Part shown: positions 1 through 64,000 of the stretch, piece by piece
How positions within the stretch are numbered: the stretch's first letter is position 1
Layout: every line of letters starts with the position of its first letter
Origin: Citrus sinensis
Taxonomy: Eukaryota > Streptophyta > Magnoliopsida > Sapindales > Rutaceae
NCBI RefSeq assembly: GCF_022201045.2
Contig: NC_068558.1
Coordinates: forward strand, 46,589,001-46,653,000
DNA: 64,000 bases
Direction of reading: 5' to 3'
Position numbers and translations under genes: made by a program
Notes under the pieces: generated by a model
The model's database searches: none
Seen by the model: the letters and a program-made list of their open reading frames with translations, nothing else
What the model was told of the DNA's origin: nothing

Positions 1-117
1 AGTGGCGTACAGTTGTTTGGCGCATGGCCTCGGCCTACCTCTCCATCCCAAACTCAACCCATGTGATCAGAAAATTGCCATTAGTCCATTACTATGTTAT
101 GTAAATGGGTCGTACAC

Positions 118-731
118 TAGGTAATTTTTAAAAATCTCCCATGAGATTTGGGTTTGTTGTAAGTAAATGGCGAGAATTTATTTATTTGTAAAAAATCTCT
201 TACCGTCAGTTAATTTTAACATTGATCACTAGTTAACTGTACAAAGATAATATTACCATTAAATATAATTTGTAGACTAACATAACTAAAAAAAATTAAA
301 ATTGTTGGCGCGAAAAACACAAACCCTATTTTTTGACAATTTTATCCTTGTCAATTCCAAAGATTTATAACATCATAGGTAAAGATTATGACTATTTCAT
401 TTTCAAGTTTTTAATTTTATCTTTCTTGTAGGAACTTTAAGGAAATATCAATAATTTAAAGATAATTTTTCAAGTTTTTAATTTTATCTTTTTTATAGGA
501 ATTTTAAGAAAATATCAATAATTTAAAGAGGGTAAAATAGTCAATAATTTTAATTTTTTTTTAGTTATTTCTGTCTACAAACTATTATTAAAGGTAATAC
601 TATCTTTGTACAGTCAACTAACGGTCAATGTTAAAATTAACTGACGGTAGAAAATTTTTTATAAATAAATAAATTCACACCATCTACTTGCAACAAGTCC
701 AAATACCATGAGAAGTTTTTAAAAATTACCC
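118..731. mobile_element. Mutator-type (MULE) MITE with ~190-bp terminal inverted repeats
   Basis: The two ends are long imperfect inverted repeats of about 190 bp (118-307 against the complement of 541-731). Both begin with GGTAATTTTTAAAAA-like sequence, and a shared block near TCAGTTAATTTTAACATTGA lies deeper in. The element is flanked by a 9-bp direct repeat, GTCGTACAC at 109-117 and GTCGTACTC at 732-740 (8 of 9 identical). Long TIRs with a 9-bp target duplication are the hallmark of plant Mutator-like elements. The inner ~230 bp contains a 68-bp tandem duplication (about 400-467 and 468-530) and no coding capacity, so it is non-autonomous. Several differences between the arms suggest it is not a recent insertion. 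Confidence 0.75.
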
Positions 732-740
732 GTCGTACTC

Positions 741-1429
741 TTCGTAATGGCCATTTATTTTCGGAGTAGTGCTATTAACTAACAGATTCATTTCATTATT
801 CTCATTTTAATTTTTCGAGCCGTGATCATCCAGTCAACTCAACTGTCATCGTCAGCGTCGACCAATCACTGGGCCTTTAGAAAGATAAGCTGGCCGCCGG
901 GGCTTGATAAATGATAAACTTGGGTCCCTTCGGACTTCCCCTTGCGTTGTGCTCAATTTTGTTTTGTTCACCGACTGGATTGACTGATCGAACTTGTTAA
1001 TTTGTCTAATTCAAAACTTGTAAAATCTTATTTCATTTATGTTTGTAATTCTTCAAATTGCTTGTCAATAATGTCATCACTAGTTATGCTTTCAAGATTC
1101 ATTCTGAGTTATCGTTGTCAGGCAGGCGATCTCTACTTGGAAATTGCATGTTTTGCAGGCTATATTTGCTGGCCTGTGCTTGCAAATGAAATTGATCGGC
1201 TTGTGCAGATTATTCGACTTTATTAGTTTTGTTTATGACTGAATAATGTTAAAGACCCGAACACAGATTAGGAGCCAAATATAGTGAGTGATCCATAGCG
1301 TCAATGTTTGCGACTACTTGCTGCTTATGCTTACTTAGTTACATCAACTACTACCTTCTCTTATTGTATAACAAAACGTGAAAAGGCAAGATGATATATG
1401 ATAATTGAAAAGAACAAATAATTTTGGCT
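741..1429. other. Intergenic, no gene seen
   Basis: This stretch has stops in all frames and only one short open frame without an ATG start. 790-960 is somewhat GC-richer than its surroundings. I recognise no coding sequence, RNA or repeat here. Confidence 0.5.
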
Positions 1430-2110
1430 TACTAAAATTTTACTATCTAATATTCTAACTGTTACCATTTTTCATCAAAAACTTAAAATTTTGCTAAGGT
1501 TACGAGAATATTTAAGAAATTTCAGCTAATATTACTTTCCTAATTATTTTTTAATTTTTAAAATTTTTTTTATAGACATCCGATTTCCAAGCCTTTTTTT
1601 AGTTTTTTCTTTATTTCAGTTATTAGAATTTCATTTTATTAAAATAAGTAAAAATTCGTTTAATCCCTATATTTTGAGGTTAGTACTCGTTTTGTCTCTT
1701 TATTTTTAAAAATGCCTCAAAAATCTTTATCATAAAGTTTTTGACACCCCTACCGTTATTTTTTGTTCCTTTTGGCTTGTTTTTATAATAAATAAAAAAA
1801 TAAATTACTAATCATGAATTACTTTGTTTATGAATGTATGATCATAGTTTTCACTAATCGTCACTCTATTAGAAAACTTAAAATTCTATTTTGAGAATAT
1901 TTTAATATAACAAAATTCTAATTACTGAAAAAAAAATCTCTTAAATCAGATGTCTAGAGAAAAAATAAAAATTTAAACAAGAAATAAAAAAAAAACTTCA
2001 ATTTGAAATTTCTCAAATATTCTCATCCTCGTGACCGCAAAATTTTTTTAACAATGTCAAGATTTGAATGGTAAAATGGTAACAGTCAAAATATTAAGTA
2101 ATAAAATATA
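1430..2110. mobile_element. Degenerate long-TIR DNA element (MULE-like)
   Basis: The left ~215 bp (about 1430-1645) matches the reverse complement of the right ~220 bp (about 1890-2110) with many small differences. Shared blocks include AACTGTTACCATTTT, GAGAATATTTRAGAAATTTC and TAGACATCYGATTT. The ~240-bp centre is AT-rich and non-coding. The exact ends are uncertain because both termini are AT-rich, and I could not identify a convincing target-site duplication. The TIR length favours a Mutator-like non-autonomous element, a different family from the one at 118-731. Confidence 0.55.
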
Positions 2111-2852
2111 ATTGTTAGAAAATTTTAATGGCGAATTTATATATCAAGAAACTTTGATTATATTCCTTAATTTTAATACTAAAGCTTTAAAAGAAGAAAA
2201 AAAAAACAAAGGCCCAGGTGATCATTTACTAGCGAAATCCTTAGTGGCTCTGGAAAACCATGACTACGTTCGAGAGAGAGCAAACATTACTTTCTGCAAC
2301 ACGTCAATTTCTTATCCAGACGCTCAATGAAGGACCTGATAAAATACACAGACGTCCCTCTCTTTCCTTTTCACGCATTATTTCTCACTGGAGTCTGAAG
2401 CTATCAAGTTCAATTACCGATAGATACAATAACAAAAGAAGAGAAAAGATGATCATTGTCTAGGTTTGAAATTTTCTCACCGTATGTGATTACAGTATTG
2501 ACACATGTATCATATATCACCGATCACAAAATCATTTAAATTAAAATCAGAATTCCCCAGAAGCCATGGGATTATATTTTCTTCTAATGTTCAGTTTCTA
2601 CAAGTTCCTTGTTCTTCGAAAAGGTGCACTATCTTAAAAAGAATTACTAAGGTTTATATACTCCTTCAATGACCAACTCATGCAGCAGCCAGCTGCAATT
2701 TGTTGTCGATAAACTACAATCTTCCCCCCTATCCTAAGAGGCTAAATACTATACACTTAATTTTTGTCATCTACTTTTTCTGGCGAGAAGATCATTGCAA
2801 CTTCAATGTCTCTTCCAGGAAAGAATATAAACGAAAAATAATTCATCCCATG
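2111..2852. other. 3' flank of the TPK5-like gene
   Basis: The segment lies downstream of the minus-strand channel gene and probably includes its 3' UTR near 2700-2852. Only short chance open frames are present. I see no other feature. Confidence 0.5.
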
Positions 2853-4256
2853 TCAAAGATGATTCTCCAGGAGATCAGGCAGTGTAATCTTTCCACAGTT
2901 GTTAGGATCAAGCCTGTTAAACTGATTGCAGATTTGTGATATATCTTTCTCTCCAATCTTTCCCATCTCTTTAAGCTTGAAGATAACATATTCTGATTTG
3001 CTGAAAACAAATTTTCAATTAAAAAACAATGGACCTAAGTTTTCAAAAATTTAATTACAAAAGCTACTTAAAAGATCATTTTTTTTTAGTTATTATTATT
3101 ATTATTATTATCTAAGTTTCACAACGAATACACTAAATTCCTCTGTTAATAAACGTGCAACTACGTATGTAATTCCATAAATGAAAAGCAATCACATATC
3201 AAAATTTGTTATAGACAGAAAAGCTCAGAATCCTGACCTGATGAAGCCATTATGGTTCATATCCGCAGCAAGCAAATCATCAATGGTGATCTCTCTCTGC
3301 AACACCCATTTAGCAATTCTCCTGTGTCTCTTATCAATTCTCGCCTCTGCCAAATACAAAAACGCTCTGGCAACCATGAGGGTGGAAAACAGAAGCCAAA
3401 TTGCAGCAAAAAATCTTCCAGGCAAGGTCTTAAATGCCCTATCCCCGTACCCAACCGTGGTAACTGACATAACTGACAGATAAAACGAATCAAGCCAATC
3501 AAGATCCTCAAGAAAAAAAAGGATCAGAGCTCCAATAGCAATACACAGAACCACCACGCCAAGTGCCAAACCAACTTTCAATCTTATCCTCATCCTTCCT
3601 TTTGCCACGTCAACAATATAATCCCTTGCTGAAAATCCTTCCTTCACTTTGCCCATTTGTATGCCAGTTAAAATCATGTTCTCTTGAAGATCAAGAACAT
3701 AGTTCACAACCCCACTTAACAAAATATCAATAAACCCAAATCCCACCAATACAAATAGACAAGCAAAAACTTTTGTAGCCGGTGTTAAAGGAGCAATGTC
3801 ACCATAACCAATGGTACACATAGTGACAATACAAAAGTAAAGAGCATCAACGACTGGGTGAGTTTCAACACCCGAGAAGTGATCTGTGTTAAAGGAATAT
3901 ATAACAACACCAACAAAAAGGTAAATAGAGAGCAAGACAAAAGCTTGTCTGATAATGAAACTGGACTCTGACTTCGGCTTTGGAACTTGGGAGGTCTGTT
4001 GTTGCACATCACGTAAAACAACCAAGGCTGGGGCAGTCTTGGACCGGTGAAGCGAACCGGGTTTCCAGGTTGTTGAGGATTCAGGCGGTGCTTGTGATTG
4101 TGGTTGGTCCAAGTTTTCGATTTCGTTGAAGATGTGTGGAGAGGAGAGAGACTGTGGGACTGTATGCAACGTGTCATGGTCGTGTTCTTCTTCAAGGATG
4201 GCTTCGAGTTGGTGTTGGGGTCGAGTTTGGGAGCCGAGAAAAGGCTCTTGTTCCAT
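2853..4256 (-). CDS. TPK5: Two-pore potassium channel, TPK5/KCO5-like
   Basis: Two coding exons on the minus strand, 4256-3238 and 3000-2853, joined by a GT-AG intron, give 388 residues. Two pore loops are visible with the K+ selectivity motif GYGD at residues 150-153 (CTIGYGDIAPL) and 269-272 (VTTVGYGDRAF). Each is flanked by hydrophobic segments, so the topology is 4TM/2P. A 14-3-3 binding motif (RSKTAP, 71-76) precedes the first membrane span. The C-terminus carries one or two EF-hand-like stretches (ADMNHNGFIS, FNRLDPNNCGKI), the second encoded by the small last exon. Family members are vacuolar or plastid-membrane K+ channels regulated by Ca2+ and 14-3-3. The start at MEQEPFLGS was chosen over an in-frame upstream ATG at 4373 because homologues begin near there. 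The N-terminal and EF-hand wording matches my memory of Arabidopsis TPK5 best; TPK3 or TPK2 assignment is possible. Confidence 0.93.
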
Positions 4257-4407
4257 CCGAGAAAAAGAGAAAATGTAAAAAGAGAAGGTGGTGAAGGTTA
4301 AACGAGAAGCCTGATGGGTGTGCGGTAGTGGTTGATGATGTTGAGTACGATTGGTTGCTTTGGTTGTTCGCATAAGCCACCAACCCTATCATATTCTTGC
4401 CAGGTTA

Positions 4408-4472
4408 TCATGTTCACGGACCCACACCCACATCAAAATAAGATTGATGTGGGTGTGGGTCCGTGAACATGA
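4408..4472. repeat. Perfect 29-bp inverted repeat upstream of TPK5
   Basis: Arms 4408-4436 and 4444-4472 are exact reverse complements of 29 bp, separated by only 7 bp. The core is GGACCCACACCCACATCA. It sits about 150 bp upstream of the TPK5-like ATG, in its promoter or 5' leader. It could be a small foldback insertion or a regulatory hairpin. No coding role is evident. Confidence 0.9.
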
Positions 4473-6157
4473 CAAGTTCATTGGTGGCTCTCGCCTCTCC
4501 CCGGGTACACATCTTGCTGAGGACTGAGTTTTGCCATTTTCTCCCAATAACTAACTACTGATAAGGGAAACAAAAATTATATATTTGCGCTTTTTTGTAT
4601 CTTGACGTTAAGGCTTAAGCCTTGAAAATTTATTCCAAACGGTAATTTGAAGCTGACGTCGTACGCGAAGATACTAACTCGGCTCAATTATTGATTGGCA
4701 CATGACAGTTCACAAGCCATGTAGATGTAGCCACTTGAATTGTTGTGCATCATAGCCTACTATATTCATGATCCATATATATAATCATTCACAAGTGCAT
4801 ATATTCGTTTTTTTTTTTTAACGTTAACACACTATGCAATTTTAAAAAATTAAAAATTATTATTTTTAAATCTCACAATTTAAAAATGTATCTGCATAAA
4901 AAGAAAAATAAGGACACTTAGACTAGAGAAAGATTATATATACACACATTAACCAGTTATATTCAATAATTTAAGACAACCATTAAATCAAACAATATTT
5001 AGGTTATTAAATGCAATCTCTAAGTTTATGTAAATTACTCTTAGCGCGGCCTCCGTTTATACGTACATATAGAGCCTCGTTTGAATGTTTGAATGTCAGT
5101 CACATACTCATTAGAGAGATAGACAATGACCAAAGGAGCGCCCCAAGGGAAAGCATCCGGTAAAAGGAATAAAAAATATCAGATTCAGAGATGGGGTGGA
5201 GAAGACGACAAAGCCAATTCATGGAGACAGTTCCCTATTTTATTTTTAGCCCTTGCCCTTTCTTTTCTTTTTCAGGTTATTCTATTAGCTTTGCTTGTCT
5301 CATTTCTTTCGTTGTAAACAATCTGTCATTGTTCCATATGCATAATAGAGGGAAAAATCATATTAAAAAGAGGTAAGAGGAAAATCCTTTCTTGCTCTGT
5401 TATGTCTTTTTATATAGGGAACCAAAAAAAAAAAAAAAAAAAAAATTAGCAGAAAAATAAAATACAGTATGAGTTATGACGTTTGCAGCGCAGCAGTTAT
5501 TTAACTTTTTTTTGTTCGTTCTCTCGTTTATGAAAGCAATTATTGACTTATAATTTCCTCTTTTTCTATTTGAAACATAAGGGGGTTGTTTGCTTCAAGG
5601 AAAAAAGTGTGAGAGTTTATTGACATTCGAATTATTTTGTTTAGTTCCTTATTATTTAATAAGTAAGTTTCATTAGTTAATAAGTAAATACATTGTAATT
5701 TAAAATGAGATTGTTTAATTACTAAAATAATAAGTTTTTTTATTGTTTAATTAGTAATTCTAATTTCAACGTGTTCAATAATATTAGTTTATAAAATAAA
5801 CGTATCTATATATGATAGCTAAATTATTATTTTTTTTTAAATTTGAAAAATAAAATTATGTTTACAACCAATTCCGTCTTCACCAAAATACTACTAAACA
5901 ATGAACATAATTCATTTCAAATTTTCAATCCAATGATGGTATAACCGTGCACAAAATTCCTAACACAAGTCATACGGAATCCTACATTGCCAAGTTATCG
6001 TCTCACACTACCAAACCAGAATTAGACTTTAAAGTCAAGTTCACCTATTTAAAATATTAACTTCCACTATCCTCTGCATATGGTCCGTATAAAAGAATTC
6101 AAGCAATGCTCTAACGATGTGGTCAGAATCAGAAAGTTTTATTGCATAAGCTCCCTC
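4473..6157. other. Intergenic between TPK5 (-) and the BAHD gene (+)
   Basis: This is the shared upstream region of two divergent genes. It is AT-rich, with a 22-bp poly-A tract at 5424-5445. A 63-codon ATG frame at 5126-5317 (basic N-terminus, hydrophobic C-terminus) is open, but nothing else supports it as a gene. TATTTAAA-like sequence near 6046 could be the BAHD TATA element. Confidence 0.5.
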
Positions 6158-7555
6158 ATGGCTCTCCCCGTAATCAGATCAAACCGAAGCCTCGTAAGGC
6201 CAGCCGAGCACACACCAACACCATCTGGCACGCTGGACCTGTCATCCATTGATCAAATACCAGTTCTAAGATGCAATGCTCGAACACTGCACGTGTTTAA
6301 ACGACGTGGCCCTGAACCTGAAGCAGCAGCACATGTTATAAAAGGAGCCTTGTCTAGGGCATTGGTTCCTTATTACCCTCTGGCAGGAAGGCTAAAGGAG
6401 TCTAGCCAAGGCCAGTTTCAAGTTGAATGTTCTGGAGACGGTGCATGGTTTGTTGAGGCATCTGCTATTTGTACCCTGGATTCTGTTGATTACTTCAATG
6501 ATGTTACATCCATTCCCTATGATCAGCTCCTTCCTGATTCCGTTCCGAAAACCGACGGCGACGTCGAACCCCTTGTTCAAATGCAGGCACGCATTAGTTA
6601 CTAGCCACGATAAATATCAATTTTAACTCTGCAAAAGCCAAATAATTAAAAATATTTGATGCAAAATTAAGTAACTTCGTGTTTCCAGGTGACCCAATTT
6701 GCATGTGGTGGTTTTGTGATTGGGCTGACATTCTGCCACAGCATATGTGATGGACTAGGAGCTGCACAATTTCTGAATGCTGTTGGGGAGCTAGCTCGAG
6801 GCCTCGAACATCCCAGGGTGGCACCAGTGTGGCACAGGGACTTCTTTCCATCAACACCTCAAACTCGATTGGAAAATGCCACACTATTGCACAATTACTT
6901 ACCGCCACCGATGCCCAGTTACCGGCTAGAGCATGCCAACATAGACATTCCAATGGATCAAATCAACCAGCTCAAGCGACAATTTTACGACTCAACAGGC
7001 CTAAAATGCTCTGCCTTTGAAATTGTAGCTGCCAGTTTGTGGAGGCACAGAACAAGAGCAATAAGCTTCGGGCCAAACACCCAACTCAAGCTTGTGTTCT
7101 TTGCAAATTGCCGTCAACTTTTGGACCCTCCACTGCCTAAAGGCTTCTACGGCAATTGCTTCTTTCCTGTGACTATTACTACAACAAGTGATTGGCTTAC
7201 ACAGGCGACGAATGTTGATGTTGTGAAACTGATACAAGAAGCAAAAGCCGAGCTACCTGTTGAATTTGCTAAGTACATGAATGGAGATTTTACCAGGAAC
7301 GGTGAGGACCCATTCGCCCCACCTCTGGCTTATACAACATTGTTTATATCAGAGTGGGGACGACTGGGATTCAACCAGATTGACTATGGGTGGGGCCCTC
7401 CTGTCCACGTGGTACCAATTCAAGGCTCGAGTATTATTCCGGTTGGCATTGTGGGTTCGATGCCGTTGCCCAAAGTTGGCCTCCGTTTGATGACGTGGTG
7501 TGTTAGGGAAGCCCATCTCAAAACCCTCCTCGATCTCATCACAAATTCAATTTGA
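6158..7555 (+). CDS. BAHD (HXXXD-type) acyltransferase
   Basis: Two exons, 6158-6586 and 6689-7555, encode 431 residues. The catalytic HXXXD motif is HSICD (H160 to D164), and the structural DFGWG motif appears as DYGWG at 375-379. BAHD enzymes transfer acyl groups from CoA thioesters to alcohols or amines in the cytosol. The N-terminal phrase and SMPLPKVGL near the end place it with the clade that includes taxadienol and benzyl-alcohol acyltransferases, but the substrate cannot be told from sequence. The start at MALPVIRSNRSLV fits family N-termini; an in-frame ATG at 6080 would add 26 unconserved residues. The intron runs 6587-6688 and begins GC rather than GT (CAG|GCACGC...CCAG), the only phase-correct junction. 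Retaining it adds seven codons and then a stop. At ~431 residues the protein is slightly shorter than the usual 440-460. Confidence 0.9.
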
Positions 7556-7594
7556 CCCGTTCTTTAAAAGTTAAAACTGAAAAAATAAATAAAT

Positions 7595-8284
7595 GAGTTG
7601 GACTATTGGCACCCCTCTAATGTCTTGATAAAACCCCTCTTCTAAACGAACTCCATTACTGATGGAAATAATTCATTATTTATAAGCATATCTATATTCT
7701 TTCAAAATTGCCCCTATATCAATTCCAGTAAATCGATTCTTTATCTTTGCGAACAAATTCTTTTTTTAAATTAATAATTCATCAAAAAAATAAAAAGAAC
7801 ATTATAAGAAAACTAAATTTTCCCTAAGGGGATGCTCCAGCCAATTAGGGAGTCATCTTTTTAACCTATGCTCAATTTCATCAAGACTCTAGAGGAGATT
7901 TCAAATGTTCATGCCAACTTCTTGGTAGATGTCGATGACTCGACTTATGAAAACATGCTTAATCTCGTTGCTTTTGTTAAGGAAAAGGTTGATAAGAAAT
8001 TTGGGGTGTTTGAAATGATAGCTAGTCGTGTATTTGGCTAGGGGATGAGCTTATGCAATTTGTAGTTCTCTCTCGTAATATTTTCTGTTAATGCAGCATT
8101 ACTTTTTTCTTTTTTGAAAAAGACATCTTTCATAAAGAAAGAAGATGAAAAAAGATTGAATTAGGGCTAATTTTGGAAGAACATATATATTCTTATAAAT
8201 TATTAATTCTTCTAATTAATTAATGGGTTTTTTTTAGAAGAGGAGTTTTATTAGAACTTTAAAAGGGTGCCAATAGTCCCGGTC
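7595..8284. mobile_element. Mutator-like element (Pack-MULE candidate)
   Basis: Inverted repeats of about 150 bp lie at both ends. The left begins GAGTTGGACTATTGGCACCC, and the complement of the right begins GACCGGGACTATTGGCACCC. Similarity continues inward through AAAACYCCTCTTCTAAA and TTCTTYCAAAATT blocks. The element is flanked by 9-bp repeats TAAATAAAT (7586-7594) and TAAATAAAC (8285-8293), 8 of 9 matching, though the repeat is low-complexity. The non-TIR interior (about 7750-8110) is more GC-balanced. It contains an ATG frame of 57 codons at 7868-8041 ending at a stop, with no similarity I recognise. Long TIRs, a 9-bp duplication and a gene-like insert without transposase fit a Pack-MULE. 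It lies just downstream of the BAHD stop. Confidence 0.7.
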
Positions 8285-8293
8285 TAAATAAAC

Positions 8294-11200
8294 TGTTGGC
8301 TTGATATGTACAACGATTGATGATTATATCATTTGAGCCCACTCATTTTGGGCCCTTTACGACCCAAGTTGTTATAAATTGTCACAAACTCATAATGTAT
8401 GAATTTTTTTTTAGAAAAACTGTTATACAAGATTGTTAATGATATTACATCATATATTACAATTAATATTTATAAATAAATTATATGATTGGGACCTCCT
8501 CTCGTGAGTGGAGTAAATTATCTCTATTTAATTATTTAATAATTGAAAGATGACTAAAACTAACCCTCATAATACTTTTATGGAAGCTCAAGCCCTTGCT
8601 CTTAATGTTATAAGTGCAATGGCTCTTCCACTGAGTCAAAGACCCTTTGGTCCATAATGTATGAATTTAATTAACTAGATTTGAGCAATTTTATTTTAAG
8701 ATAAAGGTGAAAATACAAAATAGGTGAAGCGATTTTGACCCTTTAAAAAAAAAAAAAAAGATACTATGAGGACCTTTTACTACTTTCTCCACTCATTTAA
8801 CAAAATTTAAAAATCAATCTCATTCTACACACCCTCTCTAATGCCAAAATAATTTTAATCAAACCTAACACTAGTATTGTTATGTTTTATTTAAACCACA
8901 ATAAATTTCATCACGTCCAAATAAGTACAAATTCCCTTTAATTCATTAAGAATCATCTTCTTCCACTCCTTTCTTCTTCTGCTTTGTTGCTCTTGTTTGA
9001 TATGATTTTGTGCCACGATTTGAGAATTTCAAAGGGTTAATGAATTGTATGCCTGACTTACGTTTCTATTTTATCAACATCATCATCATCATCATCATTC
9101 GTTTTATTAACCAATTGTTTTGTGAATATCATAGTCATGGATTTTCAAACTAACTTTCAGGATGTAAATAGGGGGTTAGCAGCAGGCCGTAGTAGAACCG
9201 CACAACTCCTTTATTTAATTTTTTTTTAAAGCGATATTTGCTAAGGATATTGAGAATGGATGGTGATATAATTCTCCTTCTCTCCTTCCAAACACAAAAA
9301 TAAAAATTTAAACAAAGCAACCGTGTCGACGCAGATTATACTAACTGGCGGACATAACTCCGCGTAAAATAGATAAAGTTGGACCAGTCCAAGCTCAAAG
9401 GCCCAGCCCAACTCTCAGCCCATTTTTAGCATTTTGAATTTTCGACACCAACTACAGAAAGTTCAACGTAGTTCCATCCAGCTCCCACTCCGAGTCCGAG
9501 CTACCCACCTCTCGACTTCTCGTCAAACTGTCATCATCAATTTAAACATTGGTGGGTTAGTGGAAAGCATATCCACTCGACCTTGATCTTTGATGATGAA
9601 AAGTTAGGCGCAGGGCGCAAGATTTCTGGCAAATGTGTTTTGTGTGTGGCCCCACTCTCCACCTATTGAAACTTTGGAAGAAAAAAATTAAAAATGATAT
9701 GACACCATTAACAACTTTCTTACTGTGGTCCCCGAAGTTGTTGAGTTCCGAATGTTTTGATTTCATCAAATATTTTCTAAATTCCAACGTCATCCGGCCC
9801 TCCCGGGAATCAATCAAATTTATGCTTTTACAATTTCCTAAAAATAAAATTTAAAAAAAAAAATTCTAGAAGAAAAACCATGCCGTGCTCTACACGCATG
9901 ACGGGCAACAAACGATTGGGGCTCCGAGGCTGCGTGGAGATCAACGACAACAACCAAAATATTGCCTGCGGGCTTTCTGCATGAGGTACAATTCCATGTC
10001 CACTATTCTAACTTTGAAAAGCCTGCAGGCTGTGACTTTCACACAAGAATAATTAATTAATTCCTTTTCCTTGCTCTATACGTTACTTGCGAGCCCCTAT
10101 TGCCTGGGATCCGACTGTACTGCGGACGTTATGCCATATGCCCACCGTTTGTTATGGCTCCAAACTGAAATTAATTTAAATTATTTACCTCATTTTATTT
10201 TTCTAATATTAAAATAAATTTTGGCACTAAAAAATTTACTGGAAAAGAAGAATAACTAGGCCATTTGTTTAATAATTTATTTCGGAAATATAAAATATAT
10301 ATTTATATAAGAAAAATATTTAAAATTAAAAAGAAATACAAGAAAAATATCTTATTTATTAATTTTTTTCACACTAACACATATAATTTTTATTTTTAGT
10401 ACTTAAATTTTTTATTTTAATTTCTATTTATATGATTTATTTAATTCATAGTAAATATAAATATAAGTGCATTTGAAAATAAAGGTAATGCTATATAATA
10501 TTATGTTGTTGAGGGTTTATTGATTATTATGAAAATAATAGGGAGTAAGTGGTGGTATACATTGATTTTGCGAGAAACGGGCAAATCTCCTTTGGTTTTC
10601 TTGGAAATAGTGTCACATTTCACTGAGAACCTTATACTCTATTTTATTTATAAAATATTCATAAGTATATTATTATACAATATTTTTTTTTTCCATTCCG
10701 CCACAGGTTGCATTTGCATTTGCAACGTACATCTTCAAAATAGATTTGATGATACATATTGCTTTTATCTCTCTTGTTTTTTTTCAAGTGACCTTGGCTC
10801 AACGTAGAGTGGCAGTTGTGGAGTTAGCAAACCGGAGACTCACCTCCATATGTTTGTGCATTTACTGGGATCTTATTAGTTCTCCCAATTGATACTTGCT
10901 CTAACACTTATATACTGTATATGCCACCAAGTGTATATGCTTACAGATTGTATAACGTCAATCTTCACTCTGCACATTTTTCTCTTATGTACTTGCATAT
11001 AAGCATGATAATTTTATACTGCACTTGGTCCTGTAACTTGTAGATGTTTTGCCTTTTGCCTTTATTCAGTTACTTGAATGATCAAGTAATTTAGGCTCTT
11101 TATACAATTATTAAAAAAAAAACAATTAAGGGTATTTTTCTTTTAGCTATTTAGTAAACAAAAAATAGTAAAGATACAAAACATTGACAAAAAAATTGAC

Positions 11201-11427
11201 TAGGAAGATATTAAATTTAGCCCAATTTTAGCATTATTTTTTTCAATGCATTTTTTATGTCTAAATATTAATGTTGGTAAGAACTTGCAACTTGATTTAC
11301 ACAACCTGTCTATTTATTTTCTAAATCTGATTACAGACATAATGGCATGAGATATACTAAATATATGAGAAAAATTAACACTTAGTTTACTTGTAAATGA
11401 AACTTATTTCGATTAAGCATAATTTTT
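8294..11427. other. Long gene-free stretch
   Basis: The sequence is AT-rich and has no supported gene. It holds a short CAT microsatellite near 9079-9100 and a GC-richer segment at about 9370-9660 that could be a decayed promoter or gene end. Stop codons are frequent in all frames. Two open frames of 86-95 codons in this interval have no family resemblance. Confidence 0.5.
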
Positions 11428-11435
11428 AAATATGT

Positions 11436-12401
11436 ACAGGGGCGGCCCTTCCTCTAGGCAACTTAGGTAGTTGTCTAAGGGCCCACTATATATGAAAACC
11501 CCAAATTTCTCTCCAATATTATAACTAATAAATTATTTATTTATATGTATTAATATTATTCTATAATAATCTTTACTCAAATTAATTATCAAATCCCTAC
11601 AAAATCTCTATTTAATGTTATTTCATTTCAAACTCTATAAAAGTCACACATTTGTTAACTTGTTATCCATTAATATTTTTATCAATTAAAAGAAAAAGGC
11701 ACGACACATTCAATGCTTTAATGCATAAGGGGAAAAAAAGCTTTCTTTAATTTTTGCTTAAGAAAAAAAATCAGTTATTTCCATTGATCATTGTTGTTTA
11801 AAATTTCAATCCATCAAAGCTAAAGTTTCAAATATCTAGGTTTTTTTCCTTTCTATTCTCTTCTTAATTAGTTGTGTTATTCAATCGTTATTTTTTAAAA
11901 ATATTATTGTTGTTTTCTTTTATTTATCTAGCATGATTGTTTGCTTGTTTACTCTTCTTTCACTAAAAAAGAATAAATGTCTAATAGAAAATGTGCATCA
12001 AGATACAAAAAACTTGGAAAAAAAAAAGAGAAGAATAAAAAAGTTAGTTTAATCTAAAAAATGAGCTCTTAATAAGTTTGTCAAAAGTAGTAAAAAGATG
12101 TGAATTAGAGTGAAAAATTAGTAATTGACAAAGTTTTTCAAAATTAAAATTGATAAAAACTTATTTAAGACCAACTAAGTCGCAAGAAAAGTTAAGTGAT
12201 TTAGCTATGTTGAGAAAAATATATTAGCAAAATTAGAATATAAAAATTTGATCAATAATTTTGCACTTAAGAAAGCCAAAAATTTTGATTTTAAATAAAT
12301 AACTTTTTAGTAAAACTAATACATTTACTTGACCTCAAATTTTTTAAAAGGTCTAATTAAAATAATTTGCCTAAGGCCTTAAAATTAGTTGAGCCACCAC
12401 T
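11436..12401 (+). mobile_element. Degraded non-autonomous hAT element with transposase remnants
   Basis: The left end reads CAGGGGCGGCCC and the complement of the right end reads AGTGGTGGCTC, typical hAT-like termini. The flanks carry AAATATGT (11428-11435) and AAATATGC (12402-12409), an 8-bp target duplication with one mismatch. Inside, a start at 11977 reads MSNRKCASRYKKLGKKKREE and then a stop. This resembles the N-terminus of the plant TTF-type zinc-finger hAT proteins. Near 12215-12299 a frame reads EKNILAKLEYKNLINNFA and then a stop, resembling their C-terminal end. The middle, including the catalytic core, is missing, and the remaining ends carry stops and a frame change. It is an internally deleted, old copy. 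Confidence 0.75.
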
Positions 12402-12409
12402 AAATATGC

Positions 12410-14650
12410 GTCAATAAAAGCGAAATGTACCCCGTGTTATAATTAGTTTTTAAGAAAATGAAGGTGAGAGGAAAAAAGAAAAAAGTTATAAAATTATTTT
12501 TTAATTTACAAAGTTTAGGGTACTTTTATCATTTTATTGATATTAGTGTCTCATGTTGATCAATGTCCATTGGATGTAAATAAAAAATAGTGTAAGGTTC
12601 TAAATATAATTTTGATAATATTGTAAGCAGATAAATATCTTACATATAAAAAAGAGAAAATGAGTGTGAGGTCCCGAATGAAATTTGACATTAGTCAAGT
12701 CAAAGTGGTGCAGGCTGCAGCATAATCGGATCCGTCTGTTTGTTGCTGATTATGCAAATAATTTTCATTTTAATTTTATCAGTTTTGTTGCGCATCCTAC
12801 TCCTTACAAAGACAGGTAATTATTGTTGTCACTAGTCAAAACCGCGACCTGCAGGATTCTTAATATTAAACACCACATGCAAATGGATTCGAAATCTCAT
12901 GCATACAGTTTTGTCCGTTGACCTACACTGTTACTTCTCCCTACTCATGACATGATTTGTTTTTTTTTTTAGTGAGTGAATAAATTAAAAAAAAAATTAT
13001 CTACGTCACTATGTGGTATTATTAGAAAATAATCTTTCTAATTCGATCTGAAAGGGGGCGGATAGGACAAAATGTCCCAATTTAAAATAGCGAAGAAAAT
13101 ACGAGCGAAATTGTTTCAGAAGTATTTAGTATTTACATGCGGCCATATTGGGTGTCAAAATGCAGTGATTGAATCCTGTGGTTACGTTTCTCCCCAAAAA
13201 TGCCGAGTTTATAGGAACGTGTGGTGTGATGTAATTCCACCCGGCGGTTGAGAATTCCCAGGCTGTTGCCTCATCTCATTTTAATGCAACGAAGAGCGTA
13301 ACAAACATTAACCCACGCCCACTTGCACACAACTAGTTATACTGGTTTCGTTTATTTACCATTCAAAATTTTAAAAAGAGGATTTTCAAAAAAAAAAAAA
13401 TTGCTAATAATAAAAAAAAAGGTCAAACAAGCTGGAATCATTCGGTTTCTTGCACGAATAATTACTGTTTATTAAGAGGTCCATTTGTCAACATCAGTCC
13501 TTTGAACGTCTAATAAAAATACGATGCACAATTGCTCACGATTCGTCGGCATCCCCAAATTAACTTATTTGCAAGGTTCAAACAAATAGAAAAAAAAACG
13601 AAAAAAGGGTTCACATTCGAGGCTCGGACTACCGAGTTCCGGAGTTCTCCGTGTGTGGAATTTTCTTTTTAGGTAATGAATGGTGGGTTGGAAGTCAAAA
13701 ATGATTTCCAGCGCGACAAAGAAAAGCCGTGATATTCTAAAAAGGTCATAAATTTCAAAAATTTAATTAATACGTACAAACAAAACAAATATAAAAAGGA
13801 TTAGTCTAATTAATATTATCTGATCAGAGGCAGGAAGAGTCGCCGTTTTAGGGTTACAAGTGGCATTGCATCAGCTGCCTCTGCCCAATCAGAGAGCAGA
13901 TAACTTCCCCTTTCAAGCCTTCTTTCTCGGTACATTACAAGCTTAAAAAGTAAAAACTAAAAAGCTTACGTAATTTTTTTCTTTCTTTCTTTTTTTTTAA
14001 AATTAAAACCTTCCCTTTATCGTTAACAAAACTTTGACTTTATGACTAGTTTTTGCCAACTGATTCATTTTTGCACGCAATCTTTCTTTGAAATGTGAAT
14101 ATAAAATAAACTGTTACCGTGTGACTTCAATTAGTTTACTATATGCATCCTTCGTCGCCAAGGTTCCCAACATTTGAATTGAATATTATTTAATAAGTTG
14201 GTGATCAGGAAAGGTCAGCAACTCTTTAATTTTTTTTTTTAAAAATTTATTTACAATTATAAAACCACGATAACCAGAAATTTAATTACACATATATAAT
14301 TTCGTAATGACAAAGGGAAGAAGGACTCCATGTTAGCTTAAAGAATTCTAATGTAAAATTTTTTGACTTACCGTGAAGAGAAGAGAAGAGAAAGAATGAA
14401 CTCTTGCTTTTTATATTAAGAGAGTGTATCCGGGTAATCAGTTTTGTTGTACCCAACGCTTTTTGATTAAAATCTTTTCTGTCACGTATAATCCCACCGA
14501 ATTTAAGCGTGACGTTTGCGGAATTAAAAAAGCATTTCTTGTTTATCATTTTGTTTTTCTTGTCGAGTAAGTAAGGATACGGGGGGCTAGCTATAAGCCT
14601 ATAGCTTGATTCAAATTTCAATGCACACATATTTTAAAAGAAGTTATTAT
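12410..14650. other. Gene-free intergenic stretch
   Basis: The stretch is AT-rich with scattered homopolymer runs. 13200-13330 and 13840-13930 are GC-richer. A 114-codon minus-strand frame at 14286-14630 has no recognisable family and a biased composition. I see no RNA gene or clear transposon end. Confidence 0.5.
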
Positions 14651-15085
14651 GACTTTTGCGCTATACAGAGAACAACAGCCCATCTTATGCTTATCTGACC
14701 CAGACTCACTTACCCAATAGCTAATTCAGCTTAATAATGATCCTTTTTTTTTTTTTGAAGTACAAAAACAAAATCAATTAATTTAAATCAGGTAAAAAAT
14801 GAGAATGAAATGCAAACAACCTTGTATATATACAAAAAAGCGGCTATTGCTGCTTTATGAACCTGAAAGGCAAGTATTAATCTGACTTTTTCTGTACAGA
14901 GAACAGGCCGCCTTATCTGACTCAGATTTACCAAATACACGCTAATTCAGCTTAATAATGATGCTTTTTTGTAAAACTTTTTTTATTTTTATTTTTATAT
15001 ATATACAAACAAACAACCTTGTATATATACAAACAAACAAAAAAAAAACGGCTACTGCTGCTTATGAACCTGAAAGGCAAGAATT
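14651..15085. repeat. Degenerate ~233-bp tandem duplication upstream of ABCB
   Basis: Copy A (about 14651-14883) and copy B (about 14884-15085) share several blocks in the same order. These are ACTTTT...TACAGAGAACA, GCTAATTCAGCTTAATAATGAT, ACAACCTTGTATATATACAAA, and CTGCTTTATGAACCTGAAAGGCAAG-like sequence (one base shorter in B). Copy B is somewhat shorter. The pair sits about 300 bp upstream of the probable ABCB transcription start. Confidence 0.8.
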
Positions 15086-15341
15086 CAAAATATTCTCTTT
15101 ATTTTATGAATTATTTCAATGCAAAATAACAATTTATATCAAAATCTTGCTCACTTGGAAGGAAAGAAAAAACATTTTGTCTTCTCGGAAAGAGAGACTG
15201 AAAAATTGGATTTGAGATTTGACCAAATGAAAATACGAGTGGTTGACCACCAGCTTTTAACAATTCTATTTTTTACTCCTCGTGAGTGTTTTTGCTGAGA
15301 GTCAGTGTCATAAAGCTTGCCATTCAAGTAATAGAAATGCA

Positions 15342-15347
15342 TATAAA
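15342..15347 (+). promoter_or_regulatory. Likely TATA box of the ABCB gene
   Basis: TATAAA occurs about 30 bp before the likely leader start. The leader exon would run from about 15375 to 15470. A GT-AG intron (15471-16020) then splits the 5' UTR before the coding start at 16045. The placement is inferred from sequence only. Confidence 0.45.
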
Positions 15348-16044
15348 TTAATGTCAGCGAGCAGCAGCTTTGCTTAACATCACAGAAAGAGCCATAACTT
15401 CTAACTGCCCGCAGTCAGAGATCCCTCCCTGAAACTGCTTTTTGCAACTACCCTTTTCATCTCTGTCAAGGTATATGTTTCCCAATGGCCATTTGCTTTT
15501 CCTTTTTTCTTGGATGGGTTACAGCTTTTTATTATATTCTTTAATCTTTGTCGCAATTTATTTTTTATTTTTATTTTTTCTGGTGTGTTTGGATCCCATG
15601 AAGTTCAGTTTAAGCGATTTAAAGATGCGCCGCGAGTTGATCTTTTTAATTTATTCTCGGTTGTTGTCTGGACAACGAAGAACAAAACAGAAGCAAACGT
15701 TCTCTGTCTCTTTCCGAGATCCTTTTTTTAATGGCAGCTGAAGTTTATATGATTAGCTATTTGATTTTTTGTGTCGTGTTATGTTGTTTGGTGATCTTCT
15801 CAGCTGGTTGAATGATTTTTCTGCGGAACAGAGGTGTTTGTTTCTGGAATACAGAGCAGTTTCCTTATTGATTAGTTATTATTATTATTATTATTATTAA
15901 TCTCCTTCACTTGCACAATTAAATTTTGTGAATAAGTTACTGCACTTCTTTATCAATCTTTTTGCTGCCATTAAATCTGGACCTCTTGAAATGCTCAAAA
16001 AAAATATTTACATATTGTAGGAGTGATATCTTGGGGACGGTGTA

Positions 16045-19000
16045 ATGACCTCGGAGACCATGAACGGCGAATCAAATTCAAACGAGGCCTCCGCATCAAA
16101 AAGCCAAGAAGAGGTTGGCAAAGACTCCAGCATGAGTGGGAACGAGCATGATTCAGAGAAGGGCAAACAAACTGAGAAAACTGAATCTGTTCCATTCTAC
16201 AAGCTATTCACATTTGCAGATTCTGCTGATACAGCACTGATGATCATCGGCTCAATTGGTGCTATAGGGAATGGGTTGTGTTTGCCCCTAATGACACTAC
16301 TATTCGGTGACCTGATTAATACTTTTGGCGACAATCAGAATAACAGTGAGACGGTTGATAAAGTTTCTAAGGTAATCCCCTATTGCTTCGAGTTGAGCGT
16401 TCTGGGATGATTTCAAGACTTATCGTTAGGAAGATAAGCTTTGGTTGCAAATTTGTCTTTCTTCTGATATGACAAAATTTTTTTATGTCAACATTTTTAG
16501 GTGGCTGTAAAATTTGTCTACCTGGGTATTGGGTCAGGGATTGCGTCATTTCTCCGTAAGTACTCGTCATAATACTACTCAAAAGTCATTACAAGCTTTT
16601 ATTTCCAAGAGAATTAGTTAATCTTTAGGGTCAATGATAACTGAGAAGCCTTTGTTTTTGTTTCGCAGAGGTGACTTGCTGGATGATTACAGGGGAAAGA
16701 CAGGCTACAAGAATAAGGGGTTTGTATCTAAAAACTATACTGAGACAAGATGTGGCTTTCTTCGATAATGAAACAAACACAGGTGAGGTGGTTGGCAGAA
16801 TGTCCGGCGACACTGTTCTTATACAAGATGCAATGGGTGAGAAGGTAGGATACTTTTAATTTGGCTAAGAAAATGCACCATCAGTTTCCTTAATCATGTC
16901 TTGCACAACACATCCCACAACTAACTCTTTCTAAATTTTGCCAGGTGGGGAAATTTCTACAGCTGATGGCTACATTTTTAGGAGGTTTTCTTATCGCATT
17001 TATAAAAGGGTGGCTTCTCACCCTTGTCATGCTGTCCTCCATTCCTCTGCTTGCAATGTCTGGTGGAGTCATGGCTATCATGATATCAAAGATGTCATCC
17101 CGTGGGCAAGGTGCTTATGCAAAAGCAGCATCTGTAGTCGAACAAACAATTGGCTCAATTAGAACAGTATGTTACGCGGCCGGTACAAGATAGAAATTCC
17201 AGCAAACGCTGAAATATCTTTTTCAAAACGCTTTGAATGACCATTATTTGATTTTGATCCAGGTTGCGTCATTTACTGGGGAGAAGCAAGCCATGAGTAA
17301 TTACAAGAAGTTTCTTGTTACTGCTTACAAATCTGGCGTCCAAGAAGGCCTTGCTGCGGGGATTGGTCTCGGCATGGTTATGTTGATCGTTTTCTGCAGC
17401 TATGCTTTGTCTGTTTGGTATGGTGGAAAGTTGATTTTAGAGGAAGGATATAATGGGGGACAAGTGGTCAACGTGATGGTTGCTGTGTTGACTGGTTCCA
17501 TGTAAGTTCCATTTCAAACTGTATATAATATTAAGATATAAATTCACATCCCATAATTCTGAAAAATTCCATCTCTTCATCACTACCAACCTTGTTTGCA
17601 CTTGTTTTGGTTTACTGATCACTTCTTGCAATGACAAAAATTAATGCATCAGGTCCCTTGGGGAGGCATCTCCATGCTTGAGTGCATTTGGTGCTGGTCA
17701 AGCTGCAGCATTTAAGATGTTTGAGACCATCAACAGGAAGCCAGAGATAGATGCTTATGACACAAAGGGAAAGATATTGGATGACATTCGTGGAGATATA
17801 GAGTTGCGTGATGTTTATTTCAGCTATCCTGCGAGGCCGAATGAGCAAATATTTAGTGGATTCTCTATTTCAATCTCAAGTGGCACTACTGCAGCTTTGG
17901 TTGGGCAAAGTGGAAGTGGCAAGTCAACAGTTATTAGTCTGATAGAAAGATTTTATGATCCACAAGCTGGTGAAGTTCTTATAGATGGCATCAACCTAAA
18001 AGAATTTCAACTTCAGTGGATCCGGAAGAAAATTGGGCTTGTCAGCCAAGAACCTGTGTTATTTACAGGCAGCATTAAGGATAATATTGCATATGGAAAG
18101 GATGATGCAACTACTGAAGAAATAAGAGTTGCAACTGAACTTGCAAATGCTGCCAAGTTTATTGATAAACTACCTCAGGTTGAGTTATACACTATTTAAT
18201 TTGTTGCTTTTGTGATCCATCTTTTTATAAAATATGATTGCTTATATGCTTTGATTCTCTTTGTTATAGGGGATAGACACGTTGGTTGGTGAGCATGGAA
18301 CCCAGCTCTCTGGTGGACAGAAGCAAAGAATAGCAATTGCAAGAGCAATTCTAAAAGATCCTCGGATTTTACTTTTAGATGAAGCTACTAGTGCGCTTGA
18401 TGCAGAATCAGAGAAGGTAGTGCAAGAGGCATTGGATAGAATTATGGTCAATAGAACTACAGTCATAGTTGCTCACCGTCTGAGCACTGTGAGAAATGCT
18501 GACATGATCGCTGTTATTCATCGAGGGAAGATAGTTGAAAAAGGTATGTGAAACATGTGAGGCTCATTTTAGATGATCCACATGAAGAGAAATGTTATAC
18601 ACAAATTGTCACCCAACATACAAAATTTTCATAGCGTTCAATCTTGTGGCATGTTTTAATCCCAATATACGAACCCTGAAAATTTTTATCATAATAAAAC
18701 CAACGTTGTTGTATATGCTTAACAACATATATATATCAATTGATCAGGTACACATTCTAAACTGGTGGAGGATCCTGAAGGAGCTTACTCTCAACTTATA
18801 CGCTTACAGGAAGCAAACAAAGAGTCAGAACAGACTATAGATGGTCAAAGAAAATCAGAAATTTCTATGGAGTCTTTAAGACATTCTAGCCACAGAATGT
18901 CACTGCGTCGATCCATAAGTCGTGGTTCATCAATTGGAAATAGCAGCCGCCATTCGATCTCGGTCTCATTTGGTTTACCTTCAGGACAGTTCGCTGATAC

Positions 19001-21292
19001 TGCTCTGGGAGAACCAGCAGGCCCTTCACAACCAACAGAAGAAGTCGCTCCAGAGGTCCCAACTAGGCGCCTTGCCTATCTCAATAAGCCAGAAATTCCG
19101 GTTATTCTAGCTGGGACCATTGCAGCTATGGCTAATGGCGTTATACTTCCAGTTTATGGTCTATTAATTTCCAGTGTAATCGAAACATTCTTCAAACCAC
19201 CTCATGAACTGAAAAAGGACTCCAGGTTCTGGGCACTAATATATGTGGCCCTTGGCGCTGGATCATTTTTGCTAAGTCCAGCCCAATCATATTTCTTTGC
19301 CGTGGCTGGAAACAAGTTGATCCAACGGATAAGATCTATGTGTTTTGAGAAGGTGATTCATATGGAGGTTAGTTGGTTCGATGAGCCTGAACACTCAAGT
19401 GGCGCTATTGGTGCAAGGCTTTCAGCAGATGCAGCATCAGTTCGTGCTTTAGTTGGAGATGCACTGGCTCGGATAGTTCAAAACATTTCAACAGCAGCCG
19501 CGGGCATGATCATTGCTTTTACTGCAAGTTGGGAGTTGGCCCTTATTGTCCTTGTCATGCTTCCTCTTATAGGAGTCAGTGGATACACCCAAATGAAATT
19601 CATGAAAGGATTCAGTGCAGATGCAAAGGTATATATTTTCTGAGTCTCAAATGTTATAGCATTTACTAGCTGTTAAGCATTTCCAAGCTGCTGCTCTAAA
19701 ACTTCGTAATGATTATTTGTGAAGTTTTATGGTTTGATTTGATCATTTGGTCTTGAATTGCTGCAGATGAAGTATGAGGAAGCCAGCCAAGTTGCTAATG
19801 ATGCAGTTGGAAGCATAAGAACAGTAGCTTCTTTCTGTGCCGAGGAGAAGGTAATGCAACTTTATAAGAAGAAATGTGAAGCTCCTATGAAGACAGGGAT
19901 CAGGCAAGGGATGGTCAGTGGAGGAGGATTTGGCGCTTCTTTCTTCTTGCTGTTTGCTTTCTACGCAGCTAGTTTCTATGCCGGTGCTCGACTAGTAGAA
20001 GATGGAAAAGCCACTTTCTCAGATGTTTTTAAAGTAAGCATATCATTCGTCTCTTACGTCTATCTATCCAGTTTCCCAAAGTGGCAGATCTTTATAAACA
20101 CTAAAATGTCCCACTGATACAATGTCTTATGTTTGGTTTGCAGGTTTTCTTTTCTCTGACCATGACAGCCATAGGAATTTCTCAATCCAGCTCATTTAGT
20201 TCAGATTCAAACAAAGCGAAGAGTGCTGCTGCTTCCATTTTTGCAATCATAGACCGGGAGTCAAAAATAGACCCTAGTGATGAGTCGGGGACAATTTTGG
20301 AAGATGTAAAGGGAGAAATAGAGCTTCATCATGTAAGCTTTAAATATCCATCAAGACCGGATGTCCAGGTTTTCCGAGACCTCAACTTAAAAATTCGTGC
20401 CGGCAAGGTGAGTGCTAAGCTGAATTTTCAGTTCCATTCTTTGAAGCAGTTAACTACGCACTGTTAGAATCTAAATTACATTATTCTATTTTTTGTTCTC
20501 TCTTTCAGACTGTTGCTCTGGTTGGAGAAAGTGGGAGTGGGAAATCAACAGTAGTCTCATTGTTGCAAAGATTCTATGATCCTGATGCAGGCCACATTAC
20601 ACTTGACGGAGTTGAAATTCAAAAGCTTCAACTGAAATGGTTGAGGCAGCAGATGGGTCTAGTAAGCCAAGAACCAGTTTTGTTCAACGACACAATCCGC
20701 GCCAACATCGCATATGGAAAGGGAGGGGATGCAACTGAAGCAGAAATTCAAGCTGCATCAGAGATGGCGAATGCCCACAAGTTCATCTGTAGCTTACAAC
20801 AGGTTAGAACGAGCCGGTTACTACTGTAAGCAAATCAATATAAATATTAAAATAAGTACTGTACAGAATTGCATAACTCAATTAATGTGGGTTATACATG
20901 CTTACGCTACTCTTTTTAACCTGAAATTAATGTAGGGTTATGATACCATGGTTGGAGAGCGAGGACTCCAATTGTCAGGTGGTCAAAAGCAACGGGTAGC
21001 CATTGCACGAGCTATAGTTAAAGATCCTAAGATATTACTCTTAGATGAAGCTACCAGTGCGCTTGATGCTGAATCTGAACGGGTAGTTCAAGATGCATTG
21101 GACCGGGTAATGAAGAACAGAACCACAGTTGTGGTAGCTCATCGTTTGTCCACTATCAAGAATGCAGACATGATTGCAGTGGTCAAAAATGGAGTTATAG
21201 TGGAGAAAGGAAAGCATGAGAATTTGATTAATATTCCTGATGGATTTTATGCCTCCTTAATAGCACTTCACTCTAGTGCTTCAACTTCATGA
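16045..21292 (+). CDS. ABCB21: ABC transporter B family (P-glycoprotein) member, ABCB4/11/21-like
   Basis: Twelve coding exons with GT-AG introns encode 1293 residues: 16045-16371, 16501-16555, 16669-16844, 16945-17166, 17263-17501, 17653-18178, 18270-18543, 18748-19628, 19767-20033, 20144-20407, 20509-20802 and 20936-21292. It is a full transporter, TMD1-NBD1-linker-TMD2-NBD2. NBD1 has Walker [10 protein letters not shown] (424-432), signature LSGGQ and Walker [16 protein letters not shown]2 has [14 protein letters not shown] and the same Walker B. The linker is Ser/Arg-rich ([15 protein letters not shown]), a likely phosphorylation region. Family members sit in the plasma membrane; Arabidopsis ABCB4 and ABCB21 move auxin. 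The N-terminus before PFYKLF is acidic and variable. Which of ABCB3/4/5/11/12/21 is the true orthologue is not decided here; the symbol reflects gene neighbourhood. Confidence 0.95.
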
Positions 21293-21887
21293 GACTTTTT
21301 GGGCTAAATCTTTTTTTTTCCCCTTTTTTGGTCAAATTTTAAATTTCTGCGGAAATCTAATTTCAGAATAGTAGCAGAATGTAAAATACTGTTGTTTAAA
21401 AAATATTTAAATAGGGATAAATGAACAAAGAGAGGAGAAAATTACTTATTTGATTACGAATAAATACGAATGTGTTGGTTTCAAGAAATTATGAATTTTT
21501 TTGAGGATTGTTTAAGAGGAAGCGTTGAGCAATGGTTCCGTGGAACACAATGTCACTTTTCAACAACTTCCTGAAAAAAGAGAGAACACAATTTTACTTC
21601 TCAACAATTTCCTAAAGAAAGAGGGTGAAATTTTGAGAATACCTTTCGATTAATCTCTCTCTCAAATAATAACAACTAATTTATTTAATTTTTAAGACAA
21701 ATTTGATAAATTTGTATTTTTTTTCTTTTCGTTAATATCTCTAAGAATATCATTGCAAGGGTATTATCGTAAAAATAAAAAAAGTAAGTGTAGAATTGTA
21801 ATATAATTACCAACAAAGGTGTCATTAGATATTTTTTTTAAATATAGGGATTTAACTCAAAATATAAGAACTAAACAATTATTTATC
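21293..21887. other. 3' flank of ABCB
   Basis: This is the probable 3' UTR followed by AT-rich spacer. A short direct duplication of about 45 bp near 21545-21620 (AACACAAT...CTCAACAA...CTAAAGAAAGAG-like) is visible. There is no gene. Confidence 0.5.
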
Positions 21888-22055
21888 TTGGGTGAGATTT
21901 TAGAATGTTTTTGTTATACTATATTTACTTAATGTATGTATAATATGTGTATACAAAATTAAATATAACTATTAATTACATAATTTTTTTTAAAATAAAT
22001 ATATACATATCATGTTGATTAAGTAGTATAGAATAAAAGTATTCTAGAATCCGGG
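21888..22055. mobile_element. Small MITE-like inverted-repeat element (family A)
   Basis: The left side (GATTTTAGAATG...TATACTATATTTACTTAAT) matches the complement of the right side (GATTCTAGAATA...TATACTACTTAAT). The AT-rich centre (ATTAAATATAA...AATTACATAA) also occurs at 32485-32520, so two copies of the family are in this window. The target duplication is unclear. Confidence 0.5.
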
Positions 22056-22927
22056 GTTTCTCGAGAACGAACGTCACTAATGACGACTCGAAAGGCAAGT
22101 TTCACTTGGATCGAGCTTTTCAAAGAAACGGTCAAAGATTGGTTTGAAGATAATCTTCGATTGGGAAGCCATAAACTTCATTTTGTTAGACAAATTGGCA
22201 CCGATATGCGACCAAACACGTTTAATGGCCAGCTATCTGAATCCGTTGCCTTCGCAGGCATGTAATTTAAGTCCAGGTCCAACTCTCTGCCAATAACAGA
22301 AGAAATTTCGTTAAATTAAATAATATTCCTTCCGCTCCCACTACTTTTACTTACTCTCAGTTACAAAGTCAAAGCCCATCTTTCGACGGCAAGTCGGCAA
22401 CACTTATCCTATCTTTCTGCGGATAGAATCGTAGAAAATCTACTCCATATTGCTGTCGCTATAGAGACTTCTTAGCCAAAAATAATAATATTTTAAGACG
22501 AGTTCTACATCTTTCCTGGTTGATGAGGAGTGGCTTTCAGAAACAGAGCAAAGCAATCAATTGGAAATTGTTTCTCAACTCTCCAGGCCACTCTGTTTTG
22601 CGCTTTGATGGTTTACAAATTCGGAAGGCAAAAAACCCGAGATAGATTATCAATCGATGATTTACGTTTCTTCAGTTTCAGGTTATCAGCATTTTCTGCT
22701 TACCACTTTCAATATGTAAAGAAGAGTGGGAAACCGCCGTAACAGAAGTGCCCCTAAATATCTTTTCCCTGACATAAATTCCCAATGGCTAAGAAAAGTA
22801 TTGACAAATTAACTACCAATAGAATTTGCCTAAATCCTAATAGCAAATTAAATATGGACAATATGCCACATAGCTAGCGACTTTTGTCAGCCTGAGTAGT
22901 ATCACATGTTGATTGTTGACGGTGTCA
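22056..22927. other. Intergenic, no supported gene
   Basis: ATG frames of 61 codons (22080-22265) and 70 codons (22530-22742) are present but resemble no family I know. GC content is higher than in the flanking AT-rich blocks, so this may be decayed coding or promoter sequence. Confidence 0.4.
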
Positions 22928-23868
22928 GTGGGGACTGTTTGGTTTGGTCCGGTTTAGGGGTAGAATTGAACCAAATCTAAACCAATTAATTCATGATTTT
23001 GTGAACTAAATATTGGAACCGAACTAAATTAAACCAAATTAATTCGGTTCAATTCTATGGTCCGGTTTGCTTTGATTTGCTTCGAATAATTTTATCTTCT
23101 ATATTTTACAAAAAAAAAAAGATATAATAGTAATATACTATTACTATAAGAATAATCTTGAGTTCTTAAATCCACAAACAATAAAAAAAAATAATAAAAT
23201 TCAACAATAACCTAAAAATCCATTATAAATTACAAAAAAAAACTTTACTTCAAAATTTCATTGCTACTGAACACTTTCTCAATCACCACTTCTTGATCTT
23301 TCAAATTTCATATCCAAAGTAGCTTCATTATCTCTCAAAACCATTAGCCAAGCACCAACAATTAAACAAAATAAAGTAGAGCGTATAATATCACATTGAT
23401 AATCACATATATTAATTAACAAATAAAAGTATCAATTTCATTATCTAAATATTATTCATTTTGAACCACATAAATGAAAGTTAAACAAAAAAAATTGTAC
23501 AATCTGCTTAAATATAAACTTAAATATAAATTTTACAAAATATACCTTTTCAAAGTTTATCCATAAACTCATTTTCCTAAAGTAATTTATTAAGATTTGT
23601 AAAAGAGAAAACCACAGTTAATTTTATGTTAATATCAATATTTCAACCATATTAGGACTTAGACCTTTAATATAGATCTAGTTTAGGCTAGGGCTAATTT
23701 TAAAATTTTTATTTTCATAAATTCTATTTTTAATTTTTTTGGTGAACTATTTAGTTCGGTGGCTCCGTTTGGTTTTAAACCAAACCAAGACCAATTAGTT
23801 AAGAAATTTCGAAACAATTTAATTTTTGCTGCCCGAACAGAACCAAACCAAATGTCCACGCCCAGTTG
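22928..23868. mobile_element. ~0.94-kb inverted-repeat element with GGTTTGGTT-type ends
   Basis: The left end reads GTGGGGACTGTTTGGTTTGG and the complement of the right end reads GGGCGTGGACATTTGGTTTG, followed by GTT(C/T)GG-rich sequence on both sides. The interior is AT-rich and non-coding, with a nested palindrome around 22960-23080. This resembles a common class of plant non-autonomous DNA elements with GGTTCGG-type termini. Exact ends and target duplication could not be fixed. Confidence 0.5.
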
Positions 23869-24390
23869 AAAGTGGATTACCAAATCAATGTCTCTAACTT
23901 TATCTAATGCAATAGTCCCTTAGGTAGTATAAGAGACTTGAACTGTTTTAAAGGATCATTGAATAAGCCAGACTGTGCAAGCTACAGCACCTCGACCTAT
24001 GCATTATCAGATTGCCATTGAGCCAGCAGTAAATGCAATCATGTGAGTTTGATTCTGGCACCCCACGCACCAGCACTACGTGCAATAAGTTTCTTCGGTC
24101 TTTACCCTTCTACATTGTTAGGATCGGAAGGAAAATTACGCAGCAAGAGAAAACCCAATTCCGTTAATCATACGATATGGATGTTTGTTGATGATCCCTA
24201 AACCCATATCCTGAGTTCGTACCCCAAAACCTGTAAATAATGCCTTCCATTCTCAGTTCATAATTCACATTAGGTGAGCTGCCCTCAATTTCTCCTAAGT
24301 GTAAGCATGTAATGTGAACCCACGACTATATGCAATTTGAGAAGCCAAATCCAAAAGTCGCATCTGTTCTCATGTTAGAAACAAAAATTA
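23869..24390. other. Downstream flank of the NIP30-like gene
   Basis: The segment probably includes the 3' UTR of the minus-strand gene that ends at 24391. No other feature was recognised. Confidence 0.45.
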
Positions 24391-26373
24391 TTATTCATCA
24401 TCATCATCACTCTCATCACTGTATGAAACCAGGCCTGTCCTAGTTACATCATTAGATTTGTCAGTATCGCCATTAGATGTTCTCACTATGTCTGGTGATT
24501 TTTCTGTCTCAACATCAGGGGCTTTCGCAATGTCTGCAGGTTCTTTAACACTTCCCTCATCTATCCTTGCTTTCTTTGCTTGAGGCTTAACTTTTATAAT
24601 CATGCCTAATGGACGAGTTGGTGGATTCTTCCTCCCAGCTGTTTTCTGTTCCTGAAAACAGAAATAAGATGCCTTCAGAAATTAAAGGCACATAGTGGTA
24701 TGAAACCTTTAATTATACAACATAGATCAAGTCATCCCCGCAATAATATGGATCCACCAAGTTCTTTCAACTTAAAGAGGCTAAGTTCACCATGAGCAAT
24801 CAATATTTGCTGTTCCGGGAAGGTGGGCTCGTCACTAATGCAACTAAAAAGAACTTTTAAGTACCAACCTGGACTGCAGGAAGAGGGGGTGTTTCCTTCA
24901 ATTCATGTACAATAGTAGATTGTGCTGCCACCGCTGCCTGAAAGAAGAAACCAAAGAAATACCGTCTAAGACGAGGGTGAGATAAAAAAAAAGTTCTGGA
25001 AATCATTATGCAGCTGCATGGGCCATCAAAATCATTACGACAAGCATTCATAGACAGCTGAAGACCGTAATTAATTTGACAGCCTAGGTAAGCTTATATT
25101 CATTGGTTTAACACATATCCAAACCTAAAATGCTGCACATTTAATAAGTATATACATGTGAACGTGTTGGGGAGTTGAGCAATACTTATATTATTCTAAC
25201 ATAAAACAAAGGATAGGGCATCTGTTTTCTTGCACCTAAACCTTAAAGCGACTCTACAAATCAAAATTGGAGAGAAAATTACCTGGAAACTACGAAGCTG
25301 TTGGGCCTCTTCGTCAGCCACTTGACGCTCATAGTCTCTCCTAGACTGGAAGAAGAATTTAATAATTGGTAAAGGAAATTTGAAAGAATCATGGCTGATT
25401 TGGAATGTAAGTCAATAAGTAACAATGACATTGATTATACACCCCCATGAGGCTCGTAAGGGCATAAAACTTTATGGGAAGAGAAACTAAATAATCATCA
25501 TACAGTCCAAACTCTTAACAAAAATGTGATAGGCAGCATACATGTTGATCAACAACAAAATTTCCTAATAGAATTCTTTTTTGCTTGTTGGTGGGGGGGG
25601 GGGGGGGGGGGTTCGCACTTCTACTAGAACTTCATACAATCTTAAAACATGGTCTCACCGTTTCCCATTTTTCAAGAAACTCAGTCTCATCTTCGTCCAG
25701 AGCTTTGGGTGGTCCTGCAAAAAAAAAAAAAAAGAGTGATTATTCTTGCATTCTTTCTAGCATGTTAACATTCAACAACATTGAAAAGTGAAGAAATCGA
25801 TATTCACTTTGCAGTGACACAGCTGAACTGATCAAACATATATTTTAAACAGGATTAACCACATCATAGAATTAGAACCCATTCCAATTTAGAAATTTCA
25901 CTGATATTTATTCAACCATTAGTAAAAGATAAAAGAATAAATCGACTAATAGAGACCAGCACTTACTGTGCTTGAAGCGTTCATTGAATTCTGCATCCTT
26001 CTTGTCTTTATTCTCCTTCAGTATCTACATGAAGGAAAAAGAACTATCAGCAACTCCGTAGAGCTCAACAATATTTTTGATCAGCCCAAAAAACAAAATC
26101 GAAAGAGGCACATTAGCATTATTATTATTATTATTTTTTTAAAAAGAACAAACCTCAAAGAGAGGCCTATCTCTCTGAGCAGTGCCATCATCAACTCGTT
26201 CGCCCCTTGTTCTTTTAGCTTCATCCAACTGTCACAACAAATGCATCAACTGATTTTATTAAAAAAAAAAATTAGGGTTTAGGAAGAGGTAATTAATTTA
26301 TAGAAATTTGTAGTACCTGTTCCTCCGATATGAAATTCATCAACCTTATCGGACGCGATGATTCCTCCGCCAT
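24391..26373 (-). CDS. NIP30/FAM192A-like (PSME3-interacting) nuclear protein
   Basis: Seven minus-strand exons encode 212 residues: 26373-26317, 26228-26154, 26024-25967, 25714-25659, 25345-25283, 24937-24869 and 24651-24391. All junctions are GT-AG and keep phase. The N-terminal ~125 residues form the NIP30 domain: RPIRLMNFISEEQLDEAKR, RPLFEILKENKDKKDAEFNE, then LDEDETEFLEKW and a charged helix. The C-terminus has a basic patch (GMIIKVKPQAKKAR) followed by an acidic Ser/Asp tail. In animals the family binds the PA28-gamma (PSME3) proteasome activator in the nucleus; the plant role is little known. Plants have a PA200-type activator and, to my knowledge, no clear PA28-gamma role, so the partner may differ. 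Its ATG lies 1.2 kb from the divergent DGAT3 gene. The second-last intron region (25593-25611) contains a 19-bp G tract. Confidence 0.85.
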
Positions 26374-27561
26374 CTCAGAACTAGCCTAATGCAATTCAAT
26401 AGGTTTGAAATTTCGAGGATTTAGATCGAAATGCGATGAGAATGACACTATCGAGAGCTTAGCTTTTAACTCAGCAGTTGCACCCGATTGTGTTTAATTT
26501 TTGGGCGGCTAATGTGCTGAAATGACAAGAGTACCCTCCGTTGTAATGCGTACCCTCAATAGTGATGCTATTTGAACGGAAAAAATAAACAGATGAGAGG
26601 CATAATTAAATCAACTGTAAATCACATGACTTGAGAGTAAAAAAATAAAATAATTAATTAATACTATAAACTTATAAGGTTTAATACTTCATGATGTATT
26701 CTTTCACTTTCTTTATTATTTTTCTAGTCAATTTATCTCAATAGCCTTAGTTCTCAATTGCTTATTAAACATATTAATATAATTTTCCTCTTAAATATAT
26801 TTTATATACATGAGACGAATACAATTACTTTAAATTTCAATTTCTCAATTACGGCACTTATATTTATTTTCAACCAAAAAAAAATTGATATTATTATTTT
26901 TTCTAATCATTCATCCCTCTTCACCTCATTCTAAATTAAACATATTCATTCAAAATTGTAACTACAAGTAGGCTAAATCAAATACGGTATGCTAATTGGT
27001 ATAATGTAAATGTAAAGCAATAAAAATTGTCGAATTATTTGGTACCTGGTTAATTTTACCTATCATGATAAGAGAAGAAAGAATGATGTTCAAAATTGAC
27101 AATTGGGAATAAAAATTTTAGGAAGATAATGAAGTAATTATATTACAAATTTTTTAAATCTTATTTATTTATTTATTTATAGTTTAAATCTTCAATCTAT
27201 TTGGATTTTGGAATAAAGCAGGCTGCCAGCTGGCAGCTCCAGTTGGCTCCATCCATACTGTCCGTAACTAAGGTTCGCCATCGCACCGTTGGTATTAAAT
27301 GAAAAAGTTAAAAAAACAAACGTGAAGCCGCGTAGGAAGTGTGGCGAAGCAAAACCGCCACGAGCGAGCAAGCGCGAAGCAATACCAGCAACCCACGTCA
27401 GCATTGGCACTTTCTTGACCAATATATCTTCGCCACGCGTCTCTTACTAGTAATTCCAACCGCTCTTTCATCCTCATTCAAATTTTTGTTGGCAAAAATA
27501 CATTTCAAATATTTCATCTTCCTGAAACACTTCAAGTCCGCAAAGCCTCTGAATCCCAGCG
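26374..27561. promoter_or_regulatory. Divergent intergenic region NIP30 / DGAT3
   Basis: This is the shared upstream region of two divergent genes, very AT-rich from 26580 to 27180 and GC-richer near DGAT3. An ACGT-core element, CCACGTCA, at 27393-27400 is a candidate bZIP site. No gene lies between. Confidence 0.4.
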
Positions 27562-28761
27562 ATGGAAACGACCGCCATTGCTCAACGCTTTCTTCCATGC
27601 ATACCTTCCGACACCGGTGACCGGTTTCCGATCAAGTATCATCTGGGTTTTGGAGATTTCAGAGTTTCAGAGCGAACCCGAAATTCTTTCAGACGATTGA
27701 GTAGTCGGTTTTCGGATTGCGGACATCAGCAGTATTATGTATCGCCAAGGAAAGAAACCAAGAAGAAAGAAAAGGAAAAGAGTTCTGAGATTAAATCAGT
27801 GAGGAAGAAATTGAAGTTTATGAAAAGATTGTCCAGTGACTTGCTCCCTCTTGAGGCTTTTGGCAACGAGGATGCAAGTAGTTTGAGGAATGAAGAAAGG
27901 ATTTCAGTAAGAACATGAACCTGTTACCTTCTTGGTGTTCTTTCGACTTTCAATTTGGTTTCTCTATTTTTCATATTTTCCAAATAAGCTATAAAAAAAA
28001 AAAAGGTATGTAAATAATCTCATGTTTCTTTGATGCAGGAAGCAGTACAAGTGCTACAAGCACAACTCTTGCAGTTGAGATCAGAGCAGAAAGAATTGAA
28101 GAAAATGATGAAAGAGAAGAAAGCACAGATTAAAACCACAATGAAGGAGAGAAAGGGTAATCGCAAATCTGGGTCATCATCGAGCTCATCATCTGAGTCC
28201 AGCGACAGTGATAATGGGGACGTAATTGACACGATCCCCTTGAGAAGTAACATTTTGAAACTATCAGAAAACATTGAAGTACAAAAGGAGATAATAGTAC
28301 CGGCTTTAGCTAAATCTGCTACTTCATTGATTCAACAAGACAAGTTGGAGGATTGCTGCTTTAGAAGTGGGGGTGAATGCAGAAATTTAAATGGCCGGAG
28401 TAACGATCAAGGCTATGGCATTGTTGAGAGGACAACCACAACAAGAACTAAGAGAATTGAGGTCTGCATGGGTGGCAAGTGTAAGAAACTAGGAGCTGGA
28501 GCTCTGTTAGAAGAATTTGAGAGGAAGGCTGGTGCTGAATGTGATGTGTCAATGTGCAAATGCATGGGCAAGTGCAGGGATGGTCCTAACCTCAGGGTTT
28601 CAAATAGTCACGATGGAGATTCAGCTATAAGAATACAGGGCTATGCTAAACCTTCGATCAATTCTCTTTGCATTGGCGTTGGTTTAGAAGATGTGGATAT
28701 GATTCTGGCAAATATTTTGGGCAAAGATATGAATAATAATTGCATGATGGCTCCTTCTTGA
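27562..28761 (+). CDS. DGAT3: Soluble diacylglycerol acyltransferase, DGAT3 type, with Fe-S ferredoxin-like domain
   Basis: Two exons, 27562-27906 and 28039-28761, encode 355 residues, close to Arabidopsis DGAT3 (about 360). The middle is a Lys/Glu-rich coiled-coil stretch (EAVQVLQAQLLQLRSEQKE, 116-134) and a Ser run. The C-terminal third is a thioredoxin-like [2Fe-2S] fold with Cys258, Cys263, Cys290 and Cys294 (VCMGGKCKK and CKCMGKCRDGP) as likely cluster ligands. DGAT3 uses acyl-CoA and diacylglycerol to make triacylglycerol. It is described as cytosolic, and Arabidopsis DGAT3 binds a [2Fe-2S] cluster. The N-terminus (METTAIAQRFLPC..., Arg/Ser-rich to about residue 50) could also serve as a plastid transit peptide, so location is open. 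The gene is divergent from NIP30. Confidence 0.9.
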
Positions 28762-29505
28762 CAATAGCTCATCCTTTTTATTACTCTCTTGATAGTTCAG
28801 CTGAAACTTGAGATGAACGTTGTTTTGATTTTGGAATTATAAAGATGGTTCCACAAGGAAGATGGTGACTTACAGCTTAGCAAATGTTATTTAAACTATA
28901 ATTCTTCTAAATTTCTTATATTTTTTCTTTTTATGAAAAAAGTGGGTGAGACATACTATTTTTTATTCAAATGTATGTTCTCTTTTACATTCGAGGGGGT
29001 ATTTGGATCATGATATAGAAGTTCGCTCATCTTCTAATTTAACCATGCAAATACACACTCAGATTGCGATCACTGTCAAATGAAGAGACAAAATAAAATT
29101 CATGAAAAGGCAGCTGAATTACTAAAGAATGCCAGCTTTCATACATTATTGTTGTGAATACAAGGGTAAAGATAACAACGATCAACCGTCTAGCAAGTTA
29201 GGTCAGTGTACAACAGTTTCTGGGGTAACTTCAAAGTTAGGGATGAACATATGCCTCAGTTTTGCCGACCGTGCTGAAGTAGAGTCCACAGTTTTGTGAT
29301 TCAACGGCTGTGGCAAGGCACAATAACTGGTGAATAATCATGCTATTCCATTGAATTCTTCCCAGCTATCTACATCTAACTGCCAAAAAAGGAACACAGA
29401 GAATAAGGAAAGATACTTTTGCATCAAGTATCCAGAATAAACACATAATACGACTTGATAATTCAAGGCACTTTAAAACAAGTAGCAGCACAGTCAACCA
29501 ATTAT
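28762..29505. other. DGAT3 3' flank
   Basis: This is the probable DGAT3 3' UTR (to roughly 28960) followed by spacer. No gene was recognised. Confidence 0.45.
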
Positions 29506-29691
29506 GGGTGCGTTTGGGAGTGAAGTGCTGCAGCGTTTAAGATGCAGCTTCTGTGGAATAAAAGCCATATCTGTGGAGTAGAACTGAGAAAAAATGGCTG
29601 CTGAGCAGCTGCCAAAACCTAGCTGCAAGGTGTTACCAAACACCGTGGCAGCTGGGCTGCCCACTGCCATACATCACTCCCAAAAGCACCC
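29506..29691. mobile_element. 186-bp MITE, Tourist/Harbinger- or hAT-like
   Basis: The terminal inverted repeats are 18 bp with one mismatch: GGGTGCGTTTGGGAGTGA at the left, and the complement of the right end reads GGGTGCTTTTGGGAGTGA. The interior is rich in CAGCTGC-type palindromes and is non-coding. The flanks read TAT and TAC, compatible with a degenerate 3-bp duplication as in PIF/Harbinger, but this is not decisive. Confidence 0.75.
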
Positions 29692-30019
29692 TACATCTTG
29701 GAAGTGCACATAAATCCACAGACACACAAATAAGCTCATTAAATTATTCAAAAACATCCTCCAAAACAAAATATGAGGTCTCGCTACACACGGGGTTGGG
29801 GTCCCTGGGAAAGTAGAGAAATGTTCCTGGCCAATGGTGGGCACTAATGAAAAATAACTGGTTCTTAACTATTTCTATCAATCAATGTCCACTCTCCTCG
29901 TGAAATAATATTCATCTTACTGACTTGTTCTGCACCCTTTGAGAAAACCTACCACTAAAGATGTTATCCTGCTTACTGATGATCAAAATTCCTTAACTGG
30001 CATTTTCTACCCAGTTCAG
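29692..30019. other. Spacer downstream of LCD
   Basis: Non-coding sequence lies between two small inverted-repeat elements. It may belong to the far 3' region of the minus-strand LCD gene. Confidence 0.4.
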
Positions 30020-30193
30020 TAATACTACACTTCCCAAATAGTATCCCAACATTTTACATCCCAAGTAGTAAGGTGGCATTCATCCACTATTCCACTTGTA
30101 AAATTACTCATTAGTTCATCCCACTGTCCAAAAGATGAATGTCACCTCCCTAGTGATGGATAAGGTTGGATTTTAATAGTGGGTGTAGTATTA
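30020..30193. mobile_element. 174-bp foldback/MITE-like element
   Basis: The left arm begins TAATACTACACTTCCCA and runs to GGTGGCATTCATC. The complement of the right arm begins TAATACTACACCCACT and runs to GAGGTGACATTCATC. The arms are about 60-65 bp and imperfect. Similarity may extend outward a little. No target duplication was identified. Confidence 0.6.
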
Positions 30194-30950
30194 TTCTATC
30201 CATATTACCAATCAGCCTACATTCATTGACGGGAATTCCTAAACAACTTTTAATAATTTTCTATGGAGTTAAAAAGTCTTTATGGAATCAACACGAGAGG
30301 AGTAAAACTCAATTACTCTTATAAGGTACTCTAAAGATCATTTAGGGTTGCAGGGATTGTCACAACTCTGCAATGACGAAAACAGTATACAAAAGAACTG
30401 AATTAACGAGCTGCAGCTAGGACATGGTAATGTGAAAATCAAAGCATCATGATGATTTGGATGTCAGTCACTCAATAAGTCATTGTATGTGTCAGCAGGA
30501 ATGTAATAAATAATAATAACTGTGATTAAATGAGAACCCAGAGCAGCAAAACATCTAAGAGAGCAAAATGACCTGTAGATGCCACTGTCTCCACATATTA
30601 TTAGAACGTGCATACAGCAATATGAAAAGCAACGATAGAAATGTAGCAACACAGACAAAATTAGCACTAGAAAAGCCATAATTCTTGATTACTCCTTACT
30701 ACCAAGTTGCCAAGAAATGTTATTTGCAATCAGTGAATTTAGGAAGTAATTTTCAGAAAGAGATCATCTTAAATCTAGAAAAAGAGATATTTTAAATGAT
30801 TCAATAACAAAAATGATAACATATTGTCCTTCTGGACACATTTAGCAGGCAACTCCAAGGAAGTGATGTACATAACATAATACTGTGTCGTCCTTCAGGA
30901 TGCATTTTACAAGCAACTCCAGGGAAGGATAAAAACAAACCTCTCCATTT

Positions 30951-32309
30951 TCACTCTGTCAAAAGCATTTGGCAAACCTGCCCCTCCTCGACAAGAAGAA
31001 TAACTGCATCCCTAAATTTCTCGTAATCCTCCAATGTATTATAAACCTGATGAGAAATCCTTGCATACCCTGTTATAATCCCATCTTTATCCCTAGCTCC
31101 AGCCTGAGGCTGACCATCATCCTTTGGCGCCTGATAATGAATAGGAACCTCGACTCCAAAGCGCACCCTTAAATGCCCCCTCAACCTCAAGGCATCATCC
31201 TCACCCATAACCCTCAACCTCGAAGGCAACCCAACCATAACCATTGCCGCACATATTTCAGGCGGAGACCCAAGACTTGTTCCCCAAGCATTGGCCAACA
31301 TTCTCGCCATCTTCAGGGCTTGCTCATGGTTCCTCTGCATAATCCCATCAATTCCACCCTCAAACCTACTCACAAACGTCACAGCTGAGGGTATCACAAG
31401 CTGTGCACTGTAGTCTCTAGTCCCAATCCACGCGCTCTCTATTGGCAATCCATTACCAAACTCATGTGAAACCACCGGGTGATGCATATCAGACGATAAA
31501 ATTGATTTTCTGCAATACAAGAAGGCTACAGATGGTGGGCAAAAAAACCACTTGTGCAAATTACTAACATAGAAATCGGCTCCAATTTCTTTCACATCAA
31601 TTTTAATACTACCCATAGCATGTGCCGCATCTACAAAGACCTGATCCACACCTTCATCTCTACAAATTTTAACCAATTTACGAACGGGAATCACAACACA
31701 TGGCATTGATGTAATGTGATCGATGATTGCTAACCGTATCATTTTTCCATCTTTTTTACCCTTTTCAATCCCCTTTTTAAACTCATTGATAATTTCTTCC
31801 TCCGAGGCTAACGGAAACGGTAACTGAACTTCAACAACAGACCCACCTGCACGGGTGACGTAAGCTTGGATAGATTTTTTAACGGCTTGGAAGGCGCAGT
31901 GAAGCATCAAAACGGTATCGTTTCTGTGGAACCTCCCCTCGGTAAAACCGCGGCCAATTTGCTGGAGGACGATGGCGGCAGCGGTGGTTGCGTTGTCGAC
32001 AAGTGAGATTTCGCCGACGTCATCGGCGTTGATGAGGTCCTTGACGGCGGCACGTGACTCCAGAATCCCCTTGCGGAGAGAGTTGAAGTAGAAGTCGTCC
32101 GGTTGTTGGAGGAATTTGAGCTGCCACTTTTGCTGGTCGGCGAGTACGGACTTGGGGCAGCTCCCGAAGCTCCCGTTGTTGATGCGGGCAACGCCGTGTT
32201 GGTGGTGAGAGAACTCGTCGCGGATTTCGGCTTCGGATATGCAGCGAGTGAGTTTGGGTTTTTTAGAGACGTGGTGAGTCAATTCGCCGTTTCGAGCTTC
32301 TTGATCCAT
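30951..32309 (-). CDS. LCD: L-cysteine desulfhydrase (PLP-dependent, aminotransferase class V)
   Basis: A single uninterrupted exon encodes 452 residues, matching the ~454 of Arabidopsis LCD. The start at MDQEARNGEL is preferred, since homologues begin just before KKPKL..SEAEI; the same frame is open 37 codons further upstream (ATG at 32420). Family motifs include GVARINNGSFGSCP, LVDNATTAAA, FVDAAHAMGS and SNLHKWFFCPP, with Lys253 the likely PLP Schiff-base residue. Also present are HPVVSHEFGNGLPIES and WIGTRDYS. The enzyme degrades L-cysteine to pyruvate, ammonia and H2S, a signalling source in guard cells. The N-terminal KKPK stretch fits reports of nuclear or cytosolic location. It is divergent from the SEC23-like gene and intronless, as remembered for the family. 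Confidence 0.93.
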   Translation of the reverse strand: MDQEARNGELTHHVSKKPKLTRCISEAEIRDEFSHHQHGVARINNGSFGSCPKSVLADQQKWQLKFLQQPDDFYFNSLRKGILESRAAVKDLINADDVGEISLVDNATTAAAIVLQQIGRGFTEGRFHRNDTVLMLHCAFQAVKKSIQAYVTRAGGSVVEVQLPFPLASEEEIINEFKKGIEKGKKDGKMIRLAIIDHITSMPCVVIPVRKLVKICRDEGVDQVFVDAAHAMGSIKIDVKEIGADFYVSNLHKWFFCPPSVAFLYCRKSILSSDMHHPVVSHEFGNGLPIESAWIGTRDYSAQLVIPSAVTFVSRFEGGIDGIMQRNHEQALKMARMLANAWGTSLGSPPEICAAMVMVGLPSRLRVMGEDDALRLRGHLRVRFGVEVPIHYQAPKDDGQPQAGARDKDGIITGYARISHQVYNTLEDYEKFRDAVILLVEEGQVCQMLLTE

Positions 32310-32439
32310 GGCTGATGTGTCAGAGTGAGAGTGAAGAGGGAGAGTGAAAGCAGGGGATGCAGGGTTAAAACTGAGGATAATTTTAATTTTTGGGTGCTGC
32401 GGCAACTGATGCCGTGTCACTCGCTGTGCGGAGACAGGC

Positions 32440-32590
32440 TACCTTTGTTATACACTCACGCAATATATGTGAGTGTATATAACAATTAAATATAATGATA
32501 ATTACATAACTTTTTATATATATATATATATTAATTATAAATATTAAGTGATTATAATACAATAAAAATTTTTTGGGATGTCTTGACCTC
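32440..32590. mobile_element. MITE-like element in the LCD upstream region (family A)
   Basis: The AT-rich core (ATTAAATATAATGATAATTA, then CATAACTTTTTATA) aligns with the element at 21888-22055. A short palindrome, TATACACTCACGCAATATAT followed by GTGAGTGTATA, lies at its left part (about 32450-32480). It is about 130 bp upstream of the LCD start codon. Boundaries are approximate. Confidence 0.45.
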
Positions 32591-34260
32591 ATTAACTCCA
32601 CGAGAAAATAATATTAGGATAACAAAAAAAGAGGTATTGGATTAGATTTAGTTTGGGTGAGATTTTTTCCCCCATTTGGGTGAATTTAGAATTTGAATTT
32701 GCTGCTTGGCAAAATTCTTACCAGTTGAAATTTCAGTTTTATACTTCAATAGAAGCAAAAGTTTGAATGAGAGACGAAGTTATTTTTGGAATATAAAGGG
32801 TTCGTTGAGTAAAATTAGATATTTTCAATGTCAATCAAGAGTGTATAAGCATTTCGGTTTTAATGAGTTTCAAATTTTCAATTTAGTAGTTAACTAGCTA
32901 CATTTTACATACAGTATGAATATCTAATATAAGTTACCTTAATAATATATACATATTTTTTTTTTCAATTGTTGTACTACGTACATAATCAAAATAGAAT
33001 ACAACATCTACAAAATAATATTGTTGGAACTAAGACAAATATTATTTTCACAAAGTTATTTATTTATCAATAAATAAATAAATTATTAATTTATTGATAA
33101 ATGAATATTCAGTAACTTAGAAAAAGATTTTTATTTTAAGAAGAGTTTTGTTAGTACATGTACATACTTACTTATAAAAGATGTTTCCCCAAGTCAATAG
33201 TATCTATTCATAATAGTATAGTTTAGTTAGGAAACTTGTAATTATATAATATATTTCTTTCTTTACTCAAGCACACGCACATATGTATGTATGTATGTAT
33301 ACATATATACATATATATATCCTTACGTTAAGAAATATGAATACAAAAGTATTGTCGAGCTTCATTCAATTATTTTGTAAATTTTATTCTCAAAACTTTA
33401 AATTTTCATGTCTCCTTTTTGGTCTCATTTGAAAAGAGTTCAAAAAAAAAAAAAAAAATACTTTCATTGAAAAATTATACTAAAAGTGATACACGCTCTA
33501 CACAAAATCAAGGACAAGGTTGAATTCAATTTAAGAATAAAGAAAAAATAAACAACTTTAGATGCATATTTTGTAAATAGTTAAATTTAGATAATTGAAG
33601 TTGTAAGAAAAAAAGAACTCCTTAATATTATAAATTTTAGATTTGATTTATTATTAATTTTTGTATTTGATTATTTTTTAATTTATATTTTCATTAGGCC
33701 CTAAAAAATTAAAAAAAGTAAAAAATATTATTTTATGCATATATCAAAATTATTACTTTAGTACTCTATCCCAAACCGAGACTGAAGAATTTTATTATTT
33801 AATTAAGGTTCTTAATTTATTCTACATTTATTAATTGAGGTTTTACTGTTATTTGTTCCCCTCTTTCATCTAGAGCTCTCTTACGAGCTCAAATTAACAA
33901 AATTCAGCGTTGATCTTTAGTTGATCTTGTTCCATTATAAATAGAGAGAGAGCACAGTAGGTTAGATTTGTTATTTTTTGAAAAAAAAAAAAGGGTGGAT
34001 CTATATGTTATTGGATGTCTCCGAAGAGATGTGGACCTATATGTTATAAATAAGATTGAATTTGAGATGAAATTTTGGGTGCAAGATGTGTTATGTACTT
34101 TGAATTTATATAATCACGTAATATGAAAGTTACAAGATTTGCTCTTCAGATACGATTATGGATCTTTTTTTTTCTTTTTCTTTTTTTTTTTTGTCGCAAT
34201 TAACCATTCAATGTATCAACTAATGAATTTGTTGAGAGCTCGCGTGGCATTGATTTGGCA
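32591..34260. other. AT-rich spacer between LCD (-) and SEC23 (+)
   Basis: No gene was seen. It contains a (GTAT)n/(ACAT)n microsatellite at about 33280-33320 and several short inverted AT-rich runs near 33045-33110. Confidence 0.45.
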
Positions 34261-34263
34261 AGT

Positions 34264-34271
34264 CCACGTCA
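34264..34271 (+). promoter_or_regulatory. CCACGTCA element upstream of SEC23-like gene
   Basis: CCACGTCA is an ACGT-core bZIP element and matches the core of the plant unfolded-protein-response element recognised by bZIP60 and bZIP28 family factors. It lies about 300 bp before the first 5' UTR splice donor (34562). A COPII gene is a sensible UPR target. ACGT elements are common, so this is only suggestive. Confidence 0.3.
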
Positions 34272-34562
34272 GACCTTTTTTGTTGGCAAGTCCATCAACT
34301 ACCAATCAAAACGAGAGGTGCTGCCAGCACAGCAAAGGCCGTGAAAACTGAAAAGTGACAAGGGAAGTGTTTGAACCCATGGCCACCGGAAAACACGGGC
34401 ATACACATAACACCGTTGAGTTAAGGGCAAGAGAAAAAGGCTTGCTTTATGCATCACATAAAAACCACAACACATAAAAACTCGAATTCTGAAATTCATG
34501 ATATACATTCCGGCTTTTTGAATTTGAAAAAGATCACCTTTCTCTCAATTCCCTTCTCTCAG

Positions 34563-35038
34563 GTTTGTGATTTCCCAATTTTATCCAATTATCGTTTCTT
34601 ATTCATTGCAATCGTGGATCTTCCGGGATAAACTAATCTGATTCTTTTTTCTTTTTTTCTTTTTTCCCAAGATAATTAATTGTGGGAGAAGGGTACAATT
34701 TTGTGGAAAGAGATAGCTAGGTGAGATTTTATCAAAGCCCGTTAGTTTGTCGAAGTGAAACTGAATTTAATTTTGGAAGGTGATATTTTTTGTGCTCTTT
34801 GGCGGTTTCTTGATTTTGACGGTCATTTCTTGAACTGGGTTTGGATCAAAATCCATTTTTAATGACTAGGGTTTTGGATTTTGTGGGTTGTTTGATGTAA
34901 TACCTAGATTGATTTCGTGTCAATGGTTCTTTGAAAATCTCTGGAGAATTAAATTCCCTCTAGGTGTATCCGCTACTAAAACAGGATTTGGGGTTTGATT
35001 ATTTATTGTTTCCTTTGAATTCTGATACTCGTTTCCAG
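34563..35038 (+). other. 5' UTR intron of the SEC23-like gene
   Basis: Donor CTCTCAG|GTTTGTG and acceptor TTTCCAG|GTATTG bracket a 476-bp T-rich interval ending 45 bp before the ATG. Leader introns like this are common in plant housekeeping genes. This is inferred from splice signals only. Confidence 0.5.
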
Positions 35039-35083
35039 GTATTGAGAATTATCGTTGCTTAGTAAAGGATCCTTCGAATTTCT

Positions 35084-38000
35084 ATGGCTAATCCTCCACA
35101 AACTTCCCTTGGATACTCTGTTACTATCGGTCCTTCAAATCCTGACATATCATCACCTCAGCCCGAGAAAAGTCTAATTCCTCCTCCTCCAATGTCCTCC
35201 GCACCACCTAGATTTCCTCCGCCAAAGTTACAACAAGATCATATGACTTCCCCATCTATTAAAACGCCAAATTTACTGTCACCTGCAAATGGGGTAAAAA
35301 CTGGCAGCCCAATTCCTCATTTGAGCACTCCACCTGGCCCTCCTGTCTTCACTTCACCTGTTCGGCCTGCTGCTGTGCCTTTCCGGACCTCTCCTGCAAC
35401 TCCTCAGCCTGTTGCTTTGTCTTCGGGTTCATCTTTTCCTACATCTTCACCTCCCCATTTCTCCAATGGGTCAGCTGAATTGCAGCATCAAGTTCCTCAT
35501 GCTGCAGAGGAGACGATGCCTGTTGGGGAATCCTCATGTGTTTTATTCTCAGCACACAAGGTACACTAATTCTCTCTGTGCAGAGGCAAATTCATTCGTA
35601 ATGAATGATCCTGCATTTTTGTATCCAAAAATCCATCGATTCATGTACTTTATGTTGTTTCCACAATTCATCACCACTTGCTGTTTACTGAAATTTTGTT
35701 GTATAGGTGTTAAAAAAGAAGAAACAAGCTAATGTACCCAGTTTAGGTTTTGGGGCCCTGGTTTCACCAGGAAAGGAGGTTTCACCAAGTTTGCAAATAA
35801 TACAGCGTGATCCTCATCGATGCCATAATTGTGGAGCATTTGCAAACATCTATTGCAAAATATTACTTGGCTCTGGTCAGTGGCAGTGTGTAATTTGCCG
35901 GAATCTAAATGGAAGTGAAGGTGAATATGTAGCTCCCAGCAAGGAAGAACTTCGCAACTTTCCTGAACTGTCGTCGCCCATGGTTGATTATGTTCAGACT
36001 GGGAACAATAGATCCAGTTATGTTCCTGTCTCTGATTCCAGAATGTCTGCACCCATTATTCTTGTAATAGATGAGTGCTTAGATGAGCCACACCTCCAGC
36101 ATCTACAGAGCTCTCTGCACGCATTTGTTGAATCAATTCCACCTACAGCGAGAATTGGAATCATATTGTATGGTCGGACTGTTTCAGTTTATGATTTTTC
36201 AGAGGATTCAATAGCATCGTCTGATGTACTTGCTGGTGACAAATTGCCTACTGAGGACTCCTTGAAAGCTTTGCTTTATGGAACTGGAGTATACTTGTCA
36301 CCAATGCATGCCTCAAAACAAGTGGCTCATGACATATTTTCTTCACTAAGACCATATAAGTTGAACATTACTGAAGCTTCAAGAGACAGATGTCTGGGAA
36401 CAGCAGTGGAGGTTGCCCTTGCCATAATTCAAGGTCCGTCAGCTGAAATGTCTCGAGGGGTGGTTAAAAGGCCAGGAGGTAATAGCAGAATTATTGTGTG
36501 CGCTGGTGGACCTAACACTTATGGCCCTGGATCAGTCCCTCATTCTTTTAGTCATCCCAACTATCTTCATATGGAAAAGATGGCTTTGAAATGGATGGAG
36601 CTTCTAGGTCGAAAGGCTCATCAGCACAACGCTGTTATTGACATTCTATGCGCTGGAAATTGCCCTGTTAGAGTTCCTGTTTTGCAGCCTCTTGCCAAAG
36701 CTTCAGGTGGTGTGTTGGTTCTTCATGATGACTTTGGTGAAGCCTTTGGTGTGAATTTGCAAAGAGCATCCACAAGGGCTGCAGGATCCCATGGTTTCTT
36801 GGAGATACGCTGTTCTGATGATATTCTTGTAACCCAAATTGTGGGTCCTGGTGAAGAGGCACACATAGACACTCATGAAACATTTAAAAATGATGCTGCT
36901 CTCTCTATTCAAATGCCAAGCGTCGAAGAAACACAGAGCTTTGCAGTGTCCATGGAAAACAAAAGAGATATTGAGAGTAATCATGTTTTTTTCCAGTTTG
37001 CCATTAGATATTCAAATGTCTATCAAGCAGATATTTCAAGAGTAGTAACTGTCAGGTTACCCACTGTGGATAGCGTTTCAGCTTATCTCTCAAGTTTTCA
37101 AGATGAAGTGGCTGCAGTCCTTATTGCGAAGAGGACGCTTTTGCGAGCCAAAATTTTTTCTGAAGCTATTGATATGCGAACCATGATAGATGAAAGAGTT
37201 AAAGATATTGCTTTAAAATTTGGATCCCAAGTACCAAAGTCAAAGCTTTATCGGTTTCCAAAGGAACTTTCTGCTTTGTCGGAGCTCCTATTTCATCTTA
37301 GAAGGAGCCCACTTTTAGGAAATATTATTGGCCACGATGATGAGAGGTCTGTTCTACGAAATTTGTTTCTGAATGCATCCTTTGATCTGTCGCTTCGCAT
37401 GGTTGCACCTCGCTGTCTTATGTACCGTGAAGGAGGCACTTTTGAGGAGCTTCCAGCTTATGATCTTGCTATGCAGTCTGATAAAGCAGTTGTTCTTGAC
37501 CATGGCACAGATGTCTTCATTTGGTTGGTATGCTCCTCAACTCACTTTCTTTCTGTCATGGAATACTTCTTTCTTTATGTTAGTTGTGTGCAAATGCATT
37601 AATTTCATATACTCTATTTTCCTCTTCTCTGCTGCATAGGGATTCTGCATTTTTGAACAGTAGACATGGGCCTGCGTATTCATGCATTTTGAGGCCCAGT
37701 TTTTGCCTACTGTACTCCTATATCTAAATCATGGTTAGATTTCGAAAATGTGTCATATGTGGTGTATGATCAGCAAGGATTTGAGTGCACTAGGTATGGG
37801 TGTGTGAAGGGGAGCAAAAGTAGGAGCACACAGTTAATTGTTCAGTGTATTTGTGTATCAGAACATTAACAGTTTATTCTAGGTGGCAGACAGAAAGTGA
37901 AAGATTGGGATTGCATTCGTCGCTTCCCTGTTGTCTTCAGAACCTGCTTTCCTGATCATTATTTGGAAATCATTTGTGTTTTTCATTGCAAGTGGAAAGG

Positions 38001-38855
38001 CAAAGGAAAGAAGGCGAATGGTGTAGTGGACTTTAACAGACTTTTGCTTTTTAAGTAAAATCAGTGAAAATGAGGGCTTTATTTTCGTTCTATTCATTTG
38101 AATGTTAGGTTTATTTTGTCCACTTGTTCATCAAGATCTTAAGTTTTCTGTCATCTATCTTCCTTTTTGCAGATACATTGTACTTTTTTCCTTGCTTTTC
38201 TACTTACTCCTCCAATTTTTTAATGAATAATCATTTTATTGGTAACTTCAGGGTGCTGAACTTGCTGCTGACGAAGGAAGAAGTGCAGCCGCATTAGCAG
38301 CTTGCAGAACATTGGCTGAAGAACTCTCTGAATTTCGGTTTCCTGCTCCTCGTATCCTTGCATTCAAGGTTCTTTTCTGTTCAATTCCACTACCATGTAT
38401 TGTTCTCTCATTTTATTATACTTGGCAGCCACAATTGCAGAGATTTTACTGGTCTGTATTTATAACAGGAGGGGAGCTCTCAGGCTCGGTACTTTGTAAC
38501 CCGGTTGATACCAGCACACAAGGATCCTCCTTATGAGCAGGTAAAAGGGGAAGAGTGAAAATTCAGCTTAAATTTTATACCAACACCAGAAAACAAATTT
38601 GGTAGTGTGCTTCAGATTCCAAATCATTTGTTAACTTATGGCTATATAGACTGTTTGCATAACTTAAAGCATACTATTAGTGGGCGCTTAAAGTAAGCTG
38701 TGTTATGTTCATTGCAGGAAGCAAGATTCCCACAACTTCGATCATTGACACCGGAAGAGCGGATTAAGCTGAAAAGCAGTTTTTTATTCTTTGATGATCC
38801 CAGCTTCTGTGAATGGATGCGAAGCTTGAAAGTAGTGCCCCCAGAACCAAGCTAA
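35084..38855 (+). CDS. SEC23: SEC23-like COPII coat protein
   Basis: Five coding exons encode 874 residues: 35084-35560, 35707-37527, 38252-38368, 38469-38540 and 38718-38855. Exon 1 is a ~160-residue Pro/Ser-rich N-terminus, an extension beyond the canonical ~765-residue SEC23. A zinc finger follows with Cys198, Cys201, Cys220 and Cys223 (CHNCGAFANIYC, WQCVICR). Then come a trunk domain (PIILVIDECLDE, SRIIVCAGGPNTYGPGS), a beta-sandwich/helical region, and a gelsolin-like end (ARYFVTRLIPAHKDPPYEQ, FFDDPSFCEWM). SEC23 is the GTPase-activating subunit for SAR1 in ER-to-Golgi COPII vesicles. Plant SEC23 is a multigene family, and this divergent long-N-terminus type resembles Arabidopsis At4g01810 as I recall it. 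The N-terminus alone could suggest SEC24, but the zinc finger and C-terminus read as SEC23. Confidence 0.88.
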
Positions 38856-40968
38856 GCAATGTTGTGAATTCTAGTGGCTAAATATACCTGAAAAAAGGAA
38901 GTCTAGGTAGGGAGCTCAAACCGCTCAGCCCTGTATTCTATTGGAGGTGCAAAACTGTCTTCTCCTTTTCTTTTTCCTTCATTTTGTCCCCACCGATAAA
39001 GAAATTGTAACTTGGAGGAAGTCTAGGGATATCTTCTGGTCTTTTTTTCTTTTCTCATGCAATTTTTTTTTTCAAAAAACATTTTACAACTGACAGTAGC
39101 TGGAAATTTCTGAAATTGGTACATTAACATATTGTTTATTTGGTTGATGTGATTTGGCAGAGCAATAAACATATCCTTTCTTCAGTTCACTGACATGCAG
39201 CTGACTATATGTTCAGCACTTCTGATGAAAAGAGTAAATGCAGAAAGTGAGTAAAATGAATCTGTAGGTAACAAAGATGGTTCCAAATTCATGGGTTAAG
39301 TAAGCTAAACTTGATTCCCAAGCAAAGAGAGGGATGGTGTACTGGTGTCGTATTTTTGTCTATGCGATTTAAAGAAAGATTCATGATTCTTTTATCATGG
39401 AACCAAAAAACCCAAGGAGCCTAATGGAACATCAAATCATCATCTTGTGTTGTGTTGTGTAGTTCCCCTGGTGACAATTCTCGGTAGCTTCTGCTTCACT
39501 ATGCAGGAGGGATTAGGTTCTCCAAACAGACGACACATCGTTTTGACTTCGCAAGATTCCAAAATGGAAAGGTCTATAAGCCTGCGGAAGTTGAATATCC
39601 GAGCCGTTACGCGCCGGGAATTGGTCACAATTTATAAAACCCTAACCCGCTGTTTGACCCAACTGCACTGTCATTAGATTATTTGAGATAATATCATCTG
39701 GGTCCCTATTTTTTGAAGAAACAACATCAAATGACAGTTTGCAACGTGTTTTCAAAAAGGATACTGTCGTTATGAACTTTTAACTGGCGTTAAAGAAATC
39801 ATCCACAATTACACTCTTACCCTTGTTGCTAAGATTAGGATAATAAAATGAACTTCTATTTTTTTCATAATCATTTTTCATCGTGCAAACAAAAAATTCA
39901 AATGCACTTAAATTTATCACAATTTGAAGGAAAAAAAAGAAAGAAAAGATTTGTCATAGAGTTCCTCACTTTAGTAATCTCCATTACTCTTGAAATCTCA
40001 CCAGCATTTCATAGCAATGTGAAAGAAAAAATTTCGTTGCGCTTTAATCTTAACAATATTTAGCCGTCATTGTGGCAAGGACCTATTTCGAAAAAGATTC
40101 AATTTTCGTCTTCCATTGTTATATCTTCAAAAATCAGGGATGCTCTTTATCACTCCATTCCATATTATTTTCTAACGAAAGAAAATTGTAAAAATGGAAA
40201 AAGAAAAAAAAAGACAAAAATGAGTTTACTTGCGCACGTCTAGGCGGCTAGGGATTAATAACTTTTACGTGAAAGAAGAAAACGCCACCAGTCGAATAAT
40301 ACGTCAGATCGGTACGCTCACTCACAGTTTCCATTTAATTGTAAATGCGTTTCTCTTTATGATTAATTGCGAGGAATGTACGGAATCTGTAGTTGTTATA
40401 GCTGCTTTGAAGATTGTTTTTATCTAATCGAATGCATGTTTTTTGTACAATTATGACTGATGGAAGTTATTTGAGAGTTTGGATACGTATGGCTTTTTGG
40501 GTCTATCTAATTTTATAGCTGAATTATTTAAATTCTACAAATGCATGAGTAATTTTGGTGCGGTGTAAATGGTGGAGTACCTGTTTTGCAAGTTGATTTT
40601 CAGTTTCTCACTGGGTATTTGTGCATAGAATTTAGTTGAAGTTACTTCTGTCCTTAAAGAGTAATTTGCATCCTGAACCTTGGTATAGTTTTCTTGTAAC
40701 AATAGTGGGTGTTTTGGTTTGTTTTTGCCAGCTTTTTATTCTACTTTTTGTTGTTTTTGAAATCTAATCTGGGGTTATGTTCATTTTATATATGAAATGT
40801 GACGTATCACAGTTCTAGTTTGTAGGTATAGAATGACTACCTGGGAATTGATTTTCTTTTGTATGCATGATGATCAGTTTTGGTTTTGGGGCCTCAATCT
40901 CGATTCAAGTTGTGTGGTCTGTGTCTGAATTAGTGTTGATGTATTGTGTCCAGGATTAATTTTAGGTT
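38856..40968. other. Intergenic and leader region before ProRS
   Basis: It holds the SEC23 3' UTR (to about 39100), spacer, and the likely ProRS promoter and leader. The segment from about 40225 to 40450 is gene-leader-like. A leader intron probably ends at the acceptor at 40953 (GTGTCCAG), 15 bp before the ATG; its donor was not fixed. No separate gene was seen. Confidence 0.45.
39637..39645 (+). promoter_or_regulatory. Telo-box (AAACCCTAA)
   Basis: A perfect AAACCCTAA telo-box lies about 1.3 kb upstream of the ProRS ATG. Such boxes are enriched in promoters of plant translation-related genes, so ProRS is a fitting target. The distance depends on where transcription starts, which is unknown. 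Confidence 0.35.
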
Positions 40969-43900
40969 ATGGCTGGTGGTGGGGAGAAAAAGTCCAAAGC
41001 TAATGCGACCGGTGGTAAGTGTTAACATTACAGTACGCTAGTTTATGTTTCTGTTCATGCATGTATGCATTATCTGATGTGAATATGCTTCTCTTTTTGT
41101 TTTGTTGACTCTGTTAGGAGGGAAGAAGAAAGAGGTGAAGAAGGAAACTGGTTTAGGTCTTTCCTACAAGAAAGATGAAAACTTTGGGGAGTGGTATTCA
41201 GAGGTATGTTGAAAATTTTTTATTTTGTACTCTGGGTTCCTGTAATTGTTGTATTAAAGATCACTTACATTTTCAATCACATATCTCAGGCATATTATTT
41301 TGTTACACATATGAATGCCCTGTTACATCATTTATCATTGGGAAGTGCGGTGGGAATTCTTAGGTATTTCAGGATTTGAAATGATCTTTTAGGGAAAAGA
41401 ATTAGAGAGACCCATTAGGTCCATAATATCAATTCTAAATACAGAGCAACAAACAGGTTGGAAATATCCTCTGTGTGGGAGTTATTTATGTCATCCTTGT
41501 ATTGCATATTGATGAGTTGTAAGTTAAAATAAGTTTCTTATATTTCATATGGTTTGTTTTAAGCATTCTAGCAATCATTTTATTATTGAAAAACGAAGTA
41601 TCATAGCCAATTAATATCTGAAGTGGACTTGGAGTTTTCCTCTTGATCATTTGTAATATTTAGATCATCAATTTTCAAACTCTTTTTGGTCAATATTTGA
41701 TAGAAATTTATTAGCAGTTGTTTGGTAACTACTTGATCAAAATTCCATACTTCCAATAAAGAAAGATTTTGATTCTGTAGCTGCAGCTAGGAGTTCGCTG
41801 AATTTGTAGGGAAAAGGTTTGGTGATTTGGTTTATCTAAGAAAGTTGTCCAAAAGAAAGTCTTTTAACAGTTACGTGAGCTGTGGATCCTAGTGAGATGG
41901 CCAAGCCAGGAATTGATTTTATTACTCGTCTTGGTTGTATTGCTTGGTCATTTTTCCGGCTGACCACTTGTATGTTCTGAGTGGCATCCGACTCCTGTTA
42001 TGAGATCTATAAACATGCAAGCATGTGTATTGGAGTTGCTGGGTCTCATCCTTTTGCTCTTTACTGAGTTCTGTACTTATAGATTTTGGGTACATGATGA
42101 TATTGTAAATATTGGATGTTATAATTATTTTTATTTAATCTTTATAGGTAGTTGTCAATGGTGAAATGATTGAATACTATGATATCTCTGGTTGTTACAT
42201 CATAAGGCCTTGGGCAATGTCAATTTGGGAGACCATGCAGGTAAGTTTGAGTCGCTTTTCTAAGTCTTTTAATGTTTGTTCTTTTTTATAAGTACACTAT
42301 GATAGACTTGTTAGTGCTATCAATATGCAGAAATTCTTTGATGCAGAAATCAAAAAAATGAAAATTCAGAATTGCTACTTTCCTCTTTTTGTATCCCCTA
42401 CTGTTTTACAGAAGGAAAAGGATCACATTGAGGGTTTTGCTCCTGAGGTAAATTTTGAGTTCTTTTTTTGCTTCAGAAAATGAAATTTTGGTCACCCATT
42501 TTGGGTTGAATTTCATCATTTCGGTTTGCATGTCATATTCATCTTTTATAACAACAAAGTTTTTAAACTGCTTGGTTGCCCTTTTGCAAAAAGTTCACTT
42601 CAACAACCTGGAGGATGGCCTACTCTTCTCTTCAGGAACATGTTGGAATGTCAAATTTGAATTTGAAAAATGTTTCTATCGCCTTACCTTTTTTTTCTCC
42701 TTCCTCTTGGAGGGAATGCCGGTGATATACGGTGTAAACATGCAGTGCTTATTTGTGTTGCATGTGAAATTATTGCAGAGTTTGTTTTCTGTGCAAAGTA
42801 GAGCATATATTTCTTTTGGCAGCTGCTTGGCTAAAGAAAACTCTCTGTTTTCTTTTTTAACTTTTTCTTTTGGCAAATGTTATTCATTCCTTCTGTAAAT
42901 TTTTTAAAAGAGATTTTTGATAATTGCAAATTTGCAATATAACCAAGGAAAGAAATGTGAACACTGTGGGATCCTTTTATTTTTTCAGGTTGCTTGGGTG
43001 ACGAAATCAGGGGAATCTGATTTGGAGGTTCCTATTGCTATCCGCCCAACTAGTGAAACTGTGATGTATCCATACTATTCTAAGTGGATAAGGGGACACC
43101 GTGACTTGCCTTTGAAACTTAACCAGTGGTGCAATGTTGTTCGATGGGAGTTCAGCAATCCCACCCCATTTATCAGGTTAGTTGATGATGTTACTTTCTA
43201 GTGTCATCCATTTGATTTATTTTCACCATGTTGTTAGAATTTAGAAATTTGGTCTGTAGGGATGACAAAATGCTTTACTTTTAGTCGGCCTATGAAATTT
43301 TACTCAAAAAGCTTCAGCTATTCCAAAGTTGAGCTGGTGAAGTGCAGCCTCATGGTATGCTCACATATTATTTTATTTTTTATTAATATTACAGTGCATC
43401 CCTTTTCTTTCTACTGGAAGAGGTTAAATACTTTTGTGCCCTATGCTTTATATCCACATCAAACTTGTAGGCTTCTTATGTCTGTTTTTTCCAATCACTT
43501 CTCTCTCTCTCGCGTATTTGCATGTTAGCTTTGACAACTGATAAGTATTGTGTGTGATAGTCTGATGACATTTTCGAAGAACTTGCTGGTTGAAGAACAT
43601 CTATAATTTGGATTGTGAATTTACTGGGCATACTTGTCTTCTTGTAGGAGTCGTGAATTTCTCTGGCAGGAAGGGCATACTGCTTTTGCAACTAAATCAG
43701 AAGCAGATGATGAGGTATGAAAACCTGGGTTTTCAATTTCGACTTGTGGCCAAATGTTCTCCGTGAGATAATAAAACTCTCTGTATTTTTTACAAGCTTT
43801 GAAGTGTAAGAGAAGGATTGATGCATGGGCGCTTTGTTGTTATATTCACTTCCACTTTGCCTCAGTTTGGATGTTACCTGTCAACTTATCATGCTATTGT

Positions 43901-46172
43901 TTAATTGGTATTGACTTTTTTTGCTTATAAATTATCTGCTCGAGGAATAGGAATGAATCCTAAAGTAAGAGAAGAAAGGATTAGCGGAATCTTGTGATAG
44001 ATCTTGTCTGATACCTTGGTGCATTTGACCTGCATTATATGTCAGCAGCAGCAGCATTGCTTTCCTTGCTTCTCTTTTCATTCATGATATTTAGAGTCCA
44101 TATTCCTGTTGGAACATGGCATTTTTTTTGTAATTAATTGCTGTTACTGTTTCCAGGTCCTTCAGATACTGGAACTCTACAGACGTATTTATGAAGAATT
44201 CTTGGCTGTTCCTGTTATAAAGGGTAAGAAGAGTGAGCTAGAAAAGTTTGCTGGTGGGCTTTACACAACGACCGTTGAGGTAACTAATAATTAACATGCT
44301 AGCTTTGGTTATCCTGCTCTGCTGTATTGGTTATCCTCTGTTGAAACTTTATATATTTGATGTGTCAGGCATTTATTCCGAACACTGGTCGTGGTATACA
44401 AGGTGCAACTTCTCATTGTTTGGGCCAAAACTTTTCAAAAATGTTTGAGATAATTTTTGAAAATGAGAAGGGAGAGAAGGCTATGGCCTGGCAGAATTCT
44501 TGGGCCTACACTACCCGAACAGTAAGACCTTTCAATATTGGTTGTTTCTTTGAGCTTGATGAGTCATTAATCTCGAGTACATTATTATTATTTTTTCCTT
44601 TGTTCTTGGGTATTCTCAGCTGAAGACGGTAAATATCCAAATATTATGTTCCTTCAGTGGTTTAATAAGATTTTCAAAATATGTTCCATATTTGTACAGA
44701 TTGGGGTTATGGTGATGGTCCATGGGGATGACAAAGGCTTGGTGCTGCCACCTAGAGTTGCATCTGTGCAAGTGATTGTTGTTCCTGTGCCTTACAAAGA
44801 TGCTGATACTCAAGGAATTTTTGATGCCTGCACTGCAACTGTAGAAACATTGTGTGAGGCAGGTATTTGTGCTAATATGGACTCAAGAGACAACTACTCA
44901 CCTGGATGGAAGTACTCACACTGGGAAATGAAAGGTGTTCCCCTTAGGATTGAAATAGGACCAAAAGACTTGGCAAAAAATCAGGTCAGGACTTTGTTGT
45001 TTTGTATGTTACTTTCACTTCCTTCAATGTTCATTATTTCCTGATATTCTTGCACTTATTGTCTTTTACATTAGTGGTGTGACTGATGAACTGGAAAATG
45101 GTGCTTATTGATTCTATCCACAGGTACGTGCTGTTCGCCGTGACAATGGAGCAAAAGTTGATCTGCCTAGGAGCTCTTTGGTTGAGCGAATAAAAGAACT
45201 TCTTGATGAGATTCAAGAAAGCTTGTTTGTTGCTGCAAAACAAAGACGGGATGCCTGCATTCAAATTGTAAAAACTTGGGATGAATTTGTGGAGGCTCTT
45301 GGCCAAAGAAAAATGATCTTAGCTCCATGGTGTGATGAGGAGGTACGTTAAGGGAAAATTGGAAATTTTATGTAAAACAAAAAATGGAAAATTTTTTTTA
45401 TGTAGAACTTTGTTTTTTGCTTCCTTGAACATTAAATTGTAAGCTCCTGGTGTTTTTCGAACTGTCAAATTATTTGTTCTGCTGATGCTTCCTTATTTCA
45501 TTGTTGTGTTGCAAGGTTTTTCTTGCTGGAACTTTCTTTTATAAGACATTTTGCACTTTAATTACTGTGTGTAGTAGAGTTTTCCTAATATATTGCATTT
45601 ATCTCTGGGCTAGTTCTATAATGAATCATCCTTTTGGATATACCTCTCCCGGGGCAGGGGATGCATATTTCTCCCAACATCTGTTGTTTTATTTTATTCG
45701 TTGTTTTTCTGTCCCCAGGAGGTGGAGAAAGATGTGAAAGCACGAACCAAGGGTGAGATGGGAGCAGCTAAGACCCTTTGTTCCCCGTTGGAACAGCCAG
45801 AAATCCCTGAAGGTACTGTCTGTCTGTCGGAATTGTTCTTTTTATATGATCTGCACTAATAATTAGAATGTATTTCAGTACTATGGGCGGATAATTTTTT
45901 CTTTAGTTGCATATCTTCAATTCTATGTTATGTTTTCCTGTACAATGGAAATGAGACTTTAACGTTCTGTTCATACTGAGCTCGTTTCAAGTGAATATTT
46001 GCTCTGCATCCGTTGAGTGATTATGGTCATTATGTGCCGATGGCACATGTTCTCAGATTTTGTTGAAATCTTTTAACTAATTTTATTTTTCTATGAAATT
46101 GATACAGGTACTCTCTGCTTTGCCTCTGGGAAGCCTGCAAAGAGGTGGAGTTACTGGGGCAGGAGTTATTAG
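40969..46172 (+). CDS. Prolyl-tRNA synthetase, cytosolic (eukaryote/archaeal-type)
   Basis: Twelve coding exons encode 511 residues: 40969-41014, 41118-41203, 42148-42240, 42331-42447, 42989-43176, 43648-43714, 44157-44279, 44369-44521, 44700-44984, 45124-45342, 45719-45812 and 46108-46172. All junctions are GT-AG with phase kept. The class II catalytic core is visible: [36 protein letters not shown] (the TSE proline-binding loop), [20 protein letters not shown], and [15 protein letters not shown]. The anticodon-binding domain ([39 protein letters not shown]) and the archaeal-type C-terminal zinc-like domain ending [10 protein letters not shown] follow. It charges tRNA-Pro. The lysine-rich N-terminus lacks a transit peptide, pointing to the cytosol. 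No fused GluRS or WHEP domain is present, unlike animal EPRS. Confidence 0.93.
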
Positions 46173-47028
46173 ATTCTGAAGCTTACCATACATTTCCTCT
46201 ATATTCCTTGGATCATGTGTTTGATTCTGAAACGAACCGCAGAGAATTGCAGCAATAGGATAGATTTTCTTTATATAATTTGTATTGGAAAGTTGGGAGA
46301 CGCACTCAGTTTTCCGTTTACTTCAATTTTTATGTTATTTTCAATTTCTCGCCTTAATTTGAAGGTTTTTCGAGCCACGAATCAAATGGTTCTTTTACTA
46401 CGAAATTTGTGCTTGGATCTTGATGTGAGATTTTAACTTGAACTGCAAATGAGAACGGGATGTTCTGCGAGGACTGGACGACTAGCTGCTTAGCACCAGT
46501 GTAGTGGCAATTTGAAAAAGAATAATCAATGGTACAAACCGCGCGGCATTGATAGGATTTATTTATATTTATGAAGATATTATTAGAAAAGGAACACAAT
46601 AAATATATTATAGAATAATTTTATTTATTTTAAATTTATACAAAATAAAGAGATGGGTTTTATTTTTATGGTTATATAATTACTATATAAAATTAATAAA
46701 AATATTATAAATTATAAGTTGTAGTGAGTGACAGTGAAAGAGACAAAAAAATGTATGTTATGATTCATATTTTTTTTGCTACTCACCTGTGTCCATATTT
46801 ATTTTAATAAATTCAGTAATAATAATTTATCATGCGGGCGAAGTGCATCATAATATTTTTTTTCTTTGGTGGCGTGTAAAATTCCACACCCTTGGATTGG
46901 ATGATACATAACATTATCACAAGGTCATCTCCAGATTTTGATTTCTGAGCCACGTCAGTAACTGAGAGTGCTCATTAGCATTATCCCAGACGAAGTCCAA
47001 AATCCAAAGCCACCAAAGTGCGGTGAAA
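46173..47028. other. ProRS 3' flank and SECA1 promoter
   Basis: The ProRS 3' UTR runs into a very AT-rich spacer (46560-46860). The SECA1 upstream region follows, with a GCCACGTCAG element (ACGT core) at about 46951-46960. No gene was seen. Confidence 0.45.
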
Positions 47029-50000
47029 ATGGCGGCAAGCCTGTGTGAGTCGCGGTTGCTAAACCAGTATCATCCCTCACTTTCGTGTTTCTCTCCAAAA
47101 TCTGTGATGGCCAACAAGAAGAAGTCTTGGAGTTGGAGTTGGGGACACCAAACGTGTAAATGGACACAGGTGAGTAGCAGAAGAAGTAGGCGGATGCGTG
47201 TAAGGGCCTCCCTTGGACTTGGAGGTCTATTAGGAGGGATTTTCAAAGGAACCGACACTGGTGAGTCTACTCGCCAGCAGTATGCTGCCACTGTTAATAC
47301 CATCAATAGTTTAGAAGCCCAATTCTCTTCCTTATCTGATTCCGACCTCAGAGACAAGACTTCCATGTTGAAGGAACGAGTCCAGCAAGGAGAATCCCTA
47401 GATTCTGTTTTACCTGTACGTTTTTTGAAATATTCAAATTTCATGCACTCTGTTCATTTCAATTTTCATTTCTTCCCCTTTTTTTCCCTTAATTTTAAAT
47501 CGAACGAAATCAGTTAGCTTGTGTTTCATTCCAGGAAGCCTTTGCTGTTGTGAGAGAAGCTTCCAAGAGGGTGTTAGGCCTCCGTCCCTTTGATGTGCAA
47601 CTCATAGGTATTAATTAATAAATTTACTTTTCAGACTTACAGTTCCAAATTATGACATGTTACAGCATGCATTTGTTTGTTTTTGTGTAGGTGGCATGGT
47701 TCTTCATAAGGGAGAAATAGCTGAAATGAGGACTGGAGAAGGAAAGACACTTGTTGCCATATTACCAGCTTATTTGAATGCACTAAGTGGGAAAGGGGTT
47801 CATATTGTTACTGTCAATGATTATTTAGCCCGAAGGGATTGTGAGTGGGTTGGTCAAGTTCCTAGATTTCTTGGTTTGAAGGTTGGCTTAATCCAGCGTA
47901 TGTCTCAATTCTTTTGTGTTCGCTGTTCTACATATCTGTTTATTTACTACTCTTGTCTTGAGTTATGAGATGATTCAGAAGACATAACAGTTACGGAATT
48001 GCTGAATTAGCTAACTGGTTGTATTGGTCTTTTGGACAGAGAGCATGACTAGTGAACAAAGAAGGGAAAATTACTTATGCGACATCACTTATGTCACTAA
48101 TAGTGAGCTTGGTTTTGATTACTTGAGAGACAATCTTGCCACGGAAAGTAATTCTTGCCTTTTGTTTTAGTTTTTCTTTGTATCATGGTATTGTGGTTAG
48201 AGACAGTCCATTGAGAACTTTTATATATATATAGTAGTTTTCTGGTCCGGGATTTTAAAGTGCAGGAAAAGTTCGGAAAAACTTTAAAACCGCGGGGTTT
48301 TAAAGGTTAAAACTTGAAGTGCTTAAACCGCACATTTTATATGTTTTCCTGGACGTTCCTGCACTTTAAACTTCCGGATTAGAATATTTCTATATATTAG
48401 TAGTTTTCTGGTCTGGGATCTTAAAGTGTGGGAAAAGTTCGGGAAAGCTTTAAAACCGCGGGATTTTAAAGGCTTAAAACTTGAAGCACTTAAACCACAC
48501 GGTTTATGCGTTTTCCCAGACGTTCATGCGCTTTAAAATTCCGGATTTGAACATTTCTATAGATATATTTATATATCATTTTGGCCTTAGTTGATTGTAC
48601 TTTCTGGCATCTACAGAGTGTTGATGAGCTTGTCTTAAGGAATTTTAATTACTGTGTCATCGACGAGGTTGATTCCATCCTTATTGATGAAGCAAGAACT
48701 CCTCTTATCATATCTGGACCAGCAGAAAAGCCTAGTGATAAATATTATAAAGCTGCGAAGATAGCCTCAGTCTTCGAACGAGATATACATTACACAGTGA
48801 GACTGCTAACCTACATTTTGTATATCATTAACACTTTAGAATTTAATTTCGTACTCAATGGCTGGTTTTAATCTTACTAATCGAGTCCTTTTACTAGTTT
48901 ACTTGTTCAACTGCAGAAGTAATAAGCTTAGTTAGAAGTCTATTTTATGATTCTTAATGTATTTTGTTTGCTTCACATTGCTGTTCCTGTAATTAATTGA
49001 TCTTATTTTTATGTTGGGGTACAAAAAGTTATGGGATAGGAGTATCCATCCATAGCAATGAATTAGAAAATGAGATTGGAAATCAACATAATACCATCAC
49101 TAATGTATACTTACAATTGTTAATTGTTATAGTAGAGGTCAATTGGAGGTGGGCAATGGTAGAACCTTGGAGCATAAGAGAGAGACACTTGTTTCATCAT
49201 GAGCTTAAATAAAATTTATGGTTTCTATAATCTGAAGTACTAGTATGATCCAAATAGGTTAAACAAAACATGGCCATTTCATATACTTGCAAGTTTATTG
49301 TTGCAGGTGGACGAGAAACAGAAAACAGTTCTACTCACAGAGCAGGGTTATGAAGATGCGGAAGAGATTTTAGATGTAAAAGATTTGTATGATCCTCGAG
49401 AACAGTGGGCATCATTTGTGTTGAATGCAATTAAAGCAAAAGAACTATTTCTAAGAGATGTAAACTATATTATCCGCGGGAAGGAAGTACTGATTGTGGA
49501 TGAGTTTACTGGTCGAGTTATGCAGGTAGTTCTTTTTCCAAGTTTTGTTCTATAGGAAACAAATGCAACTATTCTATTTTCTACTTGCTCCATGCATTAG
49601 TTCATTCCATATACTGTGGTAACAAAAAACCCTTCTTAAAGTTACAGAGTCAGTTTTATCAGATTTTCTGCAACAATATAAATTTTCAGGATGAATGATT
49701 TCTTTACTAAGAATTTAAAATTACCGATGTGCTTAAAAAGCAACTACTCGAGGAAAGAAATTCATGTTAGAGAATGTCAATTTAGAATTATTCGGGTGAT
49801 CTATTTCCTGCTCTACTTCTGTTTGATGGTTGGACAATATTCTCATCGTTGCCTTGGGGCCCATTTGATGGCCTTTTTGACTGAAATTTTGGATTATGAA
49901 GTTCACATTTGGTTTTCGTGTACCAATCTGATTCGTATAGCTTATATTTTCTAGATGCCATAGAGGATATTGGTTGATATTAGTATAAAACCTGGCGTCG

Positions 50001-53000
50001 GATGTTATTAATATTTATTATGAAATTCCCCTCCATGAAATACTTATATATCAAACATTAAGGAAACAGGGAGAGAGAATTTTATGACTATGGGCACAGT
50101 CATAATGCTGTAGTCTTTTTGGCTAGGGGAGGCGATGGAGTGATGGACTTCACCAAGCTGTTGAGGCCAAAGAAGGTTTGCCTATTCAAAATGAAACTGT
50201 AACCCTGGCATCAATTAGCTACCAGAACTTCTTTCTTCAGGTTAGACCATTCTATCTCTCAGCTCAAGAGATGGAGAATTTCTGGAAAGCTACTTTCTGA
50301 ACTTCCTAATGCTGATATGCCCCGTTACAGTTTCCAAAACTATGTGGGATGACTGGCACTGCAGCAACTGAAAGCACAGAATTTGAGAGCATCTACAAGC
50401 TTAAAGTAACAATTGTTCCTACAAACAAGCCTATGATCAGAAAGGTTAATTTTGCATGCCATCTACCTGTGACAATTTTTCAATTGATGCTAGTCTTTTG
50501 GAAGGATGGTGTGATGAAAAGAAAGTTTACAGCACAAAAAATGTTGATTTAAATTAGTAAACTGTCTGTAAGGATAGGGGTGATTTTATATTTCTTTTCT
50601 GAAATTTTGAATTGTGGGATTCGTTTGGGATTTCTACTTATTTCAGGACGTGATTTTATCATTTATTGCCTCTGAAGTCCTGTATTATATTTATAATTTT
50701 TTTGTCAGGATGAGTCAGATGTAGTTTTCAGGTCAACTACTGGAAAATGGAGGGCAGTTGTGGTAGAAATATCTAGAATGCACAAAACTGGTCAGCCAGT
50801 GCTTGTTGGAACAACAAGTGTTGAGCAGAGTGATTCACTGTCAGAACAGTTGCAAGAAGCTGGAATTCCCCACGAGGTTAGATATTTCTCGTTTGTGAAC
50901 AAAATTTGTGGCAATAAATTACTGACGTGAAGTAATGGAACTCTTTTAGAAGGACAAAAGTACTAAACAAAACCTAACTATTGTCTAAGATTCTCATAAT
51001 GAGGAAACTTAACAGATTTTTGTTTTCCTACAGGTCCTTAATGCAAAACCAGAGAATGTTGAGAGAGAAGCAGAAATTGTAGCACAGAGTGGTCGTTTAG
51101 GGGCAGTGACAATTGCTACCAATATGGCAGGTCGTGGAACTGATATTATCCTTGGTGGTAATGCTGAATTTATGGCAAGATTGAAGCTACGTGAGATGCT
51201 TATGCCAAGGTATCTTCTGATATTCATTACAATAAATTTTTTTGCAAGGGCCTCCTGATATCCATATATATTCTTACTGGTTTTTTCTGGCTCCAGCACT
51301 CTATGGATTTTTCTTAGAATAACTCTTAGGGAGGAGTTCAAACAATATACTAGTTTATTTCGTGCTAAAATGTGCATTCCATTATCTCAGAGTTGTTAAA
51401 CCAGCTGAAGGAGTTTTTGTATCTGTGAAGAAACCTCCTCCAAAGAAGACGTGGAAGGTTTGTTTGTATTGTATCCTTGAATACCTGTGCAGAGAATGCT
51501 GCAGTATCCTGTAATTTTTCTATCCTGAAACTTAAGTATTAGAAATGAAATTACAGGTGAATGAAAGTTTATTTCCATGCAAACTTTCCAACAAGAATGC
51601 CAAGTTGGCTGAGGAAGCTGTACAATTAGCTGTCAAAACTTGGGGTCAGAAATCGCTAACTGAGCTTGAGGCAGAGGAGCGTCTATCCTATTCTTGTGAA
51701 AAGGTGAAATACTGAGTTGAGAATATCAATATTGCTATATCAGATTTTTAATGGAGAATTAAACTGCAGAGATACCTCATTGATGTTTTTCCTACATGCT
51801 TCCAGTGGTAATTATTTCATCCATAAGTTATTAGATGGTTATTATCATATCTTTGTTTCTACAGGGTCCTGTTCAGGATGAAGTCATAGCCAAACTGCGT
51901 ATTGCCTTTCTAGAGATTGCTAAAGAGTATAAGGTTTATACTGAGGAAGAAAGGAAGCAGGTTAGTTTACACCCACTGGAATTTTACTTGGATTTTTCTG
52001 ATCATTGGTAATTGCAGTTTCCTTTATTTTCGCGTCACTGCAGGTTGTGTCAGCTGGTGGACTTCATGTGGTGGGAACGGAACGTCACGAATCACGCAGA
52101 ATTGACAATCAGGTTAAATTTGCAAACTAATTATCTAATCAAACTGGATAATTTTTTTTTTTTAATGTAACTCGAGAATCTTTTGCATTCTCTGGCTGTG
52201 CAGTTACGAGGTCGAAGTGGCCGACAAGGGGATCCTGGAAGTTCCCGCTTTTTCCTAAGTCTCGAAGATAACATCTTTCGAATTTTTGGTGGAGACCGTA
52301 TACAGGTTTGATCTGTGATTGCAGTGTTCTATTTGTTGATACCACTCTAGGGCATGCTTACCAAAAACTTTCTTGATTACAATTTGTAGGGTTTGATGAG
52401 AGCCTTTAGAGTTGAAGATCTACCTATAGAATCCAAAATGCTGACTAAAGCACTAGATGAAGCTCAGCGGAAAGTAGAAAATTATTTCTTTGATATTCGT
52501 AAGCAATTATTTGAGTATGATGACGTTCTCAACAGCCAGAGAGACCGTGTATATACAGAAAGAAGACGAGCCCTTGAATCCGACAATCTCCAATCTCTTA
52601 TTATTGAATATGCTGAATTGACAATGGATGACATCTTAGAGGTAAACTGTTCATGAACATTGTTAGCTAAGCTTCTATTTCTTTTCTTATCTTCTCCTTA
52701 ACCATTTTCCTTTATAACCCATGTAACCTATCCTGGAGTATTTCTAAGGTCATTTTAATGAGTAGGCAAATATCGGTCCTGACGCTCCAAAGGAAAGCTG
52801 GGATCTTGAAAAACTCATTGCGAAACTTCAACAGTAAGAACCACCCTCCTGTTTCTTTGCTTCTTAGTTTTGGAGAATCTGTATGCCTAACAAGATGAAG
52901 TCTTGAATTCAATAAGATGGATCATAATGTGTTTCATGTTATTCAATTCTTATATGCTACTGTTGTAAGTGTGTTACAGTTTCTGTGCTGTATTGAAGGG

Positions 53001-53989
53001 TGCTTTTAGTTGAATTGGTCTAAAGATGCCACTTATTGTGAATTTCCTTGTTTAATATTTGACTATAATATGATTTCACTGACAAAACTTATCACTGGAA
53101 AATAGGTACTGTTACCTGTTGAATGATTTGACCCCTGATTTACTGAGGAATAAGTGCTCAAGTTATGAGGACTTACAGGAATACCTTCGTCTTCGTGGCC
53201 GTGAAGCTTATTTCCAGAAAATGGTCAGTAGATTAGTCTCCTTGCGAATGGCTTCTCTTGGTAATGGTGTTCTTGAACACAGAACGTCTAGGGTCATGTT
53301 CTTTTTGTAAGCAAATATAACTTCTGCTGAATTGGAGTATATTACTGAGCTGACTGTTGGAGAGGACGCACTGTGCAGTTTATTTAAGATAATTAATAAA
53401 TAGGTTCTTATCATGCAGTTTTGCCTCCCATTGTGTTTCATTTCAGGATATGGTAGAGGAACAAGCGCCAGGCTTGATGAAGGAAGCTGAACGGTTCCTA
53501 ATTTTGAGCAACATTGATCGCCTATGGAAGGAACATTTACAAGCACTTAAGTTTGTGCAGCAAGCTGTTGGCCTGCGGGGATATGCACAGCGGGATCCAC
53601 TTATCGAGTATAAGCTTGAAGGCTATAATCTCTTTCTGGAGATGATGGCACAAATAAGAAGGAATGTCATCTATTCCATATATCAGGTTCAGATTAACTA
53701 GACGTATTGGCAACGTTGATTTTCAACGTTGATTTTCCACAGACGTGATCGGTTGAATGTAGTTTGTTTATTCTAATTTTCTCCATGTTGCTTTTTTTTT
53801 TTTTTTTTTAATTTTAATTTTTTTCCTTGTTTGCAGTTTAAACCCGTGCTGGTAAAGAAGGATCAGGAGCAGACTCTGACTGACAAGTCTGGCAAACTTG
53901 TCACAAATGGCAGGGGTGGTAATAAGGAACCCGATCCAGCTGCTGTTGAGTCATCGTCATCAGTTTCCAGTCCCCAAGCTAGTGCGTAA
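47029..53989 (+). CDS. SECA1: Chloroplast protein translocase subunit SECA1
   Basis: Sixteen separate coding blocks by codon total span 20 exons, about 1017 residues (Arabidopsis SECA1 is about 1022). Exons: 47029-47415, 47535-47607, 47691-47897, 48040-48143, 48617-48796, 49307-49525, 50127-50240, 50331-50444, 50709-50876, 51034-51209, 51391-51457, 51557-51703, 51865-51960, 52044-52112, 52204-52305, 52390-52641, 52766-52833, 53106-53223, 53447-53686 and 53837-53989. A transit peptide rich in Ser/Arg ends near RVRAS (about 55-60). Walker A is TGEGKT (168-173), Walker B/DEAD-like is DEVD (273-276), and [16 protein letters not shown] is the arginine-finger motif. SECA1 is the ATPase that drives proteins through the thylakoid SECY/SECE channel. 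The junction after 48143 is abnormal: the donor reads GA instead of GT. Confidence 0.93.
48144..48616 (+). other. SECA1 intron 4 with non-canonical GA donor
   Basis: The conserved protein ([17 protein letters not shown]) requires joining 48143 to 48617, but the intron then starts GAAAGT, not GTAAGT, and ends CTACAG. A GT four bases downstream (48148) paired with the TTAG acceptor ending at 48590 would instead add exactly 30 nt. This encodes [10 protein letters not shown] in frame. The same GT with the normal acceptor causes a frameshift and early stop. Confidence 0.7.
48232..48563. repeat. Tandem pair of ~166-bp foldback units in SECA1 intron 4
   Basis: Unit 1 (48232-48397) and unit 2 (48398-48563) are close copies, both starting TAGTAGTTTTCTGGTC and ending with TTCCGGATT...TTTCTAT. 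Each unit folds on itself: CCGGGATTTTAAAGTGCAGG-like sequence at the left matches the complement of CCTGCACTTTAAACTTCCGG-like sequence at the right. A central palindrome surrounds CCGCGG (CTTTAAAACCGCGGGGTTTT). This looks like a MITE duplicated in tandem. It was inserted within the intron, 54 bp before the conserved acceptor. Confidence 0.85.
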
Positions 53990-54578
53990 GGTTGATATTG
54001 GAAAAACATTTATAAAAAATTTGAGAAGGAATAGGATACTCCTGGTCCTGGAATTTAATTTTGCTCTGAAGGTGTATAGCCTGTATCAATTATGAGGTAG
54101 AAGAATTCTGGTCCGTGTACATCAGGATCTTGTTTATTGTACATTAGAGCAAGCAGATACAGAAATTAAGAGGAAACGAATTTTAGAATTTATTGTACAC
54201 TCTGATTTAGACTTTATTGCATTGTACTAATACGAAATGCGAAGATTAATGAAAGCCCAAAATAATTTTTGCTGCTTTGGCTGTCTCAAAAGCTCCAACA
54301 ACAGTTTCTCATCAATAAGATGTCTTGGATGCTCTCTCCTTCGACGGTGAGGAATGTGACCAGCTCAGACATGATGGAAAGTGCAGAGCAGTTGGAAACC
54401 CATGGCTTTGAACGCATTTTGCAAACCTGACGGCCTTGAGGAGTAATTCAATTTGTCTTCATCTGACTCTGAGAATGACTCAAAACAAATCTATATAGCT
54501 TTGTCTGTAGTTTTAGTTCATTCCAAAGTTCAATTCAATCGCGTATCCACTACTGCTTTGTAGCATATAACTGACAGG
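53990..54578. other. Convergent 3' flanks of SECA1 and the L7Ae-family gene
   Basis: The probable 3' UTRs of two convergent genes meet here. No other feature was seen. Confidence 0.5.
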
Positions 54579-56556
54579 TTATTGACGGGGTGCTTCCGGT
54601 GTCTCAGACAACTTGAGGAGATCTACTTCATCACCATGAAGAATTTTGTCCATGAGTTGATTTATGATATTTCCTTTAGCCTGAGTCAAGTCAGATAATC
54701 AATCAAATATTTAAATTAGAAAAAGAACTTTAACTGCAAATGACGATCATGATTGACAATGGGAGATATAATATCCAAGATCATGACCGGTTACCTTTAT
54801 CCCAACAGCAATTGCCGTTTTTAGCTTGACGAGTTCACCTAATCTTAAAGATCCACCTTTTTTATCTTTAACAAATATCACAGGGACGTTCCTTGATAAA
54901 GCCAAGCCTGGTAGATGCTTTATTAACCATCGTGGGTTGCAATCAGCAGCTAACAAAATGACCTTCGAGCTCAAAGCAAGATTCATTAGCATCCTTGTAT
55001 CATAACTAACAAGATATTTCAAGAAACAGAGTTATGTCCTCAAACATACATAGACCACAACAAAGACATTAATTTGCTTCGATATATAGACAACTTGATG
55101 GATGGTACTGAATCAGGATGTCTATCTCTAGTGGTAAGAGATGCCGGGGCAAGCCACAGGTTCTAATGCTGGAAATGGGTATTGAACATGATCTGGAGAT
55201 GGAACTGCTGCTCCGAGAGCAGGTTTCAACTCTCAGCATGACTCTTTGTCCCAGCCTTGAAGAGACATAATTTTGCTTAGATATACAGACAACTTCTTGA
55301 TGAATAGTACAACTTAATGTGCAGGTATCATGTCTCAACCAACATATTTAAATTAATAATTGACGTTGTTCTAAACAAAGGAATCATCAATCATCTGGAT
55401 TAGATCATTAACTAACTACAAAGCTCTGTGCAACAACAATCGGCTTATAAATGCATATTAAGTGATGGAAAAAGTAGCGAACAAGATATATTGTGTATCA
55501 CGGGTCACGACTGATAACAGACGATGTTGAGAATCATGATTTGAATCCCTAAAGAGCTCGCAGTCAAATAAACCGAAGCAATACATGTTCCAGAACTACA
55601 GCTGGCTGAAATTAACTTTGAGATTATGATGCTACTATCATTTAATCCTCAGCCACTATCATATAGTAAGCCATTTTACAAAAATGCATCATTCCTCATC
55701 AAATCAAGACTTCAATTACACTTAAAATGACATGCTTGAAACATGGAAGTACCTACATAGGCGTAGTCTCTAGGAAAATCAAATCATAACATTATGGAAA
55801 ATCTAAAGAAAATCTAATTACCTGAAGCTGAACCGAAGGCACTTTACTGTTGCCACATAAGATATGAGGTTGCTGAGGAAAGATTCCCATATTGGCTCTT
55901 GGTGCCATCCTCTCAAGCACACGGGTAACTTCATTGACCCCAATTGAGAATTGTTGCTAATTAACATTCCATTCATTAGATACAAGAAAAACATACTCAA
56001 TTCATCATACACAATAATGCAGGGTTTACTCAGGAATTAGAATCCCTTAGTTATAAAGATTTTTATTATTCTATCCGAGGAATGTTATTTTTGCATGCAA
56101 GGCTCCAATAAGAATCAATAAAACTGAAATTTTGAATGCTGTAACAAACCTTGAACCACAATTTTTCAGGTAAAGAGTCTCCATGCAAACTTCGAGCTGA
56201 AACTATCTCCCTGATATAAATTAATTTAAAAAAAGGGTGGCAAGTTATGTGCTTGTCTAAATTTATAGCATCAGTGAAAAAGTACAAGTACTCTTTGAAG
56301 TTGTTCTGAAATAAATTATTATGTTACCTCTGAATCAATTTGAGCAAACGAACTAGACTTTCCCCTTCATAGCATCTGTACATAAGAAAAAATATCAATT
56401 TTAATCAAAATAAAATTTTTAAAAAAAAAAAAGAAGAAGAAACAGAAGAACCCCATATAACAGAAAACTGACATACTCTGATTCTTGAGGAACAGAATTT
56501 GGTGGCTTTGAGACATCATGAACAAGCTTTCTGCTGGCCCTTTTCCCTCCCTGCAT
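54579..56556 (-). CDS. Ribosomal L7Ae/L30e/S12e/Gadd45-family protein
   Basis: Six minus-strand exons give 197 residues: 56556-56477, 56375-56328, 56210-56150, 55956-55822, 54962-54795 and 54680-54579. The central part matches the L7Ae-type RNA-binding fold: FSIGVNEVTRVLERM, VILLAADCNPRWLIKHLPGL, NVPVIFVKDKK, LGELVKLKTAIAVGIK. Proteins of this fold bind kink-turn RNA in ribosomes, snoRNPs and RNase P/MRP. The short length and divergent sequence suggest an RNase P/MRP subunit-like (Rpp38-type) or orphan family member, not ribosomal L7Ae itself. A basic N-terminus (MQGGKRASRKL) precedes the fold. The acceptor at 54963 (TCGAAG) was chosen for reading phase and fold continuity; it is the least certain junction. 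The 860-bp intron before it holds a repeat-flanked segment. Confidence 0.8.
55071..55310. repeat. Direct repeats flanking a unique segment inside an L7Ae-gene intron
   Basis: Sequence at 55071-55108 (TTTGCTTCGATATATAGACA, then ACTTGATGG) recurs at 55269-55310 (TTTTGCTTAGATATACAGAC, then AACTTCTTGATG) as an imperfect direct repeat of about 38-42 bp. The ~160 bp between is GC-richer. On the minus strand it keeps a ~32-codon open frame rich in Pro and Ala (VPSPDHVQYPFPALEP). It may be a captured or duplicated fragment. Confidence 0.5.
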
Positions 56557-56884
56557 GATTACGCACTACACACCACTTGCTCGACGAAACGCTCCAAACG
56601 TCTTTACTTTTTAATAACAGAAAAAGTAAAGCAACAACCCTATTTAAAAAAAGAAGAAGGTAATAATAAGGTACAACACCGCTCAAAGAAAAAGGCCCAA
56701 TTGCCAATAAAAGGAATTAAATATTTGGGCCTCCACTGAGCCTAAAAAGTCGCCAACATGCAACGAATGAAACTGAAACATGGGCCCAAGGTCCAAATCT
56801 CGAATGCTTTTTGAGTTTAGTATTAAGGGCATACATACATACATACATACATACGTACGAACACACACATGTAAATAGAATCAT
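56557..56884. other. Upstream flank of the L7Ae-family gene
   Basis: This is the likely promoter of the minus-strand gene. A (CATA)n microsatellite lies at about 56830-56855. No gene was seen. Confidence 0.45.
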
Positions 56885-57275
56885 TCTCTAATGAGAATTT
56901 TTCACTTTAACAAAGTGAGTGTACTAGTAAAAAATTAAAAAAACATAAATTTCAATACACTAACAGATAACAATACAGTTTTTGTTTTCAATATATTAAA
57001 ATATATATTTTTTTAATATTTTAGTGACATCTTCACTTTGATTAAATGTGGATGTCTGATTAAAGAAAGAATACACGCACATATACAAATTTTACTGAGA
57101 ACATCCTTATTTTGTTAGAGTAAAGTTGTCAGTAAAATACGAAAAACACAAATTTCAATATATATATATATATAGTCTGCAATGTATTAAAATTTATATT
57201 TTTTTCATATTTTACTGACATCTTCATTTTAATAAAATGTGAATGTCCTCACTAAAAAAAGATTAATATACACAC
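56885..57275. repeat. Tandem duplicated foldback (MITE-like) element
   Basis: Two ~190-bp units (about 56885-57075 and 57085-57275) share CATAAATTTCAATA / CACAAATTTCAATA, TATTAAAATWTATATTTTTTT and ATTTT...TGACATCTTCAYTTTRAT in order. Each unit's ends are roughly inverted (CACTTTAACAAAGTGAG against the complement of CACTTTGATTAAATGTGG). It is non-coding and probably an old MITE dimer. Confidence 0.6.
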
Positions 57276-59980
57276 ACTATGATTAATAATAATCAATCAC
57301 ATAAAATTTGTACGGCAATCTAATTATTAATTGTTTAGCTTTTGATCAACGTTAACCTGGGACTGGGATGACTGACTAGAGACAAGTCTAGGATTGGTCC
57401 CCATTTCTTGGCCACCTGCATTATTGCTAAAAGAAAAAGACTTAAAAACCTCGTATCAATGCGTTAATAAAGCATTATAATTAAACATCATCACATTTTT
57501 AATGAAAACAAGACATGAAGTGGTCCTCGTAATTAGTTAGTTTCTCGAACAGAACCAAAAAAAAAAAAAAAAGAAATTTTAAGCAGTTGTTGGTGGAGAG
57601 ATCCAAAAACAAGTTATCATTTAATTGTTTCCAGGCAAGTTACTGTAGCGGCCCCCCATCAATCAAATTTATCAAATGTTGAACCCAGAGAAAAATATTC
57701 ATGGACAGTGACCTGCGATCAATTAACTCAATAATTAAACGTGCGAACAAATTAGAAGAGATCAGCAATGGTGTCCGAGGTCGTTGGATATACATTTTTT
57801 TTTTGTGGGTCATTCTGTAATTGAATTTACGTGTAAAGCAAGTATTGGTGATGCTATAAACATGCATTCTAGCTATCATATACGTAAATATAATGGCGCC
57901 TACCCGTTGGCTCAATCCACTGGACAATCGCAAAATTGCTAATTGATTTTTTCCTTTTTTTTTTGGTTCCCTTTGTATGTATGCGTGTGTAGGTCAGCTA
58001 AATCATACTATTAAATAAAGTTGTACCGTAATGACATCGATTTAAGGTGATGAAGAAGAATGTCGGTGTTTAAAACATGTTATTGCTGGCTATTTGCTCA
58101 TTGTAAGGGCAGTAACTCATTACTTCATAAAATTTTGGAGAATAATTACACGTAAATTGTTAGTGAAGGTTTTTACTATCTTGGTATCATACCACATGAT
58201 AAATTGATAATGTATGTAGGATTATTTATAGAAATCTTTTTTCACTCATGGAAGAAAACAAGCAAATGAAAAAAAAAAAAGGGGGGGGGGGGGGAATTGG
58301 GTTGTGTATGGTGCATTTTCTTGCCAATTATCCTTTATGAGACAAACTCACAAAAGCAAAAAAAAAAATGCAAATCTAAGAAAGATTTTGGTAAAATAAG
58401 GTAACGACAGAAGAAAAAACAAAACAGAGGAGGAAAATATATTGTTGTTTGTTGTCGCTGGCATGCATTGGCTGAAAAATTCCAAAATCCAGAAAGTTGC
58501 TGAGCTGATGCACGCGAATCCTGTTCCTGTATCACATTATGATTTTATGACTTACACATCACTAAGTTGTGTTTGGTTAAGTGGGCATTGGATTCCTGGC
58601 TGAAATTTATTACACGCTTTTAATATATATAACAACACAGCACTTGCCCCTTTGCATTTTCATTGTCCTGCTTTGGACCTTTGTCCCCTTACTTATAGAC
58701 ATTTTTTCTCAATTGCCTGTTCCATTCAGTACTCTTCTTTGTCCATGTACGATGTACGTTACCGATTGTTGCCCATGAGATTCGGATCCGATTTGAGGGT
58801 TCCTTGATAATTAAGTTTCACTAAGTAGCGTTTTCAGTTTTTCTATTCCGTCGTTAAATCTAACCTGTGAAATGAGCCCGGTGCGGGGGGTGGTACTCGG
58901 GTTCAAAGCCAAACAAGCCCGAAGGTTAAAGGGTATTGTGGTCTTTTTGTAAAAATGTACCGAAGTTAAGTCATTACCAACCGGTGAAAGTTAGAACTGT
59001 TTTGAGTTTTTTGACTGCCTTTATTGCTGAGACGATGAAAGAGCTCGGGATTAGAGTTGTTGTGGTTGTTGCCAATGCAACGTTCGTTATCTGTTTGTCA
59101 GTTATAAGATTAACATTCAAAAGAGACAAAAATCAAAAGCTTTTGTTCTGTAACCTTGAAAAAAAAAAAAAATGGAGAGCGAAAGAAATTGACCGAGTGA
59201 CGCCGTTTGTCTTGTAAATGGTTATGATTTGCTCTGGCATTATCAACAATTCCCATATAAAAAAACCCAGCTTTGGCCTGTGTTTCATACGCTGAATGGA
59301 ATTGGTGAGATAGAGAAAATGATGATAAATCACAAATGTTGATGTGAAAAAAATAGGTCAGTATTCCCCCCCCACCTCAAATCCTCTCTTTTTCTCCATT
59401 TGATGGGATGATCATGTTACAATTCACAAAACCTTAAAACTAGTAACTGAATTTGAGATGCCCCATGCAAACAAACTTATCATCATCCGACACTTACAAT
59501 TCACAAAACCTTAAAACCTTTACTGGGTCTGGGTATCATCTTTTTTTTTTTTTTTTTTTTTTTTTGGGATCGCTGTGTATTGAAGTGTAGTCAGTAGTGT
59601 GTGAGACAGAACGAGAGAGAGACAGAAGGGAAATGGAGGAGCGGATGAAGACATAAGAGGGACCTACTGCTTATTTTCTGGCGGGCAGCAACGGTCACTA
59701 TCAATGATATTTTGCTTTGGGTGGTTCTCTCAATGAATGAATGACCCATCCAATCACTCACACACTTTGCATATTGGTTGGAGAGAGAAGAGTAAAGGGA
59801 GATCTTGATTTAAATTACCAAACCATATTCATCAAACCTTTCTCTTTCTTTCTATCTATCTTTGTTCATTAAGATCCAAGTATCAGTTGGTGACTATCTC
59901 TGCTTGCTCGTGTCAAGCAAGTGTTAAAAAGCTTTGCTAAGGCGCTTGGGCTCTAGAGCAAAGCAGCAGATCCCATTCAT
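57276..59980. other. Intergenic region and polygalacturonase promoter/leader
   Basis: No gene was recognised. A 14-bp G tract at 58281-58294 follows a 12-bp A tract. A perfect 24-bp direct repeat (ACAATTCACAAAACCTTAAA core) occurs at 59417-59440 and 59494-59517, and a 25-bp T tract at 59541-59565. The CT-rich stretch at 59830-59980 is probably the leader of the downstream gene. Confidence 0.45.
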
Positions 59981-62539
59981 ATGAGGAGATCTTTTACTGT
60001 GAGTTGCTTCATCTTTGATTAATTCTTCTTGCTTCTTTTCTTTGTTCTGCTTTGCTTCTTACTTCTTCTCTGTATGTAACGCTCAGAATTTACAAAAATA
60101 TCTGAAATTAGTTTTCAAGATGAATCATTCACCGGCACCCTGAGATGAATCGTCTAAATTCAGCCGCAAATTATATTATTAAGGGCAACTTTGAAGTCAG
60201 TTTCAGTCTGATCGATCAAAACTGTTTCCATTTTTCAGTTATTTGTTTATTTATTATTATTATTTTTATGACTATTGATTCCGCCTTCTGTATTCTGTGT
60301 GGCTCTTCTTGGTTTATTATCTCTTAGGCAAAATGTGGCTCATTTCATCAGCTTTCCTACATGATAAATTACAATGTAGCTGATTAAGACCTCAAATTAA
60401 GTTGAAAATTTAGTATAATTAATCCCTTTTCAAAATGTTCCCTTTTTTAGCTGGTGGATGTGTTTCTGGTACTTGCATTATTTAGTGAAGCTCCATGGGC
60501 TGTCGCGGGCAGCTCACAATGTAGTCAAAGCAATTTAGAGGTATTTCGGCCTCATAGTGTCTCTATCACTGAATTTGGAGCTGTCGGAGATGGTGTCACT
60601 CTAAACACCAAAGCCTTTCAGAATGCAATCTTCTATCTCAATTCATTTGCAGACAAGGGTGGGGCCAAGCTTTTTGTCCCAGCTGGCCAGTGGTTGACAG
60701 GTAGCTTCGATCTCATCAGTCATCTAACTTTGTGGTTAGACAAGGATGCAGTAATTCTTGGATCCACGGTAAGCTCCCTTTTGCAATCTCTTTATTGTCT
60801 AGAAGGACATATGCTCTTGAATCTTCAGTATTCAGTTTGCCTCTCTTTGCTTGGAGTCTTTGCAATTAAATCATGGCTATGAAATATTAATATATGGAAT
60901 TGTCAGGATATTTTTCAATGTTTATGATGTGAAAGTTGCATTTAGCTCCTTTTCAGTAAATCATGCTCTATGGGCAAAGGGTATTAAATTATGCAAGAAT
61001 CCAAGGTTTCGTGTGATCATAATGCTTCAATTTCTAGTTGAGGAACATTTTCAAAATCTGAAATGGTTCATTTTCAAGACCAATGTGGCTGTGGTCTGCT
61101 GTGACATTGAGGCTATTTGTAATTATGTTAGCACATTATGCTAAATGATTTATCCTTTTTTTTTTCAGAACTCGGACACTTGGCCGGTTATTGATCCTCT
61201 ACCATCATATGGCAGAGGTAGGGAGTTGCCTGGTGGAAGGCATCGGAGCCTCATTTTTGGACGCAATTTGACAGATGTGGTCATAACAGGTTGACTATTT
61301 TGACAAAGAGCTTAGATAAATATATTGTCTGTTTTCTTGACGCCGCCTATCACTCTATGCAGGTGATAATGGAACTATTGATGGTCAAGGCAGCATCTGG
61401 TGGGAATGGTTTCGAAATGGAACACTGGATTACACCCGACCTCATCTGGTTGAATTGATGAACTCGACTGGGGTTATCATCTCAAATTTGACCTTCTTAA
61501 ATCCACCATTTTGGACCATCCATCCTGTATACTGCAGGTTGGTTCTTTCTCTAAACATATTCTTATTAATTTCTGTCTGCTGGGTTCAAATATTCTTCTT
61601 TCCAAATTTAACTGTACGACGGTGGAGCTTTTACTTAATTCGGGGGAGAGTTGAGACTGTTTTTCTGGTTGAACAGCCATGTTAAAGTGCAGAATGTCAC
61701 AATCCGTGCCCCACTTGATTCACCAAACACAGATGGGATTGATCCAGGTGAGCATCTTCTACTAATCTGAATATCTCCATTATGCAAATTGGTGTTTTCT
61801 AACATAATGAGGTTTGGTCCTCTACATTTATATGCATCCAGACTCTTCTGACGATGTCTGCATTAAAGACTGTTATATTAGCACTGGCGATGATCTGGTT
61901 TCCATCAAAAGTGGGTGGGACGAGTATGGTATTTCATATGGTCGGCCAAGTACAAAAATTACCATCCATGGACTCATTGGAGAAACTAAATTGGGTGCGG
62001 GGATTGCAATAGGAAGTGAGATGTCTGGAGGTGTATCAGAAGTTCATGCAGAGAACCTGTACTTTTTCAACTCAGTCAGGGGTATTAGGATAAAGACATC
62101 TCCTGGAAGGGGTGGCTATGTGAGAAATATCTCTATCTCAAATGTGACCTTAAATCACGTAGATGTAGCTATAATATTTACTGGTCACTTTGGGGAGCAT
62201 CCAGATGATTCGTATGATCCAAGTGCTCTTCCCATAATAGAAAGGATTACCATAAAAAATGTCATTGGGGAGAATGTAAAAATGGCAGGCCAGCTAGAAG
62301 GTATAGAGGGGGACACTTTTCGTTACATTTGCTTGTCAAACATTAAGCTCAATGGAGTTTCAGAGTCTCCATGGAATTGCTCCTATATTCAAGGATATTC
62401 TGACTTGGTTTTCCCAGAAACCTGTGATCCTCTGAAGGAGAGTATCTTTCCCATGCATCACTTAGATTGTTACGATCTATCCAATCATTTTAGGAGTTCA
62501 AGAAATCAAAAAAGACTTGCTCGGTTATTATCTTGGTAA
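59981..62539 (+). CDS. GH28 polygalacturonase-like protein
   Basis: Six coding exons encode 466 residues: 59981-59998, 60451-60768, 61169-61289, 61363-61537, 61677-61747 and 61842-62539. The first exon holds only six codons (MRRSFT), and with exon 2 forms a secretion signal (MRRSFTLVDVFLVLALFSEA). The protein is therefore likely secreted to the cell wall. Pectin-lyase-fold motifs include FGAVGDGVTLNTKAFQNAI near the N-terminus, NTDGID (228-233), TGDDLVSIKSG (249-259) and RIK (317-319). The third classical motif, G-H-G, is replaced by SGGVSE, as in a known plant subgroup. The catalytic aspartates D230, D251 and D252 are present. Polygalacturonases hydrolyse homogalacturonan; the exact specificity of this subgroup is not settled. 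Confidence 0.9.
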
Positions 62540-63580
62540 ATAATGGAATCTTGGCATTTTATCTCCGGTGAAATCACCTTCTTCTGTGAATGTTGTCATT
62601 AGTTGGAAATTTGATTCTTGCCATTTCTCAACACAACCGCCCAGTGCATTGCCGATGAAAAGATTGCCTGATATGAGTTAAGTGAAGTGCTGATCTGTGG
62701 TTGTTGACCTGCGAGATGGTGTTGAGAAAAGGTTATTTCATGTAATTTTGTGTGCAGTTACGAATAATTGAGTGAATATCAGAAATGAAGATAGAATGAG
62801 CTTACTTCTGCAAAGGTCGTTCCTTTTTTAATTTTATTGTTTATTATTTTCTTCTGACTGCGTTTGTTGTTTGAAATTTCAGCAAGAGTAAAAAAAAGTG
62901 GGGGATGATGGGATAGAGAGTATACTCTGCCGCTGCTTTAGGCTATGCATGAAAGTAGCGCAATTTTGTTCTCCCGAAAGATTTCCTTGTATTTGATCAT
63001 TTTGGTATACGATGAATTTTATTATAAATATGTGAAATGGGGTTATTTTCACTACACTGATGCAATGCTTACAAGTCGAAATACAAAGTTTAAATATCAA
63101 ACTCGTACAATATCAGTAAAATTTTCCGCACGAGTTAAGTGGTTCACTTATGTTGTATGAGGAGGACGTGTGTAATATCATACCCCAACTTTGAAAGTGT
63201 AACATTATTCAAATAGTTTATATCTAAATGCCTTGTAGGATTATGCCAAAATCAGAGGCCGTGATTTCATTAAAAGCAGCTACGTATAGTTCTTTGTAGT
63301 AATAGATCGGGGTGGGTACGGAGAAAGGGCATTAAATCATGTTGCATTAAGATTATTTTTTTTCCCGAAATAGATGGACCCAAATGTTTTTTCTTCACTT
63401 TTTTTTTAACCAAAATGATGACTCATCTGTCTAGAAAGGAGGGGGAAAAAAAACTATAAACTGTAGGAAAAAGTAAATACATGGGTTGAATTCAGTTTAC
63501 TAATGAGACACGCATCAAGACTATATAACCAATCAATGAATTTTTCTCAAAGGCTGAGAATCCACAAATTCAAAGCTGTT
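62540..63580. other. Convergent 3' region
   Basis: The 3' flank of the polygalacturonase-like gene faces the 3' end of the minus-strand gene at the window edge. It has short homopolymer runs and no further gene. Confidence 0.5.
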
Positions 63581-64000
63581 CTATTTCGGAGATGCCTCAG
63601 TACCATCCTTCTTTATAACAGAGCATAAAACCTGTCTTGAGATGTAAGTTTCTAGCTCTCTGGATACCTCAGTTAACTTCAAGTCGAAATTGCTTCTGTA
63701 TTTATGCTTTGGTGATGGCACGACGCCAGAAAATCTAGTTGGGGAGACAGAAAATCGTCTTCTTGGGCTCGAAAATCTTCCTGGTGACCCAGTAAGCTTC
63801 CCTATAGAAATGAGAGGCGTTGATCCTGATCCTGTGGTAGCCAAATTCCTATCTGGGTTCATCAACGGCCCGCATTTAGTCTCCAATGGAAGTGGCCTCA
63901 GTGAATCATGTTCCGGGACTGGCTTCTGTTTCATAAGTCTCTCCCTGGCCTTTTCTGCTGCCAGTAGAGCTTTCTCTCTACTCAGCTTTATCAGTTTCCA
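63581..64000 (-). CDS. C-terminal part of an unidentified protein (cut by the window edge)
   Basis: The minus-strand frame is open from the window edge to a stop at 63581, giving 139 residues of C-terminus. It begins with a charged helical stretch (LSREKALLAAEKARERLMKQ). A Ser/Pro/Arg-rich low-complexity part follows (SPGRFSSPRRRFSVSPTRFS), then a short conserved-looking tail (FDLKLTEVSRELETYISRQV). The repeated basic SP motifs suggest phosphorylation and perhaps cytoskeletal or nuclear association. I do not recognise the family. A kinesin or other microtubule-associated tail is possible but unproven. Upstream exons lie outside the window. Confidence 0.6.
   Translation of the reverse strand, partial: WKLIKLSREKALLAAEKARERLMKQKPVPEHDSLRPLPLETKCGPLMNPDRNLATTGSGSTPLISIGKLTGSPGRFSSPRRRFSVSPTRFSGVVPSPKHKYRSNFDLKLTEVSRELETYISRQVLCSVIKKDGTEASPK

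Follow-up and report, generated by a model that had tools for sequence, protein, structure and literature searches.

The closest described relative of the intron reported here lies in the AGY1 gene of Arabidopsis (At4g01800, equated with SECA1 in a table of the barley SECA1 paper, PMC11865152). Pucker and colleagues (2017) Sanger-sequenced a cDNA of this gene and obtained 20 exons with a GA-AG intron 4; they call the GA-AG isoform strongly expressed, state that ab initio prediction missed the intron, and state that the representative transcript, which is the one with the longest coding sequence, does not use the non-canonical pair (PMC5716242). Annotated GA-AG introns number 0 to 14 per genome in five plants, and another functional plant example, SYMRK intron 12 of Trema orientalis, is about 95% spliced (PMC10668435). 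A U2-like, evolutionarily conserved GA-AG intron is described in human FGFR, where the GA site reportedly depends on a GT 6 nt upstream (PMC4176328), and GA-AG introns with an A after the donor are found in Eurytemora affinis and Oikopleura dioica (PMC7072748).

The SECA1 gene in the Citrus sinensis window (the whole 64,000-nucleotide stretch analysed) also has GA-AG at intron 4. It and Arabidopsis AGY1 are the same gene, with 20 exons each, the same intron number and GA-AG in both, but they belong to different species, and a dispersed element is present twice within the intron of the window gene (below). Trema SYMRK is an unrelated gene whose GA donor, found in Malaysian Borneo accessions, was derived from a GC donor (PMC10668435). 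The upstream GT of the FGFR type has no counterpart in 48130–48143, the 14 bases before the donor; a GT lies instead 4 nt downstream. The A after the donor is shared with Eurytemora and Oikopleura, but there GA-AG introns are common and preceded by AG (PMC7072748), whereas here the exon ends in CG and no other of the gene's 19 introns is GA-AG. We conclude, with a probability of roughly 0.86, that SECA1 intron 4 is a true GA-AG intron of the U2 type and shares its descent with that of Arabidopsis SECA1 (AGY1).

The SECA1 gene and the junction that its protein requires

The gene model was built by hand from window positions 46000–56000, and genome-wide searches used a genome of 299.7 Mb in 11 contigs, with the window at 46589001–46653000 of contig C3. 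The features of the gene and its fourth intron are as follows.

47029..53989, + strand: SECA1 coding region, 20 exons, 1017 aa (hand-built model, frame open throughout)
48040..48143, + strand: exon 4, ending ...DYLRDNLAT in phase 0 (gene model)
48144..48616, + strand: intron 4, GA-AG, 473 nt (sequence, gene model and the Arabidopsis orthologue in PMC5716242)
48141..48151, + strand: 5' splice site ACG/GAAAGTAA, with U1 pairs at -1, +1 and +3 to +7 and a mismatch at +2
48222..48576, + strand: dispersed MITE-like element with inverted repeats, present as two copies arranged head to tail (genome matches and repeat structure)
48591..48595, + strand: putative branch point TTGAT, whose A at 48594 lies 22 nt upstream of the acceptor (pattern match only)
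48615..48616, + strand: 3' splice site, CTACAG (sequence, gene model)
48617..48796, + strand: exon 5, beginning AGT (gene model)

Exon 1's reading frame matches Pfam SecA_DEAD, and 282 residues encoded by exons 1–6 match SecA chains in the PDB. The model carries TGEGKT (Walker A) and DEVD with no insert before DEVD, as expected of the SecA motor of plastid SECA1, and the gene is the predicted plastid SecA motor SECA1. Its loss kills seedlings in barley, where the gene has 19 exons, one fewer than here (PMC11865152). Elsewhere in the window, Pfam assigns open frames to an ion channel (3228–4385, - strand), the Transferase family (6671–7552), an ABC transporter (17645–19640), a class V aminotransferase (30954–32438, - strand), Sec23/Sec24 (35707–37599) and glycosyl hydrolase family 28 (61811–62536, + strand). 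A 247-residue open frame at 28018–28758 (+ strand), cysteine-rich in its C-terminal part and without a Pfam match, presumably resembles the soluble DGAT3 / 2Fe-2S type.

GT-AG borders occur at 18 of the 19 SECA1 introns, all but intron 4; sequence and gene model thus agree with the earlier note, which had pointed to a GA where GT is expected. Exon 4 ends ...CTTGCCACG at 48143, intron 4 then starts GAAAGTAATT with an A at 48145, and exon 5 opens AGTGTTGATGAG at 48617 directly after the CTACAG that ends at 48616. The first six bases of the intron, GAAAGT, are a single base away from GTAAGT. Shifting the boundaries by one base to read GG-CA would give an identical mRNA, so that cDNA alone cannot separate the two, but GA-AG is the sensible reading since it keeps an AG acceptor.

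That exon 4 must be joined to exon 5 at exactly these positions follows from the protein. The stretch between the N of RDN and the DE.DS motif that follows measures 19 residues in the window gene and in all 23 bacterial SecA loci compared (22 measured by script and one, L043, by eye). PDB searching matched 25 sequences, for three of which alignments were displayed; two of these run from RDN to DE.DS without a gap, and 2ipc has a three-residue insert further along, after LVLRN. A SECA2-like gene on contig C5 likewise has no insert at the junction site, is interrupted by its intron at another position, and by eye seems to be three residues longer further along. As no insert is present in relatives, the ordinary SECA1 protein needs 48143 joined to 48617 (NLAT/SVDELV), which is the junction that had been claimed beforehand from conservation. 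No spliced retrocopy recording the junction was found in a genome search with the protein of exons 1–6 (390 of 1017 aa), whose eight matches are SECA1 itself (six) and the SECA2-like gene (two). GA at the 5' end of intron 4 and AG at its 3' end are therefore given by sequence and by a protein-forced junction.

The repeat copies inside the intron are spaced 166–167 nt apart and have inverted arms of 63 nt with 75% identity. Scoring of 40 out of 460 candidates gave at least 74 genome match entries for the element; 72 of these lie elsewhere in the genome, where some places are counted on both strands and some entries span one unit and others two.

Pairing of the GA donor and the competing GT

Duplex energies were calculated with the 5' end of ordinary U1 snRNA. 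The GA donor forms a duplex of -6.2 kcal/mol, which ranks 8th among the 19 SECA1 donors and surpasses 11 of the 18 with GT; apart from its GA, it thus has the good complementarity to ordinary U1 that is typical of the class. On the SECA1 sense strand only 8 of 482 GA dinucleotides match the donor consensus at seven or more of 11 positions, and the coincidence of the protein-demanded junction with a donor having a single U1 mismatch is beyond chance. When the register is not fixed, 7 of the 482 GAs outrank the intron 4 site by U1 energy. One of the eight consensus-like GAs, in exon 16 at 52469, shares the GGAAAGTA core of the intron 4 donor, has equal U1 energy and is not used as a donor in the gene model. 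Since this exon 16 copy shows no sign of use and seven GAs rank higher, U1 pairing or motif alone is insufficient to define a splice site.

The sequence context suggests how the remaining steps could be shared out: the exon-side CG in place of AG would pair weakly with U5, and A at +3, A at +4 and G at +5 would pair strongly with U6. We propose that ordinary U1 snRNA recognises the donor by seven pairs flanking the one mismatch at +2, that, as we infer for the U6 step, the AAGT at +3 to +6 is next well matched to the U6 ACAGA box, and that G at +1 together with the CAG acceptor would permit normal catalysis. The product would be the standard 1017-residue SECA1.

Two other ways of accommodating the donor were considered and are not favoured. 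RNA structure exposing the GA donor is unsupported, because when exons 4 to 5 are folded the unpairedness of the donor equals the intron mean (0.29 against 0.29) and its accessibility is no better than the intron average. A U12-type intron is made unlikely by the lack of a U12 donor signal in intron 4 (3 of 9 matches), but a U12 branch-like TTAGTTGAT in the intron agrees with the consensus at 7 of 9 positions, lacking the CCTTAAC core.

Downstream of the GA donor lie two sites that together offer a canonical alternative.

48148..48149, + strand: GT in competition with the GA donor, 4 nt further downstream
48589..48590, + strand: alternative AG; with GT 48148 in frame, 1027 aa, ten-residue insert, no stop

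This alternative splice from the 48148 GT to the 48590 AG, adding ten residues, had been described in the earlier note and proved exact. Other uses of the region truncate the protein: GT 48148 with the acceptor at 48616 gives a stop at codon 261, the same GT with the AG at 48618 a stop at codon 265, and retention of intron 4 a stop at codon 266. GT 48148 would thus compete with the GA donor in two ways, leading to an immediate stop with the normal acceptor or to ten extra residues with AG 48590.

Site strengths were also scored with a weight matrix, which is small (trained on 18 donors and 19 acceptors of the gene). GT 48148 scores 4.5, an average donor near the middle of the range that the gene's own donors span with each left out in turn (-1.0 to 10.6), and AG 48590 scores about 0.0, slightly below the 1.2 of the normal acceptor when it is left out. 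There are 74 stop-free, in-frame donor/acceptor pairs, and among the 15 displayed all except GA-AG change the protein. The matrix places GA 48143 to AG 48617 first of the 74 (10.4), with the acceptor within its own training set; with the left-out acceptor value of 1.2 the pair falls to about 5.6 and is no longer first, and the matrix understates the GA penalty. The second-ranked pair joins GT 48148 to an AG inside exon 5 (10.0) with a net deletion of 35 residues that include DEVD. Because of the acceptor's self-training, the understated GA penalty and this DEVD-deleting runner-up, the matrix ranking is given no weight here, and the individual scores mean that site strength by itself leaves the isoform made from GT 48148 and AG 48590 in contention.

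Alternative explanations

The most substantial competitor is that the main mRNA uses GT 48148 and AG 48590, so that SECA1 carries ten additional residues, 15 residues before DEVD. Its reading frame is open, and in the small weight matrix its GT is an average donor and its AG falls just short of the left-out normal acceptor (above); moreover, since the representative Arabidopsis transcript is spliced without the non-canonical pair, the annotation of that species evidently includes a longer canonical isoform (PMC5716242), which keeps the ten-residue option alive. Against it as the main product stand the weak U1 pairing of the GT (-3.2 kcal/mol, where 16 of the 18 GT donors pair more strongly), the lack of such an insert in all 23 bacterial relatives, and the cDNA of the Arabidopsis GA-AG isoform, which is called strongly expressed (PMC5716242). 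A nine-codon open stretch before the acceptor would, in addition, often be expected by chance. We therefore regard this isoform as an unlikely main product, and the competing GT 48148 is probably minor.

A donor one base off GTAAGT could in principle reflect a wrong base in the assembly, or a GT donor recently damaged in this allele. The remainder of SECA1 is intact, however, and cDNA shows GA-AG at the intron of the same number in Arabidopsis (PMC5716242), which makes an error or a weak allele very unlikely. Of the four options raised at the outset, the Arabidopsis cDNA thus favours a genuine GA-AG intron and speaks against both the base error and the weakened allele, and the ten-residue isoform stays on the list at the low weight just given. 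Least probable of all, in our estimation, is that the donor is served by a variant U1 snRNA encoded in the genome, as has been proposed for Eurytemora affinis, where a C to T variant is invoked for GA donors, the passages concerned giving no position for it (PMC7072748). Twelve U1 loci lie above the Rfam cut-off (42 of 4306 first-look candidates scored), and all 12 retain the canonical A and C at positions 7 and 8, so that none holds a compensating change. Four lower matches include one unreadable fragment and a degenerate locus, L023, which has T at positions 8 and 9 where C is canonical, but which differs at several further positions and resembles a pseudogene. Variant 5' ends were seen in L014, L018, L019, L020 and L023, for example TTACATACCTG in L018.

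A genuine GA-AG intron accordingly remains our preferred reading, and a further idea concerns why its donor might persist. The GA and GT lie four bases apart, and with the normal acceptor only the GA would yield functional mRNA, the GT leading to an immediate stop. Selection might conceivably have kept the GA donor as a throttle by which the state of the spliceosome (e.g., U6 m6A placed by FIO1) sets SECA1 output, with the longer canonical isoform as a side product; we offer this as a speculation that we consider doubtful. Arabidopsis sites sensitive to FIO1 loss carry GURAG (PMC9803359, 2022), and we predict that the SECA1 GA site will respond as they do.

Apparent orthology with the Arabidopsis intron and its meaning

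The primers of PMC5716242 agree with the window gene at 18 of 22 bases in exon 3, at 20 of 24 in exon 5 and at 22 of 28 across the exon 5/6 join, and from these positions the corresponding amplicon covers introns 3 and 4 here. On the basis of intron number, exon count and primer positions, intron 4 is apparently orthologous to the GA-AG intron of Arabidopsis AGY1, and it very probably belongs to a rare class that is already described, with the Arabidopsis intron as its documented orthologue. From this we infer that the intron is spliced as GA-AG in Citrus sinensis and that the GA base is of common descent in the two species.

The Arabidopsis case was already known, and what is new is the apparent conservation in a second plant. 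Among the literature matches listed, a scope that leaves aside supplements and most subscription papers, there is no mention of a GA donor in another plant's SECA1. The barley SECA1 paper contains no word beginning with “splic” (PMC11865152); the main text of PMC9803359 does not mention SECA1, AGY1 or At4g01800; the main text of a plant-wide survey (PMC6310983) contains no GA-AG, SecA or At4g01800; and the available passages of a mulberry methylation paper (PMC8780187) hold nothing on SECA1 splicing.

For annotation the intron is a warning, in that GA-AG introns can be missed by ab initio prediction (PMC5716242) and mis-set by read mappers, which may place a false GT-AG over a GA-AG (PMC4176328). 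For the biology of splicing, a GA donor that a second plant apparently has in common with Arabidopsis suggests a spliceosome able to retain GA at a donor over long times.
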